Shown in pieces: positions 1-64,000 of a DNA stretch of 64,000 bases; the first letter of the stretch is position 1; each line of letters opens with the position of its first letter. The notes below the pieces were generated by a model. It saw only the letters and a program-made list of their open reading frames with translations, had not been told where the DNA came from and made no database searches. The position numbers were made by a program, and so were the translations under genes. Origin of the DNA: Ariolimax columbianus (lineage: Eukaryota; Mollusca; Gastropoda; Stylommatophora; Arionidae); NCBI GenBank assembly GCA_036924085.1, contig JAVGWX010000003.1:120838264-120902263 (forward strand). The letters are read 5' to 3'.

Positions 1-3000
1 TTCGGCCCATCTCGAGACCAGAGTCCACCAGTTATTACATCTGTACAAGACTGAATTAGTGTTTGGCCCATCTCGAGACCAGAGTCCACCAGTTATTACA
101 GGTGTACAAGACTGAATAGTGTTCGGCCCATCTCGAGACCAGAGTCCACCAGTTATTACAGGTGTACAAGATTGAATAGTGTTCGGCCCATCTCGAGACC
201 AGAGTCCACCAGTTATTACAAATGTACAAGACTGAATAGGGTTCGGCCCATCTCGAGACCAGAATCCACCAGTTATTACAGGTGTACAAGACTGAATAGT
301 GTTCGGCCCATCTCGAGAGCAGAGTCCACCACTGCGTTATTACAGGTGTACAAGACTGAATAGTGTTCGGTCCATCTCGAGACCAGAGTCCACCAGTTAT
401 TACAGGTGGACAAGACTGAATAGTGTTCGGCCCATCTCGAGACCAGAGTCCACCAGTTATTACAGGTGTACAAGACTGAATAGTGTTCGGCCAATCTCGA
501 GACCAGAGTCCCCCAGTTATTACAGATGTACAAGACTGAATAGTGTTCGGCCCATCTCGAGACCAGAGTCCACCAGTTATTACAGGTGTACAAGACTGAA
601 TAGTGTTCGGCCCATCTCGAGACCAGAGTCCACCAGTTATTACAGGTGTACAAGACTGAATAGTGTTCGGCCCATCTCGAGACCAGAGTCCACCAGTTAT
701 TACAGGTGTACAAGACTGAATAGTTTTCGGCCCATCTCGAGACCAGAGTCCGCTAGTTATTACAGGTGTACAAGACTGAATAGTGTTCGGCCAATCTCGA
801 GACCAGAGTGCGCCAGTTATTACAGGTGTACAAGACTGAATAGTGTTTGGCCCATCTCGAGACCAGAGTCCACCAGTTATTACAGGTGTACAAGACTGAA
901 TAGTGTTCGGCCCATCTCGAGACCAGAGTCCGCCAGTTATTACAGGTGTACAAGACTGAATAGTGTTCGGCCCATCTCGAGACCAGAGTCCGCCAGTTAT
1001 TACAGGTGTACAAGACTGAATAGTGTTCGGCCCATCTCAAGACCAGAGTCCACCAGTTATTACAGGTGTACAAGACTGAATAGTGTTCGGCCCATCTCGA
1101 GACCAGAGTCCGCTAGTTATTACAGGTGTACAAGACTGAATAGTGTTCGGCCCATCTCGAGACCAGAGTCCACCAGGTATTACAGGTGTACAAGACTGAA
1201 TAGTGTTCGGCCCATCTCGAGACCAGAGTCCACCACTGCGTTATTACAGGTGTACAAGACTGAATAGTGTTCGGCCCATCTCGAGACCAGAGTCCACCAG
1301 TTATTACAGGTGTACAAGACTGAATAGTGTTCGGCCCATCTCGAGACCAGAGTCCACCAGTTATTACAGGTGTACAAGACTGAATAGTGTTCGGCCCATC
1401 TCGAGACCAGAGTCCACCAGTTATTACAGGTGTACAAGACTGAATTAGTGTTCGGCCCATCTCGAGACCAGAGTCCGCTAGTTATTACAGGTGTACAAGA
1501 CTGAATAGTGTTCGGCCCATCTCGAGACCAGAGTCCACCAGTTATTACATCTGTACAAGACTGAATTAGTGTTCGGACCATCTCGAGACCAGAGTCCACC
1601 AGTTATTACAGGTGTACAAGACTGAATAGTGTTCGGCCCATCTCGAGACCAGAGTCCACCAGTTATTACAGGTGTACTAGACTGAATAGTGTTCGGCTCA
1701 TCTCGAGACCAGAGTCCACCAGTTATTACAGGTGTACAAGACTGAATAGTGTTCGGCCCATCTCGAGACCAGAGTCCACCAGTTATTACAGGTGTACAAG
1801 ACTGAATAGTGTTCGGCCCATCTCGAGACCAGAGTCCACCAGTTATTACAGGTGTACAAGACTGAATAGTGCTCGGCCCATCTCGAGACCAGAGTCCACC
1901 AGTTATTACAGGTGTACAAGACTGAATAGTGTTCGGCCCATCTCGAGACCAGAGTCCACCAGTTATTACAGGTGGACAAGACTGAATAGTGTTCGGCCCA
2001 TCTCGAGACCAGAGTCCAGCAGTTATTACATGTGTACAAGACTGAATAGTGTTCGGCCAATCTCGAGACCAGAGTCCGCCAGTTATTACAGGTGAACAAG
2101 ACTGAATAGTGTTCGGCCCATTTCGAGACCAGAGTCCACCAGTTATTACAGACGTACAAGACTGAATAGTGTTCGTCCCATCTCGAGACCAGAGTCCACC
2201 AGTTATTACAGGTGTACAAGACTGAATAGTGTTCGGCCCATCTCGAGACCAGAGTCCACCAGTTATTACAGGTGTACAAGACTGAATAGTGTTCGGCCCA
2301 TCTCGAGACCAGAGTCCACCAGTTATTACAGGTGTACAAGACTGAATAGTGTTCGGCCCATCTCGAGACCAGAGTCCGCCAGTTATTACAGGTGTACAAG
2401 ACTGAATAGTGTTCGGCCCATCTCGAGACCAGAGTCCGCCAGTTATTACAGGTGTACAAGACTGAATAGTGTTCGGCCCATCTCGAGACCAGAGTCCACC
2501 AGTTATTACAGGTGTACAAGACTGAATAGTGTTCGGCCCATCTCGAGACCAGAGTCCGCTAGTTATTACAGGTGTACAAGACTGAATAGTGTTCGGCCCA
2601 TCTCGAGACCAGAGTCCACCACTGCGTTATTACAGGTGTACAAGACTGAATAGTGTTCGACCCATCTCGAGACCAGAGTCCGCCAGTTATTACAGGTGTA
2701 CGGTGTACAAGACTGAATAGTGTTCGGCCCATCTCGAGACCAGATTCCACCAGTTATTACAGGTGTACAAGACTGAATAGTGTTCGGCCCATCTCGAGAC
2801 CAGAGTCCACCAGTTATTACAGGTGTACAAGACTGAATAGTGTTCGGCCCATCTCGAGACCAGAGTCCACCAGTTATTACAGGTGTACAAGACTGAATAG
2901 TGTTCGGCCCATCTCGAGACCAGAGTCCACCAGTTATTACAGGTGTACAAGACTGAATAGTGTTCGGCCCATCTCGAGACCAGAGTCCACCAGTTATTAC

Positions 3001-4732
3001 AGGTGTACAAGACTGAATAGTGTTCGGCCCATCTCGAGACCAGAGTCCACCAGTTATTACAGGTGTACAAGACTGAATAGTGTTCGTCCCATCTCAAGAC
3101 CAGAGTCCACCAGTTATTACAGGTGTACAAGACTGAATAGTGTTCGGCCCATCTCGAGACCAGAGTCCACCAGTTATTACAGGTGTACAAGACTGAATAG
3201 TGTTCGGCCCATCTCGAGACCAGAGTCCACCAGTTATTACAGGTGTACAAGACTGAATAGTTTTCGGCCCATCTCGAGACCAGAGTCCGCTAGTTATTAC
3301 AGGTGTACAAGACTGAATAGTGTTCGGCCAATCTCGAGACAAGCGTCCGCCAGTTATTACAGGTGTACAAGACTGAATAGTGTTCGGCCCATTTCGAGAC
3401 CAGAGTCCACCAGTTATTACAGGTGTACAAGACTGAATAGTGTTCGGCCCATCTCGAGACCAGAGTCCGCCAGTTATTACAGGTGTACAAGACTGAATAG
3501 TGTTCGGCCCATCTCGAGACCAGAGTCCGCCAGTTATTACAGGTGTACAAGACTGAATAGTGTTCGGCCCATCTCGAGACCAGAGTCCACCAGTTATTAC
3601 AGGTGTACAAGACTGAATAGTGTTCGGCCCATCTCGAGACCAGAGTCCACCACTGCGTTATTACAGGTGTACAAGACTGAATAGTGTTCGACCCATCTCG
3701 AGACCAGAGTCCGCCAGTTATTACAGGTGTACGGTGTACAAGACTGAATAGTGTTCGGCCCATCTCGAGACCAGATTCCACCAGTTATTACAGGTGTACA
3801 AGACTGAATAGTGTTCGGCCCATCTCGAGACCAGAGTCCACCAGTTATTACAGATGTACAAGACTGAATAGTGTTCGGCCCATCTCGAGACCAGAGTCCA
3901 CCAGTTATTACAGGTGTACAAGACTGAATAGTGTTCGGCCCATCTCGAGACCAGAGTCCACCAGTTATTACAGGTGTACAAGACTGAATAGTGTTCGGCC
4001 CATCTCGAGACCAGAGTCCACCAGTTATTACAGGTGTACAAGACTGAATAGTGTTCGGCCCATCTCGAGACCAGAGTCCACCAGTTATTACAGGTGTACA
4101 AGACTGAATAGTGTTCGGCCCATCTCGAGACCAGAGTCCACCAGTTATTACAGGTGTACAAGACTGAATAGTGTTCGGCTCATCTCGAGACCAGAGTCCG
4201 CCAGTTATTACAGGTGTACAAGACTGAATAGTGTTCGGCCCATCTCGAGAGCAGAGTCCACCACTGCGTTATTACAGGTGTACAAGACTGAATAGTGTTC
4301 GGCCCATCTCGAGACCAGAGTCCACCAGTTATTACAGGTGGACAAGACTGAATAGTGTTCGTCCCATCTCGAGACCAGAGTCCACCAGTTATTACAGGTG
4401 TACAAGACTGAATAGTGTTCGGCCAATCTCGAGACCAGAGTCCGCCAGTTATTACAGGTGAACAAGACTGAATAGTGTTCGGCCCATTTCGAGACCAGAG
4501 TCCACCAGTTATTACAGATGTACAAGACTGAATAGTGTTCGGCCCATCTCGAGACCAGAGTCCACCAGTTATTACAGGTGTACAAGACTGAATAGTGTTC
4601 GGCCCATCTCGAGACCAGAGTCCACCAGTTATTACAGGTGTACAAGACTGAATAGTGTTCGGCCCATCTCGAGACCAGAGTCCACCACTGCGTTATTACA
4701 GGTGTACAAAACTGAATAGTGTTCGGCCCATT
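1..4732. repeat. 60-bp satellite array (about 78 monomers), cut by the window start
   Basis: Head-to-tail copies of a 60-bp unit, each with a CTCGAG site and a TGTACA palindrome. Most copies differ by only a few substitutions. Length variants exist: +4 bp (ACTGCG at 331, 1235, 2621, 3652, 4263 and 4687), +7 bp (duplicated GGTGTAC near 2700 and 3730) and +1 bp (near 1445 and 1565). Because 60 is divisible by three, several frames stay open on both strands and give long periodic ORFs; I do not regard these as genes. On the minus strand each monomer reads RWAEHYSVLYTCNN, which continues in frame into LINE-like coding sequence beyond 4732. The left end of the array is not in the window. Confidence 0.97.
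2621..4262. repeat. Higher-order repeat blocks within the 60-bp satellite
   Basis: The +4-bp monomers at 2621 and 3652 are 1031 bp apart, which is 17 x 60 + 11. Each is followed by the same rare variants in the same order: GTTCGACCC, the +7-bp duplication, then a GATTCCACC monomer. This shows block duplication on top of monomer duplication. Other +4 monomers are spaced 904, 1386, 611 and 424 bp apart. A variant string (GGTGGACAAG, GGCCAATCTC, GGTGAACAAG, CATTTCGAG) recurs near 1970-2160 and 4320-4520. The array is therefore a mosaic of partial block duplications rather than one regular higher-order repeat. Confidence 0.8.
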
Positions 4733-5225
4733 TCTTCATTTGCATTTCCCTGTCCATAATAATCTCACATGTCACAGATTTTAGAGGCGCTGTATTCTTT
4801 TTTGTTGGTCCAAATGCTTTTTTTAATGCCTTCGTACATTGTCTTGATGTTACCAGCATCCGCTGCCGACTGTATGGACACAGAGTTGAAGCCAGTAGTC
4901 CTTTGCACATTTTCTTGCCAGTCTCTGTACTGTTTGCGGCTTTTTAAGGCTCCAAGGTCGTGCTGCTAGGGGAAATCTTAAACTCAAGGTGAGTAGATTG
5001 GCGCTTTTTAATGGTTCAAACGTTTTCCAAGGCTGTGGTGTGTATTGACCCACTGACGTGTTCCCGCTTTTCTGTAGCGCTTCCAATAGTGCCCAGTTTT
5101 GCCATTAATTCAGAGAGGGATTTTGTGAATACTTCCACCCTTTCAGGAATATCAGTTCCAGCTGTGTCTATGTGGCATTTACCTACAGGTCTTCTTGGGC
5201 TGGATTATCATTTTGTAGCAGACCA
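4733..5225 (-). pseudogene. LINE ORF2 fragment (pre-RT linker), source-like flank of the satellite
   Basis: Read on the minus strand, this encodes the linker between the endonuclease and reverse transcriptase of a non-LTR retrotransposon. Recognisable pieces in order are HIDTAGTDIPERVEVFTKSL, KCAKDYWLQLC, KALKKAFGPTKKNTAPLKSV, then MQMKKWAEHYSVLY, which crosses into the first satellite monomer at about 4732. The W-A-E-H-Y-x-x-L-Y motif is a usual landmark just before the RT domain in this LINE group. At least two frameshifts are needed to join the pieces. The RT domain that should follow is absent and replaced by the 60-bp array. Exact LINE clade not assigned. Confidence 0.82.
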
Positions 5226-5599
5226 GTGAGTGGTCAGTATCACAGTCTGCACTGTGAAACATATATGTATAAAAGTAAGTATCATGCCCTTTACAGAACG
5301 TCCCTTCTTACAACCGCCACTTATTTGGCTGTTATAAGTTTCTTGGCCAGTGGGCAGTACGGTAGGTTACCATTACTTTCCGTCCGTGGAGGAACAATCG
5401 CCAGAATAAACAATCCAGTGTCTGCCAAACACGGTGGAAATCAAACTTGGTGCGCTGGGATTGTGAAAACCATATATATATTCATTCAGGTTTGTCTGCA
5501 GCTTCGTTTGCTAGGGCAATGAGACTCATTCTTGTTATAAGATATTTCAGTTAAGTTATGTAAATGTATTTAAGTGCCAAAAACAGCACACAATGCAAT
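5226..5599. other. Intergenic, nothing recognised
   Basis: About 370 bp without a recognisable gene or repeat. A short AT-rich stretch with repeated TTTTTAGATTT lies near 5597-5620. Confidence 0.5.
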
Positions 5600-5960
5600 T
5601 TTTAGATTTTTAGATTTAGCTGTGTAATGCGGCTCATTCCAGTTCATGAATTCTGCTCAAGCCCATAGTGGAGCTCTCTCAGACGATTGTTCTGTGGAGA
5701 GTTTCATTCGGTTTTCCTCTTTTCCTCCTGCCAGACGGTGACCACATAAATGCTTGCAGAGGGGTATGTTACTGTCTATTCTAGAACATGCCCGATGTAT
5801 GTACACCGTTTTCCACTGATGATTGATGAACCATATTGTTGATGGGTGACTTCTATAATTGTTTTGTTCCTGATGAATTCCTCCCGGTCAATGTTCAGCA
5901 GTGCTTTTTGATGCCTATTTTCCAATGCTTTTTGGTTATTTTCCAATGCTTTTTGTTATT
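5600..5960 (-). pseudogene. LINE C-terminal fragment
   Basis: The minus strand around 5790-5610 reads PLQAFMWSPSGRRKRGKPNE followed by LHRTIV and a LSRIHELE segment. This matches the basic GRRKRGRPK-type C-terminus that ends many LINE RT polyproteins. A preceding piece, KRCTYIGHVLE, in another frame fits the usual W/Y-I-G-H-V-L motif. Frameshifts and stops are present. Near 5905-5960 there is a short imperfect duplication of CCAATGCTTTTTG. It could belong to the same decayed copy as the fragment at 4733-5225, but the order does not prove it. Confidence 0.6.
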
Positions 5961-7212
5961 TTTCATCATTCATATCCATAGGTGAGTACTGATAATTCGT
6001 TAAACAACTTGAGCTTGATGTGCTCGCTCAGCGATTTTGTTTTCCAGATGTTCGTTAGTTATGACCGGACACATCAACAGGTGTGCGGCCAGTGTTACTT
6101 GTGATCGTAACACTAAAACCAAAGTGTATTATTAACAGAACGGCCCAGCTTTTCTGATATGTCGAACCTTAGCGAATACGTATAACATTCGCTCAACGCT
6201 CCAGTCTACCTAGCTGTAAATGCATAATTTACTCATTTAGAATTTGGAAGGCCTAGTAGAAAGAAAAGGAGCAACACCCCCCCCCCCCCCCCCCCCCGCC
6301 ACCCCAACTAAATATGAAACCTCAACAATGAAGTCGCTAATACTTCATCCTTAACGGCAGTGGGAGTTATGGAAGCTCTGTTATCTTTATGACTTTATTT
6401 TGTTTATATAACCTGCGTTTGATCTCAGTATATCACAAAGGGTCATCATAAAGGAAATAAATACGATACCGCCTGTCATTCAAGAAGCCTCCTGGTCATG
6501 AGTGACTGGTATTGTTTTGTTTTTAGTATCGATTATGGCGGATAGAATACAATAGTTCTCAATATTTTACAGATCGCGGGCAACCGAAAGTCAAAGATAA
6601 TGCATTGCTGTCCATTTCGCTTTCCGCACTCTACGTTAAAATTAAAACATACGCCCACATTTTTGGTTATTTTAAATACCACATTCTGTATTATTAATCA
6701 AAGAAATAGCAACTATAATTATTTTTAATAATTTGAGATTGAGACGTTTGTGGACAAACGGACAACAATTTAAACAAAAATAAGATTAATAGGAAGCTGA
6801 TGAATGAAACAAGCAACAACTGATGCTCAATTGGGCATTTATGGAAAAAGAATTACGATTAATCTAACAAAAAATAGATACCAGACGGATTTTTAATCGG
6901 ACAATAATTGAAAAAATAAACACGCTTGATCGAACAATGATGGAAAATGACTTTCATCGGACAAAAATGAGTACAAATTGATGTTTTTGCCACCAAAATG
7001 AGAAAAAAAAACAGCCTATTATTTAATGGTACAATAACTTAAATATCCATTAACAGCTAATTTCAACGCCGTTCTAGTCAGCTCAAAATATGGCACAGGT
7101 GAAATAATAACGACCAGGCATCGCAGATTGATTTCATTCTAGCCAGGCGGAGAACTAGACAACATGTCACAGACTCCAAGCAATACCCAACATAGATATT
7201 GACACAGATCAC
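5961..7212. other. Intergenic AT-rich DNA with a C21 tract
   Basis: No gene recognised. A homopolymer of 21 C lies at 6277-6297. The rest is AT-rich and full of stops in all frames. Confidence 0.6.
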
Positions 7213-9215
7213 AGACAAGTGGTTATGTCACACTACCACCAACACATACAGAGGCGTAACAGAATAAAAGACACAAGAGTAATACACACCAAGAGACTAG
7301 ACAATGAACAAGTCAAGAAGGAGTTTTGCTGCGAGATTGATAATGCATATAAAAACATGCCAGAAGAGGTACACGACATAGAAACTGAATGGGCATATTT
7401 TAAAAATACAATTACTGATAGTCTAAAACAGAACTGCGCATCTTCAAAACACAAGACAATGCAAAAAGAAAACAGTGTACTGAAATGAAGAGATTTAAAA
7501 AAAACCTGAAAAATCATAAAGAACTCATAAAGAGAAATAAAAGATAAAATATTAGTTCAATAAAAAACAGAGCACGATTATATACATTACAAAACAGCAA
7601 GAAGAGATACAAGCAGAAGGATAAAGAAGGCAAAAGAGAGATCGTGGTAAACATGTGGTGAAATGCTAACAAACCTATGTAAAGATGCTCCAAGAGAGTT
7701 CTATAAAACTGCTGAATAAAATGAGACTGAGAGACGAATATTTTATCTTATCAACCATCTTAAATGACAAACATAATATCTCATTACTAAACGAAAACAT
7801 GAAAAAAACTGAGATGGTAGAAATATTTCAAGGAATTTTTCAAGCCGGCAGAAATAGGCAATAATGAAATATTCACACCAAGTCACAAGGAGAGAGAAGA
7901 ACTGCCAATCATAGCAGCAGAAGTCGAACAAGTTATCAAAAAGAATCCACGAAACAAGGCACCAGTAATAGATGGTATTACAACAGAGGCTTTACAATCC
8001 TGCAGAGAAACGGGAGTAAAATGGCTGTCCAAAATGTAGCATGGACAGCAATAGAAGTTCCTGAGTTCTGGCAAAAATCAATAGTTCTACCGAGGACGGC
8101 GTGGGCTAGTGGTTAAGTGACACGGCTCATAACCCGAAGGTGCTGGGTTCGATCCCTATCGCAGCACCGGCATTTAATTGAAACAGGAACAGAACCTTGT
8201 CGTTGTAGACCAGGAAACACCTTTTGACCTAGTGGATAGAAACAAGCTATGGGAGATCCTGGGAAACTGTGAAGTGCAAGGACAATTATTTCAAATTATA
8301 ATAGCAATGTATAAACAGTCAAAGTACGATGAGAACACCAAGCGGACTCACTAAGTGGTTTGCGGTTAAAACAGGGATGTGTACTATCACCACTTTTGTT
8401 CATTGTATACATGTATCATATAACAGCTGAAGCAAAACGAGAAACCACCACAACGAACGAATTCCTTTTTGCAGATAATCAGAGTCTCTTTCATTCCGAT
8501 GAACAAAATCTCTAAGAACATCTGAATGCTCTTGACAATGCCTGAGATAGATATAATATGAGTATTAGTACAGCAAAGACTAAGGCAATGAAAATCAGCA
8601 GAATAGAGAAAACACTAAATATATCGGCAAAAAGTACAGAACTTTAACAAGTAAGTGAATTCAAATACTTGGGCAGCGTGTTTACACAAGATGGAAGGCT
8701 AGATAAAGAGGTGGAATCAAGAACACAGAAATCTAATGAGGTTTCCTATCAGCTCTCACCATTACTAAGACACAAAGACATTTCAATGAAGACAAAGAGA
8801 CAGCTGATAAATAGTATTTTTATACCAACTCTCTGCCACTAGTGTCAGACATGGACTCTCACTAAGGCACAAGAAAGACAAATTATTATATGTGAAATGA
8901 GGTATTTGAGAAAGGCTGTAAGGGTCATAAGGCTGACCAGATTTAAAAAAACGAAATAATCTGACAGAATGTGGGTGCAACACCGTGCATGGAATACATA
9001 GAAAGGCATAGAATAAAATGGTTAAAAATCAAAGTACCCAGTTGCTCGTATCTACAATACCAGATATCAGGGTTGCGGAGCAAGAAGCAGACCACGTAAA
9101 AGATGGATAAATGGTGTCAGCGAGACACTAAATAAACACGGAATGACAACATCGGCAACAAAGATGGCACACGATAGAAAACTACACCTCCCCACCCCGG
9201 CTACCGACGCAAGTG
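7213..9215 (+). pseudogene. Decayed non-LTR retrotransposon RT (pre-RT linker to C-terminus)
   Basis: Plus-strand LINE remnant. 7219-7488 is an open 89-codon linker. At about 7910-7980 comes IIAAEVEQVIKKNPRNKAP, the usual pre-RT 'NKAPG-D-I-T-E' region, then EFWQKSIVLP near 8060. After a gap filled by a tRNA-like element the frame resumes with LVVVDQETPFDLVDRNKLWE (RT domain A region), LKQGCVLSPLLFIVY near 8365-8405, and FADNQSLFHSD near 8466, where the second catalytic aspartate of FADD is asparagine. KYLGSVFTQDGRLDKEVE lies near 8665 and a GARSRPRKRW-like tail near 9080. Many stops and frameshifts; roughly the RT fingers segment is missing between 8080 and 8180. Confidence 0.85.
8090..8178 (+). 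mobile_element. tRNA-Met-like sequence (probable SINE head) inside the LINE
   Basis: GGCTAGTGGTTAAG resembles a pol III A box, and GGGTTCGATCCC matches a B box. Between them GGCTCATAACCC has the CTCATAA loop expected of an elongator tRNA-Met (anticodon CAT). The acceptor stem does not pair convincingly and no genuine 3' end is seen, so I call this a tRNA-derived SINE head rather than a functional tRNA. It sits exactly where the host LINE lacks a piece of RT. Confidence 0.6.
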
Positions 9216-9249
9216 GATAGAAGTGAATGAAGAACTGAAAAAAATAGTT

Positions 9250-10018
9250 ATGATTAACGGAAACTAATGGTAAAAAAAAAATGTTTTGGCCGAAAACAAT
9301 GGAAAATAAAAGGCATATTTACGAAATTCCAAATACAGATGTGGTTAAGGTCCATGTCACAGAAGGATTATTCTACTTATCAAGTGGCGAGACTAAAGAC
9401 CAATCAAGTAATCAGAATAGCGACAGTTGAAAAATGGAAGAACTATGCTCAACAACTAAAATCTATAAGTAAAAACCGCCACATAGATTTTAAAAATAAA
9501 AGCGTGCAGGCAATACAATTTACAGTTGAGGCATTTAATCGTGCCTCAATCAATAATTTAAAAAAATGGATTTCGTATATTTAAGGAGTACATGCACCAT
9601 TACAAAACCATTGGCTATATTATGTTCTCAATCACTTTCAAAAGGGATTGTTCCAGGGGATTAGAAAGATGTAGAAGTGATCCCCTTATTCAAAAAGGGC
9701 GAACAATCAGATCCAGCAAATTATAGACCGGTGAGTTTAACGAGCATAGTCTGTAAATTGTTAGTCAATAATCAAAGAAAACTTTGTAATGCATTTAGAC
9801 AGGTTTAATCTAATCAGAAATAGTCAGCATGTGTTTACTAGAGGGAGATCGTGTTTAACAAATTTATTAGAATTCATGGAGGAGGTTACTAAAATGATAG
9901 ATAAAGTAGAGCCAGTGGATGCTATTTATCTAGATTTTGTAAAGGCCTTTGATAGAGTACCTCATCAAAATTATTTAGAAAGTTAAAATGTTATTTTGAG
10001 CTTGGTTATGCAAAGATT
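9250..10018 (+). pseudogene. CR1/L2-like LINE fragment (linker and RT N-terminal half)
   Basis: Plus strand. 9267-9584 is a 105-codon basic linker (SMSQKDYSTYQVARLKTNQV). It is followed by PLAILCSQSLSKGIVPGD, then VEVIPLFKKGEQSDPANYRP and VSLTSIVCKLL near 9680-9765. After a +1 frameshift comes FNLIRNSQHVFTRGRSCLTN, then AIYLDFVKAFDRVPHQ near 9920-9970 (RT domain A with its catalytic Asp in YLDF). The copy stops about 10018, within RT, where a 65-bp minisatellite begins. The motifs match the LINE copies at 34939-35924 and 49841-50393, which carry the missing 3' half. Confidence 0.85.
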
Positions 10019-10019
10019 A

Positions 10020-10520
10020 TGATCACTACCGATGTCGGCACCTCGATAAGTACTGCCATCCTGGACTGACACTGACATTTAGTACTAATTCAGAAGTGAC
10101 CAATCTGATTGTGAGTTCTGCCGTCCTGGACTGACACCGAAAGTTGGTACTGATTCAGAAGTGATCAATCTGATTGTGTGTTCTGCCGTCCTGAACTGAC
10201 ACCGAAAGTTGGTACTGATTCAGAAGTGATCAATCTGGTTGTGAGTTCTGCCGTCCTGGACTGACACCGAAAGTTGGTACTGATTCAGAAGTGATCAATC
10301 TGGTTGTGAGTTCTGCCGTCCTGGACTGACACCGAAAGTTGGTACTGATTCAGAAGTGATCAATCTGGTTGTGAGTTCTGCCGTCCTGGACTGACACCGA
10401 AAGTTGGTACTGATTCAGAAGTGATCAATCTAGTTGTGAGTTCTGCCATCCTGGACTGACACTGACATTTGGTACTGATTCAGAAGTGATCAATCTAAAT
10501 GTGAGTTCTGCGATCCGGAG
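10020..10520. repeat. 65-bp minisatellite, about 7-8 copies
   Basis: GATCAATCTGGTTGTGAG recurs every 65 bp (10163, 10228, 10293 and so on), with outer copies more diverged. It directly abuts the broken end of the CR1/L2-like LINE. Confidence 0.93.
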
Positions 10521-10854
10521 AGTCCCCTGTAATCTTGAGGATGCCTTTGGGTGGTTAAAATGGTGTCAGCTATAACACAATTTGATATCTCGAAGATTGT
10601 TTTATCAATCTTACACCATATTTATTTCTATTGCCGATGCCATGAGGAGTGTTCATATGTCTTTACAATCCTTCATTTTTATCCCCCCCCCCCCCATCTT
10701 CGCATTAAAGTTGCCCAACATTACACTTAAACATCACGCTCTGGGCTTTTGCAAATGGTGTCCTAGAGAAAATCATAAAAGTAATCTTTGGCGAAATCGT
10801 GACCGTCGTAAGTTGGTGCGTAACATTGAATGACTGTGAGCTTGAATAATACTA
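10521..10854. other. Intergenic, C13 tract
   Basis: No recognised gene. A run of 13 C lies at 10683-10695. The open frame at 10582-10833 has no recognisable similarity. Confidence 0.5.
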
Positions 10855-11140
10855 TTTAATATCAAGCCAATATTAGCCTTTCATTAATAGGCTAATGACA
10901 AATGATTTCTCAGCTTTGGGTACCATAATAATAGCTACTCCTCTTGTATGGTGGTTGTCTTTGCCAGAGTAAATTATGTGTTTTTGTTTACATGGAAGAT
11001 AGGTCTTGTTTACGCCCGTCCATCTGCATTCACTTAGAATGTCTAGTCCACAGCTGGTCATTTCCTTATTAACATTTACCGTCTTCTACATAGTTCTAAC
11101 ATTACAGTATCCGATTTTAAGGATGCTCTTGGCGTCTAAC
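10855..11140 (-). pseudogene. LINE endonuclease (EEP) N-terminal fragment
   Basis: The minus strand reads IGYCNVRTM, a stop, then GLDILSECRWTGVN and HIIYSGKDNHHTRGVAII. This is the typical start of the apurinic-like endonuclease domain of RTE/CR1-group LINEs (W-N-V-R-T-M ... L-D-I-L-x-x-S-E-C-R-W-T-G ... Y-S-G ... G-V-A-I). The catalytic Glu of SECRW is present, but the expected Gly-Ile before it is missing. No RT follows on the minus side. Isolated remnant. Confidence 0.85.
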
Positions 11141-13365
11141 ATTTAATTTTTGTATTGGGCGCTGTCTAGACTGTTTCCGTAACGATGTGTTTTACGCTAA
11201 TGGTTTCTTAGGCCGTTGCTCAACCCTCGTATTCAACTGGTCTCCTTGAGGATTTAAGAACAGTTAAAGGACTGTTCTTGTCTATATTATAAACTTTAGA
11301 GTATATTTCTTCTTTTAGTAACTATTTCATGTCAATTTATATGAATAAACACTACTTTCAGTTACCGCTATGTTGGTTATAATTTGAATATGCCCGTTAT
11401 TGTTTCGTAGCAAAAGATGTTAAGCTGTCGGCTTACTAGGCCAGTCAAAGCATCTGTCAGATTGTTGCTGCGCTAAGTGGAGCCTAACCCATTTCCAGCA
11501 GTCAAACTTACTTAGCCTGAATCTTCGGTACGGCGATCACATGGCGGACTGGGCCGTGATTTCGCGATTGTGCTGACAACAGTAGAGCTGAATAAACCAC
11601 ACTAGCAGAATGTTCACACGATTCACGTATTCGAATAATTCATTACTGAATTTTGTCGTTCTGTTTCTGGGCGATGTATTGCAGATGAACTCTACACACC
11701 CACAATTACACCACAGTATTTCATGACTATCAATTATGAATGCCTCACAGGAACTGTAATGCGACTCTGTGCACTGAACCGTGGAAATAGGACACGAGTA
11801 ACAGGATTACTATTTCAAATAAAATATTACCATTCCAGGATAATCGTTGAGAAAAACGAGCAAAAAATATATATAAACGAACTAACTAATCGAAATGAAA
11901 AACCTACACACCTGCTAATCTATCAAATTCTGACAGATCCTATACATGTCACTCAAAAACTTGTATACAATAGCTTAGTTTTTGCCTGTATATTTCCTTT
12001 TCCCACTTACTCATAGTCTCCATCACACTGTAGTTTCAGAAAGTTTTAGGTCGAAGTTCGTCGCAGATTTGTCCGTGAATTTATTATACATACCTGATGC
12101 GGCTCATTTATGAAACCTAAGCCTTGTCACTACTGGCAAACTAAAGTGGTATAAAACATTCTTCTCTTTAACTTGATATGCCCGTTATCCGTTTCGTGGA
12201 CTTAAATTTTTCTGATTTAGAAATCTACTAATATGACCTAACTATCACATTTTGACGGATCTTTGAAGTTCTAAAGACAAAAAACTTTATCTCAGTGTAA
12301 ATAAAAGCTTGTACGTTTTTTAATATTTACTTGTTAGAATTTGTTAGACGCTTACCATACATAAAGCGTTGATCTTATCAAACCGGACAGAGAACTGCGT
12401 ATCTCCTTTATTTATTTTTACACTGCCACTTATAATGCCTGACTCGTCGCGGAGGTTATAATTGTGTAAGTGTTAGTAGCGCAGTACAACTCGGGCTTAG
12501 GAGGACAGATGTTGTCACAAAACAAAATGGAACATACGAGTGGGAGTATGGAAGTAACCTTGAAGTACTTTTATTTATATTTATCCGTATTCTGTTCATT
12601 AAAAGAAATGTTAAGATGACTTTTTTGACGCTTCGTAAAATGGAGGTTATCTGTATGGTTTCCGGTAATCTCTGTGTATGACCGAGAAGAGATCAGCTGA
12701 CATACTGAAATCAGTTTGTAAGGGCGTTCTAACATCTATATAGGACAAGACTCTCCACCTTCCATTCACACAGGCTTAAGTCCTACAGATTGTTGAGTAA
12801 CTTTCAGGATTCGAAAGAAAGATGGCTCTTAAAACATTAACCCCTCAATTATGATACATAAATAAAATATCATTTTCCTAGAGAGCCACAGCAATAATAT
12901 GCCGAGATGTAGAAAAGGATCGAATGTTGTTCCCGTATCACCACGCCCCTCTCCCCACCTCCACCGGTCATTCATTTATACACGTGAACCATATCCTTTT
13001 AAACCTATAGCCCTCCAATTTCCCCTGCAGTTTGGATGTCTGCAGAATTAATGGGTTAGAAAAAGAGATCATGTTTGTTTACGTTAGAACGACATATATT
13101 TTACAAGATACACTGAAGCGTGTTTTCATTCCCTATAAATACCTCCGTGAATAACAGCTGTATTTAATGCACTCAGTCCGGTATTCTGTAATCTGTTCAT
13201 TTGAAAGCACATGGGGTCGAGAATAATGCATAATAGTGGGAAGAAAGGCATACTGTCCGTTACATGTTATACCGCAATTAATCGCTTACTGTCGTATCAT
13301 TAAATTTCTCGTCTGGCTGTTTCTGTCTCCCTCTCCAACTTATATATAAACGAGTATATACACGA
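11141..13365. other. Long stretch without recognisable genes
   Basis: About 2.2 kb of AT-rich DNA. Small open frames (for example 11723-12016, 97 codons) have no recognisable motif. A similar phrase, TATGCCCGTTAT followed by GTTTCGT, occurs near 11390 and 12178, hinting at an old dispersed repeat. A run of 11 G (13366-13376) closes the region. Confidence 0.5.
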
Positions 13366-13379
13366 GGGGGGGGGGGAGT

Positions 13380-13920
13380 TCAAGTCAAACGGGGGCTTTT
13401 TTGGCAAGCAAAATATAGTTTTTTTCAAGTAGTCAAAATGCCATTTATTTTTCTATATAATCTCCTGCAGCGTTTATGCACAATTATCCCAGCGTTTAAG
13501 TAATGATTGAAAAGTTTCAGCGTTGAAAGATTTGTCAGTATGTCGAGCCAATCCAGGATAGCCTGTTTCACTTCGTTATCAGTGCTGAAATACTGATCTC
13601 CTAGTAATTCTTGTATGGATCATAAACAGGTGGAAATCGCTTGGATCGAGAACTGGGCTGTAAGGTGGACGTGCAATATCTCCCAGCCGAGTCGTTGCAG
13701 ATCGCACATAGGGAATTGAGCTGTATGAGGTCGAGCAGGTGTGAACTCTTCTCTGCTGGTCAAAAGCTGAAAGATGGCTTGGCAACCAACGTGCACTAAC
13801 TTTCCAAAAATGCCAATGTTCATGACTCTTAGTGTTCACAGTCTTCTGTAAATTCCCGTAGGTTTCACGCTTTTTTTCACAACAAACTTCATCACAACAT
13901 GCTGATCATGCAAGCACTGT
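13380..13920 (-). pseudogene. Internally deleted mariner-type transposase remnant
   Basis: Minus strand. An N-terminal-like piece (VVMKFVVKKSVKPTGIYR) runs near 13915-13860. HEHWHFWKVSARWLPSHLSA follows near 13830-13770, matching the 'L-x-F-x-K-V-x-A-R-W-V-P' hinge of Tc1/mariner transposases. Then come ARPHTAQ near 13730 and RPPYSPVLDPSDFHLF near 13670-13625 (the second-Asp / SPDLAPSDFHLF region), and INAAGDYIEK near 13465, like the C-terminal G-D-Y-V-E-K. The catalytic core between the hinge and ARPHTA is largely missing, and frames shift at least twice. Clearly dead. Terminal inverted repeats were not found. Confidence 0.75.
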
Positions 13921-14091
13921 TGTCCACCATTTTTATTTATCTATCACGTGACCTGCCCATGGTAATAGAGCCACCTAGCAGTAATAGGACACAAGTTTCC
14001 TTAACTAATGATAGTAGTTCCAGTACGCTATAACCCATTTAGGGAGAACTAGAATCAGAAGTACCCGTTTGATTTGAACGCCAACCGTGCA

Positions 14092-14095
<4 letters not shown>

Positions 14096-14157
<62 letters not shown>
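14096..14157. repeat. (AT)n microsatellite
   Basis: About 31 uninterrupted AT units. Confidence 0.98.
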
Positions 14158-14161
<4 letters not shown>

Positions 14162-14232
14162 CCGGGGTTTAAAACAGGACACAAGAGCCAAAGTATTAAT
14201 TGTAACGTATATTGCACGTTACTGCACTGTTT

Positions 14233-14251
14233 CTACCACCACTACTACTAT

Positions 14252-14329
<78 letters not shown>

Positions 14330-14404
14330 ACATGCTGCTACTACTACTACTGCCACTACTACTACTACTCATGCTACTACTACTACTACTACTACTACTA
14401 CTAT
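14233..14404. repeat. (CTA)n microsatellite
   Basis: Imperfect CTA/ACT triplets, interrupted by CATG and GCC variants, ending next to a family A element. Confidence 0.97.
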
Positions 14405-14413
14405 TACTGACAT

Positions 14414-14690
14414 ACTGACCAAGACCACAATCTCTCTTCCATGTGACATTCCCTGGAAACATACTGTTTTCAAGGCAGTCTGGCTGACGAGATATGGATC
14501 AACATAATCCCCTTAGTAGTGAACGTCACGCAGATGAAACCAAGTATAGCACAACCACATGGAGGACTACGGTTCATCTTCATCAGCACGCTTTGGATGG
14601 GAGCAAAGCTACTACAACCCATTTTTTAACGCCCTTTTCAGGGCGCGCAAAAGAGTTAACGTACTCATTGCGTGTGTTAAACAACAACTA
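14414..14690 (+). mobile_element. Family A element, 5'-truncated, body and tail
   Basis: Contains GACCAAGACC, CCCTGGAAACATACTG, CAGTCTGGCTGACGAGA, AGTAGTGAACGTCACGCAGATG, CAACCCATTTTTTAACGCCC, TTTTCAGGGCGCGCAAAAGAG and a CAACAAC tail. These are the same ordered blocks as the copies at 20361, 21901, 29911 and 57963. The 5' array is absent. The tail passes directly into (CTA)n at 14688-14752, suggesting the microsatellite grew from the element's tail. Confidence 0.82.
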
Positions 14691-14752
14691 CTACTACTAC
14701 TACGATTACTATTACTACTATTACTATTACTACTACTATTATTACTATTCAT
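14688..14752. repeat. (CTA/TTA)n microsatellite grown from the family A tail
   Basis: ACTACTACTACTACGATTACTATTAC-type triplets that start where the CAACAAC tail ends. Confidence 0.92.
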
Positions 14753-15480
14753 CAAATCTGGCAAAGATGGCGCCGTAACTGGCTGCTAGTCTACATTTCT
14801 CTACTGTTTTGGATCATTATGGATGCCGCCTGACCCCGGATTTGCCTGGAATTCACACTAGTCGACGACTTACACTTGTGTTCACGGATACGTGGAGTTG
14901 TTTTCCGTCTGGACTTGTTATTTCGTTCTTTTTTTTGTGATTTCTTCCATCCGTTTATTCTGGTCTGGACGCCGGCTGAATGGCGCTACGCTTAAACTAG
15001 TTATACCTGTGTCGTATCTCACGGGTTAGTTCTGCCGGTTCACCTTCACGAATTTGGCGTGTTGGAATTTTAGATGCTACTATGATGAACTGAATACAGC
15101 TGGGGAGAGATGCCAGACTCACTCACACGCTGAGTGTTGTCCATACGACCTCTTGTGGTTATCGAAAAGGCACGACAAACTGCGTTAGATGCCTTCCCAC
15201 TTTTCTACCCTGCGGGTTACATGTTTACGGAAAGGCTTCGGTGGTAACCCTGAGGCAAAATCTGCATCCTATGCTATCTCCAGTCGTCTCGATGAATGTC
15301 TTGCCACTGGCAAAAGGTAGCTTAGGCTCTGTGAGTGAGGTTGACAAAAGGCGCAGTTTCTTCCTCACTTTAATCCAAATCTCCGCGCAAGTCACCCATT
15401 TCAGCGGACACAGCAAGAGATACGACTGTCCACACGGCTGAACAAAGAGAGTGGTCTTCATCACTTGTGATGGACAAACA
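14753..15480. other. Intergenic, nothing recognised
   Basis: About 730 bp without identifiable domains. Overlapping open frames on both strands at 15225-15464 have no recognised motif. They may belong to an old dispersed repeat, but I cannot support that here. Confidence 0.5.
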
Positions 15481-15884
15481 AAACTATTACTATTAATACT
15501 ATTACTACTACTACTGCTACTACTACAAGTACTACTACTACAACTACTACTACTACAACTACTACTACTGCAACGACTACTACTACTACTACAACTACTA
15601 CAACTACTACTACTACTACTGCTACTACAACTACAATAACTACTACTACTACTACCACTACAACGACTACCACTACAACGACTACTACTACTACTACTAC
15701 TACAACTACTACAACTACTACTACTACTATAACTACTAATACTACAACGACTACTACTACAACTACTGCTACTACAACTACAACGACTACTACTACAACT
15801 ACTACTACTACTACTGCTACTACAACTACAACAACTACTAATACTACTACAACTACTACTACTACAACTACTACTACTACAACG

Positions 15885-15919
<35 letters not shown>

Positions 15920-16420
15920 AACTACTACTACTACTACTGCTACTATAACTACAACAACAACTACTACTACTACCACTACAACGACTAGCACTACAACGAC
16001 TATCACTACAACGACTACTACTACTACTAAAACTACTACTACTACAACTACTACTACTACAACTACTGCTACTGCAACTACCACTACTACAACGACTACT
16101 ACTACTACTACAACTACTACAACTACTACTACTACTACTGCTACTACAACTACAACATTTACTACTACTACTACCACTACAACGACTACCACTACAACGA
16201 CTACTACAACTACTACTACTACAACTACTACTACTACAACTACTACTACTACTACTACAACTACTACTACTACAACTACTACTACTACAACTACTACAAC
16301 TACTACTACTACAACAACTACTACTACTACAACGACTACTACTACAACTACTACTACTACAATTACTACTACTACAACGACTACTACTACTACTACAACT
16401 ACTACTACTACTACTACTAC
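15481..16420. repeat. Long ACT/ACA triplet tract (about 0.94 kb)
   Basis: Almost every triplet is ACT, ACA, ACG, GCT or a one-base variant, in register for about 940 bp. Runs such as ACTACTACTACAACGACT recur. The minus frame gives a 243-codon poly-valine ORF, a low-complexity artefact. Internal duplications are likely, because the same mixed phrases reappear. Confidence 0.97.
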
Positions 16421-16744
16421 CGTAACAGAGCCATGTCTGTTACGTAAATTTATAGATGGTACACGCCCAAACGCTTCTTTGTTCCTGTACGAAGATTTTT
16501 ACCAGGTGGGGAAATTAATTAAGAAAGGTGACGTCGGACTAAGACTTTGTCCAGCAGGCCCTCTGGATTATACATCATCTTTTCAAAATGTATTCTCACA
16601 AATCAGCAGCATGGAATAGAAAAGACAAGTTAGCACTAGTGGACAATTAATAAAATGACCAACGAACACTTTCAATTTGGATTCAAGTGCAGCTTCAAAT
16701 TATTTCCCTTTGAGCTCACCTTTATAATTGAAAGACGGAACAAT
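16421..16744. other. Intergenic, nothing recognised
   Basis: No recognisable feature between the triplet tract and the SINE-like element. Confidence 0.5.
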
Positions 16745-16950
16745 CGTGGTAAAGCCCTTCCATTGCAATTTGGTTGGGCTAGCTTCTGAGGGCGCACAAC
16801 CCTAGCATAGGTACATACAGATGCACACATGCATCCAAGCACTGGTTTATGCGTCCTGATATCGCCCAATTGACTACGGTCTGGGGTGGAAAATGGCGCG
16901 TCTCCGCCAGTAGAAACTAGTGAGGCAAACATCTAAGCAAAAAAAAACTG
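16745..16950 (+). mobile_element. SINE-like element C, A-tailed
   Basis: Shares the blocks CCCTTCCATTGCA, TTTGGTTGGGCTAGCTT, GAGGGCGCACAA, CACTGGTTTATGCGTCCTGA, TATCGCCCAAT, CTACGGTCTGGGGTGGAAAA and GAGGCAAACATCTAAGCA with the copy at 42087-42403. This copy ends CATCTAAGCAAAAAAAAA; the other ends in CAACAACAACA. The start is set by where similarity begins. Antisense frames in both copies encode a similar MFASLVSTGG peptide, which I regard as a by-product of repeat identity. Confidence 0.8.
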
Positions 16951-19869
16951 TTGAAACCTTCTCAAACACAGAGCATTTGATTCAGGTATTCAGGCACGCG
17001 TCATTGATGAAGGTTCAGATGCTAAAAATGAAAATCGCCAACAAAAATAAACAAATATACATACGCATGTAGGAGTGAACTTAAACTGAATGAGTAATCA
17101 TACCGTAGATCTTCACATTTCGTGTATCGTAATCGAGTTTACATCTAAAAAAGAAATAGAAAATTATCTTACGAATAGGCATTTCTCTCTGTCTGAAACA
17201 TTCCGAACAGATATCTGCAATTACGTTTTCCCAGAAATCATACTGAATTTTCAAGACACCAAAGGAGGACTGCGTGTAATAGACTGGCTTATCTGGAGTC
17301 AACAAAAGCATGCGTAACATTGCTTTCCATGTTCATTACTTCGACACAATACAGTCAATAATGAACCAGTATTAGGCTACATCAAAATACAGCAACTAAA
17401 ATGTTTTTGTCACATAACAAGTCTACTCCACCCCCCCCTCCCCCCCCCCCCACCCTCACCCAAAAGCAATGTTATTTAGATACAACGGATTTAAAGCCAA
17501 AGGTAGAACACGAAAAAGTGGCATTCTGAATAATCTCAAACGTTGAATGCCACTGTATAAGACGCACACAGACGAGTTCGTTCTAGAGATCTTTTCATTA
17601 CCTGACGCTGGAAAGCATAACAGGATAAGCAAAAAGTAAGAAGAAAGACAGTCAATATTCTCACGACTGTCACTTCTGTGTATAAATCTACACTGGTAGC
17701 TGATGAAGGGTGGAGTTATAATTGCAAGTGCTGGAAACTTTCCTACACAATCCCAAACCATGAAAATGGATTTAGTAGTAGAGAGTTTTATCTAGCTTGA
17801 CGAGAACAAGTTCGTCGCCTGCTGTCTGCGACAGGAGTAGACACCATCTTAGAAACTAAAGCTGTGAAAAGTTACACTTTAAAACGCATCATCGATATTG
17901 TACTCATCTTGGGGGAACTTTGGCTGATTCGACATTTTTCACACACAAAAAATGGACAGGAATGTTCTTTTTGTAAAGTAAATACTGAGCATGTATATCT
18001 TTGTTGCTGTTTAAACAATTTTTTTCTTCTAAAAATGATGTCTTCTAATTATCTGCTTTAATTTGCTATATAGTATATTCCAATGTGAGTTCTTTGTGCG
18101 TATCTGTATTTTAGAATAAACAAAGAAGTTAAAAGCAAAATGTACTTCCTTCTTTCTGCTATTCTTTCATTTAAAATAAATATTTATCATGGATGGAATA
18201 AATAACACAAATTATCAACTAAAAGAAAAACAAAGGCGAGATCTCTCCCACACCTTTATCCTTTTCCACTCGTTCCTCGACCTTACAGACTACACAAAAG
18301 GGCAAAAAATGGATGACTAGTGGAGAAGGGAAGAGGGCCCGAAAGAAGTTGTGCACCCTCTGATCAAATCCTCTCAGAGGTCCTAGGTATACTTGTATGT
18401 CCCACGAATGGCAACCAAGCACCTAATGAGCCATCTGTAAGCTTCTAAACATGTTGTAACTGGCGACTGGATAGAGCTGGGCATTGGGTTTGCAACATCA
18501 TGATTGTGAACGATTTGTTACAGAAAGCACCACTGTAAGTGCGCACGTAAATGTTGTTATACAGGCTTCCTACAATGAGGCCACCTACATTAGTGGTCAA
18601 GTGTTTCCCGACGGTCGAGTAGAAACAGACACAAAATTGGTCTTCCAAATTCATTCTCGTCTATCTAGCGCTTTCATCTCTCAGTGATTTTATCTCACAA
18701 ATGGCTGTAACATAGATGATTACTAAGATAAATTTTTCGCCCGAGTGCTACCGGGGCCAAAAAATGGAGCAAAATGTAATAACATCTGCTTTGCATATCG
18801 TAAGTAGCGCTAAGGAGGGTTGGGCATGGCAGCTGGCTACCTTATCCTGTATTACTTTAAGTCCCAAAATCTTCGATATGGGCAGACCTACATTTGCTGA
18901 TTGGTATGTATTTGTTAAAAACCTGCTCCGTAGGGAGCTGGAAAAGTGCTGATTGATTGAAGAAGAATTTTTCAGCAATACAAAAACTTCCTGGCCGATT
19001 TGACGTGCCTGGGGCTATATGCATAAGCACACGCGGGTAGTCAATCCAATTGCAGTATGTCTCCGGGGCAGTGCAATGACAGTGCGCTTTATCTAATGCC
19101 GTATTCAGTGTCGTAATGCCAGCAGACGTTAAGTCCAAATAATCGAATGAGATTCGTTTCAACTGTGTTAATTTCTTTTATTTCTACAAGTGCGTTTCTT
19201 CCTAGCGGTGGTATCGATTTATGAAGATTATCATTCTGAAATGTTATTGCATGCAGTTGTCTCTTCTACAATACGGAGTCTCTTTTATGTGAGAAACACA
19301 ACAGTGATTTATTGTGTCCTAGAACATAACTTGAAGTCGCTTGTTCAAATCTGAATGCCACACTGTGGTCTTGCAGTCGCGAGGTTAGTGACAGAGGTGA
19401 AAGTTGTGTTGTCGATATGGCAGGCCGTGCTACTGACCTACATCATTTACGTCTGAACGTTTTCATTGAATAATGATGAAGGAGAACTACAACTTCTGAT
19501 TGTGAGTATTATTCCTGAATTCATCGCAAAATTCGTGTTTTCTGGAGCCATATTTTCGAAGGATGCTGGGTAAAAAAATGTATTGGGTTTTGCGACCAAG
19601 TGGTGCGACCTGGGTTATATTAGACCATTCTACTAACAGATGATGTATATTACATGGTACGCACATGGTCTTGTGGTAGGAATCTGGGGAACGATAATAT
19701 ATGTTTCAGCTTTACATACGCACTTGGTGGCATTCTTCTACCGTGAGGTGTAGAGGTAGCTTTAAAATGTTTCTATATAATTATTATCCACTGTTAAAAT
19801 CCTTACTGAATACGAAAACATGGTGCTAACTCTCTACTGAGTATTTTCTATTCTTTCTTCTTGGTTGTT
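16951..19869. other. Long stretch without recognisable genes
   Basis: About 2.9 kb. It contains a C-rich homopolymer-like tract at 17430-17451 and many short open frames on both strands (for example 17456-17761 and 18857-19162 minus) with no motif I recognise. It could include host non-coding DNA or an unrecognised mobile element. Confidence 0.5.
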
Positions 19870-20360
19870 GTCGAGTCACCTCTTCCTGTTGATCTACTTT
19901 TCATCAAGCAAATCGTGTATCTTCAGGGGAACATTTCCACTTGAACCGATCTGCAGCTGTGTCTTCCCAGGATTTTAGACTCTGATGTTCCGTGCCTTCC
20001 TATTACGCGGCGAGGTCTCTTCCACATCTTTGAACCTCAACTATGATCAGCCGATTGTTCTCTAGCTATCCACCAACTGTACATAGAAGATTTCTTTTGA
20101 TTTGTGACCATCTTTCATTCGTAGACATGATCAAACCATCTTAGTCTTGCTGTCTACGGAGAGTAGATGGTTGGGAGACAGAGGCGAGAATATAACTCTG
20201 CATTTGCCTCTATGTCCCTTCATGTTCTCGTAATTTCAGAAATGGATCGCAGGCACCATAGATGCAAGGTGTTAAGTCTGTTCTCTTGTTTGGTATAGGT
20301 TGCCCAAGTTTCACTACCAAATTGGAACGGGGTGACGACGCAATTGTAAACCCTGATCTT
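19870..20360 (-). pseudogene. LINE RT C-terminal region
   Basis: The minus strand reads KIRVYNCVVTPFQFGSETWA, then TYTKQENRLNTLHLWCLRSI, then after stops and a frameshift ARLRWFDHVY, and further on RPRRVIGRHG. This follows the order of the LINE post-RT segment: K-x-x-V-Y ... L-x-Y-G-S-E-T-W ... H-x-R-C-L-R ... R-L-R-W-x-G-H-V. Several stops. A family A element abuts its upstream (right) side at 20361. Very degenerate RT-like sequence (VKEG, then a LLIFVYNYNQG-like stretch) may continue on the minus strand near 20700-20830. Confidence 0.78.
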
Positions 20361-20698
20361 GAGGAGGAAAAACTATAGTCTGGTCAGGCAAAATATACTT
20401 ATCAGACATGTTAGTCAGGGTCAGGGAAAACATACTGGGTTTCACCTCGGCTTCCTAGTAAAAGGGCTACTTTCATGCCAGCCTGTCTAACGAGGGGAGG
20501 GATCGACGTGATCCCCACAGTAGTGAGCGACACGCAGATGAAGCCAAGCATAGCATAAACGCCTGGGGCACCCCATTCTACCTTCATGAGCACACTCAGG
20601 ATGTGTGGAATGCTACTGCAACCCATCACTTAACACCATTTTCAGGGCTCACAAAAGAGTAAACTTTTGCATTGTGGGCATTCGAAACGACAACAACA
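20361..20698 (+). mobile_element. Family A element with about 1.5 tandem units
   Basis: Begins GAGGAGGAAAAACTATAGTCTGG, like the GGGAGGAGGACTAACGTCTGG start of other copies. It has one full 37-bp unit (GTCAGGCAAAATATACT ... CAGACATGTTAGTCAGG), then the body (CACCTCGGCTTCCTAG, GCCTGTCTAACGAGGGGAGG, ATCGACGTGATCCCCACAGT, AGCGACACGCAGATGAAGCC) and the 3' block TTTTCAGGGCTCACAAAAGA. It ends in an ACGACAACAACAAAC tail. No clean TSD seen. Confidence 0.85.
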
Positions 20699-21900
20699 AA
20701 CCATGGCCTTGGTTGTAATTGTACACAAAAATGAGGAGGGCACTAGCATCATCCTTTCACGTCATTTACCACAGGTTTTGTAGAGTCGTGAGTTGTACCC
20801 CCTTCCTTCACTGTGGCGGGATCTACAAGAAGTTTTTTCAGTGTATTGAAGAGGAATACATAACACAGATTTGATACACAAGAAAATTGTGTTCGCCATT
20901 AATTATAATTAAGATTAAGCAGTGAATGCGGTTGGAATCAGAACAGTACTGCGCGATTAACATCAGGTATAAATCCATCAATAAATTCATCAAAACTTGT
21001 CAGCGTCTATTGGAGCATAGGTTTTCAATAAATACGCACCAGGTCATGAAATGTTGACAATTATCTGAGAAAACTGTTGCGGGATAAAGTGTCTACAAGA
21101 TATGGGATAGCCTGCCTCGAGCATCATGTATATTAGAATAACAAGGACAATTCGCATTTAAGAAGACAATCACAGCAAACTTGCTTGTCTCTTTAAATAA
21201 AAAAAGACGTGACTTCTTTCACAATCAGTTTAATTAAGATAATACGCAATTGGAACTTATTCAACTAAATGGTACAGCAACAAAACGTATGTAACATTGT
21301 TAGTATGTTCATTACATGCTGATAGATATGTTACTGACTTGTCCGTCCACTTGTACAGTTATGGGTCGTCCGTGGAGATCTTAAGTCCTGGTTCTCGGGC
21401 CAACTGTGTTGCGTCTGTTGTTGTAAGTCCATGTTACCGAACGATTTCTCTTATGTACTCTATGCATCTGCCACGCGAGTTTCTTCGTGCATGTAGTCAG
21501 ATCTTCTAGTGTTGTAGGCGTACAGTGGTAGTTAATCATGTCACGTTCTCAAAGGATGACTGAACCATCTTGATATGCTTTCAGTACAAGGGAAGTTTTG
21601 CGACATATTTCTTCTCGTGACTCCAGTGCCATTTCTTAGGCGTTTCATTTCACAAGTTTGTACCTGTTCTGTGACTTAGATAAGATCTATGTTTTACATT
21701 TGCTAACACAAAGCTGGTATACAAATACTGCGGATCAGTTGCTGCTTTGTTGTCAAGCTGATGTTTGGGTGGTTAAAGAGCGATGGCAGTTGGTAAATCA
21801 CAGAAAATGTTTTCTGAGATCTAATTTCGATATTTGTGTCAAGCCTTCCAACTTCCGTAACAATTATTGCACGATTTTTTAAACTCTTCTACCTGTTTAA
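20699..21900. other. Intergenic; possible highly decayed RT at the left edge
   Basis: A minus-strand stretch near 20700-20830 is weakly RT-like (see the LINE at 19870-20360). Nothing else recognised. Short open frames at 21297-21509 and 21658-21882 carry no known motif. Confidence 0.4.
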
Positions 21901-22275
21901 GTAGGGAGGAGGACTAACGTCTGGTCAGACAAAACGTACTGATCAGACACGTTAGCCAGGGTCAAGCAAAATATACTAGCCAAGACCCTCACCTTCACTT
22001 CCCCTCAGTCCTCCTTGGAAACGGGCTGTTTTCATGACAGCCTAGCTAACAAGGTGAGGGTTCGACGTGATCAACATAGTAGTTATCAGCACGCAGATGA
22101 AGTCAAGCATAGCACAGCCGCCTGGAGAACCCCGGTCCACCTTCAGCAGCACGCTCGGGGTGTGAGGAAAGCTACCACAACCTGCCACTTAACCTCCGTA
22201 TCAGAGCGCACAAAATAGCAATTCTACTCATTATGGGCATTCAACAACAACAACAATAACAACAACAACAACAAC
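21901..22275 (+). mobile_element. Family A element with about 2 tandem units
   Basis: Complete-looking copy. It has the leader GTAGGGAGGAGGACTAACGT, two 37-bp units (TGGTCAGACAAAACGTACTG, then GTCAAGCAAAATATACTAG), and the body (GCCAAGACCCTCACCTTC, GGAAACGGGCTGTTTTCATG, CAGCCTAGCTAACAAGGTGA, GGGTTCGACGTGATC). A 3' block CACTTAACCTCCGTATCAG leads to a (CAA)n tail at 22242-22275. Confidence 0.88.
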
Positions 22276-22299
22276 ATATTAAAGTTGCAAATTATTTAC

Positions 22300-22480
22300 A
22301 TGTATGTTTAGTGGACCTGTATTCTGCTAATCTTCAAAGTTTTCGTCTTTCCTCTGCTAACCTTCACATGATATCTTTCACCGTCTGTGGCAAGTGCTTT
22401 CATATGATCTTGAAGTCTATCTTTGTCCAAATGTGTTAGGCTTTGGACGTCTGCAAAGAGCAGTACATATAAAGTTCTTT
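22300..22480 (-). pseudogene. LINE RT palm fragment with altered active site
   Basis: The minus strand reads LLFADVQSLTHLDKDRLQDH, then MKALATDGERYHVKVSRGKT and KTLKISRIQ. This is RT domain C-D, normally L-L-F-A-D-D-Q-S-L, in which the second catalytic Asp is replaced by Val. About 55 codons are open without a stop. It abuts the (CAA)n tail of the family A element, so that element may have inserted into this LINE. Confidence 0.8.
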
Positions 22481-22857
22481 ACGTCCCATGTTGAAATCAC
22501 CTGCTAATGATGAAATTATATTGCTAGCGGCTATTTTGTGCATGTAAATATTGTACACATCCTTGTCGTACGTCTGTGGTTATTTCAAAAGCATATGTGA
22601 TTATTTCAATTATTCTTATTACATTTTTTATTCACATGGTGCAAAGCTCTCACATTAGCCATTAATTATACTTCTAATCTATAGTCCTCGAATATTGTCC
22701 ACATGTTAATACATACCTATTTTATCATAAACGTTCTCCTGGTATATGCGTGTTATTGAAATTGACTTAGTGGGAATAAAACATTAGTATTCTCAATTCC
22801 CTTACGGAAGCCAAATTTGACTTTCTTCAGCTAAAGTTCAACAATTTGACTTATTTT
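22481..22857. other. Intergenic, nothing recognised
   Basis: AT-rich, no motifs. Confidence 0.5.
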
Positions 22858-22870
22858 TAGTTCAATCATT

Positions 22871-24101
22871 AATGCCGAGGAGCAAGCAGGGTTCAGACAA
22901 GGAAGAAGCACTACAGAACAGATATTTAATTTAAGGCTGCTAAGCGAGAAATATATAGAACAGCAGCAAACACTGTATCATGTGTTTGTGGATTTTAAGA
23001 AGGCGTTTGATAGGGTATGGTATAAAGCGCTTTGGGCAACCATGAGGATGTATAAAATCAACGGAAATATTATAACGGTCCTTGAACACCTGTATAACAC
23101 GGCGTCTAGTGCAGTTCTTGTGAATGGGAGGCGAGGAGACTGGTTTCGCACATCAGTTGGTGTGAGACAGGGGTGTACACTCTCTCCAACTCTTTTCAAT
23201 ATATTCCTTGAAGGAATTATGAGTGAGGCACTTGGAGGTCACGTTGGTACTGTCAAGATAGGGGGCCGAACAATTACCAACCTTCGTTTTGCAGATGATA
23301 TCGACGGGTTGGCGGATTCAGAAGCAGAACACCAGGAATGGGTCAGAAGGCTCGATGAAACAGCTCTTTGCTATGCTATGGAGATAAACGATGGAAAGAC
23401 AAAATTAATGACCAACAACGCTACGGGCTTCAAGAGCAAGATAAAAGCTAACGGTCAGGAACTCGAAGTGATTGACCGTTTTAAATATCTTAGGTCGATT
23501 GTCAGTGATGAAGGATCAAAATGTGAAGTATTGGCCAGCATAGCACAGACAATAGCGCCGCTTGCACGGCTTAACAAAATCTGGCAAGATTAACGGTTAG
23601 CACTACGCACGAAAATCCGATTAATGCGTACACTGATCCTGTCAATATTCCTATATGCGTGTGAGACATGGACAGTTACAGCTGACCTTCAACGAAGGAT
23701 ACAGGCCTTGGAGATGAGATGTTTCCGAAAACTTTTAAACGTCACGTACAAAGATCGAGTTACAAACGAGGAAATACGAGATATAATTAGAACGGCAATA
23801 GGGCCTTTCGAAGATCTCTTGGCAACTGTCAAAAGAAGGAAACTCACTTAGTACGGTCACATATCGAGATCAAATGGTCTTGCAAACACAATCCTCCACG
23901 GGAAGGTGTATGGCAGACGACGAAGAGGCCGGTCCAAAAAGAGATGGGAGGACAACATAAAAGAATGGACCAGTCTCCGACCAGAAGAGTCACAGGCAGC
24001 GGCATCTGACAGAGAGGGATGGCGTGGAGTTGTGAGGATGTCTTCATGTGTGCCCAAACGACCTCACCGTTTACGGGATGACCTGACCTGACCTGACCTG
24101 A
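22871..24101 (+). pseudogene. 5'-truncated LINE (RT to C-terminus) with 13-bp TSD
   Basis: The youngest-looking LINE here. The open frame starts EEQAGFRQGRSTTEQIF, then HVFVDFKKAFDRVW (22979-23020, RT domain A with catalytic Asp), VGVRQGCTLSPTLFNIFLEG and LRFADDIDGLAD (FADD active site at 23288-23299). It continues through KTKLMTNN, FKYLRSIVSDEGS, SIFLYACETWTVTADLQRRI, MRCFRKLLNVTYKDRVTNEE and GRRRRGRSKKRWEDNIKEWT to PKRPHRL. Only two in-frame stops are evident (near 23591 and 23849). The 3' end is (TGACC)n at about 24079-24101. The perfect repeat TAGTTCAATCATT at 22858-22870 and 24102-24114 is the target-site duplication, which fixes both ends. Truncation removed the endonuclease and RT N-terminus. 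Confidence 0.93.
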
Positions 24102-24264
24102 TAGTTCAATCATTTTCTCAGACACTTCTCTCAGTATGGATTAGCAGCAAAAGGTGGCTGTATGTATCACAGTTTCTTTTACTGCATATTTCCTCCGATT
24201 TGACATTATTGTAGTTTGTTGTCAATTGTCTGGTACTCTTCTTACTTTCCATGCTGACTTGACT

Positions 24265-24990
24265 TTCCGTGTCCAAGCACCACGTTATCCAGCATGCATC
24301 CAGTATCCAGCGACATGGATTGCCTTATTATTTGCCTCCAGCATGTCGCACCTATTGTATGCCTCATGGAGGTTGGGGCAGTTCATCAGGTGGTCTGGGT
24401 CCTGTATTGCGTCACAATCACATGTGTCACCATCTGTGTATCCCCATCGTGTCATATTTCTCTTGCACCGTGATAGACCGGTTCGGAATCTGTTCAGCGA
24501 CTTCCAAGTTGTGTATGGTAGATGATGTCCGAGGGCAGGTTCCTCACGAAGTTCCATCTCTGGGGTATGCATAGTTTAATACCATCTCTCGATACGGCGA
24601 CTTTCAGTATGTGTCTGTACTGGCTGTGTTGATTTTAGGAATCTATGTCTGGATTTGAGTTTTGTGTTCTGTACCTGATGTCCAAACATTGGGTGCCTTG
24701 GGTCGTATTCCTATTTTCTCGTTTTATTTCTGCTGCGACGCTTCTTTGAATCTCGGGTGGTGCTATGCCAATTAGTGCGCATATTTTATCATTAGGGGTG
24801 GGTTTTAGACACATTGATACTATCTGACTCGCATAATTTATTGCCGTATCAGCCAGTTTCGCATGGGCAGAGATTTCCAGACTGACGCAGTGTATTCAGC
24901 TACGGAAAAACACAAGGCAAGTGAAGATGTCCGAAGGACTGGTGTCTGTGACCCCCTTTGTTGTGCCGGTCAATTTTCGAATGATATTAT
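24265..24990 (-). pseudogene. LINE C-terminal fragment (jockey/I-like tail)
   Basis: The minus strand reads KLADTAINYASQIVSMCLKP, TPNDKICALIGIAPPEIQRS and VAAEIKREN near 24840-24715. After frameshifts come WKSLNRFRTGLSRCKRNMTR and WGYTDGDTCDCDAIQDPDHL, then MNCPNLHEAY (24500-24340). The C-D-C-x(6)-H-L-x-x-C-P arrangement is the cysteine/histidine C-terminal motif of LINEs in which LRTG precedes a CCHC-like knuckle. Different clade from the neighbour at 22871-24101. Stops and frameshifts throughout. Confidence 0.82.
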
Positions 24991-25184
24991 TTCGTGCGTG
25001 TATCTAACGCTTTGTATCCTGGCAATGCGTTATTTATTCCACGCTGTTTTTACGATTCTCTCTAGCCACTTCAGCCCTGCCATCTCATATGCTTGAATTG
25101 TTTCCGTTGTTATCCCTTCCATACTTGGCGACTTATTTCTTGTGCTTTTCTTTAAAGTACTTTCTATTTCTTTGTAGAGCATGT

Positions 25185-25480
25185 AGACTAGTCGACAGTG
25201 AACTGGCTTACTAGACTGGGATTACAGTGGGCCAGGGATCGAGTTCACTGACGGGCAGAATAAAATCCCGGTCGTAGTTCGTACCTGGTACGACCGCTAC
25301 TCCAATCAACCCAGCTGTAAATTGGTACCTGACGTATGTGTTGGGGAAGGTAAAAACAGCAAGGAAGGAAACTGGCCATTTCATTCCACACAGGCTGCGG
25401 CTTAATACATGAAGAGTTATCTTCATCCCCGACGCAATTGTTGCCATGGGACTGACCTTTACCTTTGAGATATTTCTTAA
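25185..25480 (+). mobile_element. tRNA-derived SINE with a conserved core
   Basis: The head contains GGCCAGGGATCGAGTTCACT, a possible B box. The core AACCCAGCTGTAAATTGGTA followed by CCTGAC corresponds to ATCCAGCCGTAAATGGATAC and CTGAC in the element at 37330-37600. Then come GGAAACTGGCCATTTCATTC, a GGCTGCGGCTTAAT block and a tail-like CTTTACCTTTGA. It resembles invertebrate SINE superfamilies that share a central domain; I cannot say which one. No TSD was found. Confidence 0.6.
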
Positions 25481-25849
25481 ATCATCTGACTGCCGATGAC
25501 GCATACGTTTTAAAATTAATATTGATTGTCTCTGAATGCCTGTCAGGTTGAGAAGTCCGTGGAAGTATTCCTTCAATCGCTTTTGTTCCTACGCGTTCAT
25601 TAACTATTAGGAATCCATTTTGGTCATTAATGATTGAAGTATAAGTGAAGGTATCTCTTAACCTTATTGATTTGATACTTTAATAAAAATGGTTTTGGTA
25701 ATTTTTGGCTTGTGGATGTTAGTTGCTCTCTAAATTCTTTCCTTGATTCTTCTTTAGCGATTTTTTTACTCATTTAATATTTTGTTTACCTACTTGGTAA
25801 ATAATACGACAATCTTCTTGTGAAAATAGCCAACGGACAGTAAGAACAA
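25481..25849. other. Intergenic, nothing recognised
   Basis: AT-rich, no supported feature. Confidence 0.5.
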
Positions 25850-27420
25850 ACGCAGGATATTGCGAATAATTTCATATTAGGACCGCAGTACGACAAGGTG
25901 TTGTACTGTCTCCCATACAGTTTATATCACATATAGATGCACTATGTAAAAAAAGCCAACATTAGTGAGGAAAACATCCTCAGTGATAACTTAGATAACT
26001 TAAATGAACTTATCTTTGCTGATGACCAATCACTAATACCTCCAACTAAAACACACTCAAACTTCAGAAAAATAATTGCAAGAACATATCAATAATCTTA
26101 ATTAGGTCTACGGATTACAGTATAAAAACTTACATAGAGAATACCGAAGTTATGGCGATCGCAAGATACTATTTATACAAAGCCAGCAAATAGAACAGGT
26201 GAAAAATGAAAGGGTAATATAATCACAGTAGATGGAAAAGGAGAAACTTAAATCTAATAGAGATGTAACAAACAAGTCAAATCATTGGGCAAATGTGCCC
26301 GATATTACTATATAATTACGAGACAATGGATACTGAAAGAACGCTATACAACACGATATTCCTACACACATTGTGCTATCAGTGCCAGAGTTAGGCATTG
26401 ACAAACAAAGATAAAAGAAACATTGTAAGAACAGAGATGACATTCTGGGCAGAATACTTGGAGTAACAATAATGGATAGAATCAAAAGTGAAGATATTAG
26501 GAAACTTCTTTTTCTTCTTCTTCTTCTTCTTCTTCTTCTTCTTCTTCTTCTTCTTCTTCTTCTTCTTCTTCTTCGTACGCAGTCAGACATCAACCTTTAT
26601 TTTTTCGAAAAAAGCAGCGGTCATCCTGAGGTTGTCGACACTGCCATAGAGCTTGTCTAGTGTTGCCACTGGTGATGGCCACATCTGCTTTCTCTGATCC
26701 TCGTTTGTCGGACAGTTTTGCAGCAAATGCTCAGCGGTCATTTTCCCGGTACCACACGGGCATTCGTCAGTGCCACCTATCTTCAATTTGTTGAATAGGT
26801 GGTATTTCAGTCTATTGTGGCCAGTGCGAAGTCTGAAGACCACGACGTGCTCTCTTCTGTTCAACTGGTAATAGGCATCGTTTTTTGTGTATCCAGTATG
26901 TTCGGTTTCTCATTTGGTCATGTATCTAGCTCTAATAAGCCGTTTTGACTCTTCGTATGTCATACTAGTATCTGGTTGTGGTAGTCTTGCACCTTCTTTT
27001 GCCAGTCTGTCTGCCTCCTCGTTGCCTTTGATGTTGCAGTGGGATGGAACCCACTGTACCACTATCCTTTTTGGTGCGGACTGGTGGCATAGTTGACATA
27101 GTACTGCTCTTAAATCATTATATTAGGAAACAAGCAGGCACAATACCAGTGCCGGTCTTAATCGTGAGACAGAAAACGAAATGGTTCGGCCACGTGACAC
27201 GCCAAATACCAGATAGTATCCCTCAGAAAGTAATGCTATACAGACACAATGAATACAAAGCCAAGGGCCGACCACGCAAACGATGGAAAGCAAAAATAAC
27301 AGAAGCAGTAAAGCTCCCTGTGTACGAAGCTCACACTAGGGCCCGGTCAAGAATTCTCTTCATAACCTGACGCTGAAATGCACAAGCAGAACGGACAGAC
27401 GCGAAAAGAAAAACAATAAG
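25850..27420 (+). pseudogene. Decayed LINE RT, split by a nested LINE at 26506-27119
   Basis: Left part, plus strand: ISEENILSDNLDNLNELIFA, with DDQSLIPPTK at 26012-26040 (FADD intact), then a degenerate TEVMAIA and RIKSEDIRK near 26478-26500. The coding sense resumes after the insertion with KQAGTIPVPVLIVRQKTKWF, GHVTRQIPDSIPQK and KGRPRKRWKAKI (27130-27300), the usual IKWFGHxxR...GRPRKRW tail. The break falls exactly at the 12-bp duplication ATATTAGGAAAC (26494-26505 and 27120-27131). Stops and frameshifts outside the insertion show this copy was already old. Confidence 0.88.
26506..27119 (-). pseudogene. 5'-truncated LINE with RNase H end and (GAA)n tail, nested, 12-bp TSD
   Basis: The minus strand encodes VVQWVPSHCNIKGNEEADRL AKEG (RNase H I C-terminal part with catalytic-site Asp and His), TYEESKRLIRARYMTK, a TGA stop, YTKNDAYYQL, then VVVFRLRTGHNRLKYHLFNK and ECPCGTGKMTAEHLLQNCPT. 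It ends TAAFFEKIKVDV and a stop. The tail is (GAA)n, seen as (TTC)n at 26506-26574. It is flanked by ATATTAGGAAAC on both sides. A near-identical copy lies at 47425-48137. The copy retains only the 3' end of the polyprotein, as expected after incomplete reverse transcription. Confidence 0.93.
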
Positions 27421-28107
27421 AAGGATCGTCTTATGTATTTGATATTATCTTCACCATTGCTGTTCTGCAATGTGATCATCTTTTTTCGTTCTGTTCTTCC
27501 ATTAAAATCACGCTTTATGATCCGATGCTCATTCTCATTGGCCCAATAGTCAGGAAAACATTACACAAATTTCCTTCTGTCTTCCTCTTTGCTGCTTTGT
27601 TTGTAACTTAGATTATTGCTGTTTTTTTTTTACTTAAAAATTTGTGTATACGTATTAGACTATGACTGGTGTATTCTGTTTCTGCAATGAACTTTATTTT
27701 CTCTGCATGTACAAGAAAGCCTGCACAATGTTGGACTCTTTCCACTGTGTACACTGCTCTAAACTATTTAGATATTACAATTTTTAGGGAAAAATGACAT
27801 ATACGGAGGAGCACATGGCCAAATGGTTTCGAGGCCTGCCTGCCGACAAGGAGGTCAGCGGCTCGAATCCCCAGTATGGCATATGTTGTTTTTCTATTGG
27901 GAGTGAAATGAACAAACATAGCCAGCACATGACGTGGCGACAGCAGTGGCGAAGCGGTCTTTAGTCCTCAGCCTTCAAAACCCCTCGACTACCCCAGCAA
28001 TTGTCGGATGACATTTTTTTTTTAAATAATTTTTTTTTAGGGACATATACTCAGCCAAACAAAATGCTCAAATTTAGATTCATTTGACAAGATAGCTGGA
28101 AACATCA
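27421..28107. other. Intergenic with a weak tRNA-like segment
   Basis: Near 27812-27870, TGGCCAAATGGTTTCGAGGC and GGCTCGAATCCCC resemble A and B boxes, so a SINE head is possible but unproved. Otherwise nothing recognised. Confidence 0.4.
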
Positions 28108-28690
28108 TCATCATGTAGCAAGTTCTTTGCAGAACGTCGCTCTCATGACAGCCTGTCTGTAGGAAACTCTATCTTTTGTCAGTCTTCCGTTCTGCTCCAC
28201 GGTCAAATTCAGCGTCTCCTTGATGTCCTGGATCCATCGTCTTCTCGGTTGGCTCCTGCATCTCTTCCGAGTGACCACGCCTTCCACAACCACTTTCTTT
28301 AACGTCGTTTAACGTGTCCAAAAAAACCAAAGTTTTCGGGTCATTTATGAGCCAATTCTCCTCTACATTCAGGTCTTGCCGGGTGGGTTTGTTTCTTTCT
28401 GTCTTTGTCCACGGGATTTTCAGGACTCTTCGGTAGCACTGTGTTTCAAAAGCCTCGATCTTCGCTCTTATTGCTCTTGTAATCGTCCATGTTTCACATC
28501 CATAGGTTGCCAAAGGAAAAATGAATGTTCTTAGGATCTTTAGTTTTACTTCTTTGTTTGTATTATGCCATATGTTCTGCATACTCCTTATCTTCTGCAT
28601 TTCCATAGTCAGTCGTCCGCTTAGTCTTCTTACTTCTTTTGTACAGTTTCCATTGTTGTTTTAGTATTGATCCCATATATTCAAAATGTG
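28108..28690 (-). pseudogene. LINE RT C-terminal fragment with (ATG)n tail
   Basis: The minus strand reads MQNIWHNTNKEVKLKILRTF, IFPLATYGCETWTITRAIRA and FETQCYRRVLKIPWTKTERN, then ENWLINDPKT. After a frameshift come QPRRRWIQDIKETLNLTVEQ and a VSYRQAVMRATFCKELAT end. The 3' tail is ATGATGATGATG on the minus strand near 28106-28115. Same group as the fragment at 38840-39520, whose C-terminus GATFYKGHAT is homologous. Confidence 0.88.
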
Positions 28691-29764
28691 CAAACACAAT
28701 CAGTTAAAATATTATTGGAGAACCCAACGACAAACGGCTTTGGATGGAACAGACCGTCAGTTCCAGATTCTATGACACAAGGAAGATAACAATCGTGCCA
28801 GATCTATGATAAGCTGACCTACGACTCTCATATAAGTGTCTTAGCATAGAAGACGAGCTTATCATTGACTGATAATTCGTCATATCATTCCAGGTAATGC
28901 TAAGAGCTGTCACGACCGCTAGACCATTCAAAGAGGGGCTGTACATAATACCTCTAGTGGTGGTTTAAATGTGAATGGTTTCACATGATGTGATTGATTG
29001 TCCTATGGACAACCCACTTTAGTCCTTCTTTTACGACTTACTAGGGAGGTTAAAGTGGCCCTATTTTTTGTAACCCGTACATTACTCGAGTGGTGCTTCG
29101 TATTGCTCTTGTTGTACTGTGTCATATGGATTCGGGATTTCTACCTTTGGATGTTTACGTTGTGTGATTTGTTATTATCATTTAGCAAAACCACATAAAG
29201 CGAACACAGCTATAAGATGTATTAGATAACGAACGGCAGTAGATTTGATATCAAAACACACTGACTCCATCTGTGGAAATAAACATGGATTAGTTGTGTA
29301 AGTTGTAGGCGTGTCTCAGCAAATGAGCTTTTAGATCTCAGAATAATTTATAAATACAGATGGTCCGGTCTTGTGTGTCAAAATCTTGTGATTAGGTAAG
29401 TGGCTACACATATGCAGCGTTTATGCTCTTAATAAATAACTAAGACACAAAAACACACACAACACACACGCACCCACGCACACATACATACACTGACGTC
29501 TGCTTGATTTACTGCATGTAATGATTTTTTTTTTAGTTGTTTTTGTAATTTTAAGGAAATGCATTTTCAGTCCTGATAACAGGGCAACGTATATGCTAAT
29601 TAATGTATATTATTTCTTCTTCTTCTTTCTCGTTCGTCTTCAGACCTCAAATTAAATTACACTTAACGTTTGAACTGTGTTGTATAACTCCCATTTGTGT
29701 TTAAGACGAAAAGTATGAAGAAAATCAGCTTTAGTAATAGAGACGATGATTTTAACGATGCACA
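28691..29764. other. Intergenic, nothing recognised apart from short simple repeats
   Basis: CA-rich dinucleotide-like tract at about 29450-29490. No domain found in the open frame at 28998-29198. Confidence 0.5.
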
Positions 29765-29845
29765 CTATCTTTGTGATAGACTGGTTAGAGTGCGTATCTC
29801 TTACAGCAAAGAGGTTAAGTTCGATCCTAGGTCACAGCAAGACCT
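29765..29845 (+). other. Possible tRNA-like remnant
   Basis: GATAGACTGGTTAGAGTGCG and AAGTTCGATCCTAG have the spacing and look of pol III A and B boxes. A stable cloverleaf is not obvious. Weak call. Confidence 0.3.
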
Positions 29846-29910
29846 CGTTTATCAAATTGTAAACAGGCATGTGACTTATAGTTAGGGAATACAGTCGGCA
29901 AAGTATGTAC

Positions 29911-30366
29911 GGGGAAGGAGACTAACGTCTGGTCAGGTAAAATATACTGATCAGACATGTTAGTCAGGGTCAGGCAAAATATACTGATCAGACATGTTAG
30001 TCAGGGTCAGGCAAAATATACTGATTAGGCATGTTAGTCAGGATCAGGTAAAATATACTGATCAGATATGTAAAGTCATGGTCAGGTAAAATTTACTGAT
30101 CAGACATGTTAGTCAGGGTCAGGTAAAATATACTGATCAGACATATTAGTCAGGATCAGGTAAAATATACTGATCAGATAAGTTAGTCAGGTTCAGATGA
30201 AATATACTGATCAGACATGTTAGTCAAAGTCAGGCAAAATAAACTGGCCAAGACCCTCACCTCGGTTTCCTTGTAGCCCTCCCTGGAAACTGGCTGTTTT
30301 CATGGAACGTTGGCTAACGAGATGAGGGATCGACGTAATCCCCGTAGTAGTGAGCGACACGCAGAT
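29911..30366 (+). mobile_element. Family A element with about 9 units of the 37-bp array, 3' truncated
   Basis: The leader GGGGAAGGAGACTAACGTCT is followed by about nine 37-bp units (ATATACTGATCAGACATGTT AGTCAGG...; ATACTGA at 29944 and 29981). The body follows (GCCAAGACCCTCACCTCGGT, CCCTGGAAACTGGCTGTTTT, TTGGCTAACGAGATGAGGGA, TCGACGTAATCCCCGTAGTA, AGCGACACGCAGAT). It then breaks off and joins an inverted family B fragment. The normal 3' block and CAA tail are missing. Confidence 0.9.
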
Positions 30367-30400
30367 CCGCTGCAGCTTATGCACTGTATCTTGATCTCCA
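30367..30400 (-). mobile_element. Short family B 5'-unit fragment fused to family A
   Basis: CCGCTGCAGCTTATGCACTG followed by TATCTTGATCTCC matches the minus-oriented 86-bp unit of the family B element at 60306-61612 (CACTGCAGCTTATGCGCTGC ... CATCTTGATCCC). It is directly fused to the broken end of the family A element. Confidence 0.65.
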
Positions 30401-30689
30401 ATTACTCACTTAACAGTGGATAAACAATAAGTAAATAAATGTAAACTATCGTTATGGCGTTTTTTCTCTTTGCTCCGGTCTACGATCGAGGATTTATAGG
30501 ACTGAAAAATAGAGGCCATATGTACTTGCAGCCTCCATGCACTGTGTATGCTAGGTTCTTATTTCACGTTTGATAGAAGGAAATGCATCTATGCTGCACC
30601 GATATTTTTGTCAGAAGACTTGACATCCAACTAGGTCAGCCATTCCTCTATCAGTAAATAACAAGTCATGAATATACCGATTGTTATTT

Positions 30690-31030
30690 TTTATAGCTCA
30701 CACGTTCTGGTTTAGTAAATTCAACTTTTGTCTGTGATTGAAAGCGCGTAACTACTTCGCCAAAAGAAGTTTAAAAGTTATCTTTTTCTTTATCGTTCAC
30801 GTATTTGCTCATGTTGATTTGCGGTCTCGTCGTCAAGAAAGAAGTTGGCGGTCTTTTCCAGGTCTAGATGGCAGCCACATAGCTTATGTCTCAGTTCTGC
30901 TTCCTTTTGCCAGGTTTGGCGTCGCAGGTATTTGTGGACTGGGCAGTCTTGTTAGACAATGTTCAGATGTCTGGGTTCCGGAAGGTCTTCCACCCTTTCT
31001 CATTCACAGGACTGTTCTTTTGAGTTTAGT
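30690..31030 (-). pseudogene. LINE C-terminal fragment (RLRTG/CCHC-type)
   Basis: The minus strand reads GTQTSEHCL in one frame, then QDCPVHKYLRRQTWQKEAEL, RHKLCGCHLDLEKTANFF and DDETANQH in the next. This is the post-RNase H tail 'Q-T-x-E-H-x-L-Q-D-C-P-x(4)-L-R ... W ... L-W-G ... L-x-x-T-A-x-F' of the same broad group as 26506-27119. At least one frameshift. Confidence 0.78.
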
Positions 31031-31683
31031 CTTGGGCAGATTTTTTAAATTTTGGCGTAAGACAGTTCCATTACAATTGGTGTCATTGCATTTTTAGGTT
31101 CAGGATTAAGTATAGTATTGTTCTAATGTATGTATTCAATTCACAGATCAGGCTGGACACTTGTATTTTCCAGGGATACTGAAGTCCTATAATCAGGGTC
31201 TATATGTTCTGGAAGGTGAAAATATTCTAAAAAATCGTGAGTAAATAAGAAACATAAAGATTAACATCTGCTTTTATGTATTAGTATTAGAGTTTTGCTG
31301 TTTTCAAGCAAATCTAATAAACAGAATATGTAATATGCATCTTTATATTAATATGAATGGTTTGCAGTTTTCTAGCAAATCTAGTAAACAGAACATGTAA
31401 TCTGTATTTATATATATTAGTATGATAGGTTTGCTGTTTTCTAGACGTTCTAAATGTATAATATTGGTTCCAATGTTTACGCAATATTTGAATAGTGCTA
31501 ACCATTATATTTACGGCATTTACAATATTACAAGCTCATTGCAGTACACTTCAACTCTTGAAGTGGGTGTTATTATTCACAAATTTTTGATTAATCAATA
31601 CATAAATCAATGAAAATCCTTCCCCACTCTGCTAGCATAGATCATCAACCAACAACTACCAAATCTAGCTATCGTTTAGCCTT
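31031..31683. other. Intergenic with a short 67-bp tandem duplication
   Basis: GCAAATCTAATAAACAGAA at 31308 and GCAAATCTAGTAAACAGAA at 31375 mark two to three imperfect copies of a 67-bp AT-rich unit (about 31285-31445). Nothing else recognised. Confidence 0.6.
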
Positions 31684-31999
31684 CTCTCCAACATAGACCA
31701 CAACTGTTCTGCGCCCCAGAAGTAGCATTCTCTCCACCATAGACCGCAACTGTCCTGCGCCCCAGAAGTAGCATTCTCCCCCCCCCCCCATAGACCACAA
31801 CTGTCCTGGGCCCCAGAAGTAGCATTCTCTCCACCATAGACCGCAACTGTCCTGCGCCCCAGAAGTAGCATTCTCTCCACCATAGACCACAACTGTCCTG
31901 CGCCCCAGAAGTAGCATTCTCTCCACCATAGACCACAACTGTCCTGCGCCCCAGAAGTAGCATTCTCTCCACCATAGACCACAACTGTCCTGCGCCCTA
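31684..31999. repeat. 46-bp minisatellite, about 7 copies
   Basis: Unit CTCCACCATAGACCGCAACT ... GCGCCCCAGAAGTAGCATT. One unit carries a C12 run at 31778-31789 replacing CTCCAC. Minus-frame periodic ORFs are artefacts. Confidence 0.95.
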
Positions 32000-32424
32000 G
32001 AAGTTGAACGCTAGTTATCTTCTGCCAGTGTTTTAGTCTACTAATCTTTTACCACATGGGTTCCAGAACAACCTGTATCCTGCAATGTGTTCAGGTTCTT
32101 TTCTTAAAGTATTTCTTCTCTGTATGTGGTGTTCCACTGGTAGGTGAACCAGTTATTTCCAACATGTTCACCGTTGGTAAATAGCTTATACGCAGTAATA
32201 TAACCAAGTTGTCTCTGTTCTATGGTTAAACGACTCGTATTTTTTAGTAGACTTGAAGAATTATTTTAGAACAATATTTTGCACTGATACACCCTTTTCG
32301 GTAGCTTAATGATCTCAGCTGCCGCACATTCGTTCAATGTCAAAGGGTAATATATTTTAATAAAACGAAATACGAGGTTAAGGCAGTGAGTACAACAACT
32401 TGAGTATTGGGACATAAGAGGTGT
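32000..32424. other. Intergenic, nothing recognised
   Basis: No feature supported. Confidence 0.5.
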
Positions 32425-32520
32425 CCTTGTTAAGAGGATACCATGACTGTGGAACACATACTACAAAACTGCACGCTTACGTAAGAACAGAGAGAGATAA
32501 CAATACTGGCCTCATGAGAC
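32425..32520 (+). pseudogene. Tiny LINE C-terminal fragment
   Basis: The plus strand reads TMTVEHILQNCTLT, a stop, EQREIT, then WPHETDI in a shifted frame. This is the T-x-E-H-I-L-Q-N-C motif region of the RLRTG/CCHC LINE tail. Too short to place in a clade. Confidence 0.6.
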
Positions 32521-32709
32521 AGATATTCCGGTCCAAACCCTGACACGAAATCAAATACAACATCGGATTGCTGCCCCCCCCCCCCCCCCCCCCATAAAAA
32601 AACAAATATAGTTCTACAGTGATTTCCGGTCCAGACTTTCCCACGAAATAAAATATAGCATCGGATTGCTGTGCTCAAAAACAAATCAAGTCCTACAGTG
32701 ATTTCCGGC
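32521..32709. repeat. Two-copy direct repeat (about 100 bp) with C20 tract
   Basis: ATTCCGGTCCAAACCCTGAC ... CATCGGATTGCTG and TTTCCGGTCCAGACTTTCCC ... CATCGGATTGCTG are diverged direct copies. The first ends in 20 C at 32574-32593. A third start (GATTTCCGGCCCACTG) lies at 32699. Confidence 0.8.
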
Positions 32710-33181
32710 CCACTGTTGGATTCTTGAAAACGAGAAAGGAGATGAGCTCACAAACGCCGGATATGGCTGTACGGAGACTCGCCATCCACAGAGCTATAAA
32801 AAAAACAAAGACACTCATCAAACGATACACGAGGACTGACTGGAGAGACCAGCTCAAAGAACACCAGCCAGAGAATGACAACATATTAATACTTGGCAGA
32901 GATTCGCAGACAACGATCTTCATACTCGGAGTGGGACATTGTAGACTCACGGTCCACCTTCACAGAATGGGGCTTGGAGACACTGCCACGTGCGATTGTG
33001 GAGCACCCAAGCAAACATCAGAACATATCCTGCAGAACTGCCCTATTTATACATACCAAAGAGAGGCAGTCTGGCCTGATGGAGCGACCATGCTCGAAAC
33101 GCTGTGGAGGACCGGCGAAGACCAGAAACACAGTCTCCTCCGTAGACCTCACGGGGCTAGAAGCATAGCATCAGCTCATCA

Positions 33182-33236
<55 letters not shown>

Positions 33237-33283
33237 AGAAGAAGAAGAAGAAGAAGAAGAAGAAGAAGAAGAAGAAGAAGAAA
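32710..33283 (+). pseudogene. LINE C-terminal fragment with long (GAA)n tail
   Basis: The plus strand (open from 32724) reads DMAVRRLAIHRAIKKTKTLI, then TIFILGVGHCRLTVHLHRMG, DTATCDCGAPKQTSEHILQN and CPIYTYQREAVWPDGATMLE TLW. In the RLRTGHCRL-type motif the usual R-T-G is V-G here. The ORF runs into (GAA)n at about 33180-33283, the same tail type as in the copies at 26506 and 47425, but with a different protein sequence. Confidence 0.88.
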
Positions 33284-33884
33284 AGAATTAAGTTTACTTA
33301 ATTTTTGCAATATTAATTTTTCACTTAAGGCATGTAGAGTTGAAAAATTCCTGAAAGAAATGAACGTCCCCTACACAATTAATAAAAACATATTTTTTGC
33401 TTTAAATTCTTTGGAAATAAAATGAAAAATGATCTACACATCCGGCAGAAAACAGATTTCAAAACTTCAACAAACTTTGTAATCAATAAAAATCATATGT
33501 AAGATGTACTTAAGGGCTTTAATTTTTTGAAAAATCAATATGCCGAAATGGAAACAAAGATGTTGATGCTGAAGATATGTGTTGTGAACTTACATCATTA
33601 GCTTGAAGACTTACAAAGTCTATGCCATCACAAGGCCAAACTTCCGTTCATACTACAACAAAATCTCATGGTCAATGTGCCTTGTGCTACAGTGTCAGTA
33701 GAAAGTGGTTGCTATTGTTGAAGTTACAAATGCAGCAGCTTCCTGGCTCTCGCTCTTTGGCCCAAAGCTATGTAATGGTATCTTCAGGCATTCGTTAACG
33801 TAGATAAGACTCGAAGCGGAACTGTGACACATCTAGTCGTATTTAACTATTAAGTCATAAAGGCAAGGTGTACACAACACTTCT
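33284..33884. other. Intergenic, nothing clearly recognised
   Basis: AT-rich. The right end (33780-33884) may be decayed sequence upstream of the RT fragment, but I cannot show it. Confidence 0.45.
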
Positions 33885-34115
33885 GGAACAGAGAATGCCC
33901 AGTTCGGTTTCCGGAAAGGCAAGAAATGCACCGATGCTTTATTTAATCTAAGACGGATGTGCGATACGACTTTCGAATTTGTCGAGCAGTTCAACTGAGC
34001 ATTTGTGTACAAAGAGAAAGCTTTCGGCAGGGTTGACATAGATATACTTTTAGCGGTGATTGAGGAGAAAGTGCTACGAGGCCAGTTACTTGACAATTGG
34101 GGACTCTTTCCCTAT
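33885..34115 (+). pseudogene. LINE RT N-terminal fragment
   Basis: The plus strand reads TENAQFGFRKGKKCTDALFN, LRRMCDTTFEFVEQFN, a stop, AFVYKEKAFGRVDIDILLAV and IEEKVLRGQLLDN. This is the 'Q-x-G-F-R-x-G-x-x-T-x-D-A-I-F ... F-V-D-x-E-K-A-F-D-R-V' stretch. The catalytic Asp of FVD is Tyr here (FVYKEKAF), so it is inactive. The coding sequence ends abruptly at a 13-bp minisatellite. Confidence 0.85.
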
Positions 34116-34384
34116 GAACGAGAGTGTGATGGTTACGGTGGATGTTTACCGTGGATGGTTAACGTGGATGTTTACGGTAGATGGTTATAGTGGAGGGTTA
34201 CGGTGGATGGTTACGGTGGATGGTTATGGTGGATGGTTATAGTGGAGGGTTACTGTGGATGGTTACGATGGAGGGTTACGGTGGATGGTTATGGTGGATG
34301 GTTACGGAGGAGGGCTACGGTGGAGGGTTACGGTGGATGGTTACGGTGGAGGGTTACGATGGATGGTTACGGTGGATGGTAAAC
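34116..34384. repeat. 13-bp minisatellite, about 20 copies
   Basis: Unit TGGTTACGGTGGA with A/G, TTA/TAT and GAT/GAG variants. Three units make 39 bp, so frames stay open (WMVTVDGYGG-type periodic ORFs). It begins right after the RT fragment and ends at the 38-bp array. Confidence 0.95.
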
Positions 34385-36575
34385 ACGCTGGTCCGCCTAT
34401 GTTAGTCAGGGTTATGTGAAACACGCTGATCCGCCTATGTCAGGGTTAGATGAAACACGCTGATCCGCCTATATTAGTCAGGGTTATGTGAAACCCGCTG
34501 ATCCGCCTATGTTAGGGTTATGTGAAACACGCTGATACGCCTATGTTAGTCAGGGTTAGGGGAAACACACTGATCCGCCTATGTTAGTCGGGGTTAGATG
34601 AAACACGCTGATCAGCTTATATTAGTCAGGGTTATTTGAAACACGCTGATCCGCCTATGTTAGTCAGGGTTAGGGGAAACACACTGATCCGCCTATGTTA
34701 GTCAGGGTTAGATGAAACACACTGATCAGCCTATGTTAGTCAGGGTTATGTGAAACACGCTGATCCGCCTATGTTAGGGTTAGGGGAAACACGCTGATCC
34801 GCCTATGTCAGGGTTAGATTAAACACGCTGATCTGCCTTTGTTAGTCAGGGTTAGATTAAACACGCTGATCTGCCTATGTTAGTCAGCGTTAGGTGAAAC
34901 ACACTGATCCGTCAATATTAGTCAGGGTTAGGTGAAACCCTGGTGGAGTGGAGTGGTGTGCCACAGGGCTCGGTTTTGGGACCAATTTTATTCTTGATAT
35001 ATATAAATGATTTGGACATAGGAAAGGGATCCATTATTGCAAAATTTGCTGATGACACAAAACTATGTAGTAGTGTCTCATCTAAAGCAGAAGTGAATAT
35101 ATTGAGGTCGGATTTAGATAAAATTCGAGAGTGGTCTGTAAACTGACAAATGGAGTTCAATGTAGATAAATGTACAGTCATGCACATGGGTAGATCCTAT
35201 ATGGAACACAATTACAGAATGGGAGAGAAAAATATTAGAGAGATAGATAAAGAAATGGACTTAGGGGTTATAATAGATCATACATGTAAGGTGAGGGAGC
35301 AAGTGCAGGTAGTAGTAAAAAAGGCAAATACAATGTTAGGGATGATAAAAAGAAATATTAAACATATGAGCAAGGATGTGATAGTCAAACTGTATAAAGC
35401 ATTAGTTAGACCTAGATTGGAGTACTGTGTACAGGTATGGAGTCCTAATCAGAGAGGGGATATTGACATGCTGGAGAGAATACAAAAAAGAGCGACAAAG
35501 CTGATAGTGGGATTCCAGAATTACAGTTATGAGGAAAGATTTAAAAAGAAACTGGCCTACAGTGTCTGGAAGAGAAAAGAATTCGTGGTGACTTAATACA
35601 GGTGTATAAGTTGATCAGAGGAATGGATAAAGTAGACTACAACAAGTTTTTTAAAATACAACCACCAAGAAGACCAAGAGGGCACAGCTACAAGTTGACT
35701 AAGGAGAGGTCCAGATTAGATATTAGGAAGTATTTTTTTAGCCAGAGAGTTGTGAATGCTTGGAATGTATTGCCAAGTGAGATGGTGGAGGCTGTGACAG
35801 TTAATGTATTTAAAAATAGATTGGATGCGTACAGCTTCTAGAGCAAGGTGATGTAATTGGAACTGGTTGTATACAGACTCTGCAGAGTCTTCTAAACCAG
35901 TATAAAGACGTTAAGTTAAGTTAAGAAACACACTGATCCGCCTATGTTAGTCAGGGTTAGGTGAAACACACTGATCCGCCTATGTTAGTCAGGGTTAGGT
36001 GAAACACACTGATCCGCCTATGTTAGTCAGGGTTAGGTGAAACACACTGATCCGCCTATGTTAGTCAGGGTAGGTGAAACACACTGATCCGTCAATATTA
36101 GTCATGGTTAGGTGAAACACACTGATCCGCCTATGTTAGTCAGGGTTAGGTGAAACACACTGATCCGCCTATGTTAGTCATGGTAGGTGAAACACACTGA
36201 TCCGCCTATGTTAGTCAGGGTTAGGTGAAACACACTGATCCGCTTATGTTAGTCAGGGTTAGGTGAAACACACTGATCCGCCTATGTTAGTCATGGTAGG
36301 TGAAACACATGATAACGACAACACCTCACTTCCAAGTAGTTTGTCCTGGAAACAGGTTGTTCCGTGGCAGTCTGGCTAACGAGGTGTGATCGACTTTGTG
36401 ATCCCATAGTGATGAGCTCACTGATGAGCCTCACATTACACTACTTCCAGGAGAACTCCAGCTCATCTGATCAAGTACGTTTCGGGATGTAAGGAGAGCT
36501 ACTGTAACCCACCACCAAAGAAAGCCATCAAGAACACCTGCTTCAAATAGAAGGGGCATGAGCAACAACAACATT
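34385..36575 (+). mobile_element. Family A-related element with a large 38-bp array, split by a LINE
   Basis: The 38-bp unit GAAACACACTGATCCGCCTA ... GTTAGTCAGGGTTAGGT repeats over 34385-34938 and again over 35925-36304, at least 24 units including shortened ones. It aligns with the 37-bp unit of other family A copies (TGATCxGxCxATGTTAGTCA GGGT). A body follows at 36305-36575 (ACACCTCACTTCCAAGTAG, CCTGGAAACAGGTTGTTC, CAGTCTGGCTAACGAGGTG, AGAGCTACTGTAACCCACCA) with a GAGCAACAACAAC tail. The interruption 34939-35924 is a LINE. Confidence 0.87.
34939..35924 (+). pseudogene. 5'-truncated CR1/L2-like LINE inserted in the 38-bp array
   Basis: It starts inside [22 protein letters not shown] (RT domain B), [10 protein letters not shown] (active site at 35045-35056), one TGA at 35144 in place of an expected Trp, then MEFNVDKCTVMHMGRSYMEH, DLGVIIDHTCKV and LYKALVRPRLEYCVQVWSPN. 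After a frameshift near 35570 comes DLIQVYKLIRGMDKVDYNKF ... RKYFFSQRVVNAWNVLPSEM. The 3' UTR ends AAACCAGTATAAAGACG(TTAAG)n. The 5-bp direct repeat GAAAC at 34934-34938 and 35925-35929 is a candidate TSD. The 38-bp array continues on both sides. Confidence 0.93.
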
Positions 36576-36675
36576 AACCTAACACCGACTGTGTGGCTCT
36601 TGATGAAGACGGTATGCAAAGTCTTCTGACAATTGATTTCCAGGTTCCCTGTTTGGCTGTACTCGTGGAACTTCA

Positions 36676-37190
36676 TTAGGTCTCTATTTCTTCTTCTTTG
36701 CGTTTGGTTTCATATGCTCGTTTTATGCCACCAGATGGGCTGCCTCCATGCAGTCACACGTCAGTTGCAGGTCCTCAATGGTTCCCCACAGTTTGTCTTG
36801 TATGTTTCTCTCCTCAGGCCAGGTCTTCTCGCGGGAGTCTTGGTGCAATGGACATGTTTGCAGGATGTGTTCTGGAGTCTGGGGTCCTCTCTGACATATG
36901 CATTGTGCAGTCTGTGCTGCTTTCATTTTATGCATGTGTGCATTTATTCTGCAATGACCTGTTCTGAGGCGGAAAATTGAGGCGGAAAAGTGTGGTATAC
37001 TGTTTCCTATTCGGTCTATTGATTGGGTCCTGTGGGTATTTGCTGTTTGTTCTCTCTATCCACTGTTGTTTATATCTTTTGTGTGGATGTGGGCTCTATT
37101 TAACATCCGTTCTACACTCTTAACATTTCGTGGATCAGTCATCTTGCAAGGTCATCAGCATGTAGACCTTTTATGGACTTTGATCTAGTC
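36676..37190 (-). pseudogene. LINE C-terminal fragment (RLRTG/CCHC) with short (GAA)n tail
   Basis: The minus strand reads DPRNVKSVERMLNRAHIHTK and SIFRLRTGHCRINAHMHKMK, then TAQCICQRGPQTPEHILQTC PLHQDSREKTWPEE and KLWGTIEDLQLTCDCMEAAH. It ends in a stop and a short AAGAAGAAGAAA tail (36683-36697). A third independent (GAA)n-tailed member of the group, distinct in sequence from 26506 and 32710. Confidence 0.87.
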
Positions 37191-37329
37191 AGACAAGCCA
37201 TAGACGTAGATCAGGAAAAGAGTGCATGTTAACGATGACAAGTGGCGAATGTAGCTTCTAAAAGCGCTTCTTATACAAACTAACATACTCTCAACAGTGT
37301 TGCTAAATAGAATAGTTGGACTGGCAACT

Positions 37330-37600
37330 ATATCAATTTACTAGGGGATTTGGTGGTCTTGTGGTTGTGATCGGGGTTTGCAATCCCAAAGTACGAGGTT
37401 CGAATCCCGTCGTGCGCAGTTTTACAGACCGGGTATGTCCTCAATTTTTTCATCACATGAACGTTTCTTATAGTAGATCCAGCCGTAAATGGATACCTGA
37501 CAAAGCCCGCGGAGATTTTTCAGAGCCGCTCCGGGTTATACGGAGTTCGTGCTGTGTTGTGGACACTTTTAGCAATGACAGGGACTGAAAAAATATAAGG
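37330..37600 (+). mobile_element. tRNA-Ala-like SINE with conserved core
   Basis: GGTGGTCTTGTGGTTGTG (A box region) and GAGGTTCGAATCCC (B box) flank GGGGTTTGCAATCCC, whose loop TTTGCAA puts TGC (Ala) at the anticodon position. Downstream, ATCCAGCCGTAAATGGATAC then CTGAC matches the core of the element at 25185-25480. The 3' boundary is uncertain. Confidence 0.68.
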
Positions 37601-37639
37601 GCGCTCAAGTCGGTTGTATGAACCATTTGACATTTTCTC

Positions 37640-38560
37640 ACAAATTTAACAGAAAAAAGCCTCGTTACTTAATCTAATTGAACCATCATCATCATCCTCA
37701 TCATTAGGTTGATGTCCTGAGACTAGTTGTGAGGTTGTTTGAATATGTCTCTTCATCTGCTCTGCAGCTCTCTTCATTTCAGGATAGGTTTGAATTTTAG
37801 TGTCTATGCCTGCCTGAGATGTAAATATGAGTCTTGGTCGCCCGGATCCTCTCTTCTCTTGAATCTTGCCATCTTGTAGAAGACATTCATGTCTCATATT
37901 CTGTCCCAGCCAACTCAAACGTCGTTTCTGTATCATTTTCAATATTTACCTTTGCTCCTGCTTCCATGAGGAGATTGTCATTGTTTCTTCTTTCTGTCCA
38001 ATTCACCTTTTTATTCTACGATAGCCCAACATTTCAAACGCTTCCAATCTTTCTTCATCCTCTTTTGCTACAGTTCATGTTTCAGCCCTATACAGTTCAA
38101 ATCGTCATATATGAGAGGCGATTATTTTTTTCCCCTCAGTTCTATCCTGATGTTCTTTGAAGTTAGCAATTTTTCTTTTTCACTGGTCCTTTTTTGCTAA
38201 TGCTAATTCTTGTGTTAATTTATGTCGCATTTCGGGCGTCTTCTATTATGGTTTGCGCTAAATATGTAAACATCTGTCCTTATTCGATTATTTCTCCATT
38301 GATGATTATATTTATTTGCCTATGTTGCTTGGCTATTGCCAATGTCTTTGTATTCAATGTGTTTATTTTCATGTCAAACTCTTTGTCTTTTCTATTAATT
38401 TTTTTTCAAGCACAATTTGCAACTGTACTTCTGATCCTCCTACAATAGCTTGGTCATCAGTAAATTGGATTGAATAACGTTTCATACCTTTGACTTTGAC
38501 ACCCCTATTACAACTTCAAATCAGATTTTCCATCTTCATCTCAGAATACGCGGAATAGAG
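37640..38560 (-). pseudogene. Decayed LINE RT to C-terminus with (GAT)n tail
   Basis: The minus strand reads IQFTDDQAIVGGSE near 38466-38440 (active site FTDD), then FDMKINTLNTKTLAIAKQHR, QINIIINGEIIE, FTYLAQTI, INTRISISKKGPVKKK, stops, MKMIQKRRLSWLGQNMRHEC and LLQDGKIQEKRGSGRPRL. It ends in a (GATGAG)(GAT)n tail near 37683-37700. Order and spacing fit RT palm, thumb and the basic GRPR tail. Multiple stops. Confidence 0.85.
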
Positions 38561-38839
38561 ACCTGATAAAGATAGCAACCCTGCCGTACTTATTGAAACT
38601 GGGTCTGTGATTTCTTTTTTTAATTGAAAAATCGCTTCTTTATTATCAAACAATCAAGTCCCGAATAGAAGGAAATATAAATGGCAAGTTCTGAAAATCT
38701 TTTAAGACATCAAATTAATTACATCATGATTAAAAATATATAGAAACCAAGTAAAAAATATATTGCTTGCCCTGAAGCGGAAGCTGACACTTTCATAATT
38801 TGCTTATTATGAAATGCCAACTACGATGGCATAAGCTAC

Positions 38840-39520
38840 AATAAACAAAACAAAGATAATGACCACCGACAAAACACAATGTCAACATAAATTTACAGTA
38901 GATGGTGAGGAAATAGATCAGATCACGCATTTTGAATATCTGGGCTCCAGAATTGACAAAAATGGCGATTTGCTCGAAAGAAATCAGAAAAAAAGAATAG
39001 CCATGGCAATGCAGAGACTGAACAACCTGAAGAAATTATGGCAGAGCACCAACAAAACGACAAAATAAAAGACTTGAGAGCCTGTGTTTTTCCTGTGGCA
39101 GCTTATGGCTGTGAATAATGGAAGATTACCAAAACTTCTAGACAAAGAATCGAATCCTTCGAGTCAAAAGGTTACAGAAGGATCCTCAGAATACCCTGAA
39201 CATAAAAACATACAAATGCAGACATTCGGCAAATGTTGAGCGTAGAGGAGAACTGGTTTATTAATTCCATTTTGGCTAGAAAATGCAAAACGTTGGTCAC
39301 ATCAAGGGACACAATGGTCTCGAGAGAACAGTGATGGAAGGTATGGTGCCAGGTAAAAGAGGAAGGGGTAGACCAAGAAGACGATGGCACCAAGATATCC
39401 AGGAATGCCTGGGTGTGACTGTGGCGGAGGCTGGAGTTTTGGCAAGGGAAAGAGTTTCTTTCAGACGGACTGTGCTGGGAGCAACGTTCTATAAAGGACA
39501 TGCTACATGATGAACTACGA
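38840..39520 (+). pseudogene. LINE RT C-terminal fragment
   Basis: The plus strand reads MTTDKTQCQHKFTVDGEEID, THFEYLGSRIDKNGDLLERN and MAMQRLNNLKKLWQSTNKTT; after a stop, CVFPVAAYGCE and RIESFESKGYRRILRIP. After frameshifts come GHIKGHNGLERTVMEGMVPG, KRGRGRPRRRWHQDIQECLG and FRRTVLGATFYKGHAT before the stop at 39508. It ends near an ATGATGAACTACGATGATAG tail. The long open 39283-39510 segment is the best preserved. Homologous to 28108-28690. Confidence 0.9.
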
Positions 39521-39599
39521 TGATAGAAACCAGGGCAATCACATACAAAAGTAAAGTGGAATTTAAGTGTTTTAAACGAGTTGAAGAAAATACTCGTAG

Positions 39600-40370
39600 T
39601 TAAATTTCAAAACTCAATGAATGATGATTTTAAGGGAAAAAACACGTTACTGAAGATATACAGAATATACAAGAGGTCGCAAAAAAGGCAGCAGAGAAAA
39701 CTTTAAGTAATAAGAAAGCAGAAAACAAGAAATAATGGGAAACATCTAAAATGATAAAAACAAATTGGAGGAAAGACGCAAATGGAAGAATAGTAATACA
39801 GAGAATGGCATTGCTGAGTAAAATCTTATGAAGAATGAATTAGATCGAGAATGCAACATGTCGCGAGCAAAATGGTGGATAAACCAATGCGGGGAAATTG
39901 AAGTCTTGTAGAGAACAAGGCAATTCGATCAAGTACATTAGAAAGTAAAACAATTCTTTCGTAAAAATAACTGCAAACAATTACCGATGATTAGTGATAC
40001 GAATGGGAAACCAATAACAGACCAAGAGAAAAAAATGCGAAATGGAGAGAATATGTTAAGGAACTGTAAGATGATTAGGGACTGTTTCAAGAAAACACAC
40101 CATTAAAAGACATGCCATTTGATTGAAGAGATTACCTGTAGACAATGAGAATTTAATAAAGCATTTTTCTTAATCCTGAACAACAAAACACCAGTGATAG
40201 ATGAGTTACCTATCGAGCTACACAAAGCAGCGGAAGAGACTTTACACAATTAATATTTTAAACATGTTAATGAAATTTGCAGCAATGGAATTGGCAAAAG
40301 TTCACACAACTTCAACAATAATTGAAAAGGTGACATAATTTGCAAACAAAAAGGTACATAAATGCAATAT
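39600..40370 (+). pseudogene. Very decayed LINE pre-RT and RT N-terminal region
   Basis: In broken plus-strand frames: ENTPLKDMPF and EEITCRDNENLIKHF, then PVIDELPIELHKAAEETLHN and VNEICSNGIGKSS, which follow the 'K-x-P-G-I-D-x-I-P-A-E-L-x-K ... I-W-x-x-G-x-W-P' pre-RT layout. No RT palm is seen. It lies 3' of another LINE's C-terminus, so it is a separate copy. Confidence 0.6.
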
Positions 40371-40514
40371 TGATCTAGTGTTGCGAGTTGGGATGAAGGT
40401 AGACTGGCATTTCAGGGGGAAGGAAGAAGGGTGGGTGTGCAAGTACTTAGCCTTGACTACGGCGTAAATAATATGTTACCGGCCCTGCCTGGAAGAAGAT
40501 CGTCGAATTAGTTC

Positions 40515-40690
40515 ATAAACGGAATTTAAGTTCGTTCTCAATCTCTCGTTATCAAACCATGAACAGGGCTTTGCAAGTAGTAGGATGTAGTCTGGAGAAC
40601 GGAATGCGTTGTGTCGCCAGTTTACAGCTTGACTGCAATATTTGCACTTTTCGGTCCGACATATCAGTCGTCGGCAATGAGATAATTATG
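40515..40690 (-). mobile_element. Family B 3' fragment
   Basis: GTTCGTTCTCAATCTCTCGT, GGATGTAGTCTGGAGAACGG, AATGCGTTGTGTCGCCAGTT, ACAGCTTGACTGCAATATTT and GCACTTTTCGG correspond to the 3' half of the family B elements at 42020 and 43012. No array and no clear ends. Confidence 0.75.
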
Positions 40691-40879
40691 AAACTCCTTA
40701 AAACAGTTCTGATACTAAAACGAACATGGACGAGTTGGGATTGAGGGCTATTTGAGATGATGGATTGAGGATGGTGGCGTGTTCAAAGAATATGCTGTTT
40801 GAAAGTGAGGGTGGGGGTTGATGGTGAAGAGTGCAATGGCAGTGTGGGAGAGTGCTGCATACTGTACAATTAGATTGAC

Positions 40880-41400
40880 ATACCCATAATCTACACGCGT
40901 CTGCCAGTGTTTTTATATGTTGATGTTTTGTCTATTTTTTCCCGGCAAAATTGTCAATGTCATCTGATATTCTATGGTTTCTATCCATTCTGATTAGTTC
41001 TAGTGCAAAGTCCCTTCAATCTGTCTTATTTAGTTGGATGTCTGTAAAGTGCTTCTAGTCCAGTATTCCTTTGCTATTTTCCGGTAATGTTCATTTGAAT
41101 GAGCAACTGTCAGATACTGTGTTCTTTGATACCTCTCATTTTGTTGCACCTAAGTTTGATATTATTATGTTTATGTGTATTGTAGAGTCAGCTTCATTAT
41201 TTTGTTTATTTATTCTTGTTCCGTCACTAATTATAATTATGTTATTATTTGCACATAAATCAGATATTATTTTACCTGCTACGTCAATGTTGCTCCATCT
41301 CCATATCATTTGTGTGAATTAAAATATTCTACTATCAGTGTCCTATCGTTAATTTTGGCACTTATTGAGAAAATATCCTTAAAGTCTAGTTTATTTTGTT
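40880..41400 (-). pseudogene. Decayed LINE endonuclease C-terminal part
   Basis: The minus strand reads DVAGKIISDLCANNNIIIIS, DGTRINKQNNEADSTIHINI and IISNLGATK, then EVSKNTVSDS and QMNITGK. This resembles the 'L-x-x-x-C-x-x-N-x-L-x-I-x-N ... T-R-I ... S-x-I-D-I-x-I-x-S ... W-x-V ... G-S-D-H' order of the LINE EEP endonuclease, with the catalytic SDH degraded. Frameshifted. Confidence 0.55.
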
Positions 41401-42008
41401 TGGTTATGTTTATATTTCAAATTTTTAGGCACTCTTGATTCACTGTCTGTTGTTATGGATATACCCTCTAAGTTTTCTGTCGAGAACTTTCCCTAATAAA
41501 TTACTGTGTAGTACTTACGAAAGTTAGCTCTTCTTTAGTGCGTTAAAAAATACGTGTTGATCTTGAAAATAATATATATCTGAAAATATGACGAAACAAA
41601 TTTATACAAATATATATTCTTATTTACCGACATTATATCCCATTTGTTTTAGTTCTATGAAGTAATTATGATTAATTGTAGCGTGTTTGGAGCATATAAA
41701 TAAATGCATATCTTCGATAAATAAAATGTTAAGAGTTCAACAGTAATTCATGGTGTGAAGTGTGGGAAAGGCCATTTCTATTGAATGTGTTTATAGGAAA
41801 ATCGTCAACGTTCACTAGTACTGCACTGAAAGTTTCAAGATGTGCCATAAAAGTAAGGTACTACGTCACTATCATAATTCCTTTCAATTTGTAAAGGCGT
41901 ATTGGAGATTTATAGTGCTTTATTATTTGATTGGCGTTTGAAAGTTAAATTCGTTACACTAAAAAAATATAGCAATAAATGTGTATAAATATTTCTTTTC
42001 TGAGGCTT
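41401..42008. other. Intergenic AT-rich DNA, nothing recognised
   Basis: No supported feature. Confidence 0.5.
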
Positions 42009-42019
42009 AAACTGGGAGC

Positions 42020-42703
42020 GGGATCAAGATGCTGAGCAGCGCATGAGCTGCAGTGGCCAGCGACCCATAGCTGACTGCTAGCGTCATGTTGTTGTTGCTT
42101 AGATGTTTGCCTCACTGGTTTCTACTGGCGGAGGCACGCCATTTTCCACCCCAGACCGTAGTCCATTGGGCGATATCAGGACGCATAAACCAGTGCTTGA
42201 ATGCATATGTGCGTCTGTATGTATCTATGCTAGGTTTGTGCGCCCTCACAAGCTAGCCCAACCAAAGTGCAATGGAAGGGCCTCACCCTGAGGGCGCATG
42301 TGAAAATTGTGCAAGAGTGTGACTGTAGGATAGAGTCAAATGAAACAGAGTGAGGTAAGAGGAGAGAGATGGGGAAAAGTGACCCCCAGGGTGAGCCTCC
42401 CTCACTGCTAGCGTCAGGGTCAGCGAACCAAAGCTGCCAAGACCCTTTTACACCTCCACGCGGTGATCCTTGATAACGGGCTGCAGCCGGGCAGACTGGC
42501 TAAGGAGAAGAGATCGAAGAGGGAATGCTAACCCGGTACTCAAAAATGATTGCTGAAGTCGGATGTGTTGGACCGAACGGTGCAAATATCGCAGTCAAGC
42601 TGTAAACTACGACACAACGCATTCCGTTCTCTGGACTATATTCTGCTACTTAAGCCCTTTCAGGGCTTGGTAGCGGGAGATTGAGAACGAACGAAGCCAA
42701 GCC
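42020..42703 (+). mobile_element. Family B element, full-length-looking, 11-bp TSD, with nested SINE C
   Basis: The element starts GGGATCAAGATGCTGAGCAG, has one copy of the 86-bp-type 5' unit, then GCCAAGACCCTTTTACACCT, CCACGCGGTGATCC, GGGCAGACTGGCTAAGGAGA, AGTCGGATGTGTTGGACCGA and CTTAAGCCCTTTCAGGGCTT. It ends GAGAACGAACGAAGCCAAGC C. AAACTGGGAGC at 42009-42019 and 42704-42714 is an exact target duplication. The element is interrupted by SINE-like C at 42087-42403. No protein-coding capacity. The variable-length TSD and short repeated 3' tail suggest LINE-mobilised retrotransposition. Confidence 0.9.
42087..42403 (-). mobile_element. SINE-like element C nested in family B, 13-bp TSD
   Basis: It is flanked by ACTGCTAGCGTCA at 42074-42086 and 42404-42416, an exact 13-bp duplication of family B sequence. 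On the minus strand it runs from GTGAGGGAGGCTCACCCTGG to a CATCTAAGCAACAACAACA end. It shares over 150 bp with the copy at 16745-16950. The plus-strand open frame 42103-42291 mirrors an antisense frame in that copy and is not treated as a gene. Confidence 0.9.
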
Positions 42704-43011
42704 AAACTGGGAGCCAGTATAATCGTATTTCAAATCCAGAGAAAAGAACAAGGCATGCCCTGGGTATTAGCGACAGGTCATTCGCACACTGGATAATAGA
42801 GCATGGTAGTTCTTCTACAAATACACCGGAGATCCAGGAAGAAAAAAAGTCTATAGCTTTGATAAAGAAGTTATTGAACGAGAAATGTATAGAATGTTGG
42901 ATTCAAAAGAAACTTTGGCCCAAATGAAATTGAATATTTCACAGAATCAGAACAATGATATTTATATCTCTATAACTTCATTATTGAAAGCTATACAGGC
43001 ATTATAAATAT

Positions 43012-43369
43012 GGCTTGGCTTCGTTCATTATCAATCTCACACTATCAAGCACTGAAACGGCTTAAGTAGCAGAATGTAGTCCAGAGAACGGAATGCGCTG
43101 TGTCGTAGTTTACAGTTAGACTGCGATATTTGCACCTTTCGGTTCAACACATCCGACTTCAGCAAGCATTTTTTGAGTACCGGGTTAGCATTCCCTCTTC
43201 GATCCCTTCTGCTTATTAGCCAGTCTGCCCTGCTGCATCCTGTTATCCAGGATCACCACGTGGAGGTGTAGAAGGGTCTTGGCAGCTCTGGTTCGCTGGC
43301 CCTGACGCTAGCAGTCAGCTATGAGTCGCTAACCATTGCAGCTCATGTGCTGCTCAGCATCTTGATCCC
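43012..43369 (-). mobile_element. Family B element, inverted relative to 42020-42703
   Basis: Reverse complement of the family B consensus, from GCTTGGCTTCGTTCATTATC through GCAGAATGTAGTCCAGAGAA, CATCCGACTTCAGCAAGCAT and CACCACGTGGAGGTGTAGAA to CAGCATCTTGATCCC. ATTATAAATAT at 43001-43011 recurs at 43377-43387, a likely TSD. The second copy is 7 bp away from the element's 5' end, perhaps untemplated bases. Single 5' unit. Confidence 0.87.
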
Positions 43370-43445
43370 ATAATAAATTATAAATATAATTTGTGAATAA
43401 ACCTCACCTGGTTGCTATTTACATTAAATATGTTTCGGGAAGTTA

Positions 43446-43616
43446 GAAAAATGCATTAAAGAAAGGTACGAAATTATATATGTAGATGAAACATGGACAA
43501 ATATGCACCATACTAGTGACAATGAATGCCAATATGTAGATGGGACTATAAAGAGAATTGTCCCAAGATGTAACAGACAGCGACTAATGCAGGTAGACGA
43601 CATAATTTTCTTTTAA
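43446..43616 (+). pseudogene. DDE transposase-like fragment
   Basis: The open segment reads EKCIKERYEIIYVDETWTNM HHTSDNECQYVDG before a stop at 43614. The Y-x-D-E-T-W-x-N-x-H-H-T motif is typical of the region around the second catalytic Asp in Tc1/mariner-like and related DDE transposases found in invertebrates. No upstream or downstream catalytic blocks were found. Confidence 0.5.
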
Positions 43617-45469
43617 CCCACAGCTCCGACTGAAAATCCATATATTATAAACACTAATACACATTTGTAAGGCAAAAATAATTTACTTATACTCCTGTAA
43701 TAAATACGACTCTAAATGTATTACCAGTTAGAGGAAATACTGAAAAATGTGTTTTTTGTATAAACGATAACAACAGGCCTCTTTTACCCCAGACATAGTT
43801 GTGTTGAATTCTTATTAAACTTACCAATTATAGCTGAACACCTTGAGCATTCTCAAGGTCTCGTAACTGATTTATGAGAGAAGCTGTTAGAATATTGGTC
43901 TCATGGCCAAATGGGTATGGGTTCACAACCTCTACAAGACATTGATTTTTGTAATCATCAGCATTGTCACAATCTACCCGCTCTTCAAGATACTCAGTCT
44001 TGTGAGGGTACTAACCCTGTTGCAAGACGCGTAGTCTTGTCACAAAGGGACCAGTGGACGATTGAATTGTTCATGTCCACTGAAGTCGCCCCCGCGTGGT
44101 CATGCTGGCGCTGTAGGAATGTGGGATGTTGGTTCTGCGATTAGTATTGACCATCTATTTCCTGATCACTGGGTCAGGATTGAGTAGGGTAGTTGGTTTC
44201 ATTACTTTTGTCCGGCAGCTACAACGTTACCTGTGCATAAATTATCTTCTTGTCTATTTGACTGCCCCTTGGGACAATTTAAAAACTGCACTAATGAGAA
44301 GGTCGGAATAGGGTATTCTACATGAAATCTCCATGAAAACGAACTGTGTATACACATTTCAAATAAACTGTTGGCTAAGCGAGTATAGTTGACGAGATCA
44401 CAGTGACCTGCATCATTCAATGACGTTGACCTTGAAGCAGGCGTGAACGCACAAGGTGAGCGTTGGATATTATTAAATGTAGTATTCAAAATAACTATCA
44501 CACCGAGTAATGAGCAAATTGGTGAATTCCGATGCACGTATCCATTTTTAATATGGTCCTTGAGTGATAGCATTTTTTAATATGGGGAAACAAGAAACAC
44601 ACCTAGTTTCTACACTCCGTGGCGACTACGGCAACAAGCAGCCTTTATTGCCCATCCCTATAAAAATCTAAGACGACCACATCAGTATAAATAAACTTCA
44701 TTATGATAATTATTCATAAATTTATTCCGTATTTAGTTAGCGAAAAGATTAATAGCGAGAGTTAGATCAGGCGTTACGAGGTGTGTTACCGACATTGAAG
44801 GATTGAGTTGGACATTCTCGGAAATTGTAAGTATTAAATTACCAGTTCGAAATTACATTTTATTTGTAATTTTTAATGTAATTACATTTATTTTCGTAGA
44901 AGATGTAGACATGTGATGAGTGCACTGAAGATTGCAATTATGTTTTGTGCAGAATGTAACGCTTCCTCCAACTTTCTCTTCTCAATTAATTGGTTCTTGA
45001 GCAATTTTTTAAACTCTTATCTCATTTATTTGTTGTTTTTTTCTGTGAGATTTCCATTCATTATATTACTAAACAAGACCACAAAAATACTTTCAAATAT
45101 CTTTTTTTTTTTAACGATTACCTGTGTATTACCTCATCCGTGCTTTACAGTAGCCTGAAATGAGATCAAAGTATAGAAGCAATGACACCTGCCAAGCCTG
45201 CTATCCTACCTTGAAAAAAATACTAGTCACAAAATCAAGAACAGACTCTACTTGTGTGAAATTGAGTCAAGTACAAAAACCTAAAATATGTGAACCCTTA
45301 TACATTCCAGCGTGGATTGACATTATGCCAAGCGAAAGGGCAATATTAAGGGTTAGGGGGAAGATTGATTATTTATTCTACAAGTTCACGTCTTTCCTTT
45401 CTTCTTGTGATCGTCTCTGATGTTTACACCGCCAGACATGTTCCCCTCATGACCTTGACCGTTGTTTGA
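43617..45469. other. Intergenic, nothing clearly recognised
   Basis: About 1.85 kb. Open frames at 43911-44144, 44202-44573 (minus), 44913-45158 and 45160-45420 have no motif I can name. GGTCTCATGGCCAAATGGG near 43900 looks slightly pol III A-box-like but has no clear B box. Confidence 0.45.
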
Positions 45470-45790
45470 AATTCCTATTTAGCTCCGTCCCGACTTGAGT
45501 TTAGTGTTGAATCATTGGGCTTGTGTATCTTCTTAAACTGGGCATATTGGAAACAGTCCCATGACACATGCTCAGCAGCTTGTTTGCGCAATCCACATGT
45601 GCACAGTGGGCAAGCAGACAGCCGAAGCTGGTACATGTGCCTGTTCAGCCTGTTGTCTTCTGTTTTTAGGTGAAGATTGGTCATCTCCCCATACCGGTCA
45701 AGGGGGTGATATTCATCGTTCGGTTGGTTCTGTTCAGTCCTGACAACCTGCATAGCTCTCCTTTTCTCAATGTGCTAGGAAATGTGATGA
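45470..45790 (-). pseudogene. LINE C-terminal fragment (CCHC type)
   Basis: Minus-strand open frame of 92 codons: MTNLHLKTEDNRLNRHMYQL, RLSACPLCTCGLRKQAAEHV and SWDCFQYAQFKKI. This follows 'L-R-T-x-x-x-R-L-x-x-H-M-x-x-x-x-x-x-x-x-x-C-x-C-G-x-x-x-Q-T-A-E-H-V-L-x-D-C'. A different member from 26506, 32710 and 36676, with no GAA tail. Confidence 0.82.
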
Positions 45791-46089
45791 TCCATTTTGA
45801 TATTTCACGTTCTGTAAACACACAAAAAAAAAGAACACGTAAATGAGTACCTATTTTACACTTTCTGATTAATTTAACAGCAGTCAAAAGTTAAGACAAT
45901 TACGTCAAGCAAATACGTCTTCCATTTCTGATTAATATTCATCGTTACCATGGGGATTAGCTAGCTATTTACGTTTGTGTTGCTCTTTGTTACTAAATAA
46001 TGTCTTTTGGGTGGTAACGCATTTTTGTTTCATTCTGTAGCTGTGGCCATGCATTTATTTTGAAACCTACTTGTGCATGTGCTTGTCGT

Positions 46090-46720
46090 TATTGAAAGTA
46101 CAATATAATCATCATCAAGCGCCCTGTCGGTTGGCGTTGGCGATCATGGAATTCCAACCACTTCCACCACTTGTGTCATTTACCAATTCTGTTGTTGATT
46201 GTCGCTCATGCCTTTGTCTCTGCATGTCCAACATCTTCTCTCTCGGCCTTCCTCTGCCTCTCTTTCCCGCTATCTTTTCAGTTGTCACGAAGTGCTCCAA
46301 GGCGCCTCTTCTCATAACATGCCTGAAAAAGGATGACTGCCTTGTTCTGATCCTTGCAATACGTTGAATGTGTTTGTGCCTCCTCGAGTACTGTATCATT
46401 AGTCTTCTTAGCAGTCCATGTGATCCGCAGCTTTCTTCTGTTAAACCCTATCTCCGTTGCTTGAAAAGATAAATACATTTGCTGGCTGATTTTCCATGAT
46501 TCACTGCCGTATGCCAGTACTAGTTCCACGTAGCATCCAACGACGCTTTCTATGTTCCAGCGACAAGGTGGCACAATATACTTTTCATGGTCTTTAAGAT
46601 GAGCTATTCCGCATTTTATTTCGTAATTACATCTTCCATCTGATGTTATGTATATGACCAGGTATTTCAACGTGTTAACTTGTCTCAATATACGAGCTGA
46701 CAATTACCGATTCATTATTG
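46090..46720 (-). pseudogene. LINE RT C-terminal fragment with (GAT)n tail
   Basis: The minus strand reads VNTLKYLVIYITSDGRCNYE, IKCGIAHLKDH, YVELVLAYGSESWKISQQMY, RKLRITWTAKKTNDTVLEEA; after a frameshift IRTRQSSFFRHVMRRGALEH, TTEKIAGKRGRGRPREKMLD, then SGWNSMIANANRQGA. The tail is GATGATGAT near 46110-46120. Two long open frames overlap, so one frameshift accounts for most of the decay. Confidence 0.88.
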
Positions 46721-46999
46721 TTACCATTTATACCTTAGTATTACCAAGGTCCAATAGGGAGTTATGTTCTCCTAGTCGACGTCATTGTACTCTGGGGAAA
46801 CCCCATAGGTGCTCAGTACCTCTGTGCAAGTGACGAAAAGTGTAGATACTAATGGTTCCTGTAGCTTTCTGGTTATACACACTCTTGCTGCGTCCTCTCA
46901 GGCGCTCCTCTCTGCTGGAGCTGCGTATGATTTAAAAACTTTGCAAATATGCATTGCTGATTCATCGACTGGTCGAAGATGTAGCAGCGAATGAGGTGG

Positions 47000-47190
47000 C
47001 AGTTTATATTCCTCCTTCAAGTGACGATCCCGGAAACAGACTGCAACCATGCAGCCTGGCTAAGAAATTAGGTATAAAAAAGGGAAAGCAAACTTGGTCC
47101 CAAAAGTGCAAAGCTGAAATCGGATGTGACGGGCCGAAAGATGGAGCTATCACTGTATAAGTGTAAAATTGCAACACAATGCCACAAACT
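47000..47190 (+). mobile_element. Diverged family B fragment
   Basis: GATCCCGGAAACAGACTGCA, CAGCCTGGCTAAGAAAT, GAAATCGGATGTGACGGGCC, GAAAGATGGAGC and AATTGCAACACAATGCCA align in order with family B body blocks. Much more diverged than the other copies. Confidence 0.6.
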
Positions 47191-47359
47191 ATTTTGTCAC
47201 GACGAAAGCCGAAAAATAGAAACGAGGGTATGTCAACTATAGAGTTTTCATCCAAAAAGCTGTCGTTGATCTACTTGAACATGTCACCTTTATCTATTGC
47301 CAATGCCTTCACTGCGGGTGCTCCTGAGGTATGGATGTCAGCTCTTTCATTCCGGTACA

Positions 47360-48390
47360 CCCCAGCATAGCCAAGACAGCAGATTCACATAAGTTCCCGA
47401 GGGTTCGAGCCCTTCGCACCTTTCTTCTTCTTCATCTTCTTCTTCTTCGTACGCTGTCAGACGTCAACCTTTATTTTTTCGAAAAAAAGCGGTGGTCATC
47501 CTGAGGCTGTCGACACTGCCATAGAGCTTGTCTAGTGTTGCCACTGGTGATGGCCACATCTGCTTTCTCTGATCCTCGTTTGTCGGACAGTTTTGCAGCA
47601 AATGTTCAGCGGTCATTTTCTCGGTACCGTACGTGCATTCGTCAGTGCCATCTATCTTCAATTTATTAAATAGGTGGTACCTCAGTCTATTGTGGCCTGT
47701 GCGAAGTCTGAAGACCACGACCTGCTCTCTTCTGTTCGCTGGTAATAGGCATCGTTTTTTGTGTAGCCAGTATGTTCTGTTTCCCATTTGGTTATGTATC
47801 TAGCTCTGATAAGCCTTTTGGACTCTTCGTAGGTCACACTAGAATCTGGTTGTGGTAGTCTTTTACCTTCTTTTGCCAGTCTGTCTGCCTCCTCGTTGCC
47901 TTGGATGTTACAGTGGGATGGAACCCACTGTACCACCACTCTTTTTGGTGCAGACTGCTGGCATAGTTGACAGAGTACTGCTCTTAAGTCATTAAGTTAA
48001 GTATTTTTCTGGCTTTCTAGTACTGTGACTACGGCCAGGGCATCTGTAAACAGGACTATATAGCTTTAATTTTTTTTTCCTGTCAGCACTGCTTCTACTG
48101 CAGCCTTCAGTGCCTCTGCCTCCCCCCTGAAATTGCTCCTTCGCACCTTTCGAGGCAAAGATTGAGATTCAGAGACGACTGAAGAGGTCCCAGATAAACA
48201 TCTCCGGTCCGAAGTCACTGTCTCAATCTCCATTCTGATACTGGGTTTAGTTGTCAGGTAGGAACCGCTCATTTCTGCAACGACCACGCCTCTCACTCTA
48301 GCAGAGTAAATAATAGTACCACTGCCACTGCTAGGCATATCATAAGAGGCGACCAAATAAGGCTGGGAATGGGACTAGCATCCTCATCAT
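47360..48390 (+). mobile_element. tRNA-like SINE split by a nested LINE
   Basis: The left part has GAGGGTTCGAGCCCTTCGCA (B box type). After the insertion (47425-48137) the element resumes at GAGGCAAAGATTGAGATTCA, with later blocks ACTGGGTTTAGTTGTCAGGT and GCTAGGCATATCATAAGAGG. The head is incomplete or diverged and the 3' end is estimated, so the identity as a SINE is inferred from the B box and from its role as an insertion host. Confidence 0.5.
47425..48137 (-). pseudogene. 5'-truncated LINE with RNase H and (GAA)n tail, 14-bp TSD
   Basis: The minus strand encodes SNFRGEAEALKAAVEAVLTG (RNase H, catalytic Glu region), FTDALAVVTVLESQK (frameshifted), VVQWVPSHCNIQGNEEADRL AKEGKRLP, YTKNDAYYQR, then VVVFRLRTGHNRLRYHLFNK and EKMTAEHLLQNCPTNEDQRK. 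It ends in (GAA)n interrupted by GAT. CCTTCGCACCTTTC at 47411-47424 and 48138-48151 is an exact 14-bp TSD. Closely related to 26506-27119 but about 100 bp longer at the 5' end. Confidence 0.93.
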
Positions 48391-49495
48391 GTAGAAAATT
48401 TAAGTCACACAATCTTCGACACGTATAGGCAAGTCAACGTTTAATGACTTGGGGTGTATTTGTTGAAGTCATGTGCTAAACGGTGAACTGAAAAGATATT
48501 GATTAAATCATTGCTACAAACCACCATTTTCAATAAGAATTCTACTTTCCAAATAACACAACCGTTTAATTGTAAAAAGTCGCAACTATTTTCATTATTA
48601 CTCACTGCTTAAGATAACCCTTCTCTTCTGTTTAGATCAGCATAATTTTTTTTTTTAAACTGTCGAGATGTTCGGTAAAGTATTATAAACAAATTCGTAG
48701 TTGCGTACAATTGCTCGTCTCTTAATAAAACTAACTTTAATTTTCCCCCACTGGAGAGCTATTATATTATTTATCTCATTTGTCCACTATCTTGTTTGAC
48801 CTTGTGGGTAAGTGTCTTATTTTCCGGTTCCATCTTGATGACCGTTGCATTTAAATCCATGCGAATGTAGTGTGTCTTTAGAACCCTCCACTAGTGCACA
48901 TTTTTTTGGGTTCTTCCTCTTGCTCTGAAGGTTTACTGTCTGGTGTTAAAGGCGCGTGCGTCGGTTTGTTTTATAAAAATTCTTCTCATATTGCCAAATA
49001 TTTATTTTTTTGAAGTTTACATATGTATACGTGGCGTTATTTTTTTAATGTTGATTTTCTTCATTTTTCACTCTTTCTCACTTCGTCCATAGTCTCTTTT
49101 CACAAGCTTCTTATTTCCAATGTTGTAACTTATCGTATTCATACGTACACGAATAACAATAAGCTGGTATGAATATACTTCTGATGATTTGAACTCATTT
49201 GATAAATATGATGCCTCAGTAAAGGTATCGCTGGTTTGTCACTATATTTGCTTCTTAAAGTCCCTGTTATTGTCTATTTCCACTCTACCGTCACCCGGTC
49301 AACAAACTTCTCCGATCTCTGAATTCGCTATCTTGATGTATCTCTGTGTCATGACCTGGATATGTTATGCTGACTTTCATTATCTCTGTTTATATTGCTT
49401 TCATTATCATATTCAACCGTGTGGTTCCAGTCAAAACATAAAGGGAGAGTTGCTTCCCTGGCAGCGTGGGACTATCAAAGTCATCATACACAACT
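48391..49495. other. Intergenic, nothing recognised
   Basis: About 1.1 kb of AT-rich DNA. The open frame at 49189-49497 shows no known motif. Confidence 0.5.
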
Positions 49496-50930
49496 GAAAA
49501 GCTGATTAGGGTAAGCCAAATGCAGTGCTGGACTTCTGCTTCAATAAATGACTAGAATCAGGATTTCCTACGAACTGGTTTGGGAAAACCAAATTCAGTG
49601 TTGGATCTATGCTTCAACAAATGACTAGAATCAGGATTTCCTACGAACTGGTTTGGGAAAACCAAATTCAGTGTTGGATCTATGCTTCAACAAATGACTG
49701 GAATCAGGATTTCCTACGAACTGGCTTAGGAAAACCAAATTCAGTGTTGGATCTATGCTTCAACAAATGACTGGAATCAGGATTTCCTACGAACTGGTTT
49801 GGGAAAACCAAATTCAGTGTTGGATCTATGCTTTAACAAACAAGGAAGTGATAGGCAAACTGTATAAAGCATTAGTTAGGCCTAGATTGGAGTGCTGTGT
49901 ACAGGTGTCGAGTCCTTATCGTAGAGGGGATATAAACATGCTGGAAAGGATACAAAAAAGAGCGACAAAGCTGATAGTGGGATTCCAGAATTACAGTTAT
50001 GATTAAACTCAGAAAAACCGGCCTAAAGTGTATAGAAAAGAGAAGAATTCGAGGCGACTTAATACATGTTTATAAGATGATAAGAGGAACGGATAAATTA
50101 GACTGTAACAAGTTTTTTTTCAAAATTCAACCACCCACAACAACAAGAGGGCATAGCTACAAATTAACTAAAGAGAGGTCCAGATTAGATATTAGGAAAT
50201 ATTTTGTTAGTCAAAGAGGAGTGAATGTTTGGAATGCATTGCCACGGGAGGTAGTGGAGGCAGGGGCAGTTAATGCATTTAGGAATAAATTGGATGCGCA
50301 TAGCTTTTAGAACAAGGTAATGTAAATGAAACTGTTTGTATACAGATTCTGTAGTCTTCCAAACCAGTATAAAGACGTTAAGTTAAGTTAAGTTAAATGT
50401 CTGGAATCAGGCTTTCCCAGAAGCTGATTAGGGTCAGCCAAATTGAGTGTTGGAATTACACTTCAACAATTGACTGCAATCAGGCTTTCCTAAAAGGTTG
50501 GTCAGAGAAATCCAAATTCAGTGCTGGACTTACACTTCAACAATTGACTGCAATCAGGCTTTCCTAAAAGGTTGGTCAGAGAAATCCAAATTCAGTGCTG
50601 GACTTACACTTCAACAATTGACTGCAATCAGGCTTTCCTAAAAGGTTGGTCAGAGAAATCCAAATTCAGTGCTGGACTTACACTTCAACAATTGACTGCA
50701 ATCAGGCTTTCCTAAAAGGTTGGTCAGAGAAATCCAAATTCAGTGCTGGACTTACACTTTAACAATTGACTGCAATCAGGCTTTCCTAAAAGGTTGGTCA
50801 GAGAAATCCAAATTCAGTGCTGGACTTACCCTTCAACAATTGACTGCAATCAGGCTTTCCTAAAAGGTTGGTCAGAGAAATCAAAATTCAGTGCTGGGAC
50901 CTATGCTTCAACACTTGAAACAAAAGAACA
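49496..50930. repeat. 73/74-bp minisatellite, split by a LINE
   Basis: Left part (49496-49840): about 4.5 copies of a 73-bp unit (GACTAGAATCAGGATTTCCT ... CAAATTCAGTGTTGGATCTA); ACTAGAA at 49551 and 49624. Right part (50395-50930): about 7 copies of a related 74-bp unit (GACTGCAATCAGGCTTTCCT ... AATTCAGTGCTGGACTTACA); ACTGCAAT at 50473, 50547 and 50621. The two sides belong to distinct subfamilies of the same unit. Confidence 0.95.
49841..50393 (+). pseudogene. 5'-truncated CR1/L2-like LINE inside the 73/74-bp array
   Basis: It encodes only the C-terminus: EVIGKLYKALVRPRLECCVQ, RGDINMLERIQKRATKLIVG and FQNYSY. After a stop and frameshift near 50002 comes IEKRRIRGDLIHVYKMIRGT, KLTKERSRLDIRKYFVSQRG, VNVWNALPREVVEAGAVNAF and a stop. 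The 3' UTR ends AAACCAGTATAAAGACGTTA (AGTTA)n, like the copy at 34939-35924. Array sequence (CAAC/AAATG-CTGGAATCAGG) resumes at the 3' junction. A short AAA is the only possible TSD. Confidence 0.93.
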
Positions 50931-51664
50931 CGTAGAAGGCAATTGGTACTTGTCATGTCTTGTTTGTACGACGTTCAGATGCGTTTGAATAGTGCGTAAT
51001 TTTTGGGTTTAGGATATATAATACTGTGCTTCTATGCACACAAAAAACGAATCAATTCAGTCCGGCGGTTTCTGGGTTTCTCTCAGATGTTATCCTGTCC
51101 ATATCAATGATATCAGCAGGGTAAGCATACATTCGTGTGGATGACATCATTATGCCAGTTTGTACGTTTATATGCACAGAAAAGTTTGAAAAATTAAATT
51201 TTTCAATAATTTTATTCCGCTGAAAGTTAATAGGAGTCTCGTTTAAAAAAAAAAAAAGAAATATTATAACCACTACCTCTCGATGATTCACCACGAGCAA
51301 CGTTTCAATGAATCAATATTTTAAAATTAGATTAAACCATAGACCTTTCAGAAGATGAAGCCATGACATGACAATTTCTCATTACCAATGATTTACATCT
51401 TTAACATCAGTCAGAGCTCCGTTTTGTCTCGTGTGCGGCGACCAGACTTTGCATTGGGTTTTCCATTCTGCAAAGGAAGTATACACTATGTTGAGCACAT
51501 GTATCATGGCGGTCACACCACGACTCACAAGCCACACTTGAATCTTTGACAAATGAGCGGCTCCCGGAAAATTGTAGGTTTTTTTTCGGTATCACAATTA
51601 ATTTGAACTTTATTAAATGAATTAGTCTGTTATCATTATTTACCTGGTATAAAATTTAGTTCAT
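50931..51664. other. Intergenic, nothing recognised
   Basis: No supported feature. An A-rich run lies at 51245-51257. Confidence 0.5.
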
Positions 51665-53516
51665 TACCGTATGTTGGCTACATGTTGGCTACAGTTAAAT
51701 GTTCAGTACATGTTGGCTACAGTTAAATGTTCCGTACATGTTGGCTACAGTTAAATGTTCAGTATATGTTCTCTACAGTTAAATATTCAGTATATGTTGG
51801 CTACAGTTAAATGTTCCGAACATGTCGGCTACAGTTACATGTTCAGTATATGTTGGCTACAGTTACATGTTCAGTATATGTTGGCTACAGTTAAATGTTC
51901 AGTATATGTTGGCTACAGTTAAATGTTCCGTGCATGTTGGCTACAGTTAAATGTTCCGTACATCTTGGCTACAGTTAAATGTTCAGTATATGTTGGCTAC
52001 AGTTAAATGTTCAGTACATGTTGGCTACAGTTAAATGTTCAGTATATGTTGGCTACAGTTAAATGTTCAGTATATGTTGGCTACAGTTAAATGTTCAGTA
52101 TATGTTGGCTACAGTTAAATGTTCAGTATATGTTGGCTACAGTTCAATGTTCAGAATATGTTCCCTACAGCTAAATGTTCAGTATATGTTCCATACAGTT
52201 AAATGTTCAGTATATGTTGGCTACAGTTAAATGTTCCGTACATGTTGGCTACAGTTAAATGTTCAGTACATCTTGGCTACAGTTAAATGTTCCGTACATC
52301 TTGGCTACAGTTAAATGTTCAGTATATGTTGGCTACAGTTAAATGTTCAGTACATGTTGGCTACAGTTAAATGTTCAGTATATGTTGGCTACAGTTAAAT
52401 GTTCAGTATATGTTGGCTACAGTTAAATGTTCAGTATATGTTGGCTACAGTTAAATGTTCAGTATATGTTGGCTACAGTTCAATGTTCAGAATATGTTCC
52501 CTACAGCTAAATGTTCAGTATATGTTCCCTACAGTTAAATGTTCCGTACATGTTGGCTACAGTTAAAAGTTCAGTATATGTTGGCTACAGTTAAATGTTC
52601 AGTATATGTTGGCTACAGTAAAATTTTCAGTATATGTTGACTACAGTTAAATGTTCAGTATATGTTGGCTACATTTAAATGTCCAGTATATGTTGGCTAC
52701 AGTTAAATGTTCAGTATATGTTGGCTACAGTTAAATGTCCAGTAGATGTTGGCTACAGTTAAATGTTCAGTATATGTTGGCTACAGTTAAATTTTCAGTA
52801 CATGTTGGCTATAGTTAAATGTTCAGTATATGTTGGCTACAGTTAAATGTTCAGTATATGTTGGCTACAGTTAAATGTTCAGTATATGTTGGCTACAGTT
52901 CAATGTTCAGTATATGTTCCCTACAGCTAAATGTTCAGTATATGTTCCCTACAGTTAAATGTTCCGTACATGTTGGCTACAGTTAAATGTTCAGTATATG
53001 TTGGCTACAGTTAAATGTTCAGTATATGTTGGCTACAGTTAAATTTTCAGTATATGTTGACTACAGTTAAATGTTCAGTATATGTTGGCTACATTTAAAT
53101 GTCCAGTATATGTTGGCTACAGTTAAATGTTCAGTATATGTTGGCTACAGTTAAATGTCCAGTATATGTTTGCTACAGTTAAATGTTCAGTATATGTTCC
53201 CTACAGCTAAATGTTCAGTATATGTTCCCTACAGTTAAATGTTCCGTACATGTTGGCTACAGTTAAATGTTCAGTAGATGTTGGCTACAGTTAAATGTTC
53301 AGTATATGTTGGCTACAGTTGAATTTCCAGTATATGTTGACTACAGTTAAATGTTCAGTATATGCTGGCTACATTTAAATGTCCAGTATATGTTGGCTAC
53401 AGTTAAATGTCCAGTATATGTTGGCTACAGTTAAATGTCCAGTATATGTTGGCTACAGTTAAATGTTGAGTATATGTTCCCTACAGTTAAATGTTCAGCA
53501 TATGTTGGCTACAGTT
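51665..53516. repeat. 28-bp satellite, about 66 copies
   Basis: Unit CAGTATATGTTGGCTACAGT TAAATGTT. Marker variants (CAATGTTCAGAATATGTTCC, CTACAGCTAAATG, CCGTACATG) recur in the same order near 52143, 52479, 52891 and 53173, spaced in multiples of 28, so block duplications occurred. 28 is not divisible by three and no long ORF results. Confidence 0.97.
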
Positions 53517-53519
53517 AAA

Positions 53520-54045
53520 GCAATAATCCTTCAGGATTTTGGCAACATTTGGTAAAGTGTTGTTGTTCTCCATCGGAATCAATGAAGACCACTTTGTCAG
53601 CATTCGCTGTTCGCATGAGTTCAAAGATGAGTAAATAAGCCAATTGGAGCAATGAATTGCCTGTCGCATTTGGTACAAGGAAATAGGACACCGACTATCA
53701 CAAAAAGGGGTTGAAGAAGAGTTGATGTAACCAGACTTACGGAACGATCGTCTCTGTATAGCCTCATTTATTGTTGATTCTTTATGTCTTTGAATATCCT
53801 CCACAATAGCGCTGTGCAGTCCGTGTGATTGGTGGCGATATTTTGTTTCAGTTATCATGGTTAATACCACACTGAATGGGGGATTTCTTCAGCGTGTCTT
53901 ATACCGTATCCGCTGCCCGCCGCTTGTTCTCTTGCCATGTTGCAATTCACCATAGAGCAACATTTTTGGTAGACGTTGATCGGGCATGCGTACCACATGG
54001 GCAGCCAATATCAGCTGTGCTGCACATATCATGGCAAAGTAGCGC
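53520..54045 (-). pseudogene. LINE C-terminal fragment
   Basis: The minus strand reads LILAAHVVRMPDQRLPKMLL, YGELQHGKRTSGGQRIRYKT, stop, RNPPFSVVLTMITETKYRHQ and SAIVEDIQRHKESTINEAIQ RRSFRKSG, then a Cys/His-containing tail. This is the 'R-W-x-G-H-V-x-R-M-x-D-x-R-L-P-K-x-L-L-Y-G-E-L ... G-K-R ... R-Y-K-D' ending of a common LINE group, seen also at 57230-59150. The 28-bp satellite begins right at its 3' side. Confidence 0.85.
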
Positions 54046-56280
54046 ATTATCGCATATGTACTTTGTGACTGTTGTACAATTTAACTGTTTAAAAACGTCG
54101 TAAATGAATTAAAATGTAATTACTGTAATTTAGGCTTATTTCTGAATATGCACATACAGTTGTAACGAGATGTGCAAGTAGCAACATAAACGTGTTTGTA
54201 ATATATCTGGGTTGGGGGGGGGGGGTAGGGGGGTAGGGGGGGGGGGTTACTGGATGTCCCGCTCGTTAAATGAAAGTGAAGCGTCTGATATAGCCTCTCC
54301 TTTCCAGGTGTAGAGATCGCCGCTGAATTCACTGTTCGGCTTGCCGTCTAGGAGTGTCGATGCCAATGGTCTCTTCTACATTATTGTGTCCTCAGCAGCA
54401 CCTATTGGGCGCGACCGAGTACCCGGCTGTATAACTGGGCGGGCAGATTGGGCTCATTAGCCTTGATTGGCAGCCAATCTAAGAGAAGGTAAACTCTGAC
54501 TCTAAGCCCGGGTAGACGAAGCTCGTTAGCCTGTTCAGGCAATTCGCCTAAGAGAGGAGGAACTCTGATTTAAAAAAAAACACAAGTCCCAGAGAATGCT
54601 GGCTAGTCTTGGGACGATGAGAGTATCATCGGATGTCTCGAGTAACTAGCATCTGCGGGCAACGACTCCACTGCCTCGTGGAAACCTGTGGAGAGGGTAG
54701 GGCTACGGAAGTAAACCTAGACAGAAAATCCGGAATGATAGCACCTAAGGTGGATGGTTTCAAAATAGCGAACTCATTCCGGCAGCTCCTGCTGCTGCGC
54801 TGGTGCCAAATTGTCATGCTTTACATTCCTTTGGATTACGCCAGCGAGACCGAGAGGGGGATCTTGCAGTTTGGTCATCCCAGGGTCTCCATAATCAACG
54901 CTCAGGCTTTCTCCCTGAAAGGTTACTTACAGGGTGCCACGTACATGGTCGGCAAAGCCCGAGACGCCTATGAATATATCTTACTGTCTTGCAGCTCTCA
55001 AACATCTGAAGTTTATAATATGTGGCTCTTAGCAGGTTTGACCACCCCTGGTATATATCATCAGTGTCATTCTGTTTATTTTGCTTTTTTAACTGTTGAT
55101 ATGTCTGTCACATTAAAAAGTTAAACTCAAGCTGAAACACGTGAATGAGCCTGTGAATTAACAGATTTGTTTCGTTTAATCAATCGGGAAAGGTATCGAT
55201 CCGCCGACAACACGGTTAGAGCGAAGGGCACCTAGACCGGTATGCCGTTTTTTTAAATAATCAACATGCACGAATATAACCAGAAGGACTGTAGTCCATG
55301 GTTGAAAATTACTTGCCTTGATACAATAGATATGTAAATAAATAAACGTTAATAACGTATTAGTTCATTATAAATACGCAAGATAGTAAACATTTCGATC
55401 AACCAACCGTTCTATGGCATTTTAGTGCTGCATTCCATAATTGCAGATTACATATTTTTTCTTCATTATTTTTCTCGATAATAAAGTATAACGGTCTGAC
55501 ATGAATAATGCCACAGGGAGTATTCCTGGCCTCTTGATTGAAATATGAAATAATGAAAGCTTTTAGATGACAGAGTTATGTTTCCTTTTTTTAAAAATTG
55601 TTTCTTTCAAGCTGTGCATGAAAATGATTAAGTTTTCGAGGATCGATCGGAAAGCCTGTTTGCTGAATAAATATCATTTTCTAATATTCATCCACTCTTC
55701 ACGGCTTCTGTTGTTACTCCGTAGTCTTCCTAGTGCCAAATATCATGTTATTCTAGAGTAGAGGCCAAGTGGTAGTACACGCTTGTCTTTGGCTGCAAAT
55801 AATTAATATGAATGTGATATTAATTAGAACATCTTATTGATTAATTGATTGGCTGTTTCGATCCACGGGACAGAAACCGTGTACCCGAGTACTTGCAATG
55901 GCGATTTCGATAGCAATAGTTTAGCATGATGAGGTTACTAGGGTCCCATACACAACCATCTTCATTCGTCTGTTACGGCATGCTTGGAAAACTGCAGCAT
56001 TGATTCTAGGTTTGTCAAACCGGCTATTACTTCGTTTTGAATGACTGGATGTCAAAGTAATTGGCACACTTAATAGTTAATAATACTGGGTTTGTTTTCT
56101 GGCATTTATATTTCCTTTAACAGTTTTTCAATTCAATTTGTTAAATCTATGTGCTATTAAATTTCATTACTTTGATTGCCGGTATGCGGCGATTCAGATA
56201 TAAAGTCTGGTTGGTGAATGTAGTTTCACCTCGCGTTGATAGTGAGCTCTTGAAACAGTACTCTTTATGTTGCACAAGGA
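54046..56280. other. Mostly unrecognised; G-rich tract and one 163-codon open frame
   Basis: A G-rich run lies at 54209-54246. Around 54430-54570 the phrase CAATCTAAGAGAAGGTAAAC TCTGACTC is loosely repeated (CGCCTAAGAGAGGAGGAACT CTGATT), suggesting an old tandem or leader sequence. The frame at 54633-55124 (163 codons, plus) is the longest non-repetitive ORF in the window. It shows no motif I recognise and could be the decayed 5' region of a LINE or chance. 55130-56280 is AT-rich. Confidence 0.4.
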
Positions 56281-56490
56281 ATGGCCGGGAGGGGGCGGTG
56301 GAGAGGGTATGGGGGGGGGGGAGAGGAGAGAAACGAAGGGGGGAGAGGCAGTCAGATAGACAGAGAGAGATGGGAGAGACATACAGCGAGAAAGAGGGTG
56401 ACATACAGAGAATGGAGAGAGACAGAGAGAGGGCACAGACAGACCGAGAGACAAGAGAGCCAGAAAGAGAAAGAGAAGAGAAGCATACAT

Positions 56491-56522
<32 letters not shown>

Positions 56523-56735
56523 CAAATACATAGATGGCGCGACAGCCAGAGAGAGATGAGAGACATACCGAGTGAAATAATTGAAGGGGAGGCATACACA
56601 TAGAAAGATAGGGGAGAGTGAGACAGGCAGAAAGACAGAGTGGGGAGATAGACAGACATAGAAAGAGAGAGGGATAGAGAAAGAGAGAGAGAAAGAGAGA
56701 GAGTGAGAAAGAGTGAAAGAAAGAGTTTTCCCGTG
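56281..56735. repeat. Purine-rich (GA)n-like tract
   Basis: Imperfect GAGA/GACA/GAAA repeats for about 450 bp, with a pure (GA)n run at 56495-56522 and a G run near 56311. The long Ser/Leu-rich minus ORF (56147-56791) is a low-complexity artefact. Confidence 0.95.
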
Positions 56736-57229
56736 AATAGGAGTAAGAGTGATATACTCTGAGCTGTACACGCTCGTAAATTTGGATGCATATTTAATGG
56801 TGCGTTATGTAGACAAAATCAACATCATGGCGTGTACATCACACCACAAACACACATACACACACACATACAAATATCCACACAATGGCTTACGCGTCGA
56901 GATATAACCAAAAGGATTCTGCCTGTAGTTGAAAGATATGCCCTTTGTCAAAAGTAAAATAAGCTTTCCAAACATATAAACATGAATAGTCGTCCATCGC
57001 AATCACAGATGGCGATAGCACCAGACTTGTTCTGCAAGATGTGATTTCATGTAACTATAAAGTCGAATCCTGGCACGGCAGACTTTGACGCAATTGTAAC
57101 ACACGTGAGGAGTTATCTCCGGGCTCGTTGTGCATGCAATCCTTTCTGGCACCTTGTGTGATGCTAGCTCGCTAGGTGGTACAGTTCTACCTAAACATCT
57201 CCCAGAAGGGGACATCAATGTTCAGGCTT
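56736..57229. other. Intergenic, CA-rich patch
   Basis: CACACATACACACACACATA at about 56850-56870. Nothing else recognised. Confidence 0.5.
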
Positions 57230-59150
57230 ACTTATGTTTAAGGAGTCTCTGTAGCGTTTCTTCTGCCAGCTGATGGGCGTCTGCATGTTTTTTGAGTTCC
57301 CCGTATAGCAGCTGCTCATGGAGGCGTTTATCAGACTTGCGAACAACAGGTGCCGTCCATCTTATCTGAGCTTCTTACAGAAACCCGAGGATGCTAAACA
57401 TGTTTGAGTTGTTAAGAGTTTCAGAGTTCAGTACTTTGTCCTGCCACCTGATTCTGAGCAGTATGTGGAGATAGCTCTTGTATTGACAATTCAGCTGTCT
57501 GGCATGTCTGCTATACACTGTCTATGTTTTGCAGTGATGCAACAAAGTGGTTAGCATAAAAGTGTGATACACTTTTACCTTGATGGCGACACTGATGCCT
57601 TGTCGGTTTCTGATGTCCGGTTGCAGCCTCACAAGCTAAGAGCTTGCCTTTCATGCTGATGCAATTTGAGTCGATATTCGCTTCTCTGGTGCGAGTACTG
57701 CCTAGGTATGTGAAGATATCGACTGCCTGGAGACATTGGTTCTGTGTGGTAATATTTGGTTCAATGTACGGCGTCGCAGTAGCCCGTTAGAAGAGCAGTT
57801 TTCTTAGTGTTGTGTGTTGTTTGTGTGACCAAAAATATTGCACACTACCGAAAACTCCGACATAATGTCTTGAATGTCTTGTTCTGAGCAAGTGCTAATG
57901 GCATTGTCATCAGCAAACATGATACCCAAGATTGGTGGCACTATTCACCTTTGTATTTTGTTGTTGTTTGTGAATGTCCACATTGATTAGGTTACTCTTT
58001 TGTGCGCCCTGAAAGGGACGTTAAGTGGCGGGTTTCAGTAGCTTTCCTCACATACCGAGCGTGCTGATGAAGGTGGACCGGGGTCCTCCAGGCGGTCGTG
58101 CTATTCTTCAACTGCGTGTCACTCACTACTACGGAGGGACACGTCGATCCTGCACCTAGTTAGCCAGTCTGCCATGAAAATAGCCCGTTTCCAGGGAGGG
58201 CTACTAGGAAGCCGAAGTGAGGGTCTTGGCCAGTATGTTTTGCCTGACCCTAACTAACATGCCTAATCAGTATGTTTTCCCTGACCCTGACTAACATGCC
58301 TAATCAGTATATTTTGCCTGACCCTGACTAACATGCCTAATCAGTATGTTTTGCTTGACCCTGACTAACATGTCTAATCAGTATATTTTGCCTGACCCTG
58401 ACTAACATGTCTAATCAGTATGTTTTGCCTGACAATGACTAACATGTCTAATCAGTATATTTTGCCTGACCCTGACTAACATGTCTAATCAGTATATTTT
58501 GCCTGACCCTGACTAACATGTCTAATCAGTATATTTTGCCTGACCCTGACTAACATGTCTGATCAGTATATTTTGCCTGACCAGACGTTAGTCTTCCTCT
58601 CCCTAACCTTGGTGTAAAACCTCAGGTCTCTAGGATTGAACAGCCGACCTTGCGTCCTGTACGTTTTGTGTATAGTATCAGAAACCATTACTGCAACGAC
58701 CATGCTAAACAGTATCAGTGCAAGCACACTACTGTGCTTGACATGGTTAGTGACTAGGAAGGCCCAATCCCATTCTCCTTCGTGCAGTACACGAGTCATC
58801 ATGAAACTGACAAATAGATGTAATGAATATGCCCGGACAACTAAACTTCACCATGATTTGCAAGAGCCCGTCTCTGTTGACAGGTGTCAAACGTCTTGAT
58901 CTGGTCTACAAAAACTGAGTGCATGTCACTATGTTGTTCTTGACTTTCCTTCTGGAGTTGGTCTGCTGCATACATCATGTCGACCATACCACGACACGCT
59001 CGAATCTCTGAGTGTAGGCCCTACACAAGATGACTATTTAGGCGACTGAGCAGGACTCGGGCCAGAACTTGCCCACAATTGACAGGATTGAGGTTCCTCT
59101 GTGGTTATCGCGGTAGTGACAATTACCCTTTCGTTTGCACAAGTGTGTTA
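57230..59150 (-). pseudogene. LINE RT pseudogene split by a family A element
   Basis: Read on the minus strand from 59150: LNPVNCGQVLARVLLSRLNS, SEIRACRGMVDMMYAADQLQ, VFVDQIKTFDT (RT domain A; catalytic Asp in FVD retained), VLHEGEWDWAFLVTNHVKHS SVLALILFSM and GRLFNPRDLRFYTKV, ending about 58600. After the inserted element it resumes with LGIMFADDNAISTCSEQDIQ (FADD, 57908-57919), then VKVYHTFMLTTLLHHC, TVYSRHARQLNCQYKS, RIRWQDKVLNSETL and APVVRKSDKRLHEQLLYGEL. Stops and frameshifts are scattered. Both halves belong to one clade and are in the correct order, so this is one copy. Confidence 0.88.
57963..58600 (-). mobile_element. Family A element with about 10 units, inserted in a LINE
   Basis: Minus strand: leader AGGGAGAGGAAGACTAACGT, about ten 37-bp units, body (GCCAAGACCCTCACTTCGGC, CCCTGGAAACGGGCTATTTT, CAGACTGGCTAACTAGGTGC, AGTGAGTGACACGCAGTTG), 3' block CCGCCACTTAACGTCCCTTT CAGGGCGCAC, and a CAAACAACAACA tail. 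The flanks show only a weak, imperfect repeat (ACCAAGGTT / ACAAAGGTG) that might be an aged TSD. Confidence 0.9.
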
Positions 59151-59244
59151 AATAAACACTAGCAAGATGTTGACTCGCGTACTGCACGTTGCTTATATGT
59201 CAATCATTATATATCGCGCGCTTGCGTAATTGCAAACATAAACA

Positions 59245-59940
59245 AGTTGTACTTTGGCACAGCTAGCTTCTTTTGTACAAGCTTTTATACTTTGGCACAG
59301 CTAGCTTCTTTTTTACAAGCTTTTATTTACCTGAGATTATCGTTGTCTGTTTTTGTGGGCTTCTTGGCATTAGCGTTGTCTGTTTGTGTGGACTTTTTGA
59401 CATTAGCGTTGTCTGTTTGTGTGAACTTGTTGACATTAGCGTTGTATGTTTGTGTGAACTTCTTGACATTAGCGTTGTCTGTTTCTGTGGATTTCTTGAC
59501 ATTAGTGTTGTGTCTTTGTGTGGACTTGTTGACATTAGTGTTTTCCGTTTGTGTGAACTTGTTGACATTAGCGTTGTCTGTTTGTGTAGACTTTTAGACA
59601 ATAGCTTTGTCTGTTCGTGTAGACTTGTTGACATTAGCGTTGTCTTTTTGTGTAGTCTTTTAGACATTAGCGTTGTCTGTTTGTGTGAACTCTTTGACAT
59701 TAGCGTTGTCTGTTTGTGTGAACTCTTTGACATTAGCGTTGTCTATTTGTGTTGACTTGTTGACATTAGTGTTGTCTGTCTGAACCTTCTGTTATTAGCG
59801 TTGTTTGTTTGTGTGGACTTTTTGACATTAGCGTTGTTTGTTTGTGTGGACTTTTTGACATTAGCGTTGTTTGTTTGTGTGGACTAGCTGACATTAGCGT
59901 TGTCTGTTTGTGTGGACTTCTTGACATTAGCGTTTTTTAT
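59245..59940. repeat. 33-bp minisatellite, about 18 copies, with a short leading duplication
   Basis: Unit TAGCGTTGTCTGTTTGTGTG GACTTGTTGACAT. A separate two-copy repeat of TACTTTGGCACAGCTAGCTT precedes it at 59250-59315. The period is divisible by three, so periodic frames stay open on both strands; not considered genes. Confidence 0.95.
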
Positions 59941-59947
59941 GTGCACG

Positions 59948-60010
59948 ACATGAAGGTGAAGTAAGGTCTTGAACAGTATGTTTTACCTGATTTTACCTGA
60001 GCGACATATC
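59948..60010 (-). mobile_element. Small family A fragment
   Basis: GAAGGTGAAGTAAGGTCTTG then AACAGTATGTTTTACCTGA matches the junction between body and 37-bp array of the minus-oriented copy at 57963-58600. Only about 50-60 bp remain, directly beside the 33-bp minisatellite. Confidence 0.6.
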
Positions 60011-60305
60011 ACGAAATAACTTTGACATAAAATACATTCGAAAATGAAACAGAAAGAGTAAAAAAACAAAACACAGACGTGATATCGCTGTAGGACGTTC
60101 ACACTGCAAAAACACCGACTGTAAAATTCACTGATTTAGAACCAAGAACCCAGAAAACCTGCCAATGTTCCAGATATACGTCATCTGGCTGGCTACGAAA
60201 GCTATTTACGGGCCATTATAATATATCATCTTATCAGCATACAGATTCATGAATAACTTAAATAGTACTTTTCAAAATCTGAACGACGAATATAATGTTT
60301 ACTTG

Positions 60306-61612
60306 GCTTGGCGTGGCTTCGTTCGTTCTCAATCTCTCGCCACCAAACCCTGAAAGGGCTTAAGTAGCAGAATGTCGTCCAAAGAACGGAATGCGTTGTG
60401 TCGTAGTTTACAGCTTGACTGCGATATTTGCACCTTTCGGTTCAACACATCCGACATCACCAAACATTTTTAGAGTGCTAGGTTAGCATTCTCTCTTCGA
60501 TCCCTTCTCCTTAGCCAACCTGCCCTGCTGCAGCCTGTTATCCAGGATCACCACGTGGAGGTGTAGAAGGGTCTTGGCAGCTCTGTTTCGCTGGCCCTGA
60601 CGCTAGCAGTCAGCTATGGGTCGCTGACCACTGCAGCTCATGCGCTGCTCAGCATCTTGATCCCAGCTCTGTTTCGCTGGCTCTGACGCTAGCAATCAGC
60701 TATGGGTCGCTGACCACTGCAGCTCATGCGCTGCTCGGCATCTTGATCCCAGCTCTGTTTCGCTGGCTCTGACGCTAGCAGTCAGCTATGGGTCGCTGAC
60801 CACTGCAGCTCATGCGCTGCTCAGCATCTTGATCCCAGCTCTGTTTCGCTGGCCCTGACGCTAGCAGTCAGCTATGGGTCGCTGACCACTGCAGCTTATG
60901 CGCTGCTCGGCATCTTGATCCCAGCTCTGTTTCGCTGGCCCTGACGCTAGCAGTCAGCTATGGGTCGCTGACCACTGCAGCTTATGCGCTGCTCGGCATC
61001 TTGATCCCAGCTCTGTTTCGCTGGCCCTGACGCTAGCAGTCAGCTATGGGTCGCTGACCACTGCAGCTCATGCGCTGCTCGGCATCTTGATCCCAGATCT
61101 GTTTCGCTGGCCCTGACGCTAGCAGTCAGCTATGGGTCGCTGACCACTGCAGCTCATGCGCTGCTCGGCATCTTGATCCCAGCTCTGTTTCGCTGGCCCT
61201 GACGCTAGCAGTCAGCTATGGGTCGCTGACCACTGCAGCTCATGCGCTGCTCGGCATCTTGATCCCAGCTCTGTTTCGCTGGCTCTGACGCTAGCAGTCA
61301 GCTATGGGTCGCTGACCACTGCAGCTCATGCGCTGCTCAACATCTTGATCCCAGCTCTGTTTCGCTGGCCCTGACGCTAGCAGTCAGCTATGGGTCGCTA
61401 ACCACTGCAGCTTATGCGCTGCTCGGCATCTTGATCCCAGCTCTATTTCGCTGGCCCTGACGTTAGCAGTCAGCTATGGGTCGCTGACCACTGCAGCTTA
61501 TGCGCTGCTCGGCATCTTGATCCCAGCTCTGTTTCGCTGGCCCTGACGCTAGCAGTCAGCTATGGGTCGCTGACCACTGCAGCTCATGCGCTGCTCAGCA
61601 TCTTGATCCCGT
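60306..61612 (-). mobile_element. Family B element with a 12-copy 86-bp 5' array, 13-bp TSD
   Basis: The minus strand begins with twelve 86-bp units (GGGATCAAGATGCCGAGCAG ... GCTAGCGTCAGGGCCAGCGA AACAGAGCT), counted from GATCCC at 60659, 60745 and on to 61605. The body follows (GCCAAGACCCTTCTACACCT, GGCAGGTTGGCTAAGGAGA, GGTCGGATG-type block, CAACGCATTCCGTTCTTTGG) and an end GAGAACGAACGAAGCCACGC CAAGC. TAATGTTTACTTG at 60293-60305 and 61613-61625 is an exact TSD, so the array lies inside the mobile unit. The 86-bp unit is single-copy in the elements at 42020 and 43012. Confidence 0.93.
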
Positions 61613-61625
61613 TAATGTTTACTTG

Positions 61626-62069
61626 ACGTGATTATTCCTCTCCTTCCATTGACTTTCGATGTCTTTTATTTTTCTTGCGAAGTATAGTTTATACTCTAGA
61701 GGTTCTCAACACTTTTTTGCCCTATGCGCCCTTTCTAACATATGTAAGAATATCATTCCATCATTTTCAAGATTATCTGACTCAAAAGGTGAATTCCAAA
61801 TAATATGCAGATAACATTGAAAATCGTGTGTTCATTCTATATAATCTTTTTCCATTTTCTTGTATTAGTGTGTATAATGTTTCACAAAATTAGTAGTAGT
61901 ATACAGCTTTGATGGACTATAAAACTTGAATAAAAGTAGTTAAAACAAATTCATAAATGATTACCTACCAGACTAAACTGTAGCTTAGTTCAATAAATAG
62001 ACAGTTCAATATAATATCAAAGTATAATAATTCAGTTTATTCATATGAAGATTGCAGTCAATGAGAAAT
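61626..62069. other. Intergenic AT-rich DNA
   Basis: Nothing recognised. Confidence 0.5.
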
Positions 62070-62940
62070 CTGTGATTAGTTTTTCTTCAACAATTCTTCG
62101 AAAAGCGAAGGGTTTGAAAGCAAGTCATTTTCAATCTCGAATCTACTTCGTTTGTTTCGTTTTCACTTGCAATAGATAGTGCTGAAAAGACTGACTCATA
62201 AAGATATGTCAACACAGATGGAAGCGGGTAGTTCTTTCTGCTACTTTTAAATAGGAATCACTCATCAGGAACCATAATTATGTGATTGATTTCTCATCGA
62301 ACATATCTCTAGATTCCAATTCAGTCTTCAGTTTCAGAAATTCATCTTGAAAATGGTTTAGAACTTTATCAACTGACAATTTGAATGGATTTGCACTAAA
62401 TTCAACTTCTCATCACTGAGCTCAGGAAAATAGCGTTCTATTTTATTTTCAGTGCTGTAAACTGCTGCAGTCTCATTTTCGACAAATTCTGGGAGCACTT
62501 GAACGTCAATACCAGCTACAAGAACTGACGTCAGTTACTCAAACATTACAACATTTGTTACCTCGACATTTCTCTTTAAACTATCTAGTTTACTCGTGAA
62601 AACTTTAAGATATTCAATGAATTTGATGATGTTTGCATTTCTTCCTTAAACCTGAAGATTCAGTTTATCCGGCTGTTCAATATTATCAACAAAACAGGCA
62701 AGACGTATGAACCATTCTTTATCGTGAAACTAGGGGGTAAAAATGCCATCTTACCCCGAACTTCAACAAATATTTTGAGCTAATTTGTAAACTTAAATAC
62801 CCGCTCAGTGACATTTCATATAGAAGGCTACCGAATATTTGTGTAGAAAAAAAGCAAGTGTTGACCTGTATTTGCGTCAATGGCGGACTGCTTGAAAAGT
62901 CGTGAGCTGAGAGTTTTTCTCTTTTGACAAAATTCACAAC
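62070..62940 (-). pseudogene. hAT-type transposase C-terminal pseudogene
   Basis: The minus strand reads NFVKREKLSAHDFS, TERVFKFTN, RLACFVDNIEQPDKLNLQV, GRNANIIKFIEYLKVFTSKL, DSLKRNVEVTNVVMFE, ATENKIERYFPELSD-like YSTENKIERYFPELS, and a damaged VSLFSTIYCK / EIENDLLSNPS segment. The order matches SCAND3/ZBED-like hAT proteins: F-I-K-x-R-x-L-x-S-R-L-F ... L-A-Y-L-x-D-I-F-x-x-L-N-x-L-N-L-x-L-Q-G ... E-R-Y-F-P ... E-S-x-F-S-x-L. Stops and frameshifts about every 60-150 bp; catalytic function impossible. Domesticated host paralogues exist in animals, but this decay argues against a functional gene. Confidence 0.78.
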
Positions 62941-63119
62941 TTGAATTGTTTTATTCCAAACCTAGAAAATAAGCCAAAATGTCAATTACATAATCTTTGC
63001 TGTGAATGACCGTGTCGTTTCCACTGAAGAGTATAGTGTGATAGTAAAACTGATGCCACTTCTATCTCCAACCCCTTTCCCACGATTTTGAGAGCACAAG
63101 GCTTCATCAAAATTTATAT

Positions 63120-63290
63120 GGTAATGCATTATGACCTGGCTGCATCGAGAGCATATCACATGCAGGTCTCCGGTCCACGAGCAAAAGGCCAACCTCGACG
63201 CCGGTGGATTGAGGTTGGCTCTGACACTCTCAGGAAGTTACACCTAACGAAAGCACAAGTTTAATAGTAATCTGGGATTTCCCGATCTTA
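63120..63290 (+). pseudogene. LINE C-terminal fragment, plus orientation
   Basis: DLAASRAYHMQVSGPRAKGQ then PRRRWIEVGSDTLRKLHLTK. It matches the minus-oriented fragment at 63500-63770 (QPAARVYHMQVSC) and continues further toward the C-terminus. Confidence 0.8.
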
Positions 63291-63499
63291 TCAAACCAGA
63301 GTGACAGACGACACTAGAAGTGAAAGTCTATGTCGCCACGGTACATTCAAGTGTGATATCCTGTTTGTTATGTACTATAAGTAGAACTGTAGTTTGAATT
63401 ACTTTTTCTCCATGTGTCCTACTGCCCTTGCCATACGGCGTCCCAGAGAGGAGGGATGCGTAGATTGCTTGTTATCGCCAAGTGAGAGGCGTGTGTTGT

Positions 63500-63770
63500 C
63501 GTTAGGTGAAACTTACTGAGAGTGTCTGAGTGTGAGGTCTGCCCCTTGCTGGTAGACAGGAGACCTGCATATGATATACTCTTGCTGCAGGCTGGTCATA
63601 ATGTAGTCTGACTAAATGACCAAACCATTTGATTTGTTGGGTGTCAATGTAGGCACTAAATGGGTTTGTCTCCACTGTCCGCCTCAGCATGGTGTTGCGG
63701 ATTCGGTTAGGGATTGTCTTTCCAACTGCACTTCTCACACATCGCATGTCACAGCTCTGGATCGTACTCT
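63500..63770 (-). pseudogene. LINE C-terminal fragment, minus orientation
   Basis: Minus-strand open frame reading MRCVRSAVGKTIPNRIRNTM, AYIDTQQIKWFGHLVRLHYD QPAARVYHMQV and PARGRP. This is the post-RT 'M-K-x-L-R-R-V-x-G-K-T-R ... I-K-W-F-G-H-L-x-R' segment. It is a head-to-head partner of the fragment at 63120-63290. Confidence 0.85.
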
Positions 63771-63771
63771 T

Positions 63772-64000
63772 ATGTGAGGGGAGCAGCCTCGCATGAGCTG
63801 CAGTGATCAGCGACCCATAGCGGAATGCTAGCGTCAGGGCCTTTCTACACCTCCACGCGGTGATTATGGAAAACAGGCTGCATCAGGGCAGACTGGCCAA
63901 GAAGAAGGCATCGGAAAGGGAATGCGAGCCCGGTACTCAAAAAATGCTTGCTGAAGTCGGATGTGTTGGACCGAAAGGTGCAAATATCGCAGTCAAGCTG
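63772..64000 (+). mobile_element. Family B element, cut by the window end
   Basis: GCATGAGCTGCAGTGATCAG, TAGCGTCAGGGCC, TACACCTCCACGCGGTGATT, GGGCAGACTGGCCAAGAAG, AGTCGGATGTGTTGGACCGA and AAGGTGCAAATATCGCAGTC align collinearly with 42020-42703. A short piece around GCCAGCG...GCCAAGACC is deleted. Continues past 64000. Confidence 0.9.

Follow-up and report, generated by a model that had tools for sequence, protein, structure and literature searches.

A satellite array in Ariolimax columbianus composed of a 64-bp piece of a LINE open reading frame

We analysed a 64,000-nucleotide stretch of the Ariolimax columbianus genome (the window; contig JAVGWX010000003.1, positions 120,838,264 to 120,902,263 of the forward strand) and found that the monomer of the tandem array at its left end is a 64-bp piece of a LINE open reading frame (ORF), located between the endonuclease (EN) and the reverse transcriptase (RT). 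This follows from the edges of the array: both belong to the same LINE, and the two edge positions are adjacent in sibling copies that carry a single unit. The proposal of the initial annotation, a satellite formed from an interior LINE ORF piece with the source junction still attached, is thereby borne out. Siblings carry 1-11 units at the same LINE site, and the focal copy carries 119.

Results

Tandem Repeats Finder (TRF) placed the array at 1-4731 of the window (period 60, 78.2 copies, 95% matches), and its right edge lies at 4734/4735. The array runs for 2,468 bp more beyond the window, to about G000:C3:120835796, and with this left neighbour included it totals 119 units over 7,202 bp. 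Most units carry a 4-bp deletion that brings them to 60 bp. The features in the window are as follows.

1..4734, minus strand: tandem array, part inside the window, 78 units
4671..4734, minus strand: opening unit of the array in LINE sense, of the 64-bp type, joined to the LINE ORF (KKWAEHYSVLYTCNNAVVDSGLE); same place in single-unit siblings
4735..5260, minus strand: LINE sequence upstream of the array, EN-RT interdomain region; homology to siblings from about 5260, domains read in L014

The LINE frame at the right edge reads KALKKAFGPTKKNTAPLKSV...MQMKKWAEHYSVLY, as had been noted before, but the unbroken frame extends through the first unit only (WAEHYSVLYTCNNAVVDSGLEMGRTLFSLVHL followed by two stops). 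The second unit stands in another frame because the first is 64 bp long, and it stops at TAATAA. EMGRT, previously read as an element of the LINE, is the start of this next unit in the shifted frame.

Single-unit LINE copies are 88-95% identical to the 64-bp unit over 56-64 bp, with full-length matches in L014, L017, L018 and L024. As had been supposed, the monomer is thus a LINE piece of about 64 bp, and similarity to relatives extends along the whole of it rather than being limited to WAEHYSVLY. A unit homologous along its length to a transposable element (TE) segment, together with the presence in the genome of the source LINE without an array, places the repeat among TE-derived satellites or minisatellites. 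No short direct repeats, an optional feature described for some such satellites, were seen bounding the founding unit. A 30-base core of the unit gave 769 genome matches at up to 3 mismatches (109 within the focal array), and the reversed control gave 0, so that the matches are not due to chance; the downstream edge of the LINE gave 264. The counts for the core were also set against classical heterochromatic satellite DNA, which forms abundant long arrays in centromeric or other heterochromatin.

The LINE is no longer intact in the focal copy: similarity to sibling L014 begins near window position 5260, and a part of L014 of about 1.4 kb, with much of the RT region, finds no counterpart there. 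In L014 an endonuclease domain (Exo_endo_phos_2, E 6.1e-5, 23.3 bits, under the cut-off of 27.4) is followed on the same strand by RT (RVT_1, E 1.2e-21, above cut-off, and 2.6e-5, below), the arrangement of a non-LTR retrotransposon. From motif and length, we take the LINE to be a candidate member of the RTE-type clade.

We compared the site between copies in two samples. The first held 31 siblings (32 copies with the focal one), and one unit was present in 12 of the 32, two of the 12 being partial. The second, 20 loci chosen by the downstream LINE edge, comprised 15 single-unit and 5 tandem loci, none of the 5 arrays being purely 60-bp. Unit number differs even between the near-identical L027 and L036, about 0.13 Mb apart on C20, which have 7 and 6 units.

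These copies leave next to no room for an older 60-bp satellite, unrelated to the LINE, that the LINE entered or captured. The whole 64-bp unit sits at the LINE site in single-unit siblings, and LINE sequence was found upstream in 31/31 first-sample siblings and also downstream in 27. Moreover, past the last focal unit the LINE resumes directly, at the expected base, which excludes its landing in a pre-existing satellite, an outcome that the initial annotation had said would count against it. We found no support for the older satellite; the 4/20 second-sample loci lacking an upstream LINE match in the stretch read show the pattern expected of 5'-truncated copies.

It is likewise extremely improbable that the duplication went through the near-repeat ATGGGCCGAAC within the LINE, earlier suggested as its cause (WAE in one place, EMGRT in the other). 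Within the array this sequence is found at intervals of 60-64 bp, because the unit itself recurs; in none of the single-unit copies read does it follow the segment, and there ...VVADSAL is followed by NEIEILQ (AACGAAATTGAGATTCTG). No microhomology between the source edges (the TCTC/GAGATGG boundary) was apparent in sibling copies, and the nearest short match, GAGAT, implies a 73-bp unit whose junction is absent from all arrays examined. Folding of single-stranded DNA was weak (z -2.04 for two units and -1.67 for the single-copy segment), and we therefore do not claim a hairpin mechanism.

The growth of the focal array came after insertion, because the divergence of its LINE flanks from the family majority is 7.4% (5.5-9.6% in siblings), whereas its 99 60-bp units diverge by only 1.85% from their own majority, with 36/99 identical to it. 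Tandem arrays are often mis-sized, the length here is that of the assembly, and the interior contains some exact copies, including a 323-bp segment repeated 1,091 bp further along. Nevertheless, an assembly artefact in the array length is very unlikely, given unit variants in varied order and LINE sequence at both edges.

Junctions between units were read in 24 tandem sibling loci. Of 98 inner junctions, 63 read TCTCGAGATGG and 13 read TCTCAAGATGG; 76/98 are thus identical save one base, and at least one junction of this common form occurs in 23/24 loci. The remaining 22 deviate from it, six of them coming from 46-bp units of L047. A 60-bp unit with ATACCTGG (the 4-bp deletion plus A>C) was present in 11/24 tandem loci but in 0/24 of their final units and 0/27 single-unit loci. 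Similarly, the GGTCTC end was found in 48/76 non-final units of tandem copies and in 0/19 final ones. Unit divergence was lower within loci (5.8%) than between tandem loci (9.4%). The common junctions, and a 60-bp variant seen in arrays and missing from single-unit copies, suggest that a founder array was carried by the mobile LINE. The first duplication probably took place elsewhere than at the focal locus, where it had initially been placed, because tandem copies with the common junction and unit variants are scattered genome-wide.

We consider it probable, as the best explanation of these data, that a founder duplication in a mobile LINE was followed by inheritance of the tandem state, later unit changes in each copy and focal growth to 119 units. 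The 64-bp segment of the EN-RT interval would have been duplicated head-to-tail in one mobile member of the family, and the tandem state passed to a minority of the copies inserted during an old transposition burst. After insertion, slippage or unequal exchange may have shifted the unit number of each copy and partly homogenised its units locally, and in the focal copy this process would have continued to 119 units. The copies compared give directly the source of the unit, both junctions, the series of unit numbers and the lower divergence within loci; that there was one founder duplication, and that slippage or exchange changed the unit number, is what we infer from them.

A tree was built on flank columns projected on L014. 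The tandem state required 8 changes (shuffled mean 9.9; 57/500 shuffles as low), and the 60-bp type, which has 12 carriers, required 11 (mean again 9.9 on shuffling; 460/500 as low); neither clusters. In this tree the focal copy lies closest to the single-unit L023 (88/93). Since the tree is star-like (1/29 inner branches starred; bootstrap not settled), it can neither demonstrate nor exclude inheritance. The scatter of the tandem state and of the 60-bp type runs against founder inheritance. So do L046, L055 and L026, whose local variants are common to all units, the final one included, and also fit fresh duplication at the same site.

The same observations fit a recurrent origin, in which the 64-bp site would be a hot spot and many LINE copies would have duplicated it independently after insertion, none inheriting it. 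We regard this as rather unlikely, though not negligibly so. Local tandem amplification is general in the LINE family, because 19 long LINE loci contained 12 further tandem arrays besides the 64-bp site. Other segments of the LINE have expanded repeatedly, but with varying periods and breakpoints: one RT segment has periods of 46, 61 and 22 bp in L021, L025 and L011, and a C-terminal segment has periods of 69 and 67 bp with differing breakpoints in L012 and L025. Against recurrence stand the uniformity of the junctions at the 64-bp site, the 4-bp deletion with A>C that is shared between loci and missing from final and single units, and the restriction of GGTCTC to non-final units.

We also considered whether the EN-RT linker acquired a coding VNTR: the 4-bp deletion would convert the frame-breaking 64-bp unit to a 60-bp, 20-codon one, and elements bearing further 20-residue repeats, still mobile, would have spread the founder array, each landing site being a possible satellite seed. 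This suggestion is tentative, and we think it unlikely to hold. Extra length was divisible by 3 in 9/17 tandem copies versus 5.7 by chance (L039 and L040 fall outside this count). When reading begins at the unit start, L015 (six units) and L025 (four) are free of stops across their arrays and L035 has one; stops also occur in the arrays of L037, L039, L040, L046, L047, L049, L055 and L056. Taken with the lack of a purely 60-bp array in the second sample, these counts do not demonstrate selection on the frame. Searched at the protein level, the 177-aa repeat ORF of L025 gave 32 candidates, none at E 0.001; Pfam DUF2459 and LRR_RI_capping on this ORF were below cut-offs and were taken as noise.

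Discussion

Repeats derived from jumping genes, and satellites derived from LINE ORF2, are already known; the new parts are the graded series of siblings and the frame-preserving unit. As in PROsat (Phodopus), Pvc20 (Phoca) and HinfI/CR1 (chicken), LINE ORF2 sequence is here contained in a tandem repeat (PMC9659126). As far as those systems are described there, the present one is set apart by having both source junctions and siblings of 1-11 units in one genome, and by a unit that is in its entirety a 60/64-bp ORF piece. The length polymorphism region of mouse L1 ORF1, with 66- and 42-bp repeats (PMC3600994), is also a tandem repeat of variable unit number in a LINE ORF; its repeats lie in the ORF1 coiled coil, characterize subfamily consensuses and are few, whereas ours lie in the EN-RT linker, number 1-119 and commonly include frame-breaking 64-bp units.

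Human TE-derived minisatellites (7,276 arrays, 23% of minisatellites/satellites) are likewise TE-born and grew over time through local unit duplication; the short flanking direct repeats cited there for Alu-derived arrays have no counterpart at the 64-bp unit (PMC3389668). Monomers of the mouse L1 5'UTR, tandem units whose number depends on the copy, are described as promoter units in a UTR (PMC6454616, PMC9022269), in contrast to the coding sequence of the focal unit. CR1-renegade of trematodes, an interdomain part of LINE ORF2 existing as a separate repeat (PMC8392823), resembles the focal unit in that the linker acts as a repeat of its own, but is reported not to form tandem arrays.

The beginnings of satellites are hard to observe because the source and early steps are usually lost. 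Here, the stages of satellite birth are readable side by side across sibling copies. Because this LINE has many copies, and those read bear 1-119 units at the shared site, the birth of an array, its growth and its loss, as well as homogenisation, become measurable against a known single-unit state, and the additional arrays in the long loci (12 in 19) open a route to the rate and breakpoints of minisatellite formation.

Results

The tandem array at the left end of the window occupies positions 1-4731 (TRF; one array, period 60, 78.2 copies) and continues leftward for a further 2,468 bp in the neighbouring DNA (L009), giving a total of 7,202 bp and 119 units in this 2.29 Gb genome of 401 contigs (window at G000:C3:120838264-120902263). 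The 119 unit anchors are spaced by 60 bp (99 times), 64 bp (9), 61 bp (8) and 67 bp (2). By sequence, the 64-bp type accounts for nine units, among them those at the two ends of the array; the 60-bp type carries a 4-bp deletion.

The initial annotation proposed that this satellite arose from LINE coding sequence and is still attached to its source. At the right edge of the array, in LINE sense, we read ...KALKKAFGPTKKNTAPLKS...MQMKKWAEHYSVLYTCNNAVVDSGLE with the next unit directly after; at the left edge, GCTCTC closes the last unit and the LINE continues as AACGAAATTGAGAC..., which leads to a stretch reading ATGRDGIPAEI when translated by eye. The same LINE is present at both edges. Matches to L014, the sibling copy used as reference, place this LINE copy from about 5260 of the window to about C3:120834884. 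Relative to L014 it is interrupted by ~0.4 kb of other sequence and lacks ~1.4 kb, including much of the reverse transcriptase (RT) region; the copy is dead.

A genome search with window positions 4650-5225 returned at least 257 matches (40 of 621 candidates were scored). Our first, non-random sample of sibling loci comprised 19 of ~9 kb each (L010-L028) and 12 of ~2 kb (L029-L040). Twelve of these 31 siblings hold a single unit (partial in two) and 19 are tandem, with 2 to 11 units; an upstream LINE match was found in all 31 and a downstream match in 27. Where there is a single unit, as in L018, it lies between ...ATGCAAATGAA and AACGAAATTGAGATTCTGCAGG of the LINE and itself reads GAGATGGGCCGAACAC...GACTCTGCTCTC. 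The single-unit siblings settle the source of the unit, a piece of open reading frame between the endonuclease and RT domains, and together with the LINE at both edges they bear out the core of the annotation: the observation is real and its main inference holds.

For a fairer count, we searched the genome with the 30-base downstream edge, which gave 264 hits when up to 3 mismatches were allowed, 33 of them exact. The first 23 exact matches in listed order included three loci already sampled (L015 and L011, both tandem, and the single-unit L018) and 20 that were newly read, of which five were tandem, with 4, 11, 3, 4 and 5 units; the tandem fraction was thus 7 of 23. No upstream LINE match was seen within the stretch read in four of the 20 (L044, L045, L046 and L060). 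Genome-wide searches gave 769 matches to the unit core and 414 to the tandem junction, of which 109 and 118, respectively, fall inside the focal array; reversed controls gave 0 for both.

Several features are shared among the arrays. The 24 tandem sibling loci provide 98 inner junctions. The sequence is TCTCGAGATGG in 63 of them and TCTCAAGATGG in 13; the latter is, we infer, the expected product of CpG decay at the former. The remaining 22 include six in 46-bp units of L047 and three in L046, the others being small changes; L046 is the only tandem locus without a common junction form. No microhomology was found between the two source edges, as read from sibling copies. The unit end GGTCTC occurs in 48 of 76 non-final units (GC form 18, other 10), in none of 19 final units of tandem copies (GC form 14, other 5) and in 1 of 12 single units. 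Similarly, 11 of the 24 tandem loci contain the 60-bp unit with ATACCTGG; none of the 24 has it as the final unit, and it is absent from the 27 single-unit loci. In all but two of the 11 (L049 and L037), such units begin with the first one and follow each other without interruption. The common junctions, the unit-end pattern and the distribution of this 60-bp unit favour a founder array, which would have been borne by a mobile lineage.

Alternatively, arrays might have been born recurrently at a hot segment of the LINE. This would explain why neither the tandem state nor the 60-bp type is clustered on a tree of the LINE flanks. That tree is star-like, with 1 of 29 inner branches starred; on it the tandem state needs 8 changes, against a mean of 9.9 after shuffling, a count matched or undercut by 57 of 500 shuffles, and the 60-bp type needs 11 changes for 12 carriers (460 of 500 as low). 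Recurrent birth would also account for local variants common to all units within L046, within L055 and within L026, and both findings count against a founder array. However, the common junctions and the confinement of the 60-bp ATACCTGG unit to non-final units of tandem loci favour the founder, under which gain, loss and homogenisation after insertion could have produced both the lack of clustering and the locus-wide variants.

Divergence bears on such changes. Divergence of the flanks from the family majority is 5.5-9.6% in siblings and 7.4% in the focal copy. Within the focal array, the 99 units of 60 bp lie on average 1.85% from their own majority sequence, which 36 of them match exactly. 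For the 24 tandem loci, the divergence between units is 5.8% when they share a locus and 9.4% when they do not; between loci, single units diverge by 10.4% and flanks by 13.9%. L027 and L036, near-identical copies ~0.13 Mb apart, hold 7 and 6 units, respectively, and L047 holds its shortened 46-bp unit six times, alongside 60- and 64-bp units. The focal array also holds exact internal copies, the longest 323 bp and displaced by 1,091 bp. These observations fit growth and change of unit number in place, after insertion, by slippage or unequal exchange, two routes that the results do not tell apart.

The 64-bp unit breaks the reading frame, and the following unit is read into TAATAA or near it. 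The 60-bp unit preserves the frame and reads RWAEHYSVLYTCNTWRTLVS. L025 has a 177-aa open frame across four units, the array of L015 runs through six units without a stop, and the extra length is divisible by 3 in 9 of 17 tandem copies examined.

We looked for arrays elsewhere in the LINE by running TRF over the 19 siblings sampled at ~9 kb.

Arrays inside the LINE other than the 60/64-bp site (TRF; period x copies)
L018:6019-8602, LINE sense (locus read on plus strand): 40 bp x 64, 2.6 kb
L021: 37 x 10
L021: 48 x 7
L021: 46 x 11
L023: 46 x 16
L025: 61 x 4
L025: 67 x 4
L025: 51 x 2
L012: 69 x 4
L014: 50 x 2.3
L026: 31 x 2
L011: 22 x 1.9

A single-copy counterpart was found for 11 of the 12 in at least one of L014, L022, L024 and L025; among these four, the 22-bp unit of L011 matches only L025, where the segment is itself an array. 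Minisatellite birth is wider than the 60/64-bp site. One segment is expanded in both L012 and L025, and another in L021, L025 and L011, each with differing periods and breakpoints. The L021 46-bp unit is bounded by GGGAGACT and a close variant of that string. Array density was 12 in 52,310 bp of LINE versus 53 in the 127,209 bp around it in the same loci, where other repeats are present too. The segment expanded in L018 also forms an array in L019 (41 bp x 5, opposite orientation), and L021 carries four separate arrays (37, 48, 60/64 and 46 bp) within one LINE copy (LINE-sense 3377-6358, reverse complement of the locus).

Elsewhere in the window, an 86-bp array (60578-61610; 12 copies, 97%) probably represents another case of expansion from a dispersed repeat; its unit also lies single or nearly so at 42016-42086, 43283-43370 and 63781-63841, and in eight sibling loci (L010, L018, L019, L020, L021, L022, L023, L028). 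Arrays of a 37/38-bp repeat, also present in L013, L016, L019, L021 and L028, lie at 20382-20437, 21923-21977, 29931-30246, 34381-34938, 35925-36313 and 58231-58582. A 28-bp array (51682-53519; ~65 copies, 92% matches) has a unit with no match in the 19 long sibling loci. The window also holds a 247-aa open frame with an RVT_1 domain (22850-23593; E 6.3e-28) and an ACT triplet repeat of almost 1 kb (15483-16420).

Discussion

Transposable element (TE)-derived satellites are already known as a kind. In the parts of the literature consulted, PROsat, Pvc20 and HinfI/CR1 contain LINE ORF2 sequence (PMC9659126), 23% of human minisatellites and satellites are attributed to TEs, with local duplication as an expansion route (PMC3389668), and ORF1 of mouse L1 varies in length through 66- and 42-bp repeats (PMC3600994). 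A trematode CR1 linker fragment is reported as not tandem (PMC8392823), and the main text of an Octopus vulgaris repeat paper has no word starting 'satellite' (PMC13282606). Among titles and abstract starts, with thin coverage of subscription journals, no description turned up of a minisatellite within LINE ORF2, nor of octopus or cephalopod minisatellites.

Two things are new: the sibling series at a single site, which was probably inherited, and a unit that keeps the reading frame intact. It is possible that a coding VNTR was at one time present in the LINE family. Among the loci read, dispersed repeats have often had segments turn into minisatellites, with the focal array as a large example.
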